In this document: positions 1 through 64,000 of the stretch, piece after piece | Position numbering within the stretch: the stretch's first letter is position 1 | How the letters are laid out: each line of letters starts with the position of its first letter | Assembly (NCBI GenBank): GCA_029582155.1 | Contig: CM055899.1 | Span: 56,439,853 to 56,503,852 of the forward strand | Length of the DNA: 64,000 bases | Reading direction: 5' to 3' | Origin: Panopea generosa | Taxonomy: Eukaryota > Mollusca > Bivalvia > Adapedonta > Hiatellidae | Notes under the pieces: generated by a model | Database searches by the model: none | What the model was told of the DNA's origin: nothing | Seen by the model: the letters and a program-made list of their open reading frames with translations, nothing else | Made by a program: the position numbers and the translations under genes

Positions 1-330
1 TTTGTCTGCATTGAATATATATTTCAAAATTACAAGAGCCGTAAGAAAGACGACAGCGCTCTCTCTAAATAATCAAAATCAAGAATATATAGCAGTCAAT
101 ATTAGAAAAGAATATGTTTTCGAGCACCTAATGGAAAAATATCTTTATGTTTAAATGGTGCACAACTCATGTAAACTTCAAACTAAGAGATCAAGGTAGA
201 CAATTTACTTCTGTAGTAAGCATTATAAAAATATTTGCAATAAATATGCTTTAGAGTTTGACAATTTATAAAGGTAACTTAAGCTATTGAGAACAATATT
301 ATTATTGAGAAAATTATTTTATTTTTTGCC
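1..330. other. AT-rich stretch, nothing recognised
   Basis: No exon with coherent coding character, no RNA gene and no clear repeat was seen here. Since the ROCO gene entering at 1182 needs a large 5' part, this is probably intron or upstream sequence of that gene. Confidence 0.4.
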
Positions 331-614
331 GGGCCCGATTAGCTCAGTCGGTTACGCGTCTGACTATCAATCCAGGGGTCATGAGTTCGAATCCCCCGCC
401 GGGCAACAGTCCCTGTGATGATTGATATACGACATTGTGTCTCATTATCATTCGTCTCTCACCACTGATTCAAGTGAGAAAGTTATCAGTTACTTGCGGA
501 GACGAGGTGTGCTCGAGTACTGGTTAATCCCAGGAAACAGTGGTTAGGTTAACTGATCGTCTGTTAGCCCTCGATGGCATAAAAATGACGCTAAATATTC
601 AATCAATCAATCAA
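331..614 (+). mobile_element. tRNA-derived SINE (family A), full-length copy
   Basis: The 5' end (333-405) is a tRNA-like head with an A box (TTAGCTCAGTCGGTTA) and a B box (GAGTTCGAATCC); the first and last bases of the head still pair over five positions (GCCCG/CGGGC). A long conserved body follows, ending in TGGCATAAAAATGACGC and an (AATC)n tail. The same body recurs at 16084-16275 and 27943-28215, which shows it is a dispersed element. The long body and short repeat tail resemble molluscan V-SINE/MetaSINE families, but I cannot assign a named family. The anticodon stem is mismatched, so it is not a working tRNA. Confidence 0.85.
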
Positions 615-654
615 TATTTTATTTTCATTATTTGATAACAATCAACTCGACCCT

Positions 655-855
655 ATTAAAGGGAAGATATCAGCATTTTTCAAAAATTTAGAATTGGCTT
701 AAACATTTTTTTCCAGTATAACATGCCTATTTATACCCAATAACGCCGCATTGCTAAAACGACATCTATTTAAACATGCTAAAAATAATATTTTGAAAAG
801 GGCTTTTCTAACTTGGACTACGCGCCTAGGTTAGACAAAAATAGATTCCCTGCTT
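655..855 (+). repeat. Dispersed repeat R1, copy 1
   Basis: This segment contains the hallmark GACTACGCGCCTAGGTTAGA preceded by a weak AT-rich body. The same order of blocks is found inverted at 9722-9905 and again in direct orientation, more diverged, at 54840-55010. No coding capacity is seen. It is probably a non-autonomous element, with boundaries only approximate. Confidence 0.6.
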
Positions 856-1181
856 AATAGGGCAATCTTTAATAAAAAGAGCAAACTATAAACAAAAGCT
901 GAGATTCAAACACCAATTGTACAGATTTTTAATAAATTACGTCATCTACAGGAACGCCATAAACTACCTTAAATAGTGTTATGTGTCTTATCCTTTGTAA
1001 TTGATAACTCGAGTATTGTATAAATGGAGTAAAAAAATGACTTTAGTGCTAACACTAAGAAACAAATCACATGTCACTTATACACAATGACTTCGAGCTC
1101 CCTACGAAGAATAGTTTCCGGAACATTAACTATGAATGTACTTGCCCACATAAATAAAAACTATAATTTAATAAATTGTAG

Positions 1182-2139
1182 GTCATCGAAATTGCCAAAA
1201 TTGAAGATATAAACTCAAATTTGCCAGTTCCACTGAGGTCACCTGAAGAACTGCAGCTCTTCCTCCGATTTCAACATGATTTGGGCACCATTGTGTACTT
1301 CAGGTGTGTACTAATTTCAGTTTATTAAATTTTTATTTGTAGTAGCATGAGTTTGCGTTAGAAAAACAAGCTTTAAGTAAAAGAAATTTATATCTAATTT
1401 TTAAACTGTTTTTACGAATACACGGACAATGTTCATGATTGACTTTGGTACAATATATAAACATTTATTTAGTACAATATCACGGTTGATGATACATATG
1501 AAATTGAACAACATAATATTCTTCTTATATGACTAAATCATGAGTACCATCAGTGTTTGCATGTTTTGTCATGACATTATAATTAGGTACATTGCATACG
1601 TTTGTGACGTAAACGCGTTTTACCTATAAACCCTTCGAATACTTGTTACATAAAAAATATATTTGAAAAAAACAGTTAACACGTCTGATGGAAAGATATT
1701 CTCACCATGATTATGAAACATTACACATGCCTTAGTTTATTTTGCATATTATGTACAGTTTTAACTATCGATTGATGGTAATACCATAATTTTAAGTGTA
1801 TATTTAGAAATACCAGTATGTTTATGTAGGCTCGTTTACTTTATTCCCTGGTATAACATATTACTAATACTCTATTTAAAAAAAATCAAAGTGTATGTAC
1901 AAATATAAAATATGATGTAAGAACAGTAAGAATTGGGAGAACTAGAATATTAAATGAGAAAACAAAAACATGTTACTGTTTTCTATACAACACAAATGTG
2001 TCGGATCTTCAACAGTTTATTGCAATATTAATTGATACTACTCATTTCTAGATATGCGAAATGCGCCAATCATGTTATAAAACATTCGAAATTCCGGCAG
2101 AACGATCTAAACCCTCTCTGTCTCTCTCTATCTCTCTTT

Positions 2140-2184
<45 letters not shown>

Positions 2185-5100
2185 TCTTTCTGAAAACATT
2201 GACGCCAATCATATCCATATAGTTCAATCTCAAACTCATAGATTAAAATGATAACGACAGAAGGAGTCGGGTAACCCTTGACAGTCGACATATCAGTGCA
2301 TATGTTCATATTTATAACTTTCACACAAAATAAACTAAACTGTGTTTTATGTTGGTGTTGATAGTTAAATCTCTCGACATGTTTATAGTAACTTAGAAGG
2401 GCCCCATATGTGGTTGAGTTGTTTTAGGCGCCGTTTCAATATAACTTATTTCTCATTAATGAATGCCTGAACTTAAAGACGAATAACTGAGATTTCCGAA
2501 TCCATCATGCATTAATACACACATTCTATCAACGCTATGTTTTATATGGTCATCATATGGAAATCATACGGTAGCTCTTTGTAAAGTTTTCGAGTTTTGC
2601 ATGATACTTTTATGAAACTTTTATGAAACACACTGGTCAGTGTGCTAGTTAGTAATTGTACTTGAGATAAAATGATAAAGTGATACTATACATCAACCGC
2701 CATGTTAGTGCTAGTCTATTTTAAACAACTGGATGTAGTGCCCAATTGCTCTTAGCATATGGTTTTGTGCTATTCAGTAAGTGTTTGAGTGACAAATGCG
2801 TGTAACTACATGTACTTGATTTCAACGGTTGTTGATACGTTTAAGGAGGAATATACCTTTTAAATTATTTTCGAAATCAAGGGAATATTTGGTATGTAAT
2901 GAAACTAGAAGTAATTTCCAATTTGAATATACTTTTTTTTCTGCGGTAAATATAACACTTCTTTACCTATGACGTCATAAACATGGCCATGTTTGGTCTT
3001 TTTGACGTCCCGATTTATAGCTGCAAAATCGCGTATTTGTCGACCTCAGTCAAGTTATACCGAATGTACAGAATCGAAACACATATCACCACGTACACAT
3101 TCAACGGATATATGAATTTACATATGCAATAATTACGACGAACGCCAAATTTTGAAAATATTAGCGAAAAACGGAAATTATTATTTTCTCGATTTTTTCG
3201 AAAAAAATGCTTCTAATCAAAATTACCAAAAAACAAACCGAGCGATTTTGGAATAATTTTTATTTGATTTCTAACAATATGCTTCACAGTGATTGTGAGA
3301 TTTTTAGAACAATTGACAAACTAGATTTTTTTTTATTTTTAATTATTTAACCCCACCCTACGTTAAAAAAGACGTCAACATATTGCATAATTCTACGCGT
3401 TTTCCATAAGATTTTTGGCGGTTGATTAAGGTTAAAATATTTTCTTAATCAGTGGTTCAATTAGTATATTATGAAACTAAAAGTAATTTCCAATGTGAAT
3501 ATGTGTTTTTTTGCAGCGGTCAATAGAATATATATTTATATGTGACGTCGTAAACATGGCCATGATCAGCCTTTTTGACGTCCCAATGTATAGCAGCCAA
3601 ATCGCATATTTTTCGACCTCAGTTGAGTTATTCCTAATACACAGAATAGAAACATATATCACCATGTACACATTTGACGGATGTATGGATCTACAAATGC
3701 AAAAATTACGACGAACCCCACATTTTGAAAATACTAGCGAAAAACGGAAACTAATTTTTTCTCGATTTTTTTCGAAAAACGGCTTCAAATCAAAATTACC
3801 AAAAATCATATCAAGCGATCATTTTAGAAATGCCAGACCTGTTGTTCTAATAATTGACAACCGTGATGTCCCCATTTCACTTGCATTCGTGGAGCTAGTC
3901 AGAAATGAGAATATTGTTTTCGAATCTAGTTCCCTGTAAGTGAAAAAAAAATGACGGTTTTGTACGTACACCAAACAGACACGCTATCATAAATGCTATA
4001 GATAAATTAGTTGCCACTAAACATCAGAAGTAAATATAACTTGTGAGTACAAAATACTAATATAATGGTAAGAACAAACTTGTTTAATTATCACAAAACG
4101 TATACCTCATGCGCTATACCGACGTTGACGTTTGCATTAAAGCGTTTTTTGACGTAGGGTAGGGTTAAATAATTGAATATCATAAAAAATCTATTTTGTC
4201 AATTTTTCTAAAAATCTCACAATAATTGTACAATATATAGTATGAAAACATATAAAAATTATGCAAAATTCGCTTGATATGATTTTTGGTAATTTTGATT
4301 TGAAGCCGTTTTTACAAAAAAATCGAGAAAAAAATAGTTTCCGTTTATCGCTAGTATTTTCAAAATGTGGCGTTCGTCATAATTTTTGCATCTGTAAATG
4401 CATACCTCCGTCAAATGTGTACATGGTGATATATGTTTTTATTCTGTGTATTAGGAATAACTCAACTGAGGTCGAAAAAATACGCGAGTTTGCTGCTATA
4501 CAATGGAACGTCAAAAAGGCTGAACATGGCCATGATTACGACGTCACATATAAAAATATATTCTATTGACCGCTGCAAAAAATACATATTCACATTGGGA
4601 ATTTCTTCTAGTTTCATAATATACTAATTGAACCACTGATTAAGAAAATAATTAAACCTTAATCAACCGCCAAAAATCTTATGGAAAACGCGTAGAATTA
4701 TGCAATATGTTGACGTCTTTTTTGACGTAGGGTGGGGTTAAATAATTAAAAATAAAAAAAAATCTAGTTTGTCAATTGTTATAAAAACCTGACAATCACT
4801 GTGAAGCATATTGTTAGAAATCAAATAAAAATTATTCCAAAATCGCTCGGTTTGTTTTTTGGTAAATTTGATTTGAAGCATATTTTTCGAAAAAATCGAG
4901 AAAATAATAATTTCTGTTTTTCGCTAATATTTTCAAAATTTGGCATTCGTCGTAATTTTTGCATCTGTAAATTCATATATCTGTTGAATATGTTCGTGGT
5001 GATATGTGTTTCGATTCTGTACATTCGGTATAACTTGACTGAGGTCGACAAATACGCGATTTTGCAGCTATAAATCTGGACGTCAAAAAGACCAAACATG

Positions 5101-8100
5101 GCCATGTTTATGACGTCATAGGTAAAGAAGTGTTATATTTACCGCAGAAAAAAAAGTATATTCAAATTGGAAATTACTTCTAGTTTCATTACATACCAAA
5201 TATTCCCTTGATTTCGAAAATAATTTAAAAGGTATATTCCTCCTTAATCACGTTTTAAAACAGTATATCCTGAAATATGGGACTACACTAGAGGCAAAAC
5301 TAATCCTTAACTGTATGCTCTGATCTATTGAAATATTTCATTGTACACATACCTCAGAACGTCACCGTTAATAATCAGTTTTCTAATTTTACTAACAATC
5401 TTCGCAAAACGGTTATATTTATTTTCAGTGACGAAGGTCTAAACATGTACGTCTTACTTGATCCCCAATGGACAATAGACGCGTTGAAGTGTCTTATCAC
5501 AGCCAAGCAGTTTTGTTGTAAGAAACAAACCATTTCCAAGGAATGGCAGGAATTCGACAAGAAAGGCATTTTAAAGTTGGATCTTGTTGGTAGGTGAATA
5601 CTTTTTTCTATCTGGACCCATCATAGTTACTAAGCTTGAATCAATAACAATTGATATTTTTATCAGGGGCAATAACATTGTAATGGTTGATGCGATTTAA
5701 ATAAAGTATAAAAGTAGCATGCCAACTTAAATTTAGCATAATACAATCTATATATAAGTTAACGCCCTTGAATTCTCCACATGATAACTATGCAGTTAGC
5801 AGCAGTCCCTCTGACGGCAATGAAGTCAAATATGATGTATGAGGTATGATTATGCCTAAAAACTAAAATTTAAAATGACGATATTCCATTTGGCATCGTG
5901 AGTGCGTTTTCTGACATTGAAAATACACTTACAGTTTCGTTGATATTGGAAAGAAGTTACTAAGCAAGCTTAAGAAAAAGCGAATGTCTAAATATGAAAT
6001 GGTCAACAATTTTTCCTAAAATCGAAATGAAATTATCACACTTTGTCCACTTCATGGAAGTAATTACATGTATGATGTTTTCGGTCATGGTGTATGGGTA
6101 ATGGTTACCGAGGTATGAGCATACCTAAACATGTATACAACATATGTTTTCGTGCTTTCTAAATAGGTTTCACACAACAAACATAGTAGTGTATAGTGTT
6201 GTCCCTTATCTATTACCTGGATGAGATTAACACACGTTCAAATATTATCTGATGAAGATCATTTCGGTGCACAAACTACCACGAAGAAAATTGTATCAAA
6301 GGATTATAAAATTCCCAATATATCTTATATCTCCTACAACTGGTGTATTGGTATTATGTTTTCTCCGTATCAATAAAAACATCGCTATATTCGTATTGAT
6401 TTATTTATTAATAAAGGTCGTATTATAGTTGTTACAGTAAAGGTATTGATGATTTCGACAGTCTGAAAACCCTCCAGAATTTCATATTCGGATTGTTAAA
6501 ATTCGTTCTGTACAGTGGGACGTGAACCCTACTGCCTATCGAGAACTTAGGCAGTAGGTACATGCAACAATTATATCACTGTGTCCTATTCATTATTTAC
6601 AGACGCTATATGGAAGAACGAAGAGAAAGAGAGTTTTTATGAACATCGCCGCTACTTGATTAGATTGATGGAGAAATTAGACATCATTGCCAAGCCACGT
6701 ACATTTAATGAAGACATGACTGAAGTTGTGGTGAGTTTTGTTTTATTTCGTCTCCATATTATCAGAAAATTGCAATCATACTATACTACGAAAATAGTTA
6801 ATGTCTTAAACCATATTCATCGAAATGGTAGCTGTTTTGACAACTGAACTTTTAGCTACCTTTGTCCGATCCAAATATGCAAAAGGCTTGTTATATTGTT
6901 TATCAATCAGTACACGAAAGTCACACTGATGGTAATTATTTATCCATACATGGTCTAACATTAGTTTTGTCGGGATATCGAATCTAATAAATTAGTTTGT
7001 TTATATATTTTACAATTTACTGAGAACGTTTGTCAAAATAATAGTTTTTAAAAATATCTTTCTTACTGAATCCAGTTGCCTGGTGGTGGAGCATAGGATC
7101 TAAGATTTGGGCTGAGTGGGGGAGGGTAACGGGGGCTCGTGGCTTTGAGTCTCCGTTACGGTTATGTGTGGTGTCCTTTGGCAAGACAGTTTATCTCTAA
7201 AAGCTATGTATTGGTTAAGTTCCATACAATAAGACTTCGAGCGTGATTTGCCGAAGTCGTTAGAACTTGTTTCATAACATAACTTTTATATATATTATGT
7301 AAAAACATGTAAGTGACTGTTCACTTTTATAAAACGTTGCTTTGGTTATTGACGGGGGTGTGTTCATCATACTCAACTAATATGTATGCTAATCTAGACA
7401 ATTTGAGAATGACAATGTTTCTATCTATGTTAAAATATAATATAATATAAAATTATGGACTTTTCAGCTGTGCAATATGATGTGCTATGCACCAGAAAAT
7501 CAATAGTGTTTTTTTTTCTCGTGAATAGCACAATATATTGTACAGCTGAAAAAACCTTAACTGTTTTATTGTATAAAATATAAATAAATTAATTCTGAGC
7601 ATTTACTAGATTTTTTCGTACGTGAAATGACAAAAGGTCACAAGGTTATCATTATACATTTGATATAACAATAGCATTTAAATAAGGATGTGAAATAAAT
7701 TTAACTTGTAAACAAATATATTGAAAATAAAATTCCCTCGGTGGGATTCGAACCATGGCGGAAAAAACAAAATCATACCTTCAGCATCTTAACACCACTC
7801 GAACACATCTTGATAAATATTTGTTATTCTTATATTTAAAATTTATTTTTAAACTAATCATTCAATTCTTTCTCACGTAAATAATGACGAAAAATATTGA
7901 TTGAACAGTTGCTTTCTCTGTCGCATCGGCATCTTAATTATCGAAAATTTTGCTGAAATCGGACGCAAAGTTCTTGTTGACAGCCATTTGAAAACAACGC
8001 CGCATTCGGAACATCTTAGTTTTCATCGTTACGTTCTGCTAACACTAGGAAATCCTAGCGGCTGTTTTAAGTAATCGTGGTATATCGTACCCTTATGCAC

Positions 8101-11100
8101 AGTTTTGCAAAACCCAAAGTAAAAATTGTTCAATACCATACAGTATTTTGTTCAATGAGGTATCATTCTGGCCAATCAGAATTCATTTATTTATTGATTA
8201 TATAATAAATGATAACTATCGTATTCAATTACATGTACATACCAGTAATGGTCCTGTGTCTTGCAAAATGGCACCACATATAGCCGTGGCAGACAATCTA
8301 ACACACAACCTTCCAATGCCATATCCACTGTTACAGGTTCTGCTCTGAATTATAGTTGAATGCTCGTGCAGTTTTGGTGATACATGTGAATATTTTTTTT
8401 TTTTTGAAAACCCAATAAACCTGCATAAGACAAAGTAAAAACCAATAAAGTGTATTAACACATTGTAGGTTCACGATTACTTCTATGCACCAAGTGTCCT
8501 TAAAGAAACGGCACACTCGAAATATCTGACTCCTCCTCAAACAGCCGACTCCAAGTCAACATCAACTCTGTGTTTTACTGATTCCACTGGATTTCTACAT
8601 CCCTCAATATACCACCGACTACTGGCCGCTTGCCTCACGAAGTGGTCAATATCAACACAGAATCAGAAACATCTGATATTCTGTGGGTGTGGAGTATTTG
8701 ACATCAACACATCTCACCGAGTTACAATATACTTCCTGGAAAATGTCGTCCAGATATGGGTTACAAAATATAGTCGAATAACAACAGATCCAGACGTGTA
8801 CGTATGTGCAGAGGTAAGGCAGTTTGTGGAACAGACATTACAGCGGATAACACAACACTTGGGTCAAAGTAGCAGGATTGATGCATATGTCCAATGCCCG
8901 CGTGTTACAGGAGTAAGAAGTGGGTTGCTACCGTTGAGTGAGTTCTTGACGAATGGCGAGTGTCCATGCAGTTGGCACGATGAAATGCATGTTCTGACGT
9001 TTTCAGAGATGTTATCGGTCTGGAATTACCTTGGTGATGACTCTGGTGCAACTGGGCAGAAAGGTATTATATGTTTGTTTTAGTCTTAAACTGAAATATG
9101 GATTCGTTATTATTTATTATTTACTCATCAATTGATGTTTCTCTGTTGCATTGCCAAATGCAATGGCTGTTCCTGGATTTTATCGGCCCAGCTTGAGATG
9201 CTTATAATAAAACATGTTAATATATATTAAAATTATAGTATCGTGTGCATTCGAATAACTTTTATCACTATTAAGCTGTGTTAATCATTATATATTGTAA
9301 ATAACATTATCTATATTACATCATTATATACTACATTCCTATTTTGGAACATATTTTCCTTTTAAGTGACTATATCAGGAAAAAACGATATAAATGTATA
9401 AAACTATTTTTATATTGGATAAAAACCTCTCGTTATCATTAATAATTAAAATCCGAATAGTTTAGTATGTCAAGCCCGTCAAAACGTGACAAAATTGATA
9501 TTAAAATTATAGTGGTATACTAGAAACGAAATCCCCATTCTTAAAATAGACAGAACTTAAATACTGCTTGACGAACTTCACGTTGTCATTTTGACTTTTA
9601 CTAAGATGAAACGTGTTTATTACGTGTAAACATGTTAAACGAATCAAATAAAAATCCAAATGAAATCCCATGACTTATTCAATACGTCAAAATATGTTGC
9701 AATTTTTAAGCGTGAAATCTATTTAATCTAACCTAGGCGCGTAGCCCAAGTCAGGAAATCCCTTTTCAATATATATTTTTTGCATGTTTAAACAGATATC
9801 CTTTTGGCAATATGTAGTCAGTGAGTATATATAGGCATGGCATATTGAAAAAAAATTACATCCAATTTTAAAATTTTGAAAAATCTTGAAAAATTCCCTT
9901 TAAATGTTTGCAAAATATGCCAACTATGTGTGAACAAATATATGCAACGCACCACTCTGTCAATGTTTGATTAGAAACAGCGGCGGACCATTATTATAAG
10001 ATAATGGTCAATACTTTTAAACGGACACTTAAAACATAATATATATTATCAAGAACAATTACATAAAAGTATTTCACATTGATTCACATATAGGACCGAT
10101 CTGACAAGTAACCGTTGACAATTACGCAGAACTCTTTGTTAGAGTCAAAGATTTAAACCAATTGTTTGAAGAACGGACCAAAATTTAAAGAAAATCAAGG
10201 ACTGCAAATAAAACGTTCCAATTACAGAATCAAATCAATTAGGAGTACCATTCCTAGTATTTACCATTTTTCTGACATCGATAGGTTGTACGAAGGAGAA
10301 CATACGTCTGACATTAAGACCAAGTGATCTCTGCAATTATTGTGTACTGTTCTTTTTTTAAAGGACCTTTATGTTGATGTGGTGTCCAAGATCCATGCAT
10401 GTAGCAAACATTTTCTTATAAGGTGTAAGCCCATCATTGGTTTTTATTCTAAAGAAGATAATAAAATGTTGAAGGCTTATCATTCATAGAGAAACCCAAA
10501 TGAGAGAAATGAAACTTACATTTTACTGTTTGTCAACCTCTGCACTCCCGAAATTCCACTGACCCGTTATGAATATTAAATCCCCTTTAATGGAACCAGT
10601 CTTAACTGTTATGCAAAATATGTTTCAAACATCAAGTAATTAATTTGGAAACGATGATATATGAGACAAATTGAATTTCCTGTTTTCCAGTATTAATCAT
10701 ATATAACAATAAAATTCCCATTTCTGGACACCGATGGACTTTAGACCTTTTATTTTAAGAACTATAAGACCCCTACTCACAGGAATATGTAAACCAATTA
10801 TGAAACAACTTGACTGGTCAATTCTTGAGAGATTGAGTTTAAGATTAAAATATCATTATGATAAACTGATAGGCCCATGGGACGGAGCCAAATGTTTCCC
10901 CTGGATCATGACTTAAACTTGAGAGAGCTGAATGTACGACTGATTAAGACCACATGTGGGGGAAATCAGCAGACATGTTACAGGGAGACAGTCGTTTGAA
11001 GCAAACGTTAACGATAGACAGAGGACCAGACGACGCATTGTGAGCACAAAAGTTTACATGTGAGCAAATATCGAACTAATGTCGTCATAGTTACTTTGTA

Positions 11101-11431
11101 TTATCATGGGTATACGTAATAATCCTTTATTGCAGATAGTTTTGTCCTCTCTGATCAAACCCTTGATAGGGTCCCAAATGAAAAGGAATTAGCCACAATA
11201 GCGAATAGGATTGGAAACAAATGGAAGCAGCTGACATTAGAGTTGGGATTGTCGCAAGCGGATTTTGAACAGGCTCAGGCGAACCATCCTCACAGCGTAG
11301 TGGATATGGGCATCACTATTCTGATAAAGTGGGCGAGAAAGAGTGGGACAACTGCGACATTTAGGGAACTGGAAAGTGCCTTGAAGCAGACGGATATATG
11401 CACTGTTGACTTGTTTAAAGGTATTAGGTGA
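1182..11431 (+). CDS. ROCO-family protein, COR plus Death domain (3' part, five exons)
   Basis: Exons: 1182-1303, 5429-5589, 6603-6730, 8469-9063 and 11136-11431. All internal edges are AG/GT and intron phases agree, giving 433 residues to a TGA at 11429-11431. Exons 1-3 read as the first half of a COR domain: they contain LQLFLRFQHDLGTIVYF and then VLLDPQWTIDALKCLITA, the signature of the ROCO family. Exon 4 (198 codons) is the second half of COR, with YFYAPSVL and FLHPSIYHRLLAACLTKW. Exon 5 is a Death domain (LATIANRIGNKWKQLTLELG onwards, then a WARKSGTTATFRELESAL helix) ending the protein. The ROC GTPase and any LRR, ankyrin or kinase part must lie left of the window. ROC-COR-Death proteins occur in DAPK1 and in expanded invertebrate families and act as GTP-regulated dimers in death or immune signalling; that role is inferred here. 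A minor doubt is a GT just after TTTAAAG (11420) that could be a further donor. Confidence 0.85.
2119..2183. repeat. (CT)n microsatellite
   Basis: Imperfect then pure CT dinucleotide tract, in the first visible intron of the ROCO gene. Confidence 0.95.
2841..5247. repeat. 2.4 kb nested palindrome (foldback element)
   Basis: The sequence from 2841 rightward matches the reverse complement from 5247 leftward, at high identity by eye, over about 986 bp per arm (2841-3826 and 4262-5247). The arms are separated by about 435 bp. Each arm is itself two diverged copies of one unit of roughly 500 bp: an outer unit beginning TTAAGGAGGAATATACC and an inner unit beginning near 3426 (right counterpart ending near 4660). 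The order is therefore A, A', A' inverted, A inverted. The motif TATGACGTCATAAACATGGC and variants recur in all four units. Open frames inside it are produced by the repeat and do not resemble a protein family. It lies in the intron just before ROCO exon 5429. It could be a foldback/MITE-type transposon, a head-to-head insertion, or an assembly artefact. Confidence 0.85.
7079..7275 (+). mobile_element. SINE family B, diverged copy
   Basis: The 3' part carries CTTTGGCAAGACAGTTTATC and then ACTTCGAGCGTGATTTG, matching in order the SINE at 58997-59175, which has GAGCAAGCTACTTTT and GCTTCGAGCGTGATTTA. The tRNA-like head is badly decayed (remnants GGTGGTGGAGCATAGGATC and GGCTTTGAGTCTCC). It sits in the intron between ROCO exons 6603-6730 and 8469-9063. 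Confidence 0.55.
7736..7812 (-). mobile_element. tRNA-like relic (tRNA pseudogene or SINE head)
   Basis: Read on the minus strand, a D-arm-like GAGTGGTGTTAAG is followed by a variable stretch and then GGTTCGAATCCCACCGAGGG, an excellent B box and T arm. The length between boxes suggests descent from a tRNA with a long variable arm. No matching acceptor stem is visible. Confidence 0.4.
9443..9690. repeat. Dispersed repeat R2, copy 1
   Basis: This segment shares ordered blocks with 12932-13139: GAAACGAAATCCCCATTCT, then TAAATACTG.TTGACGA, then AAATGAAATC.CA.GACT and ATACGTCA. It is non-coding and abuts the R1 copy at 9722-9905. Confidence 0.65.
9722..9905 (-). repeat. Dispersed repeat R1, copy 2 (inverted)
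   Basis: The reverse complement carries the same blocks as 655-855, including GGCTACGCGCCTAGGTTAGA and TTTAAACATGC. It lies in the last ROCO intron. Confidence 0.65.
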
Positions 11432-11778
11432 GGATGAGGGTTGAACTTGATCACTTTGCAGGATATCCTCGTTCTGCAGATGATTTCAAAATACTGAGTA
11501 CTTTACTTTTATACATTATCGTAAAACAACTAGAAACGTTTACAAAATAGAATCATACATTACAAATAGACCCTCAAAATAGCGGTCGCGATCAAGTACC
11601 CGGATGTGTGACGTTGCGTGTAAACTATATATTTACTATGCCACTGTACATAATTTGTTTTATTAATAATTGTGTGACATTTGTTATGAGTTTTCTAACA
11701 AAAATAAGCAAACAGTTATATTGTAGTATGCATTTTTTAGTTTAAAGTAGAGCCATGTTTTCGTGATACTTAGTTACA

Positions 11779-11945
11779 ATATAGATGGTAATGCGTCTGA
11801 CTGTCAATCTAAAGATCGTGAGTTCGAATCGTCACAAAGCAAGAGTCTCCATAACAGTTGGCCATGTACTTGGTTCTACAGCCATGCATGTCCCACCTCT
11901 GAATATGTGGGGAAATAGACACTTGTAAATATGAAATGTATTTAG
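11779..11945 (+). mobile_element. SINE relic with a family-A-like tRNA head
   Basis: GCGTCTGACTGTCAATCTAA and GAGTTCGAATCG match the tRNA-derived head of the SINE at 331. The downstream body (CATGTCCCACCTCTGAATAT and on) is different. It lies about 350 bp past the stop of the ROCO gene. It may represent a second SINE family that shares a head with family A. Confidence 0.5.
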
Positions 11946-12520
11946 TACTGGTTTATAGCCTATCGGAATGATATAACGGTACGTGTGTTTAATATTTCTT
12001 TATAATATTATAATATGTGATATAATGTGTGTCATTTTTTAATTTTATGGTGGTGATAACCTTGTGTATACCTTGCGTATTGACATATTGTTCAAAAATG
12101 CTTTGTAAATATCTTAAATCATCAGATAATTTTCACAACATTACTTATTTTAGTTGCGTCAATAAATCGTATTATATGTAAAATCGACTCGTATGCAACA
12201 ACTACAACAACAAGAACACTTACAACAACTTTTACTCAGCATAAAGTAAATGTATAATGCTTCTAGCCTATACAGATCAATAATAATAATAATTATACTA
12301 ATCAAAGTCGAATTGAGAGTAATTCAATTAATGATTTGTATAATTGTTAGGGTGTTTAGTGCATCGTTTGCAACATAAAAATCTAACCCTTTTAAAATAA
12401 TGATGAGTGAAAATCAAAATTGTCGTTTACACCATTAATTGTTGCAAAACAATAATATGTATGAATTGTGCTAAATAATTGTGGTGGCAATTTAAGCGAT
12501 AATAGTCGACTGAAAAAAAT

Positions 12521-12905
12521 TAGTTAACTCTATACCCACCTATACTATAGTTAGTACATTTGGAAATGAAAATCATGCAAAAACTAGTTTACTCTATACA
12601 CACCAATGCTATAGGTATTAAATTTTGGAAATAAAATATATGAAAAATATAGTTCACTTTATACACACCTATGCTATAGATAGTACATTTGGAAATGAAA
12701 ATCATGCAAAAACTAGTTTACTCTTTACACACCAATGCTATAGGTATTATATTTGGAAATGAAATATATGAAACAAATAGTTCACTCTATACACATCTAT
12801 GCTATAGGTAATACATTTGGAAATGAAAATCATGCAAAAACTAGTTAACTCTGTACACACAAATGCTAAAGTAGTACATTTGGAAAAGAAATACATGAAC
12901 AAGAG
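12521..12905. repeat. 64-bp tandem repeat with alternating A/B units
   Basis: Six units of about 64 bp share TACACACC.ATGCTATAGGTA and ATTTGGAAATGAAA. Odd units end in ATCATGCAAAAA and even ones in ATATATGAAA.AA, so the array is effectively a 128-bp dimer repeated three times. It stops immediately before repeat R2 copy 2. Confidence 0.85.
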
Positions 12906-12931
12906 AAAACAAAGCATCTCCTTCTCATAAA

Positions 12932-13139
12932 TAAATAAAATCTAAATGGTTTGGTATGCCAAATCCACCAAAACTTGACAGAAACAATATTTCAATCGAA
13001 ATTGTAGCTTGAAACGAAATCCCCATTCTAAAATTAAACAACACCTAAATACTGTTTGACGACCTTCATTACCCTTAATTGGATTTATTCTAAGAATAAA
13101 CAAATACAAATGAAATCACAAGACTCATTTGATACGTCA
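12932..13139. repeat. Dispersed repeat R2, copy 2
   Basis: Same ordered blocks as 9443-9690 in the same orientation, directly after the 64-bp array. Confidence 0.65.
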
Positions 13140-15427
13140 TGAGCCTTACCGAGCGGACAAAATAGCCGCTTCCGCGTTCAGAAATTGTTTCTTTTTGTGA
13201 AAATGAGTATTCATTGAATGACATAGTCCTACAGATATCCAGATTGTCGTATTAGTTCAATTCATTCAGATACATCGTAATTTTCAACAGGTCATTACCA
13301 GGATATTATGACATATTTGATAGTTCGATTGTTCGTATATATAATAATTGCCAAGTTGTTATTAAAAAAACAATGAACAAAACTGGTTATTATATGAAAT
13401 AAAAGTATCATATTTGTGTTACACATCCTTCATAGCATTAATGTTACGCCTTCTGTAATTTGTGATAAGTTGAATATAAATTATTCAAACTTCGCCGCTA
13501 CATATTTCTAACACTTCCCAAAATGTATCTACTGTTTTTTTAAACATGTCTATAATGTGTTCTCCGTACTGTTAAATCGTCAAAAGTATGTTTGGTGCAT
13601 GCCACAAACACTTAACCTCGAAATTGATTAATCATGTATGCATGTCCGATAAATTTTATTTAGCGATGGTTTATTTTTCTGATCTTACTCAATGCATAAA
13701 AAGGTGAATTGTTCGACTTTGTATATTTAAAGTGTTAAACAGTGATGCAATATGGTTGTTGTTCTTGTTGTTGTTGTTGTTGTTTTGCTGTTGTTTTCAA
13801 ATGAATGTAGATGTGTCTTGTCGTTTCAGCCAACTATATTTCAATATATAACGGATAGGCTAACTCTATTTTGACTAATGCACGTAATCACCGCTGTGTT
13901 TCTGTTACATATTGTTTTCTGAATTTTTGCAATTGATACTGTGTTTCTGTTCTCGCCCGTGTTCAATTATTTAGGTTTATAGTCATTCAGTACTGCATAT
14001 TTCGTTTTATTTTATATAAATTGTGTGTGTTACATGTAAGAAGCCATGCCGTTATTACACTATTCAATAAACAGCGGTTTTAGCTCGTCCTGTCTTCGCA
14101 CAGCAAATAACATACACAAAGGCATTTTTTAAAGAACAAGCCAATGTTAGTTATTAACTGCAATTCTACATTTATTATACGTAATACATGACATTGTATA
14201 TTTGACGGCAAAGATATAATTGTAATTATATTGATATATTTTTAGAAAAAAACAACCAACTCATTTTTTATACGTACGTGATCAAATCATTTGATAAACT
14301 TTCGATTCCGTTAAAACCAACAATTCTTCTGTATATGCTGAAAAAAATGGCAAACTTGAAAGGTCCAGTCGACGTGAGCATTCTTATACTGATAAAATTG
14401 CGAACACAGTCTCGGAAAAACGTGCAGTAATTCAGGTCGATGCAACACATATTACGACATAAGTTTCAGAAATTTGCTATCTATTGTATTGTTTTTGTAT
14501 GCATGTATATAATTTATGTCTTTAACATATGTACCTCTATTAATATATAATAAAAAGTTTTCAGGGACCAATGTTAATATTTATGAAAATAGCTATATGA
14601 TACAAATATCAAAGTAAATATCCAAAATTGGTATGCATATCCTCAATTCTGTTTTGGAAATGGCCATACCGCTGGTAAATTCTTGAAGGGCCATCCATTT
14701 AGCACATATATGGTAGCCTTTTTAGGTAAATATGTTTTTCAATTGTAAAATCCTATTTGATGAAATTAAAATGAGCTAAAAAAGACTATTTGAGGAATGA
14801 CATGGAACATTTTTATTCCATTTAATAGCATTCTTCATGCTATTAATAGTAATGCTTCCAATCGGCCTTTCTGGAATATGCTTTTTGTTACATGAATTAT
14901 GCCCACTTTGAATATAAAATTGGATTTGTAGACTTCATATATTTCACTATATTGAACATTTTGCATTCTTGTTTCTTAGGTATTTTAGAATAGTCGAGCG
15001 CACATGGCCTCAATTCATCAAATTTGAAATGGGGGCTCAGATTCAAAATGTCAAAAATGTCAAGATCAAAATGATATTAATAAAACAAGCAAATCACTAT
15101 ATTTATTTGCGGGTTTGGCAAAAAGTTCTAATTTTAAGCCTGAGCCCATATTCCGGACTTAAATGCTTGATGGATTTAGACCATGTCATTCTGACAGTTC
15201 TTGTTTCTTTTCAGTTGTGTTTAATGTTGATGGTGCACATATTGAGCTTAACTTACAGAAAACTGAAATATGTCAATACATTTCCAATGTTAAATGATTA
15301 AAGATTCAAAAGACACACCATCCCAAATGCTCAAATAAAAAAAATGTTCATTATTAAATGCTAAAGTCATCTATATTATTCAATGTACATGTAACAACTG
15401 TTTGGAAAGCAATACTCTTAAAACAAC
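13140..15427. other. Intergenic, no gene recognised
   Basis: Apart from a (GTT)n tract at about 13752-13797 I see no exon, RNA gene or clear repeat. Frames of 60 codons near 14268 and 110 codons near 14969 have AT-driven composition and no family resemblance. Confidence 0.5.
13752..13797. repeat. (GTT)n microsatellite
   Basis: Imperfect trinucleotide run GTTGTTGTTCTTGTTGTTG and onward. Confidence 0.9.
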
Positions 15428-15428
15428 T

Positions 15429-15606
15429 ATAGTCAAACCTGTCTTAATGAACCAGTCATGGGAATGGGTATTAGTGACGTTTTAAGACAGGTTATTGCTT
15501 AATACAGGTAAATTTACTCAGAAAGCATAGAGATAGGAAATAACAATTGTGGCTGCTAAGACAATCTGCTCAATAGAGATTACCGCTTACACAGGTTTGA
15601 CTGTAT
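15429..15606. mobile_element. TA-flanked MITE-like element (family M), intact copy
   Basis: The left end TATAGTCAAACCTGTCTTA and right end GCTTACACAGGTTTGACTGTATA form inverted repeats. The element is about 178 bp, with apparent TA target duplication, as in Tc1/mariner-type MITEs. Related copies lie at 15998-16367 (split), 30781-30955 and 57690-57869. It has no coding capacity, so any mobilisation would need a transposase encoded elsewhere. Confidence 0.7.
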
Positions 15607-15997
15607 ATGCAATTAATTCGACAACAACGGAATTTGGTGTATTTCTTAGACCTAATATAGATAAGTAAACTGTTGTTTATTGTATATATGTAGCATATAT
15701 TTGTAATAAATTTCGACAAGGAATTATAGATTTTTTATATTATGATTTATTATTATTTCCCGCTGACAATACTCTACTGCAGCAATTTGCAAGTCGTGTC
15801 TTGTTTTGAGTTTTTTTCATCAAATGTTTCATGTTTGTTTTTTATACAAACTGCCTTGGCTTATCACGTGTGAACTACTAGGAACGATTTCTTCACATAG
15901 TTTCTGGAAGATGCATATTCGCTGAAACCTTTTGTCTGTCATCACCGGAGATGTGGTGTTGAAGTGACACATTAGTTCATGAAGTTTGTCAATTGTA

Positions 15998-16367
15998 GTA
16001 CCGTCAAACTTGTCTTAGCAGCCAGTCATGGGAAGGAACAGAAGTTGTCTTTTAAAACAGGTTGTTGCATGAATCGTGCTTATTTGCTTACGACATTGTC
16101 TTATAATCATTCGTCTTTCACCGTTGATTCAAGTGGGAAAGTTATTAATTACTTGCGGAGACGGGGTGTGCTCGAGTACTGGTTAACCTTTCAGGATCCC
16201 AAGTGATAGTGGTTAGGTTAACTGATCGTCTGTTGGCTCTCGATGGCATAAAAATGACGCTTAATATTCTATCAATCATGCTTTGAAAGCGAATAATTTG
16301 GAAATAACAAATATGGCTGCTTAAGACAAGTAGCTGATTAATAGAAATGACCACTTTTGATTGTAGT
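15998..16367. mobile_element. Family M MITE interrupted by a SINE
   Basis: The left half (15998-16083, starting ACCGTCAAACTTGTCTTAGC) and right half (16276-16367, with GGAAATAACAAATATGGCTG and CCACTTTTGATTGTAGTA) align with the halves of the intact copy at 15429-15606. The intervening 16084-16275 is SINE family A. The order of insertion is therefore MITE first, SINE second. Confidence 0.7.
16084..16275 (+). mobile_element. SINE family A, 5'-truncated copy inside a MITE
   Basis: It matches the body of the SINE at 331-614 from TACGACATTGTCT to TGGCATAAAAATGACGCTTA with a short tail, but lacks the tRNA head. The 5' truncation is as expected for target-primed reverse transcription. Confidence 0.8.
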
Positions 16368-17329
16368 AAATTTGAGTCTAACGTCAAAATGCAATTGATT
16401 TAAAGTCATAAAAAACATGAGGAAATATTTGATACGATGCCAGGTGCAAGTTTAAGAAATGCTTACTATATAGCTTCAGACTTGGTCTGCGACACTAGGG
16501 TCGTTTCATGTGACAAATGTTTGCGATGCTTGGTGACATTACATATTTACAATATGTTCTTTGCATTGCTTAATAGAATAGTTTACACCTCTTTTTTTTT
16601 ACTTCGATCGTGAAACAAGTAATAACAACATATACAAGTCACGTTTGAAATTTTCAAGGGGAGAACAAATACTAAACATATACAGAAATCGTGTTTTGCT
16701 TTATGCCACCACACATGGTCCTCATGACCCTTAGATTTTGCTCTACAACTGGGCCAGAATATGGTTGGCGACTTCCATTCTACGAATTTAAACTTACATT
16801 GAGCTATAAAGGAAACAGTATAAAATTGAAAACTACATTCAGTATATTCTTTTCAATGACCCAAAGGATTTAAGATCATGTCACTTCGAAATTGTGTCAT
16901 CCATTTTCGTATTTTTCAAATCCAATATGATTAAATCAAATAGGAATATTTAAAATAAAATCTCTTTTGAAACCCCTTCTTACATTTATATGCTAATTAA
17001 ACTGCATATGTGTATTTGTGGGTCTATTTTTCCCAATCGTATGCTATTTCTATTGTAAATTATGCAAGGCGGTCACCACAGGGACATAAATTGAACATTT
17101 AATAATATATGAATTGACAAATACAATCATTTATGATTAAATGTTGCTTTTTCTAAAAGAATGCTTCTTATTAACTGATAATGTTTTTTTTTCAGATTTG
17201 CGTATTTAATTGGAGCCAAAAAATATAGTGAGGTGTCTTTAAAAAGAAACAAATAAGCAGATTGACAAAGTGTATCGTTAATAAGTGTAGTCATACTAGC
17301 TTTTAGATGGATTTTAATGGAAATTGTAT
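16368..17329. other. Intergenic, nothing recognised
   Basis: AT-rich sequence without a recognisable exon or repeat; short frames at 16691 and 17127 look random. Confidence 0.4.
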
Positions 17330-18620
17330 TAAAATAATAACATAAAACATGGAAAGAGAAAAAAATAATAAAACAATACGTATTAAGGGACATACACGGC
17401 AGAGATATATGAATCAAAAAAATAAGTATGCTGGAATAGAGATAATAGAAATAGAATAGTAAAACAACTTCATTTGGTGAACAGACATGACGGAGACAGC
17501 CAGAACAGCATAATTATTGATGAGAGACAGGGCACAGACAAAAGCTTAACAATAAGCATTGACGGAAACTTGAAATATATGAGAGCAGTAAAACAATAAG
17601 TATTGATAAGTAAAAATAGTGTAATAAAAGATGCAAAACGAAATTGAGATAATAACATCTAGACAATAATAATATAAGAACAAACACTAACCTAAACAAT
17701 AATCATTGAGGATAGACAATGCAGAATTTAGAGTAACAAAACAATATTTAAGTATGAACGACATACACAACTGAGATAAGTGTTTGAAACCATTAGTTAT
17801 CGAGTGTTTAAAAAGACATGATAAGTCCTTAAAAACAATAACTATTGAAGGACAAACAAAACAGAGATACGAACATCAAAACAATTATCATTTAGGGACA
17901 CAACATATAAGAGCAGGAAAACAATAAATGTTGAGGGACAGACAAGGCAGGCATACAAGCAAAACACATAGATATAAGCATCAGAATAATAAACGTTGAT
18001 AATTAGATGGGACAGAGACAAGAGCATCAAGACAATAACTGTTGAAATCAGATATTTATTATTGCTGGATAGACACTACCTAGATAAGAGCAGTATAGCA
18101 ATAACAATAAATGACAGACATAACAGAGAACAGAGATCTGATCATTAAAACTATAATTATTTCGAATACACAAACTATCGAAGGGCCGATAAGACAGAGA
18201 TACAAGCAGTAAAACAGTAATCATCGAGAAACAATGCAGCTATAAAAGTAGTCAATTAATATTATTGAGATACACACTATATAGATACTGTACCAGAGGC
18301 TAAACATAGATGACTCGATCAGAGCAACAAATCTTTAATTTTGGAAAACAGAAAAAAACACATATTACAGCAGTAAATTAAATATCATTGAGAGACAAAT
18401 TATAAAAAGGTAAGAGCAGTAAAGCTATAGTTATAAAAGGACAAACAAGACGGACCATATATCAGAGCAGCAAAGTAATTATGAGAGACAAATTACAAAG
18501 AAAATAACATTAAAAGTATAACTTGTCCTGAGAGAGACAAAACGATATTTATCGAGCAAAACAATAAGTACTGAGGAAAGTAAAATACAATGATAAGAGT
18601 AAATTAATTTTGAGAGAAAA
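17330..18620 (-). repeat. Diverged ~49-bp satellite S49, inverted array
   Basis: Loosely repeated units carry GAGCAGTAAAACAATAA, .ATTGAGGGACA.ACA and AGACAGAGATA. These are the reverse complement of the satellite at 61.7-64 kb, which has TATCTCTGTTTTGTTTGTCC, CTCAATAATACTTA and TGTTTTTATGGTC. Similarity to 62330-62600 extends beyond single units: blocks around GATCATTAAAACTATAATTA and AAGGGCCGATAAGACAGAGA are shared. The short frames found here come from the repeat. Confidence 0.75.
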
Positions 18621-19545
18621 ATGGCGAACATGGATTTTTTATTTAAAAATGAGTCATATTTTACGTCGTTAATTATTTAAACAACTTGGTAGATCTCACG
18701 AAAATGGTCCACTGTTCTCATATGTACAACAAAATACGACTTCCTTATGCATTTTCAACAAAAAATAATGCCTATCCTATTTACACAGCCTTCATTTCTT
18801 GGGCGCAAGACTCTTGCTACGATCACTAAGAGGGTGGGGTAATTGGTAAGTGAGACCTGAACATACATTCCGTTGGTCTCCAGCTGTGCTTTTTCGATTT
18901 AATATTTACAAAATCATTCGCATATTGCCCGTTCAAGTACGTTTACGACACGAGTAATATGTTACTCTACAGTACCGTGATCCTAAACCAATGGTCCAGT
19001 TCAAATAAGGTTACCAGTTAGGAGATGTAAGATGATATGTTCCTTTCTGAAAGAAAGCTTGGAACTTTTGCATATGAAAATTTTAAGTATGTTCTTTCAT
19101 CCAGGACATGAAGACACTGTAGCATAAATGACCAAGGTCTGACAACTCACGAGGGTAGAACACTTTTTTTAATCACAAGTTCTTTCTCCTACACGTTCCG
19201 TATATTTATATTGCGATACAAACTGCTTACATTATATGAATGTTATAAGTGTTATTGAAATACACTAATATTTGTATTTAAGATACTCTACTACCGCGTC
19301 CGGATTATCGTAGATTTAGCGTCAATCGCCCCTCGTTGCGATGGCTTTATAGACAGGGTTATCTTCCCTAGAACTTTGTACTGAGTTATCTGGCTTTACG
19401 TCGCGTCGTACCGAATATACTTCGACTTTACACCGATGCCAGGATCGTCAAGCCGTCCATATAACGAGTATGTGGGTTGCTGTCCTTATACTACCACTAC
19501 TATAGAAGCATTGAAAGAGAAAGAGGAAAAGTCAACTGAGCGAAT

Positions 19546-19547
<2 letters not shown>
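18621..19547. other. Intergenic, nothing recognised
   Basis: Unique-looking sequence, slightly less AT-rich between 19300 and 19500; no exon or repeat could be supported. Confidence 0.4.

Positions 19548-19580
<33 letters not shown>
19548..19580. repeat. (GA)n microsatellite with a G run
   Basis: Pure GA tract followed by eight Gs. Confidence 0.9.
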
Positions 19581-19583
<3 letters not shown>

Positions 19584-19919
19584 ATTGAGAGAACACTGCA
19601 TAAACAACAGGAATTTTCATTTCAACTAACATGTGCTGAAGTTTTTACTCTTTATTTGAATATGGCACATATTGATTGAACAGTATCGTGTTTTGAAAGC
19701 TTATACAAATTTACCTGATGAATGAACTACTATACAATAAACATAATTGCTATTTTTTTTTTTTTATTAAATTATCATCAAATCTATTAGATGTAGTTGA
19801 ACGTTTTATATGTATATGCAAATAATCTCAGACAACTCATGCTATTACTACTAATTACAAACAACAAACATCAAAAGTATTATGTTTTCCTACATCATAA
19901 CAAATGCTTATATACGAGT

Positions 19920-20503
19920 TTAGCGATTGGTGTTAATGTAAGGCGGATTATACTCCTTAAGCACTTTGTAAAAGAGATATTTCCGTTTCTTAGTTGCGTT
20001 CTTCCAGGACTCTTCACTCTCGAAACGTATTCTTCTTTCAGTTGTCTGGCTGTCCGTTTGATAGCAGTATGAATGGTATCTTTTCTTATCGAATCGAACC
20101 ATAAAACCCTGAATAAATATTTATCGATAAGAAGCTTTCTGTGTTTCGGCAATAGTTCGTTGAATGCTTTTTTTCTTGCTTTCTTTTCATTCAGTTTATC
20201 GTCGTTCACAAAATCTGATGCTATTTTGTCGAATTCGGGCTGAAGCGATTTTAATGCATTATCAACCATGTCGTACCAAGGGTCTAATGTTTCTTCCTTT
20301 TCATCCGAGTCTGATTCCATATCTGAATCATCGGTATTAGATTCGTCGGTAAGTTCTTCTTTCTCCAGCTCTTCTTCGGAACTATCGTCTCCGTGTATTA
20401 TATTCTTGTGCCGAAGCGTATTATCTTTACGTTTATACTCCTTTTTACAAAGATCACAGGCGAACATCCTCGGCGACAGCAAACTACTGAATGATTTGTT
20501 CAC
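19920..20503 (-). pseudogene. C2H2 zinc-finger / acidic protein with one frameshift
   Basis: From the ATG at 20503 (or an internal ATG 12 codons in, just before the finger) the protein begins with one C2H2 finger, CDLCKKEYKRKDNTLRH followed by four residues and H (C-x2-C-x12-H-x4-H). A strongly acidic Ser/Asp/Glu linker comes next (SSEEELEKEELTDESNTDDS), then a long charged helical region. Near 20022-20028 the frame breaks. The original frame continues without family character to about 19895, while the -1 neighbour frame continues the charged helical composition (ESEESWKNATKKRKYLFYK) to a stop at 19920, so a single base appears to be missing. It might be a young pseudogene or a sequencing error. 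Single-finger proteins with an acidic linker and helical C-terminus are, to my recollection, common accessory genes of large invertebrate DNA transposons such as Polintons; no polymerase, integrase or capsid gene is visible, so this is only a suggestion. Confidence 0.6.
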
Positions 20504-20545
20504 TTTTAATTAATTCCTTATACATATATAAAGTATTGGCACGAC

Positions 20546-21010
20546 CAGGGAGGAGTTAACTCATTTAAAAGAAGAGTTAAAACTAAATCCTCGATGAGGT
20601 TTGAGGAGGCACGTAAGAGTTTAATTTGAAAGACATAAGTGTTACATACTGGTATATTCCGGGTTTCCGCAAACTTTTTATATGGGCATAGAATGTGCAC
20701 ATCACATTTTATTTTGTTGGTTGTATACATTTCGCTTTAGTAACGCTATTAAATGTTATCAAATAAGTTTAAAATAATGTGTTATGTTTTGTAAATCTTC
20801 AACCACTTTTTGTTGACTCCTTGTTTCTAAAGTCTATGCATTGGAAGTGCAGAGTTAACTCATTTAAATGAGGAGTTAAAACTAAATCCTCAATCGGGTT
20901 TGAGGAGGTACGCAAGAGTTAAATTTGAAAGACATGAGTAAACACATATATCACGAAGTTTTTTATAAAGACATAGAATGTGTACACATCACGTCTTATC
21001 TCACTTTTGG
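20546..21010. repeat. Direct duplication upstream of the zinc-finger gene
   Basis: 20546-20730 and 20848-21010 share, in order, GAGTTAACTCATTTAAA, GAGTTAAAACTAAATCCTC, GGTTTGAGGAGG.ACG.AAGA, TTTGAAAGACAT and CATAGAATGTG. The copies are about 300 bp apart. The first lies about 50 bp upstream of the minus-strand start at 20503, with a TATA-like TATATATGTATAAGG between them on the gene strand. Duplicated promoter blocks are one reading; a decayed tandem repeat is the other. Confidence 0.6.
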
Positions 21011-21184
21011 AAGACAAATCTTATTTCACTGTTAAAAGAGGATGTCCATTTTAATCGTCAATGTTTAATACTTTACAAATTGATTCATTTTGTAAACAAC
21101 AATTTTTTTAATTATTTCTATTTGGTAGATAAACGTTATTCTCATGTTTTTGCTGCATTTAACGCATATAAAGCAACATATTTA

Positions 21185-21415
21185 TCATGTTTGTTTAAAA
21201 TCTAATTCCTCATCCCAATCTTTGTCTTTAAGATCTTTATGTTTTATTGAACTTCCAGACTCATCACGTTCTTGAAGTTGAGTTAAAATCTGTACAATTG
21301 CCTCGCTCGAATCCTTTATTTTCTCAAGTTCTCTCGTTAAATGCTCCTGATTTAAGTTACGCTGATGCAGCTTGTTACATAAAAGTATACGTATTTCCTC
21401 CATTGTAAGGTTCAC
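21185..21415 (-). CDS. Small coiled-coil ORF, unknown function
   Basis: 76 codons from ATG 21415. The sequence is charged and helix-forming (EEIRILLCNKLHQRNLNQEH, then LTRELEKIKDSSEAIVQILT) with an acidic tail ending DWDEELDFKQT. The amino-acid make-up is unlike the random AT-rich frames around it. It lies upstream of and on the same strand as the zinc-finger gene, just beyond the duplicated block, so the two may belong to one mobile or virus-like element. No family is recognised and it could still be chance. Confidence 0.4.
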   Translation of the reverse strand: MNLTMEEIRILLCNKLHQRNLNQEHLTRELEKIKDSSEAIVQILTQLQERDESGSSIKHKDLKDKDWDEELDFKQT

Positions 21416-22366
21416 AAATATACGTATAAGCTTTCTAAGCCAACTGATTTACAAATCTATATTTTACATAGAAATACTGCTAGATAGAAACGAAGTATGT
21501 TTTTGATAGGTTGTGATGACTTTTCCGTACTCACAAATATATACACGGAATCAAAACGAATAGACATATTAACGAGATTATACCCAAAATATGTACAAGT
21601 TTAAATTCTTCCATGCGTATAAAATAACTGATTTAATCCGAGCTCGGTCGCGCATTTAAAAGCCTTCAGCAAAAACGAATTATGTCTTGTACAATAGTAC
21701 CGGATGAATGACCTGTCTACCTGTATTGTAAATATACGATTAATACGATATACATCCGAGCGAAGTAAAATTCGGCAAAGTGTAGTCATTTTTGGTAAAA
21801 TATAATCATTAATATTTCTTAATGTAACTTTATATATTAAATACGTAAGTTCATCTTTCGCTGATATTTTTCTGCATTAACCTGACACCCCTTTTGTCGT
21901 AGGTAAATAAAAACAGTGACGCAATTGTTTAAATGTCTCTGTTAAAACGTAATACGCTACTACAACGACGTGGACAGACGATCTCGTTATAGATACTCGG
22001 GTAATCTTTAAATAACGTGAGATGAGAATACCATTTTGTAAAATCTGATAAAACAATTTACGTATGAAAACATATTTTCGTCTGCTTTTTTATGTTAGTC
22101 TAAATACATAATGTAAACAAATAAAACTTCGAGTTATTTCCTTCTTTTAACTTCGAATCCATCTACCGCAGTAAAATAAAAACCAATACTCGCTCGGTCG
22201 TTTCCGATTAAGATAGTTTGTGATAGCTACTACTAAAGTCGCTTTCGTTCGCCTTCGGCAAGTATCGATTTTCTTCGTATTCGGTTTGCTCACAAAATGT
22301 GGCATTTTGCTCCAAAAATGTGGCAGAAAATACTAGGTATTTTAATCCCTACTTTACTACTAGTGC
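21416..22366. other. No gene recognised
   Basis: A 62-codon minus-strand frame (21601-21789) follows the small ORF on the same strand but has no clear character. 22190-22330 is locally less AT-rich (TCGCTTTCGTTCGCCTTCGG) without an identifiable feature. Confidence 0.4.
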
Positions 22367-22515
22367 ATTCAACTCTTACCATATAACTGTTTAATGGTAG
22401 ATTTATCAATGTATGATAACAGCGAATTCAATTCTTACCATCTAACAGTTTCATGGTAGATTTATCTATATGTGATAAGAGTTCATTCAATTCTTTCTAT
22501 CTACCGTTTCATGTT
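22367..22515. repeat. 59-bp tandem repeat, about 2.5 copies
   Basis: Units begin ATTCAA.TCTTACCAT and contain TTTCATGGTAGATTTATC; starts at 22367, 22426 and 22485. Confidence 0.85.
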
Positions 22516-23285
22516 AGTTTAAACAACATCTCATATATGACATTCCGTCAATCCCAAAGTATCATATCTCTACATAATACCTCATTTATAATTTAAACAA
22601 TTGGACCCAAATCGAGAAAAACACTACAAGATTATTATTTTCCATAAATCATTTATTATAATGTCGAATTGCATTGCACGGATTATAATAAATTTTTCAT
22701 CACCCATGCAGTGCATATTATTGATTATAAAGCTTATTTTAGTTTGGACAAAACCAGTGATATATCCACATGTTGTTAAGTCACTGCTTACACTGAGCAG
22801 GTTTATGGATTATTATAAGGCCAACGAGGTATCAACAGTATGGAATTATTAATTAAATTTAATTATTAATAACAGTATATTTAGTTTATGTTGATGATGT
22901 ATCTGTAAATTTTGTGGACAAACTTTATTGCTTTCCTGTAACAAACGGCTTACGGTATATCAAAGAAGATACTGACGCAAACACATGTCGGTCTGGATAA
23001 CAGAAGCCGGTATAACGTGCGATATTCTTTGATCACCAAGACCACTGATCACATATCAAAACATAGACATTTCGTTAAACATGCCTACTATCGATACTAG
23101 TTTATCGGAAATTTACAACTTTTCGCCCAGCGGGTGACATAATATGTAGACAAACAATCGGATTATGAATTAATTTACCTTGACTAAATCCCATGGATAC
23201 ATTTTATTGCTCCATTGGAACAGATTAAATTAAAAAGTCAATATAGAATCATTTTAAGAGTTGAGATGTTGCGATTGGTTATTGG
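22516..23285. other. Intergenic, nothing recognised
   Basis: AT-rich; an 83-codon plus-strand frame at 22601 has no recognisable family or coding pattern. Confidence 0.4.
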
Positions 23286-23520
23286 CCGGAAACCAAACTG
23301 AGCGAACTGAACGTTGAGTGAACGCTGAACGAAGCGAACGCTAAGAGGAGTATTAAACAGAGCACTCAGATATACAGCGCTCGTTGGCGAATACTTGCGT
23401 TTGTGAGTGCATTAAATTAACCGCGTTTAATCGAATGCACGCAAACGGAGCGCGAACGGAGCGAGAACTAAGCGCGAACGGAGTGCAAACTGAGCGCAAA
23501 CAGAGTGCAATTATGGGGTA
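23286..23520. repeat. Short GAGCG-AAC tandem repeat, locally GC-rich
   Basis: Two blocks (about 23290-23345 and 23445-23512) are built from variants of GAGCGCGAACG with a 10-11 bp step, for example AACGGAGCGCGAACGGAGCG. Composition is well above the window average in G+C. Confidence 0.7.
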
Positions 23521-25338
23521 CTTGAGCAGTTTAGGGTCTGTAATGGCATATTCGTCACAAAATTGTAACGTTTGAAGAAAAAACGCGAGAAATGAGCTTT
23601 TGAATAATTTACCAAATTTGTGTCAAGGTTTATATTTGAATTTAGATACGGTGACACAAAAAAAAATATTTAGTTTTAAATTAATCCAAAGAAGCTTTCA
23701 TTTGAAAACAATGTCGAAACTAGTTTCATTGATTATTTGTAGCAGATTGATAAAACATGTCAGAAGACTCGAAACATATTCAAAATAAACTAACAACAAC
23801 TGTTATATATTAAAAATGTCCAATATTGCGTTAATTCTATTAAACATTAACTATGTACTTTTTACGTGAGACAAAACTCTGTACAAGTCAATCAAGAGGG
23901 ATTGTTGAATTTGTTCAAAAATTGTGACATAGAAAGTGTGTTATCTTGAAAATAACGTTAGCGTCTTTTTAATAACAATTCACCGTGCGCGTGAGCGACA
24001 CTCGATACGCGCACTTGCAATTTTGTGTTTACGGTTCACTTGTTGAAATGGCAGTGTAGTAACCCATATCCATCGCTGATTGTCATTATAGTATCTTCAA
24101 TAACATTATTAAGAAATTCTGAAATATATTCCTTACTTAGAACAACTATTCTAAATGCTTACATGTAATAATCTTTAAATTGGAAAGAATGCAATGATTA
24201 AAGGAACTTAATTTAATGACACACAAAATACATGGTGCGTACTCAGCGTGGTACAGTTAATTATCAATCAATAACTCATATATATCAATAAATGCGCAAA
24301 CATACATAATTGTATATATTGGTTTTGCTGCTGCATTGAGATGTGATTATAAATTTTGCCTATCAATGACAGTAGTTAACAGTTTACATTTAATATATGA
24401 ATACATATAATGGAATAATACAGGTTCTGTATCATGACATTCGTATATACATACATTAGATGAATATTGAATGCTATTCTCTATTTTGAATACTTCGATA
24501 CAATTCAAATGCAAGTGTTCCGCTGTTATACGCAATACTTACATGTTTAGATATAAAACACAATGCGATAACCTGGTTTTATGTATTATGTTCCTCTAAA
24601 AGTGTAAAATTGTTCTCGTCCATATTTATTTATATATTATACAGACGACGTTAATGATAGCAATATTAATGCATATTTCCGCAACTTCAGTAAACCATAT
24701 CCTAGTGATATTTAATTGATTTCATTCTAACACATTATCCTTAACACAATTTTGTCTGGTATTTTACTGAAATGTTAATAGATTGTAACGAATAAATATA
24801 ATACAGAACATCTGCATCATGTTTACAACGGCGATTTAAATATAAAGTGCCATTGCGAATTCATTTAATTCACGTATGCATTTATCCTTCAATTATTCAA
24901 ACTTGATTTAGCAGAGATAAGTTTAAACTGCACAATACAATGGTAAAGATAAAACTAATAATTAAATGTAACCAATTATGTATAATTCTTCAGAAGTAAC
25001 TATGACCCTTGCGATTAATTATATTACACCGAATTGTAAAACACATGTTCGAACATTAATCTTTGTTTTAAAAGTATAATATATCATCTACATGTATAAT
25101 TTTATTTCGCTTTAAACAGTGAACTCTATCAATATTAATATTTAATTAGTAAAAACAGCACTAATTCTCGTTTGTTTACTAAGGTACAAACAGAACAATA
25201 CTCCCTGTTGATATCCTTGTAACATATACAATAGTATAAAGAAAGTAAATCAATGACAGGCTTACACCAGTACAATTATACTCGAGCACTTGAACATCCT
25301 GTTAAGTAAGATATAAAATGATTGTCTTTCAAATTTGT
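23521..25338. other. Intergenic, nothing recognised
   Basis: Apart from a patch of CG-containing sequence at about 23985-24015 I see no exon, RNA gene or clear repeat up to the 3' end of the methyltransferase gene. Confidence 0.4.
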
Positions 25339-25344
25339 TTTATT
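25339..25344 (-). promoter_or_regulatory. AATAAA poly(A) signal of the methyltransferase gene
   Basis: On the minus strand AATAAA lies about 48 bases after the TAA stop (25392-25394) of the EgtD-like gene, in the right place for cleavage and polyadenylation. Confidence 0.6.
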
Positions 25345-25391
25345 TATAACAACGATATTTCTCTAAAGAATTATATACAAAGAAAGTTTGT

Positions 25392-28300
25392 TTATTTAGT
25401 TAAACAACAAAAGTAAGCATGATTGTCTTTAGATATCCATATATTCGGTAGTTTAAGACCTGCCTGGTTCACTAGTGTTTGTATCTGTTTCTCCGTGTGT
25501 TTGCCGCTTGAACCTTCATCTTCATATAAATTGATATATTCTCCTTTCTTCAACGTTATAGTTATACCTAAACCAGCTGAAAAGATATCATAACCATTAG
25601 TTACAAATCATTGTTTCTACAATAGTATCTATTTACTATGGAACTAGGACACCGATGGGCAATTGGTGCTTTGTCTTAAAATAGTATACCTCCCTATCAA
25701 TGCAGGTAGGGTAATAAACTATATCTTTGCTAATTGCCATTCATATTTAGATGAAAGTGACTATAATTTCGAATTGTCTACCTCTTGACCTTTATTAACT
25801 ATACAATCATCGCAATATGTTCATGCATATTGGTTAATTTTAAATGTAATCAAAAGTTTAATAAAGGTTTCAAAACAGTTTGATAAAGACTTTACCTTAA
25901 TATGTATACAAGTAATTGTTTTGAAAATTGCTGATCGTCTTGACATCATATGCATTTCAAGGATTGCTCCGTTAAAAATGCGATAGGTGTTGTTGCTAGA
26001 AAACTTTAATTAATTTTGATCACTTACGTTTGCGATTGTCTTAATAATCCTTTTAAAATGGCTAAAACACGTTTTTAACCATGCAATACAATTTAAAACA
26101 AACAGTTTTCGTGATCTTGAACAGGTATACCATTTTGCCACTGGTAAACCATACATCCCATGGTATTTCCTGAGTTATATCTCTTTCCAAACAAGTGTTT
26201 TTTTCAGTCTTGGTAAGAGAAAATTTCAGTCGCAATACGGGCTTTGTTATACAAAAGAAAAAACATACGTCAGACCTCTAACAGGGCGACGCTGTTTATA
26301 GTTATTCTGAAATTGTTTCATAAAACCGTCATGTGACAGTTCTTTGGCACCGCTTTATGTAAGGCAATATCGTTGCTATGGAAACATATTGCATACAGAA
26401 CCTTCTTAGCATATCGCAATCATTTGGCACCATATGGCTGTCTCGCATTTCCGGTGTTCCAGATTCTGTTAGATGCTTTTCATTTTGACTCATTATACAA
26501 GACCCACGTTTCGTCACCCATGACTATATTCTCAAAATCGGATTTGCTGTATTTCGCATGCATTTTCATTTTATTCACCATATTAACCCGTCATTTTTTT
26601 TCCCTTTGTCAACACATGCGGCAGCCAGCGTGCATTTATTTGTTTAACATTTTAATGTGTGTTTTTTTCAAAATTAGATGAGTTCGTCCCAACGACAAGT
26701 TTGTCATCAGAGCTTAATCCCTCACTGTGTATCAAGCATCCTTTTTCGCGGATGTATTCGATGTTTACAGGACGACCAACATCTTTCAACTGATGTTAAC
26801 CATATTGAAATTTTGCCACACACCTACAAATAGTATCGTACGACATCTGACCCCCCCCCCCCCCCACCCCCACCTCGTAAATGTATGTCACACACTTCTC
26901 GTTAAAAGCCTCTGACTTTAACCCAAGAAATTCCCTACCACGAAAATAGACCCTAACAAGCTGGTTTACCAGTCAGTTTGCATGCAGTGTAATGAATACG
27001 CTACCAAACACAAGCATTAAGGTTCAGTAAAAGTTAGAGACAGACGTTTACCTGGGACACGAATCAGTGATCATTCTAGCGATACCAAGTTGTTTCATTT
27101 ATATATTGCATGACTTCCGTGAAATAGTGCAGCAGTTGCATTATCTACGGAACACCCCATGTATGTGTTGATAATGACTTAAACACAATGATAAAATGTC
27201 GAACTACAAGACGTGCTATGCATATTGGTAGCCAATGCACAGCGTGATGCGTGTAGCAGTTACATGGTTTGTACTTAGCTAAAAAGCACCACTTTCTTTG
27301 GTAAAATAAAGTATGATTACAATACATAATATTCGACGTACGTATTGGGTAAGAAAGATCACATTTTGCCTTTGCTCTGTGTAGAACATTGCTTGATATG
27401 TCATCGGCTGTACTCATCACCACCTTGGTCTCCAGTTCAAATTGATCCAAATTTAAGTCCCTGTTTAGACGGCACAGTGCGTTAATATATAGATGATAAT
27501 GTAAGTCTGAAATAAATATATTTAATTTATCCAATGTCTGCAATTGATAACATTAACTTATTAGATATATACATCGAAAGATATGCTGATTACATCAATT
27601 AATAGTGTAAATGTAAGTAATATTTAACAAAATTAGTAAAATAAAAAAAACACAAATAAACACAGAACACAAACAACTCCCATAAAAAAAAAACACACAA
27701 TCAACCCCCGATCATAATAAAACAAAAAACACTTTGAATGTCATTTTTATTTTTATTTTTTTAGATATATTGTCATATTAAAACCGTGTTTCACTAGGGT
27801 TTAAAATAACAATTCAATTCCAAACTATGCCTATTTTGGCTATATTTAGCTTTAACATTTAAAGTTTATTAAACTACAATATCGTTGTTTAAATCTGCTT
27901 TGACAATTAAAAATATAAAGTTATTTAGCTGTATACAATACGGGCCCGGTAAGCTGAATCGGTAGCAGGTTTGACTATAAACCAAGGCGTCATGAGTTCA
28001 ATTCCCCGACTCAACTAAAGTCTGTATGATGACTGATGTACAACATTGCGCCTCATTATCATTCGTCTCTCACATACCACTGATTATCACTTACTTGTGG
28101 AGATGGGTGTGCTAGAGTACTGGTTTACCTGCTAGTATCTCATTACAGAGTGGTTATGTTAACCGATCGTCTGTTTGTCCGTCGATGGCATAAATATTAC
28201 ACTTAACAAATAAACAAAAACAAACTGTACATATCTTGATTTGCATCAGCTTAAAAGAAAACTGATTTAAGTAAATATTATAAAACAATGTCATATTTGC

Positions 28301-31300
28301 ATTATTATTGAAATAAGTTAATATAGCTATTAACGATTTTTTAAACAAAAATAATTATAATCATCAAACAAAACCATTCGTAACATTTTTATATGAACGT
28401 ATGATATAAGGGAAATCATGAACACTTAAATTATTAAAGTATAAAAATAAAGCGACATCACGAAAATTTAAAGTGGCATAACCATTATTTATGTCCTTTC
28501 AAATTAATAAAAACTGTAAATGTAATATTAAGTATATATTAGACCATGTCTGATGTAAAATAACGTTGATTACCATAAACAATTCGCTATTATGGCCAAT
28601 ATTTGAATTAAGCATGACCGGTGAAATAACGTAAATGATGAGGTAGTTACATGTTTATCCGTTTTCCGTATATCGTCTATTTAAATGGAATAAGCGGTTT
28701 AATTTCAACTTCGATGTTGTTGTATATAAGCCTATTCCACATCGCCACCGGTGACCCATATGGACGATGTTCCCAGAAAAGTGTAATAATGTTTATGTAC
28801 GTGGGGGGAGGGGAAGTGCAGGATTCAGATAGAAACCCATCGTAAGTTTCTTCTGGTTCTTTAGCAGTGTACTCTGTGTATAGCACCCAACCCCCACGTC
28901 ACACAGGCCCACAGTTTAAAGTCCTATCTGAACGACTGTTAAACGGTAAGACCATCGAATTGAACCCGCAGTCCCGAAACTAGAAGTCTCGTACTCTACC
29001 TACTGAACTAATGGGGCTTGCTAATTCAATTTGAATTGATACGCCGATCTTATTATACTCCCTTGGATACATATTTTGTTTATTTCCCTGGCAACACTAT
29101 TCTTCCTACTGTGATCCATAAACGGCTGGTAATACACACAAGAAAGGTTCCAACAAAATGAAAACATAGTATGTGTCCATATATATCTATGCCTTTGGAC
29201 ATATATATTGCAACCGTTCGAATCCTGAAGGATGACAGTTTTGGTCAGGTATATACAATTTAAAAGAAAAGGATAAATCAGCAAAGCAGCTAATTTGAAT
29301 ATTAGAATAACTCATTAGTAAATTCACGTTTAAAAGATATACCGGCTTTAAATTTATAAATGTATCCAAGGCCATGAGCATTAACGAAAATGCTTGTCAT
29401 TCATATACAAGTTGTTTTGTATCTTTTTATCTTTAGAATATAAAAATATTCAGATACTGATTTTACCTCTTATGTTTTACATGTATATTCAGTATTCTTA
29501 AAGACGATTGCTATGGTTTTTGTCACAGTTTTCCTATGGATAGATTTTGATGAAACCTCCCAGTATTTAAGTTTAATATATGTTCATGCAGATTTTCGGT
29601 ATAACCTACCTCCTTATCAACAAACCCTACCTTAAAAGTTGGCGAAATTATGTAGATTTAACAAGCAGTGCGAAAAAAGTGTTTACAATCGTTTACATAT
29701 AGTATTTTATTAAAAATATTACATATATTCATGCATATAACATCAATTATCATGGACATGGTAATTATAAGCTCAAATTTAACTGTTTAGGGTTTTTAAA
29801 GACAAAATCATTTTTACAGAGTGTCAATTGTTTTTCAATTTTGTAAAACAAATATAGAGTTTTTTTAATATTTTGATATAAAGTATGGATAAATTTTGCT
29901 TAAAACCCCACAAACTACTCTCTAATATCTAATATAAAGACAATTGAAAAAAATACACTTTACCGCGTAATTTGAGGCGAAAAGTAGTTTTTAAAGTATG
30001 CCAAATTAAATGAAATGCAGTTGCAAAGTTAACGTTTTTATACTAAATGAGCATATTTGTATAAATATTAAGAATTTTATTATATCTCATATTCAGGTGA
30101 AATTGCTATAAACAATTATTTTATACCATTATGCATACAATATATAAGATCAATTTTAGGCATATCCGTAAATTACTGTGCCATCCAAAATAGGGTATTT
30201 TGTAGTATAGCGGTATATAGTGATTCTTGAAGGTCTCGACAAAATTGCTTCCCTTTGTGCGCAGAATTTGTGCGCATGAGAAACTGTAGCAATTTTCCTT
30301 GTCAATGTAATAAATGCATTTATTCAATTCAATGCTGCTCGTTTTGTTATATGTTTATAAGGTGTATTACACGTTTAATCTTAACTATGGAAATGGTAAG
30401 TCTCCAGTATGTATGTCTTTCATCTCTTAAAAATCAACTTGTTTAACTTAAGGATGAAAATGAACATTTTTTAAGACTTACCCAGTGACCCGTTATATCC
30501 AGCCAGAATTTGTTCTTTGTCTTGAGTGACGTCAAATGATATCAAAAGATTGTCATTGTCTGCGGAAGGAAGATATGAATATATAAACAACGAAACCTAG
30601 AATGTACTACTACAGGTGTTGATATGGTATGAAAATGAAGTATATGTGTATAATTTTTGACTGTAAAGAATACTAACTGAAACCGTCCATGCAAAAAAGA
30701 AGAAAACAACAGAAGTATCCCTGACACCAATTGTTCTCTAACAAATTATGACGCATCCACGTATGTTACGGCGTAAACTACATACAATCAATCCTTTCTG
30801 AAACAGCAAGTCTTGGAAAGGTGCAAAAGTAGCCTTTTAAAGTTTTTGCTTAATACAGGTGAAATTGCTCTTAAGTATAGAAATGTGTAATAACAAATGT
30901 GGATGTTTAAGACAATAATCTGCTGAATGGACGTGTCCACTTACAAATGATGTTAATATTCAAAATGATTTAGCAGTACCTACCACTGTAACAAGGTATT
31001 CAGAAAGAGTAATATTTATTTGTTTAAAAAAAGTTTGTCACACGAGATGAAACCTTTGCTACAAAAAAATCTTAGCTTGAAAGTGTTTATCTGTTTAAAT
31101 ATACATTTATCCTCTTTTCTTCTTTAAATTCATTAAAGTTGATGTTATCACAAATACAAAAAGGCAGATAAATTGTATAGTAACAGGTGCATACCATGCA
31201 ATGCTTACATGTATGTACAGCAGATCAACGTATACCAACATAAATTAAATTTTCCTCACCTGTCATGGTCTGATGAAGACATTGTAATATGTCTACTTGA

Positions 31301-34300
31301 CCTTTAAACGGCAACATATAGATACCACTCAACCAAATAATAAGTTTTGGACCAGGAATCTGTCTAATAAAAATACAAAATGTTCTATAAACGCAAGCAA
31401 AAATGACACTTACGCTATATGATAAGTTCAATATACATTTTTAGCTCGACTTTTAGCAGAATAGGTGGTGGGGAGGGGTATTGTACTCGCCCCGGCGCCG
31501 ATGTTGGTTTTTAAGGTTAAAGTTTTTGTATCAGGTAAGATATCAATATAACCACTCTTTGGATATAAATGAAACTTCACATGTGTGTTAAGCATCACCA
31601 ATGCAACACAAAGACATAAGAAACATAACTCTGAGCTGCATTTTGGCATAGTTAGGGCCCTTTTTGGACTTAATTTTTCAGGTTAAATTTTTTTATCAGG
31701 TAAGATATCTATGCAATCACTTAATTGATATGAATGAAACTTCACATGTGGGTTCAGCATCCTTTGGAAACTCATACAGATAAGAATCGTAATTCTTGGT
31801 TGCATTTTGGCAGAATGATTTCCCTTTAAGACTTAGACTTTGTTTGTTTTTAGCAGGGTCAAGTTTGTAACACAAGGCGTTGAGCTTAGATGTTTGTCAA
31901 ATAGGGTCAGTTTGAAGTCCTCTCTCAAATGTGTTCAACACCATGACCTTGGAGTTGGCCCGCGTTTAGGGGTTGATATTTTTTTTTTATTAAAGTGTAA
32001 TATTTTTTGGCCTGACCTAAGGGGCTTAAAAAATCACTTTTCCATTTTCATTAACTGGTACCGAGATATTGTCCTCTGATGTGAAGTGCAGAGGTCCATA
32101 TCGTATGTGTATAAAACTGAATTACTTGTAGAAGGGTATCCAGCATTGATAAACTGTATGTCTTGGTACAAGACTATAGATCTATTAACAAGAACTCAGT
32201 CTTGTATATTACAAAATGATTTGGAGGTAGCGCATATTTGTATTGCATATGTAAAACATATATAAAACATTATTTCAGGTAATTAGTATTTCTTGATATG
32301 CTTGACCAATTTATATTATTCTAGTCATGCAATTGATTCAGAAGTACTTAGAGTTATTATATGAACATGGTGTTCCTTAAGTTAGGTATTGGCACATCTT
32401 TTGGGGTTATTTGTCAGCAATGGTTAATGAATGCATAAAGCAATTTTAAAGTTTAAAAGACAAATGTAACAAATGACAAATGCTGAATTAAATAATATGA
32501 CAAAACCCATATCTGTTGATAATGAAAATAAACAGTGTTGGTAACTAATTTTGCTAATTTATTGTTAACAGACAAGCAATAATTATAGCTTAATTTTGCC
32601 ATCCCTGAGTTTTAATTGTTTTCCATTTGGTTCTTATTTCCTAAAAAAGTTGTTGTTTTAGAACAGCATCGAAATAGTCGAGCGCGCTGTCCCACCGACT
32701 GCTCTTGTTATTAATTATATGATACAAATCAATCAATTAATCAATCATCAATTATTCAATCAATCAATCAATCAGCTAATCAAGCATTCACATAAATAGT
32801 CAATCATATACACCTTAGCTTGTTTATACCGTTGTAGTAATCGCCAGCTATTGGTTTCACATCAAGCCTTTCTCCGTACAGTTTTGAAAGGGCGTCACTA
32901 GTTTCAGCAAGATAATCTATAAGAGATACAATGTAGCTTAAAAAGAGAAAAAAGAAAATACCTAGTAAGTATTTATATTAAATGAATAAATCATAGATGA
33001 ATTTATAAAAGTAAAACCCCCGAAAATCGAGCTTAGCCTTTTGTGTCATAATGAACATTGTATTAGAATTTCAAAATATCTAATTCAGGCATTTTTAAAT
33101 TATTGCACGGACACCAACGTGTGACGGACAGACAGATGGACAGACGGAAGACCCAAATCAGTGTACCCCGGTTTTCGCAAAGCATAATAATTTTATTATT
33201 TTTATGAGCAATTTATCGCTTCTGTGCAATTAATCAGTAGTCATGGGTTCCATTTCAATAATACACTATGAAAAAAATGTAAGGGATGTGTTAAATACAT
33301 ATTTTATCGCAATTTACTCGATCATTCTCATTCTCCCATAGTGTGTTTCTGAACAGAAACTACTGCCAAAGTTCATTTCTACGTTGACAAGTTCACCATT
33401 GAATGGTATAAGTAAAGCGGATAATTACCGGTACTAATGAAAACAATTAATAATTGTACCTATACCTGTCTTAACTATATCGAAGTTACAAAGTTGATAA
33501 TATGTTTACAACGGTTCCCAAATAAACAAAAACGGACCTTTGTTCATTTTTGTTAGTTTGATGCTCTTGCGAAGGTGTTTATTGGAGAGAAACCGTTGAT
33601 TTGTAAACAAACACCTGAGTGTATACACTTTTATAATATGTTATTTCTATATTTCCGTTTGCATACGTTCTCGATGGTTGTCAAATAAATAAAACAGTAA
33701 TGCTGAATTATATCATAACCAAAAAAACTGCCCTTTTTGAAGTTTAATGAACCTATGAGTATGGAATATACATTAAGTTTACCTCAACACTACATGTACA
33801 TATTATAACCTATAATCTACGATACAGGTAGAATACGTAGACTGCTACAGAATGCTCATATGTAACACCAGTACAAGTAGTGAAATGTTGACCGTGCAGT
33901 GAACTGGTATAAAGCATAAACGGCATCCAGAGTACCTAGATCTGAATCACATAGATGCTTTGGTAATCTCTGTGTGTAGAAGGGATTACAAATATCAGTG
34001 TAAGTGTTTTCAACGATAGGTTAGAGTAAAGGGGAGATCTGATAAAACTGAAGACCAGATAGGTGTGCCTTTTTACAACTCAGTTGCCTTTACCTACTAC
34101 ATACGTTCTAGAACGATCGTGTTCTTGAGAAACTAACATAATTATTTGGGAAACATTGTCCAAGTAGAGACCATCAGAGCATTTTGTTGTTGCATTATAA
34201 TGTACCGTTATATGTCCGTAATAGTTGAGGTAACATAAAAGTTATGTTAGATGAGGTTGCCTTATAATATAAAATTCACGCTAACAATAGAAACTAATTT

Positions 34301-35828
34301 ATGATTTGAGAACTTTTACAATATAAAAACATGCCTACAATAGTCACGGAGCAATGGTACCATGAACAGATACACCCGGCCCATTATAGATGTGGGTACG
34401 GAACAATAAACAAAAGTTATGTCCGTAATAGTTTAGGTTGGGATAACAATCTTCGCAGTAACTTAACAGTCTTGTTCCCGCCGAAATGTTCATCTCTCGG
34501 TGTGAAATTTTCCATCTTATAATGATATACATTTGTCATGCAGACGCCACTGTACACTGTACTTGTAATGTATTTCTGACCTGATGATATGTCATTTGGA
34601 ATATATGTAAGCGTCGACTGTTTCTCAAGAAGAGCATTTATAAACATCCGGGTCTTCACAGAATTACCACTCCCAATATCGACTAGCATACACGGTATTT
34701 TCAGTTGGCCAATCATCTCCTGGATAAAAATGTACGTTAATAATATCGTAGAGTCGGAAACAAGGCCACAAATTAAATACAATTTAAAACATCCCAAAAT
34801 ATACTTTAACAGTGTCATATGTAACTTACTTAACTCTGTGTTCGGGGGGTGACTGTAACATTGACAGCGCTACCGCTGTTAACATATATATTTTCTGACA
34901 AAGTTTAAATATGAAACGTATTAAAAACGTGTACGACGTTGTCATATCAATAGATAACTGTTTACTTGCCGATTTGCTATCAGAATTAAAGTTTGATATT
35001 GGGCATTTGTAACATTGTTAAAAATACAGGTCATTGTAGATTTTGTGTTACCAGATTGAAAGTAAAATTTAGCATACTAGACAGAAATACAAGTCATTGT
35101 GGATCCGGAGTTACCGTTTCCCTGTCGTAGGTAAAGTATACTCTAGGTAAAGATATAGTTCAGTGCAGACGTATCCTTACACTGCTGTTAATAAAACTTT
35201 ATTATTTATTATAACAATCTTTCTGTTACACTGTTAGAAATTCAGCCCATTCTAGAGCTCACTGTATTGAAAATATAACTTATCATTAACAAAAAAAAAC
35301 TCATTGGAAATGCACTGTTACCCTGTCGAAGTAAAGCTTACCATTGACGACAGAGAAAGAACTCATTGAAAACTGACTGTTTCTCTGTCAGAAGTAACAC
35401 TCATCACAGACAGAAAAAAAACAGTTTATTGCTTACACATCGTTATGTTGTCTGAAGAAATGATTATTAAAGGCGCTGTGTCAAATTGTAAAAAAAATAA
35501 AGAAACGACAAAAAATAACAAAATAAAAACAATTTACATACCTTGTATGCATACCGTTGCAATATGTGTAGTAAAACTTATTGAACACTTTCCGTTACTC
35601 TTTCGGAAACAATGTTTATTCAACAGTTATGTTGCCAATAATAAAGCTTAGACTTACCGTAACATTGTCGGAAATGCAGCTTATTTCAGATTTATGAAAG
35701 TAGTACACGTCACTCTCTGCTAGACATCGGTCATTGTAACTGGACCCAATCTTGTCATAACGGTACCATATAGGTAGATACTTTGGGCTGTATTGTAGTC
35801 CTTGAATGAGTTCCAACTTTGTGTCCAT
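25392..35828 (-). CDS. EgtD-like (Methyltransf_33) SAM-dependent methyltransferase, complete seven-exon gene
   Basis: Exons in order: 35828-35658, 34719-34581, 32916-32814, 31363-31260, 30559-30482, 27506-27363 and 25576-25392. They total 924 nt (307 residues plus TAA), the size of bacterial EgtD (about 320). All phases fit and splice edges are AG/GT; the donor after 27363 (AAAT/GTGATC) is weak. Residues 8-35 hold the family N-terminus (GLQYSPKYLPIWYRYDKIGS). SAM motif I is VDIGSGNSVKTR (70-81), followed by YIPNDIS. Then come PIAGDYY (125-131), LIIWLSGIY (145-153), LLISFDV (177-183), a helix INALCRLNRDLNLDQF and finally LKKGEYINLYEDE (255-267) with a C-terminal AGLKLP.IW. EgtD trimethylates histidine to hercynine, the first step to ergothioneine. 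The substrate-binding loop near 258-270 departs from the bacterial TE.S pattern as I remember it, so the substrate is uncertain. The start context (GCAATGG) is good. Introns hold a mariner relic and SINEs. It was probably a single stand-alone domain in the cytosol, as no signal peptide is seen. Confidence 0.88.
26300..26840 (-). pseudogene. Decayed mariner-type transposase in an intron
   Basis: Scattered minus-strand frames read, in mariner order, LKDVGRPVNI, then INARWLPHVLTKGKK, then FENIVMGDETWVLYNESK. The last corresponds to the first catalytic Asp region (GDE.W) of the D,D34D transposases and the middle to the conserved ARWVP helix. Stops and frame changes break it throughout, and the second and third catalytic Asp regions are not found. 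It is a fossil inside the last intron of the EgtD-like gene. Confidence 0.7.
26849..26865. repeat. poly(C) tract
   Basis: A run of 15 Cs broken once by A, at the upstream edge of the mariner relic. Confidence 0.9.
27943..28215 (+). mobile_element. SINE family A, diverged full-length copy
   Basis: It has a tRNA-like head (GGGCCCGGTAAGCTGAATCG and ATGAGTTCAATTCCCC), then the family-A body (CATTATCATTCGTCTCTCAC and GATGGGTGTGCTAGAGTACT), ending TCGATGGCATAAATATTACACTTAA and a short AAC tail. It is more diverged than the copy at 331. It lies in the intron between exons 30559-30482 and 27506-27363 of the methyltransferase gene, antisense to it. Confidence 0.75.
28735..29017 (-). mobile_element. 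SINE with a tRNA-Arg(TCT)-like head
   Basis: Read on the minus strand from 29017, GCCCCATTAGTTCAGTAGGT gives the acceptor and D arm. An anticodon stem-loop CGAGA/CTTCTAG/TTTCG has TCT in the anticodon position, and GCGGGTTCAATTCG is the B box. The T stem and 3' acceptor no longer pair. A body with CTGCTAAAGAACCAGAAGAA and GATGGGTTTCTATCTGAATC follows, of a type seen in molluscan SINEs. It is intronic in the methyltransferase gene. Confidence 0.6.
30781..30955. mobile_element. Family M MITE, diverged copy
   Basis: Shares TTTTGCTTAATACAGGTGAA, GTGTAATAACAAATGTGGAT and TTTAAGACAATAATCTGCTG with the intact copy at 15429-15606. The ends have decayed. Located between exons 31363-31260 and 30559-30482 of the methyltransferase gene. 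Confidence 0.6.
31441..32712. mobile_element. Non-coding dispersed element with inverted GTCGAGC ends
   Basis: It begins TAGCTCGACTTTTAGCAGAA and ends AATAGTCGAGCGCGCTGTCC.., so the ends are related by inversion. Inside is a direct duplication of about 185 bp: 31499-31680 and 31683-31850 share TTTTTATCAGGTAAGATATC, GAATGAAACTTCACATGTG and CTTTGGAAAC. No coding frame is seen. The end sequence resembles repeats I recall as common in molluscs; assignment needs a library. Confidence 0.55.
32724..32787. repeat. (AATC)n microsatellite
   Basis: Imperfect tetranucleotide run directly after the dispersed element and just before the exon that ends at 32814; possibly the tail of a lost SINE. Confidence 0.85.
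35029..35430. repeat. Degenerate ~60-bp tandem repeat in the first intron
   Basis: Recurring phrases TCATTG.A.AT, GTTACCCTGTCG.A.GTAAA and GACAGAAA occur at a step of about 60 bp. Related phrases (TTACCGTAACATTGTCGGAAAT) reach into the first exon's donor region at 35651-35685. Confidence 0.5.
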
Positions 35829-38800
35829 TGCTAAGGTTATATGTCTGTAACTGGCTGAACTATATTTAATATACGTTAATTATATTCCTAAACGACTATT
35901 AGATACACATTATGTCTAATGAAATAAATCCTTAAAGTCAAATAAACAAGGTTTTCAGCAAAACATTATTTTTAAATGGTTCGACGAGCAGAATAAACAA
36001 TAATTATTAATATATATTCAAATCCGTGCTGATATAATACTTGTTAATATATTATGTTTCACTATAATAGTTAGAAGGATACAGGTAGCTTTTTCAAGAA
36101 GAAAGCATAATGATTAGGCTTAAGTATTTATGTATTGCAGTGCTCTTTCATCTTAGCATATAAAGAGACGTGCTACAAGACATATACATCGTTATAAAAA
36201 GGAGCTTCAAACGAGGCCACGTAAATAACTCTCAGGTCAATTGTCATTTTCCGAGGATAAATCATTTTAACCGCTAAAAGGTAGATACATGTAGTTGTTT
36301 TATTATATTGAATAACAATAAAAAATGGTAAGTCAAGAAGTCGTATTACATACAAATGTATTAGAAGTTTTTCACCTCAATCCATTCATACTTTCGCTGC
36401 GTTTTTTAACAGAGGTGTGAAAAGCATATTTTTTTTCGTAGCCTTTATATGCCTATTCTCAACTAACTTCAACTATTAATGTAACATTCCTAACCTTCAT
36501 ATATTCCCCGACTTAAAATATTCAAAGTACAATGTTACTAGTATTTAGCTACATACTGGATCTGCTCTTGATAAAAATTACATCATCAACGCCAATACGT
36601 ATACAACCTGACGTCATTATATAAACATATCAGATGTGGGAAATGGTCTTATTGTATTTTAGCGTTAAAAAAGTGGTACGTCAGTGTCAGTTTTAATTTA
36701 CGGAATATAATAAACAGTTAATTGTAACTGTTGTTTTATCGAGTAGAGCAAATGGAATTTGAATGGACTATCAGCATGAAAACGGAAGAACGTTTCGTTT
36801 GAACTATTGACTCGGTAACCGGATGAAACCAGTTTCGACAGAATAATTGCTGACTAGTTCATTTTTGAAGGAATAAGTGATCAATAGATTTTTTTTTATT
36901 TGACCCGATTAGTTCGGGTTTCGACAAATCATATTGAAACATTCATGTTGATATATACTTATTGCATATATGTAATACTATTTTCATAAATAACATGACA
37001 CATATATTCTATAGTAAAGTATTAGCTAATATTCATTATAATGACTGGTAATTAACATTACATAGTATTGCTGTTAACGAGAGATGAATGAAACTGAAAT
37101 ACTTGTATTCATATTCTCAACTACAGAGAATCACCGTAGTGCATTTGATACAAAGTATTTTCAATAAAATACAAAACACAAATCTTTATCTATATCTACT
37201 TAATACCTCATAAGATGTTACAATTTACACCACCGCTACGCTACGGGGACAAGCAGCATTTACGCAGAGTATAATCAGGGTAACAGTAAAGCGAACATCG
37301 GATAATACTTCAGACAGAGTTTAATGGAAACTGCCCCCAGGGGGTTCTCACGATAAATAATGGATACACGCAGAGAGGCATGTATCCAAGGAGATACACC
37401 CGGAGAGACATGTATCCAAGGAACGAGCGAACCTTAAGGATCCAATACGTTTGACATGTCAAGTAAATGTGACTCTAGAAATCTATTAATTACATGTATG
37501 TTCACTAATATGCACTTTTTTTCGGAATATAATTTTTATGTTCATGACTTAATAGGAACACGTAAAAGTTATTAAAAGAGAAATCATTGACAAGATGGAA
37601 TGTGACCTCTATTATTTCAGACAACGGATATGCAGACACAAGCGTATCTTAATTCCGTAAAAGGTTCGATTTGGGCGTAGATGGTTCTGTGATACAATGA
37701 ATCCATTATCTTGTATTAAATCAACGTGACGATACATTTAATGACCAATACACCAACGCTAGATGTTTTGGAACAGAACATACGTAGATTACATATTTAG
37801 GGAATATATTTGACAATACTATATATACACTTGTAATATATAACAATTGAATGTGAATGTTCACCAGCTGTAGTAACGGGTGATAACAATCGAATGAATA
37901 CAAACACAAGAAGCAATTCCGAGAATGGATACTTTTTAAAGGCACGTATAATTGATATACGATAATATACAGTATTTTCAACAATGTGGTATACTTACAT
38001 CTTAAGCGATACTATCTCATACTGTTGCAGCGTTACTGATAACGAATATACTGGCGTAATGTTGATATATAATACATTGTTATACCAATTACAAAATTTG
38101 GTTGCAATACGAAATATTGAATGTATTTTTGTACTTGTTAATGCAATTCAATTTCAATTTGAAATTCACTCAAGCCACCATGCGGTGTTATCTTTAGAAT
38201 ACAGTTTTTAAAAAAGAGGCTCGCAACACAATGTCAAAATTTATATTTGTGTTGAATCGCCAGGTTATTACAATACTTTTAGTAAGGTTAACCTATCTCA
38301 TATGATAGGAACAGTTTTGTTTTTATACCTTTTATGAATGCATTTAAGTTAAGTGAGTACTTTGATTATTTGCTTTATGGTGCAGATGTATCTTAAAAAA
38401 GAAATTATGCAATGTTTAATTATTTGTGATAAGCAAATATATAAATTTCGTTGTAATAAATACTTAAATACAATCTCTAGCCGATATAAATATCATTGAA
38501 CTATACATTACAGAAAAAAACAAGCACTGATCTCCTCTCCTCCTCGCAGTGTACGTGTTAGTAGTTAGTTAGATTAGACTGCACAGGTTGTATAAATCGT
38601 TACCGGTAAATATTAGACGATCTGCTCACTAATATCCGGAATCCACTTTGTACCGGTATGAAAAGGGTGACCCTAGTCAAACCTCAATTTGGTGAGCATA
38701 CTAATACGCTGTAGTGTCGTTTTGTCGTATATTGAATAGAATATAATGAAATGAAGATCGAATCTGCGAAAGTTTATACTTTTTTCCGGGACAAAATATA

Positions 38801-39769
38801 TCACCCTTTCTTTAGCCTTAATCTTTCTTACATTATAGTTCGTTTCACAGCATCGGTTTGTAAAAATGTGAGGTCCTGCGTTAGAACACATTTAGAAAAT
38901 AGCAGATCTTCCTTTTGGACGTCAGTGGCATACATTAAACACATACATTGACGACATGTTAACACTCATAAACTTCTAAATACATTCTGATAATGTTAAA
39001 CTATGCGTACATATGTACATATCGACAACGACGACAGAGATAGCATAATATATTTTGATTCGTTCTTTTAGTATCATTGAATGTAATTGCCAGCCATGAT
39101 AAATGATGACCATTAAACCAAATATATAAACATTTATCTTAGAACTATAAAAAAGATTATGCTTATTACTTATGTTATTTATTCAAAAACTTAAATATAT
39201 GCAATTTGAAATATTTTACGACTTTATTGTATTTTACTGTAGCTACTCTTTATGAGTCACTTTTTGATCGGTATGATTTTAGCTCATATATTTGAAACAA
39301 TTTTAACTATATAAAAATATATTCCAATACACATAACGACAAAGGCAAATATGACTTGCCATTAATTTGTAAAACATTAACTTAATAATAGTATGTAGGA
39401 AAACTATGTCTTACCTGCTTAACTCAGTTCCGTAAAAAATCCAGCACCGAGTAAAGCTGAAAAGTCTAGATACACTGTCTATGTACAAACGCTACGATGT
39501 ATGCGTTTTAACTACATACAACTATCATAACGTGTTAATGAGGTTTGATGAAAAGCGTACCTGAGATAATTGATTACAGATTTGTAGAGATTTGTGGTTG
39601 AATAACCCTTGTGTAACATGCCCCTTTGCACTCTATTCTTATTCGTTTCTCATAAATACATTCTGGGGATTAGAATTCATTCTGTGTGTAAGATTACTTG
39701 TTTATGTGCAAAATACGATAAACTACACATGCTTTTTTTGTATGGAGCCTATCTTTAGAATGATAAGCA
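35829..39769. other. Upstream region of the methyltransferase gene, no gene recognised
   Basis: The first few hundred bases must carry the promoter, but no element stands out. A 29-bp direct repeat (ACACGCAGAGAGGCATGTATCC / ACACCCGGAGAGACATGTATCC) occurs twice at 37361-37425 next to a locally GC-rich patch (37235-37440), possibly a decayed SINE. Nothing else was recognised. Confidence 0.4.
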
Positions 39770-40737
39770 AATGATAAGCAAAAGAGCCACATTGGTCTTT
39801 AATCGCTCCATAGGGAATACATTGACCATACTTTTTTCATAAATCAAGAGCCAAAAAGCTATTAATGGAGTAGTGCTGTTTAACATGCTATAAACTTTAT
39901 TTTGTTATTTAGTAACTATTATGTAAGTTTGGTCAAGAGTTGATTATTAAATACATGTGCAAGAGTACAAATAAATTCGAAAGCTGATTATCCTATTTTG
40001 CAAACTCAAGGATTTGTTAATTATATTATGGTTATAAATCTACAGTTGTATAAGTTTTACAAGATATCAAGCGAAAATGCATGTGCTAGAGAAATCCCTT
40101 TAACATATAAGACAATTTTTCATAAGTCAATAGACATAACTCTGACATTAATTATCCGATTAAGCAAGTTTAGGAACTCATTAAGCAAATCATAGTTTAT
40201 ATTACTACTACATTCTGAAATTCAAATGAAAGATGCGATTGCAAGAGTAAACGCTAGATAAGATAGTTTTTACGATTCAAGAGTAACAACTCCTACATAA
40301 CTTCTTCGGTTTTGGCAGTTCAAGAATAATTTGTGCCAGATATCATGGTTATATAAAAAACGTATAAGTTTGTTGAATAGCAAATGGTATACATAGTGCC
40401 AGAGTGCACAACATCATGTTAAATAGTGCATCTTTGATGTATTAAGGGCCACAACTCTTACATGTAGTGATTAATTTGGCCAGTTCAAGAACTTGTCAGA
40501 GACATTATGGTTATATTTAACTGTTTTGTACGTTTGGGAAGTCAAAGAATGCAGATGCTTAATTGCATACAACTTTAACAGTGAACCGACGGAAAACAAA
40601 CTGCGTACGGAAAAAGGACACATGGTAATTAGAATCGCTCATCGCGAGCTTTGCTCAGGTGAGTTAAAGTGATTTTTATATCTATCAACGTGTTTATATA
40701 TTTCCATCGGCTATGATCGGCCATTTCCATGACAGCA
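39770..40737. repeat. Probable degenerate dispersed repeat
   Basis: Loosely repeated phrases (ATTATGGTTATA at 40025, 40345 and 40503; AGTTCAAGAA at 40320 and 40479; GGCCACAACTCTTACAT) suggest an old internally repeated non-coding element, ending near CATCGCGAGCTTTGCTCAGG (40641). It has no coding frame. Confidence 0.35.
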
Positions 40738-40747
40738 GCATATAAAC

Positions 40748-40750
<3 letters not shown>
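40738..40750. repeat. LINE target-site duplication, 3' side
   Basis: GCATATAAACATA, identical to 47470-47482 on the other side of the LINE. Confidence 0.8.

Positions 40751-40785
<35 letters not shown>
40751..40785 (-). repeat. poly(A) tail of the LINE
   Basis: A pure run of Ts on the plus strand directly against the target-site duplication. Confidence 0.9.
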
Positions 40786-41278
40786 CTCTTCAACTATCAT
40801 ATGATAGCCCGTTTATTAAACTATTTTTACATAGTGATACATATAGTGAAGTACATATTTTAACATATACAAATGTAAACAAATAAAGACAAAATTAAAC
40901 TGGCCATAATCTGAAACTATAATATGAAATTTAGTTTGAACTTGTGAATGGTTCAGTATAAAAGTTTATTTTTAATCTAAATTATTTCTTCAGAATTAAG
41001 ATTTAGTATGATCAATTGATTATGTTATTTAAATTGGTTTGCTGCTTAATGTAGGGATCTACACATAGATAATATATTGAAAGAGATAGAGAAAAAAAAC
41101 AGATACAAAAAAACAAGATCCTGAGTATTCCTCTTGTAGGGTAGGTCAAAACATTTTTGATTTTCAATGTAGGTGCACATTTGTTTTCTTGCCAGTTTCT
41201 CGGTCAGTTTTAAGTTGCTTTTTTTTGACAGGTCATGATATTTTAGGTTTTCTGTATGTTTGAAAAGTGTTACTATAT

Positions 41279-44200
41279 TTATTGTAGGAATAGGTTATTG
41301 TATTTATTCCATTGTGTTTCAAAATAATGAATATCATTATTTTTTTGGGCAATGCATTTTAGTGATAAGAATGTATTTGTGATTCTGTTTTTAAATGCAG
41401 CTACAGATAATGTAGCATTATGTCGCTTCGTAGAAAATATATAATATTTAATTTCTATGATTACTAACAGGTCTGCATTTGAATAGATGTTCCCAATATT
41501 AAATATAAATAGTTCTTCTATAAATGTTATATTGATATTTTTCATTTGAAGCCACTGCTTAATATCTTGAAGAAATTGTTGCGTTGCTGTACATGTCCAA
41601 AGCATATGTATTAGAGTTTCCTCTTGTTGGCAATCATGGCATAGTGGACTGTTAATTATCTTAATTTTATGTAGATATTGTTTTGTTGGTAAAATTCTAT
41701 GGTAAATTCTAATTTGGAACCAACTTAAAATTGAACTATAGTTGTTTTTGAAGGGTGCTTTGTAAATATTATTCCACGTTTCTTGTTCTATTTCATAATG
41801 ATGTTCCCATTTAAGTTTAGATGTTGGCTGGAAGTTATTTTTATTCAGAATGTTATATAATTCCTTACAACCCTTTTTGTGTATAATAATTTTGGATACA
41901 GTAAAAGGTAAAATAGGGTAACTGCTTTTTTTTATTTAAACTGTTTATATTGTATTTTGTAAAGAATACTTTGATTGCATTTATAATACCATTATATTGA
42001 ATAAAATTAGTGTTTATATTATAAATTTCTGTAAATTCTTGTTCTGTATAAAAACTGCCATTTTCTTTTATTAAGTCATTTAAATATATAATGCCCTTAC
42101 TGTACCATGTTTTACAAAAGAAGGATTCTCTTCCAACTAAAATATCTTCATTATAAAATAGTGGTGACCTGATAATGAGATCTGTTGTTGTCGGTTTATT
42201 TAGTTTTTGATAATTATATAATGCTTCAAGGACATCTTTCCAGAACAAATTCTTTATTTTGTCTCTTTGTTTACTTAAATATTTGCCACCAAAATTTATT
42301 AGATCTTTCAAATTAAGTTTTTCTTCAATTATATTTTTCCAGTTTCCTTCCATTGTTATCAGTCTTCTTATCCAAGTTATTTTTAGTGCTGAAATAAATG
42401 CTTTTATGTTAACCATATTTAGTCCTCCATCTATATATTGTTTGATTAGAACCATGTTTTTTATTTTTGCGGGGCCTTTCCATAAAAATTCATAGAAAAT
42501 TATATTTAAATCTTTAATTATATTATCATTTGGAGTAGGTAGTGAAATAAATAGATGGTTTAATATTGGTAGTAATAAAGATTTGATGACAATTATTTTA
42601 CCAAGTGGTGTCATACATCTGCATTGCCAGAGTTTGATTAGCTTTTTAATTTTTATTATTTTGTCTTTATAGTTTATATTGATAATTTCATTAAGGTCTA
42701 CATTAAAAATGATACCTAATAATTTAAATTCTGTTTTGCCCCAGTTTAGTTTCCATTTTGTTTTGATTGTTTTTGAGCTATATTTGTTATGACCTATCCA
42801 TACTACTTGGGTTTTGTCAAAGTTGACTTTAAGACCAGAATATTCTGAAAAAATTGATAATTCATTAAGGGTTTCATTTAAAGACTTATCTGACCCGTCA
42901 AGAATAGCCGAAGTATCATCAGCATATTGTGAAAGTTTATATTCTGTTTCCCCTATGATTGTGCCCTTTATATTTTTATTGTTTCTAATTTTTATTGCAA
43001 GAATTTCGGAACATAAGATGAAGATATAAGGTGACAAGGGGTCGCCTTGACGACAACCGCGACCTATTTGAAAAAATGATGATAGATGGCCTCCTTGATT
43101 AACAGCAAGTGTAGCATTTTTGTAAAATAAATTCACCCATGATATAATGGAGTTTCCAAATCCAAAATATTTTAAAACTTTATTAATGAAAGACCAAGAG
43201 ATGGAATCAAAGGCTTTTTCAAAATCAATTAGTAACAATAACCCAGATATGTTTTTTTCTTCCGTATTCTGCATAATATCATATAATAATCTCGTATTTT
43301 CTCCTAAGTATCGTCCTGCAATGAACCCAGTTTGATCTGAGTGTATTCAATTATTTAAAGTGCTTTTAATGCGATTTGCTATACAGCCTAAGGCGATTTT
43401 ATATACGCAATTTAAAAGTGAAATTGGTCTATAATTTTTCATCTGGAATCTACTTTTATTTTCTTTAGGAATGCAAGTTATTATCCCCTCTTTTTGAGTA
43501 ACACATAATTCTCCTTTATTAAAACCAGCATTTATTGAACATACAACGAAATGTCCTAATTTACCCCAAAAAACCTTGTAGAAATCACAATTATATCCTG
43601 AACTTCCTGGACTTTTCCCATTTTTCATTGCTTTAAGCGTAATTGAAGCCTGCTCAAAAGTAATTAAACCATCTAGTGAATTTGACTCTATTGATGTAAG
43701 TTTAGGAATTTCATTTGTTACATTTAAAAAATCATTATTTAAGTTTATATCTATTAGAGTTTCATCTCTACTTGAATAAAGTTGCTGATAAAAAAGTTGA
43801 GCTTCTTTAAGAATATCTGTTTGATTAGTAAAATAGCTTTCATCATTTTTTTCAAGTTTTGGTATTATTTTACTGGAATAATTATGTGATTCTCATTTGC
43901 AAAAATAATTTGAAGGTTTTTCATCCTCTTCAATAATAGTTGCCCTCGATCTTATCATAGCCCCACGCATCTTATGTTTTCGGATATTTATAAGTTCATT
44001 TTTGTAATTTTCTAATTGGTTGATATTGTCAGGTTTTAGTTTTTTTTCTAAATTGTCTATTTTATTTATCAAATCTTTTTCTAACTTGTCAGTCTCTCTC
44101 TTTTTAAAACTTGAATAAGATATTGACTTGCCTCTGATTTCCATTAGTAACGTTTCAAGAAATAGCTGATCATCTATAATAAATTCTATTTTATCATTTG

Positions 44201-45069
44201 CAATTTGTTCAATATTATTAAAGTTATATATGGGTAATGCATATTGTGCCTTAATTTCTTTGATTTTATCATTTATTGTATTTAAATAGTCTATATCATT
44301 TAAAAGACTGTTATTGTGCTTCCAGAGACCTTTACCAGGTTTAAAATTGTTAAAAGAAATATTTAAAATAACCATTGAATGGTCGGATCTGTAACTAGAT
44401 TCAATATGACATTTATTTACCGAAGAGAGTAATTTTTCTGACACTAGAAAAAAATCAAGCCTAGCCTGTTTTAAAGGTGTTTTACGCCTCCAGGTATAGC
44501 GTTTTAATGTTCGATAACATTCTCTAAATGGGTCAATCAAGTTATATTTTTCTTTTATTTCTAAAACTTTTTGTTGCGCTTTTTTATTCTTTGTATCAGA
44601 GTAATTGCAGTAATCTAATTTCGGGTCTTGTACAATGTTGAAATCTCCGCATAAGACATAAGTTTCATCATTATATACTTCTGCTTTTATCAAAAGATTA
44701 TCAAAGAAAAATGGGGAGTCTTTATTGGGTCCATATAAGGTTATAAGAGTAAATCTATTATTATCTACAGTTAAATCTGCAATTATGTAATTACCCTCAG
44801 GGTCAGAGGTATGTGCATGTATAGTATAGTCTAAGTTTTTATTGAATAAAATCGCACAGCCACGACTATTTGAGCTGACCGAGGAGAAAAGACATTTATT
44901 ACCCCATTCTGAATTAATAACATTTTCTATATAAGTTGTTGAGTGAATATCTTGTAAACAGTATATCTGACATTTTTTTTGCTTTTAAATAATTAAAAAC
45001 ATCAAGTCTTTTGTGAACTGAACCAAGACCCTGACAATTAACAGTTAAAATTTTGAGGTCAGTCGCCAT
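41279..45069 (-). pseudogene. LINE ORF2: APE endonuclease, reverse transcriptase, zinc knuckle (broken)
   Basis: Starts ATG 45069 (ATDLKILTVNCQGLGSVHKR, the endonuclease N-terminus) and ends at a stop at 41279. Endonuclease landmarks are LQDIHSTTYIENVI, LCGDFNIVQDPKLDYCNYSD, QARLDFFLVSEKL and YRSDHSMVI. RT landmarks are PGSSGYNCDFYK, MKNYRPISLLNCVYKI, LLLLIDFEKAFDSISW, GRGCRQGDPLSPYIF and YADDT. The C-terminus has a CHDCQQEETLIHMLWTC zinc knuckle. Lesions: one extra A in an A8 run at 44973-44980, in-frame TGA at 43893-43895 and 43347-43349, and another extra A in an A8 run at 41926-41933. Apart from these four the frame is continuous for about 1260 codons. The protein would nick target DNA and copy the LINE RNA; as read here it cannot be made in one piece. 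Confidence 0.88.
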
Positions 45070-46261
45070 TGTGTGAAAATCTATATAAAATGTAGGTTAA
45101 ATATGCATGACCTAGACATAGAGGAATACTCAAACTAAAAAACAAAAAAGCTACAAAAGTGATACAAAACATATTAATGCTGTGCTTAATAAATTGTGAA
45201 AAAATGCACATCATTTTGGTGTTAAAAAATTGAAAATAATGTCAATGTAATTTATAATTATTGATACAAATTTTTTTTTATATATTTTTTTAAATCATTA
45301 AATTGTGTGTCTCTCTCTGTAGACAAAAAATATTGCTGATAAATTAATAAAGAACAAATGCTGTCTATATTAGAATAAGTCATATCTTCCAGTCTTAGAC
45401 TGCATATTACTAGCCGGACAGACAGTCAATTGATTTATTTTGTAACTTTACAGTTGGTTTAAATTTTACATAATTAATAAAAAAAGGAACAAAAAAATAA
45501 AATGAAACCAAAAAATCTCAATTATATTAGCATGTCAAAACATTAAATTTGATTCCACCATAACGATTTATGTTTAGTTTTGTATAACCATATTTTTAGT
45601 GAAAATTATTTTTTATTAAGAGTGTGTACATATACTTTGTTTTTCATAAATATCCAATTACTTATACAGGCGTGATCTAGTCCGCCATTTGTGTATGAAA
45701 AAGGGATATATTTAATGCAAAGTGTACCAAGTATATCTAATCTATGTTGTTGTTGTTTTGTTTTTTTTGATGATATTTATTTAAAGCTAGATTTTTTATT
45801 ATTCTTTTTTAAAAAATATTTTATGGCATATACTTACATAAACTACATTCCTTTTCCAAATTTTGCTTAAGTCCACAAAAGTAAAATTCATCATTTAAAT
45901 CCATTTAGAACACATATTATAAACAGTAAGAATGACATGTGGTTCATAAGTGATACTGAAAGTCCCACTTAAGTTTTAAATGAACCATCAAATTATAATA
46001 AATCCACTTAAGCCATGTAAATAAATATTTATAAACATTTAAATCCATTTGAATTAGCATGAAAACACATATTATAAACAATAAGAATGAATTGTGGTTG
46101 GTAAGTGATACTGAAAGTCCCACTTAAGTTCTAGTTGAACCACTGAAATTAAATCCACTAAAATCCATTTAATGGAGATGTAATACGATTAATCAATAAT
46201 CCAATTTCTGTCAGTAAAAAACACGATACAGAAAATCCCACTAAAGTTCTAGAGAACTATT
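45070..46261 (-). repeat. LINE inter-ORF spacer with internal tandem repeats
   Basis: At 45895-46258 there are about 2.5 units of some 140 bp. They share AATCCATTT, ACACATATTATAAACA.TAAG, GTAAGTGATACTGAAAGTCC and CCCACTTAAGTTCTAG. The remaining 800 bp holds A/T runs and no frame. A 1.2 kb spacer is long for this kind of LINE. Confidence 0.7.
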
Positions 46262-47175
46262 TTATTTCTTTTTGATGATATCCTCAATCTTGTCGAAAAG
46301 ATCAAATGTGTACTTCCTGTCATTCTGCGTAGTTTTAGCATAGATGGAATTGTTGAAATACCATCCCTGGTCAATATCATGATGCTCGCATAGTCTTTGA
46401 ATCAATGCTGCATTAAGCTTTGTGACATCGTCAACAAGACGATGCCCATCTGCTTTGAAGGCTTTGCGGTTTTTCATTATTTTGGCCTTTTCAGTGTTAT
46501 TGGACAGTTTGACTAAAACTGGACGTTCGTGATTTATCTTTCCAGGTATGCGGTGAATGGCTACTATTTTGGATTTTTCAAGAGTTATTCTCTTCTTCTG
46601 GAGCATGTCACAAACATGAGTGGTCAATGTCTCTACAGTTTCACCCGGCCTTTCCTTAATGTTCATGATCTTGAAGTTGTTCTTACGGGAATACTGTTCA
46701 TTGTAATTGGCCTTAGCTAATGCTTCTTTAGACCTGCTATCTGCTTTTTCACATGTAGATTTGACATTAGCCATTTGTGTTTTAGTTGTGTTAAGTCCTT
46801 TTTAAGCATTTCATTTTCTGTTACAAGATTTTTAATATTCTCTTGAATTGCTTTCGTTTTTTCTTCCACCTTTATGGCAATGGTTACCTCCATGTTTTCA
46901 TTTAGATCTGCAATGATTTTTGTAACAGTCTGTTGGATAAACAACTCCATCTCATCTTTCTTCAAAACCATTTTGATGTCTCCCCTCAAACTTTTAACTT
47001 CTTCCGATAATCCCTCTAGATGATGACTGAGTACAGTTATTTCTTCAACACTTGAATTTGGTGATACCTCTGTAATTGACCTTTTGAACGGTGGTGGCTT
47101 ACTGCCTGAGGCTGTGTTTGAAGATCCTGATTTCCCCATTTGTTTGGCTGGCTTAATTATATCACTTTTATTCAT
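46262..47175 (-). pseudogene. LINE ORF1: coiled coil plus L1-type RRM (one frameshift)
   Basis: Starts ATG 47175 with a basic, proline/serine-rich head (MNKSDIIKPAKQMGKSGSS). A long coiled coil follows (MVLKKDEMELFIQQTVTKII, KVEEKTKAIQENIKNLVTEN). After a frame change near 46780-46795, consistent with one missing base, it continues in the next frame with the RRM-like domain NNFKIMNIKERPGETVETL..IVAIHRIPG..RPVLVKL and a C-terminal domain ending DLFDKIEDIIKKK. L1 ORF1 proteins trimerise through the coiled coil and bind LINE RNA as chaperones. Confidence 0.85.
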
Positions 47176-47469
47176 GATTGTAGTTGATTGTAGTTAATTC
47201 TCCAATGTGTTAGGGATTGTGTCACAACACTAAAGTCCTTGAAATTTAAAATTCCAAACAAAGGAATTTTGCAGTTAGTTTTTCCTTTTTTCCTTTTTTC
47301 TTGAAAATTAATTTAAATTTTCAAATAATTTTTTCACTTTTCTGTCAAGTTATACTTTAGACACAAATGTATCATAAATAGTTCATGATTTAACACTAGT
47401 AAACATGTTTTATCCACCAAAATGTCAGCAGAGAATAAACCTAAAACATCTCTACTTGAAACCCCTCAG
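47176..47469 (-). promoter_or_regulatory. LINE 5' UTR (putative internal promoter)
   Basis: The 294 bp between the target-site duplication and the ORF1 start. Full-length LINEs carry their promoter here; no specific element was identified. TTCCTTTTTTCCTTTTTTCT at 47281 is a pyrimidine-rich patch on the plus strand. Confidence 0.5.
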
Positions 47470-47482
47470 GCATATAAACATA
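47470..47482. repeat. LINE target-site duplication, 5' side
   Basis: GCATATAAACATA, identical to 40738-40750. Confidence 0.8.
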
Positions 47483-48394
47483 GTTAGTACATAGAATATT
47501 CATTTGTAAAATACATGTACATACATGTACATAATAGTAAAAGAAGAATAAGGAGCCATCATTTAAAAACGGTCAGTAACAGAACGGCCATTACATGTGG
47601 AGCGTAAACCTATTTGATGGGTACATCCAACGAACATGTATGAATATGTTATTTTCGAAGTTTACATTGTAAAAAGAACAACAATAAATCGAAATTAAAA
47701 TACTAGTGTTACAGTATAGAATGCTTACATTAATATTACAACGCCGTATTCGTGTTTACTATTATAAGTACCCATGATCGTTAAAACAATTCACTACAAC
47801 TCTTTCTACGAAGAGCTATTACAGTTTAACTGTATAATAATCCTACTCAAGATGTTCCCATTAACTCATTAAGCACTGAAATTGCTTATCTATCAGATTT
47901 ATCATGCGGCATCCTCGGGTTAACAGTCGTATTATTGCAGTCGTATTATTAACAGTCACATTATTTGCAATTATTGTGGTTGTATTGTTGAAGTGTATAG
48001 TGCTGATGATGAGACGAAATAAACACTTGGATTCTGATAAATGAAACAATCTTTAGAAGTTCGTTATTTTTTCTATTACATTGCAGTTAGACTGTTAGAC
48101 CGGTAACTCAATATTCCGGGTATCCGAACATAACTATTTTGTAGAATATATTATTAAACACATCGTGTGCAATGGTAGTCTATCATGGAGTTGGATTTCC
48201 GACCTGCACACTTCGAAAGCTTCATCATGGCCAATTTCACGCACATTACATGGTAATTAATTAAAATCAGATAAAAATCAACAAAAATAAATAATTGAGA
48301 TATAACAGGGAATATCTATACCCCGATATCCTTGATGTTTGGCTTACCGTACATGTGTTCGTTTTGGCAGTTTTATGATAATATTACGACTTTG
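47483..48394. other. Intergenic, nothing recognised
   Basis: AT-rich; a minor repeat of GTCGTATTATT / GTCACATTATT at 47925-47965. No exon seen. Confidence 0.4.
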
Positions 48395-49265
48395 GCATCG
48401 TGTTATTGCTATTTCGTCATCGTGCCTTCGCTCCTTCGCTACCGTGTTATTGCTATTTCATCATCGTGCCTTCTCTCCATCACTACCGTGTTATTGCTAT
48501 TTCGTCATCTTGTCTTCGCCCCACCACTATCGTGTTATCGTTATTTCGTCATCGTGCCTTCGCTTCATCACTACAGTGTTATTGCTATTTAGTCATCGTG
48601 CCTTCGCTCCATCACTATCGTGTTATTGCTATTTCGTCATCGTGTCTTCGCTCCATCACCATCGTGTTATCGTTATTTCGTCATCGTGCCTTCGCTCCAT
48701 CACCATCGTGTTATTGCTATTTCGTCATCGTGCCTTCGCTTCATCACTACCGTGTTATCGTTATTACGTCATCGTGCCTTAGCTTCATCACTATCGTGTT
48801 ATTGCTATTTCGTCATCGTGCCTTCGCTTCATCACTACTGTGTTATCGTTATTTCATCATCGTACCTTTGCTCCATCACTATCGTGTTATTGCTATTTCA
48901 TCATCGTGCCTTCGCTCCATCACTATCGTGTTATTTCTATTTCGTAATCGGGCCTTCGCTCCATCACTTTCGTGTCATTGCTTTTTCGTCATCGTTTCTT
49001 CGCTTCATCACCATCGTGTTATTGCTATTTCGTAATCGGGCCTTCGCTTCATCACTATCGTGTTATTGCTATTTCATCATCGTGCCTTCGCTCCATCACT
49101 ATCGTGTTATTGCTATTTTATTATCGTGCCTTCGCTCCATCACTATCGTGTTATTGCTATTTCGTAATCGGGCCTTCGCTTCATGACTATCGTGTTTTTG
49201 CTATTTCGTCATCGTGCCTATCGTGTTATCGCTGTTTCGTCATCGTGCCTTCGCTCCATCACTAT
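48395..49265. repeat. 44-bp satellite, about 20 copies
   Basis: The unit reads CGTGTTATTGCTATTTCGTC then ATCGTGCCTTCGCTCCATCA then CTAT (44 bp). Because 44 is not a multiple of three and no unit contains a forward stop, all three plus-strand frames stay open for long stretches (147, 211 and 188 codons overlap). The frames have no start context or family match and are best read as by-products of the repeat. Confidence 0.95.
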
Positions 49266-49797
49266 TGTGTCCTTGGTTCACTAATATCGTGGCATTGCTC
49301 CATCACCATTGCAATCGTATTGTCATGGCGTCGCTAATTCCTGACGACAAAGTATTAGCACGATAGCGCTCATGAACACCGCAGAAAGGGGAGTTAACGT
49401 CTGGATGAGCGAGACTATTATGTAGTCTGTGGCACTAATTTGTGATGTCTTTCAATAGTTTAAATGTTAAATTTATAGAAGGTGCACGTTGCATTTTATA
49501 ATATTAATTTTGACACTGGCTCCTTTAAAAGGACTTTTGCAAAACATAACCTTGTAAATTTGTTTTGTTTGTTTGAATAAGTATCGTCATGTTATGCCAC
49601 CAAGAGATAATAGACGCTTATTTAGCCTAAACATTCCTGGGATCCTGGGAGGCAAACCAATACTCTTACACATCGGAAATAACTATAGCTTAAAATGTTC
49701 CCACTTGAATCAGGGGTAAGAGACGAATTGCAATGAGACAATGTCGTGAATCAATTATCATAGAAAATGTATCAGGCTTAACAAGTAAAAAGACCTG

Positions 49798-50046
49798 GAC
49801 TGGAATTCACCAACAGTTCTTAAGAATATTCTTAGACTTGAACTCAAGAATGAATTTTGACAAATACACTGAGAGACCATATTCTGAGACCAAAATTTGC
49901 AAGCATGTAGATACATATAGTATATAGTCAAATAAACACTCACAATTATTCTATATCTCATGATAAACTAGACACCTGAGGTGGTAATTTGGATTTTCAA
50001 GTTCAAGTCTAAGACTTTTCTCAAGAATGGTTGGTGAATACGACCC
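49798..50046. mobile_element. Foldback MITE with ~45-bp inverted repeats
   Basis: Left arm GGAATTCACCAACAGTTCTT..AAGAATATTCTTAGACTTGAACT; right arm, reverse-complemented, GGTCGTATTCACCAACCATT..CTTGAGAAAAGTCTTAGACTTGAACTTG. The TTCACCAAC...TTCTTAAG ends are of the Harbinger-like type. No coding capacity. Confidence 0.65.
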
Positions 50047-50601
50047 CAGGATGTTAAAGTATGCACGGCAAAATTACCGAGATCAATAATTAAGAAAGTA
50101 TTACATGCCGTTTTAATAAGAATGTTAACAAAAGCCTATAATTGTCTTTTGAATCCGTGTTGTGGGGTTCGTCAGTAGCTCTTTATATTTGATTATATTT
50201 AATTGTTGGTAGAAATAACGTGGTATGTATTTTCTACATCAGCAGATAAATAAGTAGTTCAGACGAGACTCTCACATCTTAGAGCCTAACCCCTCAATCC
50301 AAAACTACCAAACTCGACTCTTAGTCCTAGAATTATTCTAACTGCCTCTCCAATCCAAACTGAAACTAAGACCTAACTGTCCTCTTATCAGATGATAAAC
50401 GCAGAGGAGCAGAATGAAACTTTATTTGAATTACTTTGCAATTAAAGGACAAAGATCGTCTCATTGTCAAATGTCTGTTTGTTTTGAATGGTAGGATTTG
50501 ATTTCCACGACCCAGACTTATACGACCTAAACTCTGTTTTTTTGTTTTATAGTCACTCATCAATTGATTGATATCATTAGTTTAATAATGTGATATTTAA
50601 G

Positions 50602-50745
50602 GCCCCGGTTTCACTAAATTTCTTAAGTTGAGTATTTCCTCAAACTCAAAGTTCCATTCAACTGAGATTTCTCCAGTTTTCTGTTTCACAAAATTTCTCA
50701 ACTCGGATTTGAGGATCCTCAACTGAGTGAAATATTTGAGATATG
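50602..50745. mobile_element. Putative Harbinger left terminus
   Basis: GGCCCCGGTTTCACTAAATT followed by TCTTAAGTTGAG resembles the terminal inverted repeats of PIF/Harbinger elements. The sub-terminal sequence repeats GTTTCAC.AAATTTCT.AA.T twice (50609 and 50682). The Myb/SANT-like gene begins 140 bp inside. I could not find the opposite terminus. Confidence 0.5.
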
Positions 50746-52004
50746 TTATTAAAATCGCAAGCGGCCTAAACGCGAAGTTTTCAACGCGGAGGTACGAAAA
50801 TCGATGTTTTGTTGACAGCTCGCGCGAATTCCCGGTAAGTTTCAATGTAAAATTGTCGTTTGGTGTTTTCTATTGTTGTAAATCAACATGTCGCAACAGT
50901 CCGAGAAAAGGCCTCGCTCCACAAACTGGGTCGAGAACGAAAATATCGTCCTGACCGAGGCTGTTTTAGCGAGGGAGGCCACACTCTTTGGCAAACTGAA
51001 GGGGGCGGGTGGCTTTGGTGTTGGGATTTCATCCCGCGACAAAACAGAAAGCTGGCAGGAGGTGGTGTCTTGCGTGAATGCGTAAGTTAAAGGAAACCAA
51101 AATCTATCAGTGCTGTTTTTATTATATGAAAAAATGGTTTTGCATTTGCAATCTGATTTTGTTTAACATCTATAATTGTGTAGTGAATGTATGTACACAG
51201 GTCATTTACAACAGCCTGGTAGGCAGTGTATATGGGGGGGGGGGTTAAATATAACAATGGAATCTCTAGACCTTTGAACAAGTATGCTTAACACTGGAGC
51301 ACCGCATCTATACAATATATTGAAAGTAGTTAAAATGGTCCTATCGCAATGAGAAGTGTTTTATTTTACTAATAGCAGAAATAATCTCTCGTTTTTGACA
51401 AGTAATACTATTTATAGAAATTATTAACCAGCATGTTACTGTCGGCTCTAAAAATGTGTTGCATCGTTTTGATATGTATAAATAGATGCTAATATTCTTT
51501 AAAAATATGTAGTTATATAATAGAAACAGCATTAGTTATTATAATAAAATGGGAGGGGGTGTAATCAAAACACCAACATGTAAACCATTGTGTTTGTGCC
51601 CTGTAAACATTCAGTTTTCATGCAAAATGCTTCTGTAATTAATCGCCACACTTGGTGGTGTTGGGGTAGTAACAAGCTTTGTGTCTGTTATCTTGCATAG
51701 AAGGGAATGCTCATGCATATTTTGTCTTAAGTTTTTATGGGAACTGGAGAAAGCTAGTATAATGTATTTAAAAAAAACACTATTAGATCTATAAGCATTG
51801 ATTTAATTGACAAATGTATATATTTCTCTTCAAGTGTGTCAGTCCAGCCCAGGACAGCAGATCAATGCAAAAAGCAATTTGATAATATCAAACAGAGATT
51901 TAAGCTTTAATATTGAAATATATAATACGGATAATATGGTAGTGCTGTCAATTATTATAATTTTTAAGCCTAATCCAGCTTAAATGAAATATGTTAGCCC
52001 AATT

Positions 52005-52155
52005 GTTGATGGACCAGACTGTCTATATCTCTTATGACACCAATTCACCTCTCACATGTAACAAGACAAGAAAAATAAGCAGCCAGTCTGGGACTCGAAC
52101 GCATGGCCTTTCAACGACAGACTGAATGCTCTTTTGACCGGGCTGGCTGGATTTC
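52005..52155 (-). mobile_element. SINE relic, minus strand
   Basis: On the minus strand CCAGCCAGCCCGGTCAAAAG begins a tRNA-like head whose B box is GCGTTCGAGTCCCAG. The body continues to ACCAATTGGG-like sequence near 52005. It is nested in an intron of the Myb/SANT-like gene. Confidence 0.55.
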
Positions 52156-52966
52156 TAAATATATTTATATCTCCTTACTGGCTATGTACACACTGCTTTA
52201 TTTTTGTAATTAGTTGTTAAAGGTTATGTTAATGATGGTGACACATACATAGAAAAATAATGTGAAGTTTACTTTCATAATTAAATGTTTACAGTATTTA
52301 GATCCATTTTTACTTTCATCTAAGGCCATTCTTAAAAAAATAATTTATTGCTGTTCTCCAACTCATTATTTTTCATGTGTGTAAGTAGGTAGGTAAAACA
52401 TTTTTAGACAAATTGTGATTTTGCAGTCGTTTTAAAGAAAAATGGAAAGAAATTGTGCTTTGAAAGTCAATAAAAACGTTTGGATAGCTGCAACTCTGAG
52501 TAAGTTGGACAGCAAACATTTTTTTTAAGGACGGCCGAAGTTAATGACAATGTTGTGATTGCTTCTGTGTAATGTTCATAATACAGATGGTATTTATCAT
52601 ACATTTCAGAGATGTTGAAGAATGCTCAATACAGAGTGTATGCTGTTTTAAAAAAAAAAGATTCTGCTCGACGCAATTCCACTTTAATAAAGTCAAATTT
52701 ACAATTAAAATGTATTACAGCCAAAGAAAATATAGATGGTTTAAAGAAGCCAAAGACGGGGAGTGGCCCAAAACTACCAGACCCTACACCATGCCAACAA
52801 CTAGTGATTGATGGCATGGGCGATAGGCCTCAAATGACTGGTATACAGCTTGGGCTTGACACAATGGGTAATTATAGTCACTTATTCAGTCGACATATTT
52901 ATAATACAATTCATTAATTTCCTACAAATTCCTATTTTGTAATCATTAATTTAAATATATGGTATA

Positions 52967-53110
52967 TCCAGTTTTATTGGTGGTGGGAGGACTACATGTA
53001 TGAATGAATCCGTCTAGAACCACCTTCCTTCTGCAAGTAGCTGACAAACTTTCTCACACTCAAACCTATAACCTCACCAGAGTCGCTTTATACCACTCAG
53101 TCACAGAGGA
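52967..53110 (-). mobile_element. SINE family C, partial copy
   Basis: Shares with 54010-54193 the blocks AGAACCA.C.TCCTTC.GCAAGTA, TGACAAACTTTCTC and CGAACCTA-like sequence before a decayed tRNA head (reverse orientation). A further fragment (CCAGTTTTACTGGTGGAGGA) lies at 55597-55620. Confidence 0.5.
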
Positions 53111-54009
53111 AACTCTAGTTTATATACATATTAAAAATAATAACAATATAAAAGTGCTTTCATATTTGGAATCTTGTAGGAAAGAAAGAAAAGCTATTTG
53201 TAAATGTAGTTATGTGTGTATTTATATTATTTTTTATACATAAATCCAACATGATCAAGATAGTAGGTTTGAATAAGATTCCAAGAAACAATGGTATCTA
53301 CCAGCTTAACTAAAAACTTATCAAAAATTGAAGTATGTTTAATCTTTACAAGATACAATAAATTCTAAACCACAAAACATCAAACTGTAGATGAAACTGC
53401 ACATAATAATTCTATGATGAATATATATACTAAGTAGGACTTGGAATGACCATTTATCTGGTTTGTTATTCCAGATGATGACATGCCTGCAGTCCTTGGA
53501 CTTGATGATTCTAACGGTATGTTTTATTGCCATGTGTGAATTCTATAGTGGTTATACATGTACTTAACAGAAAACTATAATTTTAGTATTTTTGTGATGG
53601 ACAGTTCATTGTTAAACCCATTGCTGAGGCATAATTTAGCCTTTAAATGACACCATTACACCTGATAGTTGAAGAAAAAATGTAAATTAATTGGTGTTCT
53701 ACAACATCCAATACTTGTTTTAAAATAAGTTTATTTATAATTACAGTTTCAACAAACGAAGATACATGTAGAGAAAACATTGCTAAAAAAATAGCAGTTA
53801 GTAGACAAACTATTGTCAGTCATTCATTGACCCATCATGTTTTCATGGGCACTTTGGGACCTTATGGAAGATCAGCTGAATAAATCCTCTCTTCAATTTA
53901 AGCTGCATAGCACTGCCCTATTCTATGAATTATTTACAAAATATGGTGTTTTTTTTCCAGTAAGCTAGCTGTATAGGCAATATCCTGATGGCAACATATA
54001 CCTATACCA

Positions 54010-54193
54010 TTTTGCAGGTATTTTCACCTTTCAGTTTCCCTAACTGTTGGAGTCGGACTGAGTAGAACCATCATCCTTCCGCAAGTAACTGGAAACCTTC
54101 TCCCATAAAGTTTTTGGAGCAAGAGAGGACTCGAACCTACGACCTTAGTGGTGAGAGGCAAGTGATCTTGAGACAGCGCCTTAGACCACGGAG
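54010..54193 (-). mobile_element. SINE family C with tRNA head, minus strand
   Basis: Reverse-complemented, CCGTGGTCTAAGGCGCTGTC is an A-box/D-arm region like that of tRNA-Leu or Ser. It is followed by GTAGGTTCGAGTCCTCTCTT, the B box. The body carries GGAGAAGGTTTCCAGTTACTTGC. Intronic in the Harbinger Myb gene. Confidence 0.65.
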
Positions 54194-54839
54194 GAGAATA
54201 TTAAGCTCAAATGTTATGCCATCCAGGGCTAACAGACCATCATTTAAAAATCAGCAGTGAGAGAAGAACATAATAACATGAAAAATAGTGTAAAAATCTT
54301 TGTTAAATTAAAACTTTTACAATAAACATGTGCAAAGCATAAACTGATATATGATAATAAATAAAATATACTGCCACATGTAGACAATAAAATACTGCAT
54401 TGAATAATGGCATAAATTACTCCACAGATTGGATGATCTCTTGATAAACAATCTCTATTACTAGTTATTCTCAGAAAACAAAACAAACAAAAAATTCAGT
54501 CAATCTCTGGGCTTGTATTGCAATCTAATTAGAATAAATAAGTATCAAACCAACATAAAATATAAAAAAAAATAAGACGGTTTGTACGTTGCAATGATTT
54601 TTTTCTTGAATTTCAGGAAAAAAACAAAGAAGTCCTGATTACAGACAGTCGGAAAAAGAAAATTTGACCAAGGAGAATAAAAAACTTGACAAACAAATTG
54701 AAAAATTGGACAAGGAAATTATAAGAATAAATGGTGAAATTGAACTTACAAACGTACAAAAAAAATTACATGGCTAAAATACATAAAGAATTTGGTTTTA
54801 ATTTTGACAACATTACTGCACTTAAGATGGAATATATTA

Positions 54840-55010
54840 GGATTATTTTGTTTTTTTTTAAAATTGGCTTAAAACATGTTTCACCAATATATATATACTC
54901 GATGAACCCGTATGTCTATTTAAACATTCAAAAATAATATATTTAATAATATTTCCTAATCTGGACTACACGCTTAGGTTAAACTTAATAGATTTCCCTT
55001 AATAGATTTC
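54840..55010 (+). repeat. Dispersed repeat R1, copy 3
   Basis: AAAATTGGCTTAAAACATGT and CTAATCTGGACTACACGCTT..AGGTTAAAC match the order of blocks at 655-855. Confidence 0.55.
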
Positions 55011-55686
55011 CCGCTTAAAATTACAACATATTTTGTGATGTTAAATGAGTCGCATGGTATCATTTTGATTTCAATTTGATCCATTATACAGGTTTTCACA
55101 TAGTAAAAATGGTTTCATTTTAGAAATAGTCAGAATGTTGATGTGAATGCCATAGAGTAGTAATAGAGTGTCGTCTATTTTTAGAAAGTGGATTTCGTTT
55201 ACCATTCCTATTATAACATTAATTTTGTCACGTTATGATATACCAAACTGTTTGGATTTAAAAATCTTCTTCTCAAAAACCAACAAGACTCTTTTATATA
55301 AGTATATCCAAGTATTTATAAATGAATATATCACAGCTCAAATTGTTGAAGAATTAATAAAAAATAACTAGTTTTTACTAGTGATGGGCAATCGGAAATA
55401 TTAGTACAATGCAGAACTTTACATAAAAAAAGTTTAAATGCTTCCATTGATCATAAATTAATCAATTTGATTCTGCTAGTTTAAACAGTTTTAAACTTTG
55501 ATCTAAGATATATAACTGATTGAGAAGAGAGAAAAAAATGGAATGGAGAGAGGGTATAATTCCATTTTCAACACATTTCAGGTTATATATAGCATATCCA
55601 GTTTTACTGGTGGAGGAAGAATATGTAATAACAATTATTACAATTATGAAAAAAAGGTTTGCACAAATGTGATTCCTAATTACCAC

Positions 55687-56035
55687 TCAATCACCTTGTA
55701 AAGGCACCTGATGTACAGGCCCACCATTCACTTCTTCTTCTTCTGGTGGAAGAATGTCGCCTTCCTGAATTCCAACGTTGTGCAAGACAGCGCAAGCAAC
55801 AACAATTATAGCAGCTTTTGTGGGTTTTACTCTTAAACAGCTGTGCAGACAGCTAAAACGTCTTTTTAAAATACCAAAAGTTTGTTCTATCAAAACGCGA
55901 GTCCTAGTACATAGAGAGTTGTTAAATCTAATCTGGCTGCTGTTTCTGGTCGAGTTGTAGGGCGTCATTAAAAATGGCCTGCACGGGTATCCTGAATCCC
56001 AAGGAGGAATCCATCATGACTGCCTAAAAATACAT
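55687..56035 (-). pseudogene. Harbinger DDE transposase, C-terminal fragment with frameshift
   Basis: From about 56035 the minus strand reads LGSHDGFLLG in one frame, then after one missing base near 55996-56000 SGYPCRPFLMTPYNSTRNSS in another. It continues RTRVLIEQTFGILKRRFSCL and TKAAIIVVACAVLHNVGIQE to a stop at 55687. This is the C-terminal third of the HARBI1/DDE_Tnp_4 nuclease, including the last catalytic acidic residue region (IEQTFG). It faces the Myb-like gene tail to tail, the usual Harbinger layout. The N-terminal part is not found upstream, where the 45-bp minisatellite begins. Confidence 0.8.
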
Positions 56036-56344
56036 TCGCCAGCACTTGTGTTCATTAGGGCCTCATGGCAGATGGTATAGTTCATATAACTTTTAACATT
56101 TAAATAAAGTCTTCATTGCTAATGTTATTATTTAACTCATCCAATTATCATTACCACTACTTCAGAGGTAGTCTACAAAAAAAATAAACTAGAAATGCCG
56201 GGGCCAGACAGTTATGTCTTAGTTTGAGTATTTGTTCATCTTACGTTAGTTATCAAACCATAACACAGACCTTCTCGCAGGCCTCCAATATTAAAGAGCT
56301 ACGCTCTTAATTATTGAAAGATGAAAACCGAATATCAAAATAAA

Positions 56345-56860
56345 CTCTAACTGCTCTGTTTAATAAACAATATATAAAACGGATGATTGTGCTTTCAAAT
56401 CGGTATAATAAACAATATATAAAACGAATGGTTGTGCTTTCAATTTGGTATAATAAACACAATATAAACCGAATGGTTTTACTTTCAATTCGGTATAATA
56501 AATAATATATAAATCGAATGGTTGTGCTTTCAGTTCGGTATAATAAACAATATCTAAACCGAATGGTTGTGCTTTCAATTCGGTATAATAAACAATATCT
56601 AAATCGAATGGCTGTGCTTTCAATTCGGTATAATAAACAATATATAAACCGAATGGTTGTACTTTCAATTCGGTAAAATAAACAATATATAAACCGAATG
56701 GTTGTACTTTCAAATCGGTATAATAAACAATATATAAATCTAATGGTTGTGCTTTCAATTCGGTATAATAAATACTATATGAAACAAATGGTTGTACTTT
56801 CAAATCGGTATAATGAACAATATATGAAACGAATCGTTGTGCTTTCAATTTGGTAAAAAA
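56345..56860. repeat. 45-bp minisatellite with a continuous minus-strand frame
   Basis: The unit CGGTATAATAAACAATATAT then AAACCGAATGGTTGTGCTTT then CAATT (45 bp) is repeated about 11 times. 45 is a multiple of three, so one minus-strand frame stays open for 162 codons, encoding a 15-residue repeat (ELKAQPFGLYIVYYT). There is no signal peptide or flanking exon, so coding is unlikely. Confidence 0.95.
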
Positions 56861-57689
56861 ACATCAAAATATACATACGGTTGTATCCTTTGTTTTAACT
56901 AAGTGGTTGATTTGTGTTGTATTTTCAGAGTAATTTCATCTGACAACTCGAAACTATGATCTCTTCAGAGGAATAATATCTCAAAACATGTTATGTGGAG
57001 CACATATAATGAAATGAGTACTTATATCCCAGAGAGTTTATTTGTGTACATATCGAGTGTGTTAGTACTTAGAATAAATGGGGATATATTGTTTTGTAAT
57101 TGCTTACATATAAATGATGTACAGAAATGCGTCATATAAATGTGCCATAACAAATTGATGTATTATTTATTGACTACAGCACATCCTATAAACATTTACT
57201 TACTTTATGTGAATGTGAAGCTCCATAATATAGTGTGTCGATATTACGATTAATCTGTATTTATCTTTATGTCATTACTGAAACTACTGCAAACTGAAGT
57301 TTGTTATTATACTACTAATATTCAATATTGAATTACTTATATTGTTAATGCTACTATAGCTAAGTTGTTTTATTAATGTGAATTTGATATTTTAGATACA
57401 TGTTTCAAAATATATGTTACAGTTTCGTGGGTTTATAATTTGCATTTTTTTATACAATATGTGAAAACAGAAAACACGATTTTAAAGATGACATTTCAAA
57501 ATTTTATTACATTTGAAATATGTCAATTTTGCTTGAAAAATGAGATGTTAGTCAGAAATTTCATAAAATTTAATTTTCAGATGATGTGTTCCAAGTGACG
57601 TCCGTTTTGATGAATAACGACGTATAATCCACGTTTCTATTTCATGGTGTTAATACATTATTCTATAGCATTGCTAGTCTTAAAAAGAA
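56861..57689. other. Intergenic, nothing recognised
   Basis: AT-rich sequence, no exon or repeat recognised. Confidence 0.4.
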
Positions 57690-57869
57690 TACAGTCAAAT
57701 CTGTATAGGTGGTCACCTCTATTAAGCAGCCACTTGTCTAAAGCAGTCACATTCGCTATTTCCCATTTTTATGTTTTCAGAGCAAATTCATCTGTATTAA
57801 GCAACAGCCTGTCTTAAAAAGTTTTACTCCTTCCTTTGACTGGCTGCTAAAGATAGGTTGGACTGTAGT
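57690..57869. mobile_element. Family M MITE, copy 4
   Basis: Begins TACAGTCAAATCTGTATAGG and ends ATAGGTTGGACTGTAGTTA, inverted relative to each other. Internal CTGTATTAAGCAACAGCCTG and ACTGGCTGCTAA match the reverse complement of other copies, so it is inserted in the opposite orientation to 15429-15606. Confidence 0.65.
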
Positions 57870-58996
57870 TACAACAGACTCTGTTAAGTTATAAAACATA
57901 TTCAACCATTTTTGATCATGATTAAACAACAGCAAAAAAGGCATATGCATTATACTATTGATTAATGTACAAATAGTTTGCGCTTTTAACAAACGAGACA
58001 GATTAAAGTGCAAAGACAGACAAACTGTTTATATAGGAAACACTTTTAACGCATGAATTAGGAAAACAGAAAACAAAACAACGATATAAACATAAAAGAT
58101 GAAAAGGAAGAAGAACTCAATGAAAAAATGACTATTAAAATTAGATATGAGCCAAAAACAAATATTTTTTTTATTAGAATCGGAAACAGAAGACATATAT
58201 ATCATTAGAGAAAGAGATGCACAAATCAGACCAAGAATAAACTATATTGTTAACGGAGAAAAAAAAAACAACTATGTTTTAGGCTTAGAAAACTCACAAC
58301 AAACGTGAACAGTCATGCGTTCCCTAAGGTTTAATTACTAGATTAAAATCAGAATAATATAAATACACTGATGTTAAATGTTCAATTTTCTGTTGAGCGG
58401 TACACTCGAAAAAAAGGGTTGAACTATATTTATTGGTAATCATTTGAGAAGCGATTGAAATGAGTGATCCAGCTTCCTTCTTTAAAACGTTCAAAATGAA
58501 ATGGATTAAAATTCTAATTAATAGTAAAGAAGCGAATTGGAAATTTTACTAATATAGTGTTATGTACCTTTGGAGATACATGTTACTACTCAATATATGA
58601 TATGAATATAATTATATGGTTTTAAAACAATGCACGTTGTCACCAAACAATAGCCTACTTTAAAACTGTTAGATTCAATTAAAGCATACATTAATTACCT
58701 TAATACAGATTTTAAAACAGGTAAACTGGGGGAACAAGGAATTCAAATAAACGATAAACATAATGTTTAATTTGCAATAATTCGATACAATCAAAATTTA
58801 TATTTACAAACGATACCATTAACATAGATCATAATTAAGGTGAATTTATCTATCAAACTGGATATTCCAATTGCGTACAGTTAAATTAGTAATAGATGCA
58901 CAAAAACAATGGAAAGTATAGTAAATTCAGAGGAAGCAAACCATTCAATATGTTAAAAATAGAAGATGATATCAATATTCATTAATACAGTGTTCA
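57870..58996. other. Intergenic, nothing recognised
   Basis: Very A-rich on the plus strand; a few family-M-like phrases near 58650-58735 (TTAATACAGATTTTAAAACA) may be another worn copy. No exon. Confidence 0.4.
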
Positions 58997-59175
58997 TAGG
59001 TGGAGTGCTTGGTCCAGTGGTAGAGAACAAAACACAGAATCTGAGGGTCTTGGGTCTTGGGTTCGATTCCCCTATACGGCCGTTTGTAGAGTCCTTGAGC
59101 AAGCTACTTTTTCTGAATATGCTAACTACTGGTTCTACCCGGGAAAGCTTCGAGCGTGATTTATATCATTTGTAA
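58997..59175 (+). mobile_element. SINE family B
   Basis: TGGAGTGCTTGGTCCAGTGG is an A-box region and TTGGGTTCGATTCCCCTATA the B box. The body ends AAAGCTTCGAGCGTGATTTA. Its 3' end leads straight into the 24-bp minisatellite. Confidence 0.7.
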
Positions 59176-59214
59176 GAATTAGTTTAAAAGTAAACAAACA
59201 TACTCAAAATTGAA

Positions 59215-61350
59215 AGTTAATGCATACTCAAGATGATAAAGTGCATACATACTCAAGATTGAACGTTAATACATACTCAAGATGAAAAGTTTATACATAC
59301 TCAAGATGGAAAGTTAATACATACTCAAGATGAAAAGTTAATATATACTCAAGAAGGAAGGTTCATACTTACTTAAGATGGAAAGTTCACGATGGAAATG
59401 TCATACATATTCAAGATGAAAGATTCATACTTACTCAAGATTGAAAATTCATGCTAACTCAAGATGAAAAGTTAATACATATTCAAGATGGAAAGTTCAT
59501 ACATATTCAAGATAAAAAGTTCATTAATACTCAATGTATCATACATAATCAAGAAAAAAATCCATACGTACTCAAGAATTAAAGTTAAAACATACTCAAG
59601 ATGAAAAGTCCATATATACCCAAGATTTAAAGTTAATATATACTCAAAAAAAGGTCATCATTACTCAAGATGAAAAGTTTATACATACTTAAGATGGAAA
59701 GGTAATACATATTCAAAATGGAAATTTCGTACATACTCCAGGTTTAAAGGTAATGCATACTCAAAACAAAAAAAAATCATATATATTCAAGATGAAAAGG
59801 TCGTACACACTCAGGATGAAACGTTCATATATACTCAAGACGGAAATTTCATACATTCTCAAGATTTATAGTTAATACATATTCAAGATGAAAAGTTCAT
59901 ACATACTCAAGATTTAAAGTTAATACTTAAAATGAAACATTCATACATACCCAACATGAAAAGTTCATACATACTCAAGATTTATAGTTAATACATATTC
60001 AAGATGAAAAGTTCATACATACTCAAGATTTAATGTTAATACTTAAAATGAAAAAATCATACATATCCAACATGATAAGGTCATATATACTCATGAAGTA
60101 CAGTTCATATTTACTCAAGATGAAAATTTCAAACGTACTAAAGATGAAAAGGTCATACCAACTCAAGATGGAAAGTTAATATACTCAAGACGAAAATTTC
60201 TAACAAACTACGGATGATTAGATCATACTTACTCCAGATGGACAGTTCATACTTACTCAAGGTGAAATTTCAAACATACTCAAGATGATTAAGTCATATA
60301 TACTCAAGATGAACAGTTCATATTTACTCAAGATGAAAAGTTCAAGCATATTCAAGATGATCAGGTCATACTTACTCCAGATGGACATTTCATACTTACT
60401 CAAGATGAAAATTTCAAACGTACTAAAGATGAAAATATCATACCTACTCAAGATGGAAAGTTAATATACTCAAGACGAAAATTTCAAACATACTCAAAAT
60501 AATTATGTCATACTTACTCCAGATGGACAGTTCATACTTCCTCAAGGTGAACATTTTAAACATACTCAAGATTGAGACGATATACGAACTCAGATGAAAA
60601 GTTAAAATATATTTAAGATGAAGAGGTCATACCTACTCAAAATTGAAAGTCCATACATACTCAAATGGAAAGTTCACACATACTCAAGAGGGACAGTTCA
60701 CATACATATTCAAAATGAAAAATTCATACATACTCAAGATTTAAAGTGAATACATACTCAAAATGAAAAGTTCATACATATTCAAGATGGTAAGTTCATA
60801 TTGACTTAATACGATAAGTTCACACAAACATTCACGATGGAATGTTTATACACACTAAAGACACACAGTTAATACATACCAAGATGGAATGTTCATACAT
60901 ACTCAAGATGAAAAGTTCATACATATTCAAGATGGTAAGTTCATATTGACTTAATATGGTAATTTCACACACACATTCACGATGGAATGTTTATACACAC
61001 TAAAGATTGACAGTTAATACATACTCAAGATGGAAAGTTCATACATACTCAAGATGGAAAGTTCAATCATATTCAAGATGGAAAGGTTGTACATACTCAA
61101 TATGGAAATTCCATATTTACTTAGTATGAAAAGTTTAACCATATTTAAAATGGAAAGGTGATACATACTCAAGATGGAAAGTTCATACTTACTCAAGATG
61201 AAAATTTCAAACATACTCTAGATGGAAAGAGCATACTTACCCAAGATGAAAAGTTCCTACATACTCAAGATGGAAAGTTCAAACGTAATCAAGATGAGAA
61301 GGTCATACACACGCAAGATGGAAAAGTCATAATACTCAAGATGGAAAGGT
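59215..61350. repeat. 24-bp minisatellite, about 85 units
   Basis: Consensus CATACTCAAGATGGAAAGTT then CATA or AATA (24 bp), with frequent single-base variants and some longer higher-order blocks, for example the ATGGTAAGTTCATATTGACT block at 60786 and 60934. Because 24 is a multiple of three, short frames on both strands are repeat-driven. Confidence 0.95.
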
Positions 61351-61689
61351 AATTGTATTGTAAACAAATACTAAAGAATTACAAATGTAATTGATTAACC
61401 TTACATCTGCTAAGAAAACATCCACATTTAATTGGGAGACTCAATATATATGAAGAACTATTCTCAATTTAAATGATAATATGATTAAGCAATGCGAACA
61501 TAAACTTTATCTTAGTATATTTTCTCAACATAGAATCAATATACATGCAGAATAACTCAAACATAATTGTGCAATGTACTCGGTGACAAGAACTACCTAC
61601 ATATCTTTGTATCGACTGACAAGAAATAGAATCTCTCTGGATTAATATAATAACTAATGTATTTAAATATTTAGGCGAGTCATAGCAAC
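61351..61689. other. Short unique stretch between two tandem arrays
   Basis: No feature recognised. Confidence 0.4.
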
Positions 61690-64000
61690 AAATCTATAGT
61701 TTTGAGAGACGACAGACAAGTCACAGATTACAGAAGGAAACTAAATATTATTGAGAGACAAATTATAAAATATATCCCTCAATAAATATTAGTTTACTTA
61801 TCTTACTCCTGTTTTGCATGTCCTTCAGTTAATATTGTTTAGCTTCTCTCATATCTATATTGTATGTATCTAAATAAAATAAGGTTATTTTACAGTGTTT
61901 TGTTCAATATGTACGACTACAATATATTTTCAAATTGTACAAAACACTGTTAAATGATCTTTTCATTCTAGACTCAATCTAAAATATAATTTTATCAAAA
62001 GAGTAAAGAAAAATCAAGATCCTTCTTAATAAACCGCGAGTTTAAAGCGACAGACGAAGGATGTTGCAGTGATAAATATTCGGATTTCCTCAATGTCATC
62101 GTAATGCGGAATATTTTGTCAGTTGTTTGTTTTTATAGTTGAAATTTTACTTAATTTATTTCCTTTTATTTATCGCCATCTTGAATTTTGAGGTATACAA
62201 TATTAAAATGATGGATCCAATAAACTTTTACATATTCCATGGTCACGTGGTAATAGCTGATGGAGGTGATTTGCTATTCTTTACATGTATAGGATACTAA
62301 TTAATATACTACTGGTATAAATGTATTGTCAATTTCACGATGAATATCATTTTACTGCCTGTATCTCTGTCTTATCGACCCTTCAGTAATTATTAATATC
62401 ATGTTCCTATGTCTGTAGTGCCATTCCCGAAATAATTATAGTTTTAATGATCTGATCTCTGTTCTATCTGTTCTTAGTTATTATTGTTTAACTGGATGTA
62501 TCTATGTATTGTCTATTCAGCAATGATTAATGTCTAGATCTCAATAATTATAGTTTTATGCTCTTGTCTCTGTCCTGTCTGTTCTTAGTTATTATTGTTT
62601 AACTGGATGTATCTATGTATTGTCTTTTCAGCAATGATACATGTCTAGATCTCAATAATTATAGTTTTATGCTCTTGTCTCTGTCCGGTCTGCCAATCAA
62701 CAATAATTGATTTGATGCTTATATCTCTGTTTTGTGCGTTCCTAAAATATATTGTTTTGTTGCTTTCATGCCTCTGTATATATGCTGTATGTCCTTCAAC
62801 GATAATTGTTTTTTTATGTTTTATCTGTTTTGTTTGTCCCTCAATATTACTTAGTGTTTTTATGGTCGTATTTCTGTTTTGTTTGTCCCTTAATAATACT
62901 TAGTGTTTTTATGGTCGTATTTCTGTTTTGTTTGTCCCTTAATAATACTTAGTGTTTTTATGGTCTTATCTCGGTTTTGTTTGTCCCTCAATATTACTTA
63001 GTGTTTTTATGGTCTTATCTCGGTTTTGTTTGTACCTCAATAATACTTAGTGTTTTATGGTCGTATTTCTGTTTTGTTTGTCCCTTAATAATACTTAGTG
63101 TTTTTATGGTCTTATCTCGGTTTTGTTTGTCCCTCAATATTACTTAGTGTTTTTATGGTCTTATCTCGGTTTTGTTTATACCTCAATAATACTTATTGTT
63201 TTCATGGTTATATCTCTGTTGTGTTTATCCCTCAATAATACTTAGTGTTTTTATGGTCTTATCTCTGTTGTGTTTATCCCTCAATAACACTGTTTATTTT
63301 TATGGTATTATCTCTGTTGTATTTATCCCTCAATGACACTTATTGTTTTTATGGTCATATCTCTGTTGTGTTTATCCCTCAATAACACTTATTGTTTTCA
63401 TATGGTCATGTCTCTGTTGTGTTTGTCCCTGAATGATACTAATTGTTTTTATAGTCATATCTCTGTTGTGTTTGTCCCTCAATAACACTTATTGTTTTTA
63501 TTGTCATATCACTGTTGTGATTGTCTTTCAATATTACTTAGTGTTTTTATGGTCTTATCTCGGTTTTGTTTGTACCTCAATAATACTAAGGGTTTTCAGG
63601 TCTAATCTCTGTTTTGTTTGTCCCTTAATAATACTTAGTGTTTTATGGTCTTATCTCTGTTGGGTTTATCCTTCATTAACAATTATTGTTTTTATGGTCA
63701 TATCTCTGTTGTGTTTATCCCTCAATAACACTTATTGTTTTCATATGGTCATGTCTCTGTTGTGTTTGTCCCTGAATGATACTAATTGTTTTTATAGTCA
63801 TATCTCTGTTGTGTTTGTCCCTCAATAACACTTATTGTTTTTATTGTCATATCACTGTTGTGATTGTCTTTCAATATTACTTAGTGTTTTTATGGTCTTA
63901 TCTCGGTTTTGTTTGTACCTCAATAATACTAAGGGTTTTCAGGTCTAATCTCTGTTTTGTTTGTCCCTTAATAATACTTAGTGTTTTATGGTCTTATCTC
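61690..64000 (+). repeat. 49-bp satellite S49, running off the right edge
   Basis: Consensus CTGTTTTGTTTGTCCCTCAA then TAATACTTAGTGTTTTTATG then GTCTTATCT (49 bp). Unit order is irregular until about 62820, then regular. Orientation flips at about 61770-61785, where the left piece (61690-61770) reads in the opposite sense, as in the array at 17.3-18.6 kb. Long plus-strand frames such as 63433-63828 are by-products of the repeat. Confidence 0.9.
63381..64000 (+). repeat. 343-bp higher-order repeat within S49
   Basis: The variant string TATGGTCATGTCTCTGTTGT, the unusual unit with CACTGTTGTGATTGTCTTTC and the unit with CTAAGGGTTTTCAGGTCTAA occur at 63401-63657 and again 343 bp later. The distance is exactly seven 49-bp units, and the two copies look almost identical. 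Confidence 0.85.

Follow-up and report, generated by a model that had tools for sequence, protein, structure and literature searches.

A stand-alone EgtD-like gene in the bivalve Panopea generosa, from a branch that probably does something other than methylate histidine

EgtD-fold enzymes occur in bacteria and fungi, and the fungal protein Egt1 is an EgtD part, homologous to the protein described here, fused to a sulfoxide synthase. Sections of PMC8593015 assign the substrate residues of EgtD, with Asn166 binding the alpha-amine and Tyr56, Tyr206 and Ser284 binding the carboxylate, and a passage of the review PMC9103826 describes N166 as critical together with G161. Animals have a histidine-derived thiol pathway through OvoA, which includes a methyltransferase part according to excerpts of PMC4768315. 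Searching the open-licence literature, in part through the top-ranked results of a search, we found no functional study of an animal enzyme of the EgtD fold. Here we describe an EgtD-like gene in a stretch of 64,000 nucleotides from P. generosa (the window; contig CM055899.1, positions 56,439,853 to 56,503,852).

The gene is split on the minus strand, reading from 35828 to 25392, with seven exons and six introns that are all GT-AG and compatible in phase. An earlier note had proposed seven minus-strand exons free of phase conflict; all were found where it placed them, and its outer coordinates are exact. Its complete open frame also stands, although the length it gave, 307 residues, is slightly short because the joined frame has 314 codons and a stop. 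Exon 1 (35658..35828) runs from the start codon to residue 57 in open frame as far as a GT donor, and carries GLQYSPKYLP and the equivalents of Y39 and Y56. The next five exons are each bounded by AG and GT. Exon 2 (34581..34719) contains the SAM-binding motif VDIGSGNSVKTR, and exon 3 (32814..32916; phase 1 to 2) contains IAGDYYNGINKLR; ending exon 3 at an alternative donor, 32830, breaks the frame, and 32814 is correct. In exon 4 (31260..31363) WLSGIYML replaces the GSTIGN motif and the N166 position is Met, and exon 5 (30482..30559) holds LISFDVTQDKEQILAGY with the Y206 equivalent. Exon 6 (27342..27506) measures 165 bases, 12 shorter than the 177 found in all five near-copies described below, in which exons 3, 4, 5 and 7 are kept. 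Exon 7 (25392..25576) follows an AG acceptor and encodes the substrate loop, four residues longer than in EgtD, together with the stop codon. We infer the splicing of these exons from sequence.

A bacterial-only profile of seven EgtD sequences, run on 264 kb, returned the frames of exon 2 (E 3.5e-8) and exon 1 (E 9e-6) as its top two matches. The best matches in five dinucleotide shuffles had E-values of 0.61 to 3.8, and the gene is beyond chance. Weak matches fell on exons 7, 5 and 3 (E 0.043, 0.11 and 5.1, respectively), and exons 4 and 6 were absent from the match list for the 264 kb. The joined protein scored 149.4 bits against the same profile, the lowest among eight rebuilt animal members.

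Judged by its translation, the gene product is a full-length Methyltransf_33/EgtD relative. It scores 158.7 bits against PF10017 (E 2.3e-46, cut-off 23 bits) over residues 6-312, covering profile positions 4-302 of 304, in agreement with the earlier assignment to a complete member of this family. PF10017 is its sole Pfam match and the stop codon directly follows the methyltransferase, which bears out the proposed stand-alone form, shared with EgtD, and distinguishes the gene from the fused Egt1 and, in architecture, from animal OvoA. EgtD provides the nearest named model and the nearest solved proteins (PDB 4pim, 4uy6 and 7scf); identity to six bacterial EgtD members is 24-27%. The score against the EgtD equivalog model TIGR03438 is nonetheless 128.1 bits, below the curated cut-off of 290.9, and two diverged members of the same genome, C11 and C14b, also fall below it at 150.9 and 151.8 bits. 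EasF, a member of the same superfamily whose side-chain pocket is likewise altered, is matched less well than EgtD (TIGR03439, 107.4 bits, far under the cut-off of 205.55). Our tree is limited to eight animal and seven bacterial sequences, a sampling from which the origin of the family is not readable. The sole match among GTDB genomes, Flavobacterium L007, was rejected, as its frame reads OmpA-like with a short peptide in common and its genome gave no match to PF10017. Viral contigs yielded no relative when searched with the window protein and one partial match (L028, 22%) when searched with the alignment, and phage records contained no match to the protein.

We assign the 21 exon matches seen in the 1.47-Gb genome to 17 other places (16 should two distant ones belong to a single gene), giving an EgtD-like family of about 18 loci including the window gene. 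Six near-identical seven-exon copies, the window gene among them, lie inside 2.2 Mb of chromosome C6, and a search of the 100 kb to each side revealed no further copy. For the other five we projected the exon borders by alignment before reading them; exons, splice sites and open frames are all conserved, and the 12-base deletion in exon 6 is unique to the window copy. Four diverged loci (C11, C14b, C14a and C8) were fetched in part. C11 and C14b could be rebuilt with all seven exons, a layout common to all eight rebuilt members, and since their splice sites were listed only where the phase equals that of the window gene, sameness of phase is partly assumed. At the C8 locus exons 1-3 matched and exons 4-7 had no match in the fetched stretch. 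At C14a, exons 3-5 went unmatched under the thresholds applied, except for an exon-4-like piece after a stop.

Mapped on solved EgtD, the window protein keeps Y39, G86, G88, K92, D113, D141, Y56, Y206 and S284. Its Y42, Y194 and S277 correspond to the carboxylate-binding Tyr56, Tyr206 and Ser284, and S277 adjoins a loop of altered length. The core of the SAM site, Y206 and S284 are conserved in all eight rebuilt members, and Y56 in seven. Unlike in EgtD, the imidazole pocket and the T213 and M252 positions are changed, Gly161 has no clear counterpart, and four residues inserted in the E282 loop, the altered C-terminal substrate loop seen earlier, make the position of the Glu282 equivalent uncertain. 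The amine-binding Asn is gone in all six window-type copies, with Met at this position in five of them, including the window gene, and Val in the sixth; C11 and C14b both retain the Asn. With the amine-holding residue missing from the window gene and its five near-twins, the enzyme probably does something other than EgtD's histidine methylation.

The earlier note had allowed for action on histidine or on another amine; the first option is weakened, and the second may hold. A true histidine N-alpha-methyltransferase making hercynine would fit the proximity to EgtD and the retained carboxylate grip, but we regard it as very unlikely given the shortfall against the EgtD cut-off, the altered N166, T213 and M252 positions, and the outcome of a genome-wide search for the EgtB partner. 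Searching at exon level with an EgtB model gave four matches, on C8, C10 and C17, and, in contrast to the fused Egt1, none on the chromosome of the window gene. The C8 match is an OvoA-type gene; one of two exons on C10 best matches formylglycine-generating enzyme and the C17 exon best matches sulfatase modifying factor 2, and both were rejected as EgtB; the second C10 exon (L049) was assessed by reading alone. No EgtB besides the OvoA-type gene was found in this search, which a very diverged one could escape.

A further alternative is an enzyme that methylates a larger aromatic amino acid, like the fungal EasF group or the tryptophan-accepting EgtD variant. The eight animal members have His, Leu or Val at the M252 position and a remodelled E282 loop, and both positions are altered in the EgtD variant 4pip, the one with tryptophan activity. 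This alternative is nevertheless improbable: the EasF model is matched far below its cut-off, the window branch has no N166, and the alignment at position 282 is uncertain.

Comparison of the window-type copies with the two diverged members gave pS of 0.84-0.91 and pN of 0.32-0.39, and the low pN against pS indicates a protein conserved over a long time; this constraint may predate the loss of the Asn. Among the recent copies dN/dS is only mildly below 1 (0.09-0.86, Fisher p < 0.05 in 4 of 15 pairs). Ten of the 15 possible pairs were also compared with their introns, and in all ten nonsynonymous change was 0.15-0.58 times that of alignable intron bases (Fisher p 2.4e-6 to 0.028, the pairs not being independent). 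The copies might be recent duplicates that are decaying or nearly neutral, with function carried by other members, as the upper dN/dS of 0.86, the window copy's own deletion and the unmatched C14a exons would suggest. We consider this rather unlikely, as the six copies have no stops, frameshifts or lost splice sites and nonsynonymous change stays below intron change in each of the ten pairs compared.

With N166 absent from every window-type copy, catalysis may be gone, and the main rival of a methyltransferase reading is a SAM-binding pseudoenzyme. Such a protein would fold and might bind SAM or a ligand without methylating, and could regulate or bind the Asn-bearing members. One missing loop residue, the lack of a clear Gly161 counterpart, His at the T213 position and a SAM motif that is GGG in copy C6f and GSG in the other five are consistent with this. 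The retained Y56, Y206 and S284 and the long-term constraint speak against it, as does the fact that other methyltransferases function without Asn at this place, and we judge it a possible but somewhat doubtful account.

Our preferred reading, a tentative one, is that this intron-bearing animal gene encodes a stand-alone methyltransferase with the EgtD fold that uses SAM and acts on a small molecule, from a branch that no longer suits histidine and acts outside the ergothioneine pathway. The protein would be expressed, would bind SAM together with a non-histidine substrate that bears a carboxylate, and would transfer the methyl group from one to the other. We count against this reading the loss of N166 in all six copies, the mild dN/dS, the lowest EgtD score and the private 12-base deletion. 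As a long shot, the branch could be a new kind of N-methyltransferase in animals, one that holds its substrate by a carboxylate without needing a primary alpha-amine and makes a betaine-like osmolyte, such as a methylated pyridine carboxylate; we guess this substrate class from the pattern of residues. We know of no animal synthase for such osmolytes of marine invertebrates.

Together, some 18 loci in one animal, with the critical Asn kept in some and lost in others, offer a natural experiment on substrate change in the EgtD fold, and the family is a lead to an unknown methylated metabolite of animals.

The gene runs on the minus strand from 35828 to 25392 in seven exons totaling 945 bases, equivalent to 314 codons plus the stop. 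GT-AG borders flank each of the six introns (lengths 700 to 2975 bases), the start codon is flanked by G at -3 and at +4, and an AATAAA lies approximately 48 bases 3' of the stop. The coordinates in an earlier note on this DNA, 25392..35828, were exact, and its phase-compatible joining into a complete seven-exon gene held, although its count of 307 residues was seven short.

An HMM search supported the proposed Methyltransf_33/EgtD membership, with Methyltransf_33 as the single Pfam family of the joined protein (158.7 bits, residues 6-312). Using a profile of seven bacterial EgtD sequences from which the window protein was excluded, we found that the two top stretches in 264 kb were the frames of exons 2 and 1 (E 3.5e-8 and 9e-6); the best E-values in five dinucleotide shuffles were 0.61 to 3.8. 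Other single exons scored weakly with this profile (exon 7, E 0.043; exon 5, E 0.11; exon 3, E 5.1), exons 4 and 6 were absent among the matches listed for the 264 kb, and the joined protein reached 149 bits. The closest solved structures were EgtD (best 7scf, E 7.5e-19). On this sequence evidence, the gene is real and its product is a member of Methyltransf_33. Animal Methyltransf_33 proteins have database entries; among the matches listed, from literature mostly outside subscription journals, we found no functional study of EgtD or Methyltransf_33 in animals. We did not class the protein as EgtD or EasF because it fell below both curated cut-offs and, for EgtD, also lacked Asn166 (bacterial EgtD numbering).

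Elsewhere in the window, plus-strand frames at 5304-11428 carry a Death domain (40 bits) and a weak COR-A match (22.6 bits, cut-off 35.3), and might belong to one or more ROCO/Death-type genes. The minus strand contains a LINE-like retroelement with long open frames at 41282-47193 (reverse transcriptase 87.7 bits, endonuclease 35.5 bits), a DDE_Tnp_4 transposase-like frame at 55690-56013 (60.3 bits), and a 204-residue frame at 19898-20509 with an acidic stretch and a C2H2 zinc finger match below cut-off (17.9 vs 25.2 bits). Long overlapping plus-strand frames at 48336-49334, with the repeated peptide YCYFVIVPSLHHYRVIAI and variants, seem to be a tandem repeat array and not a gene.

At exon level, a search across all 39 contigs of the genome (1.474 Gb) returned 21 family matches at E 0.001 or better, a lower bound for large families. 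Grouping exon 1 and exon 2 matches gave 17 places, or 16 if two C14 matches 66 kb apart are one gene: six on C14, five on C6 (which also carries the window gene), three on C8, two on C7 and one on C11. The window gene is outside the 21-match list and brings the places to 18; a search extending 100 kb to either side of the window yielded no additional copy. Four of the 21 matches contain a stop within the matched stretch, so damaged copies may be among the places. The seven-exon structure of the window gene, with its GT-AG borders and open frame, recurs at all five other C6 places, whose proteins are 94.6-95.5% identical to the window protein, and 12 bases are missing from exon 6 in the window copy alone. 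Diverged members on C11 and C14 (C14b) were rebuilt with all seven exons (47.1% and 42.4% identity), and two more diverged loci had incomplete exon sets. One of these two, at C14:55730575-55739000, has exons 1, 2, 6 and 7; exons 3-5 had no match there at the thresholds used, and it is probably a damaged copy.

Comparing the C6 copies with the two diverged members showed saturated synonymous positions (pS 0.84-0.91) and nonsynonymous change of 0.32-0.39, indicating that the protein was conserved over a long time. Constraint among the recent copies is mild, with dN/dS of 0.09-0.86 across 15 pairs (Fisher p < 0.05 in 4) and a pooled pN/pS of 0.55 in a first count on exons 1-6. In each of the 10 pairs compared (15 are possible), nonsynonymous change was below alignable-intron change (ratio 0.15-0.58, p 2.4e-6 to 0.028); recent-copy pairs share branches and are not independent.

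The window protein keeps what we take to be the SAM-binding positions of EgtD (G86, G88, K92, D113 and D141), together with Tyr at 39. For mycobacterial EgtD, passages of PMC8593015 describe carboxylate contacts by Tyr56, Tyr206 and Ser284, an alpha-amine contact by Asn166, and a water bound by Thr213 and the Ala205 carbonyl that holds the imidazole; a section of a review (PMC9103826) names Asn166 and Gly161 as critical for successive methylations. Fixing EgtD numbering by matching published residue names to the structure chain, we found Y56, Y206 and S284 all retained. The GSTIGN motif is replaced by SGIYM, one residue shorter with Met for Asn166, Gly161 lacks a clear counterpart (a gap in one alignment, Ser in another), and Thr213 and Met252 are both His. 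The loop adjoining Glu282 is longer by four residues, so the Glu cannot be placed; these extra residues bear out the changed C-terminal substrate loop noted earlier. SAM binding and the carboxylate grip seem retained, and the amine and imidazole contacts are lost or altered.

The stand-alone EgtD-like gene of the earlier note stands, but the action on histidine it had considered possible is made less likely by the changes at Asn166, Thr213 and Met252, and we regard a true histidine methyltransferase as very improbable despite the retained carboxylate residues. Across eight members, position 166 is Asn in C11 and C14b, Met in five C6 copies and Val in one. In C14b, position 56 is Phe and position 141 is Glu, and one C6 copy (C6f) has GGG instead of GSG in its SAM motif.

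An OvoA model gave nine exon matches at one locus, C8:64074296-64087182 on the minus strand, jointly covering model positions 32-443 of 444; two of the nine contain a stop in the matched stretch and no single exon reached the whole-protein cut-off. By profile model alone, this locus would be of OvoA type (ovothiol synthase). Portions of PMC4768315 and PMC7175103 describe OvoA or ovothiol from marine animals, molluscs among them. An EgtB model had four matches in the genome exon search: a lower-scoring one at the same C8 locus, a pair on C10 and one on C17. We rejected one C10 exon and the C17 exon as EgtB, as they better matched formylglycine-generating enzyme (E 2.7e-16 vs 0.00032 for EgtB-IV) and sulfatase modifying factor 2 (E 1.7e-19 vs 9e-7 for EgtB). 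Apart from the OvoA-type locus, no separate EgtB was seen in the exon-level search, which a very diverged EgtB could escape; this evidence speaks against an ergothioneine pathway. An animal origin of the DNA is indicated by the introns, the genome size, the Death-domain frame near the gene, and the exons resembling OvoA and sulfatase modifying factor.

The main rival reading, favored by the altered amine and imidazole contacts and opposed by the retained carboxylate residues and the long conservation of the protein, would make the window branch, the six near-identical C6 genes, a pseudoenzyme, which we consider doubtful. Inferring binding and catalysis from the sequence changes, we tentatively propose that this branch may methylate a small carboxylate-bearing molecule other than histidine.
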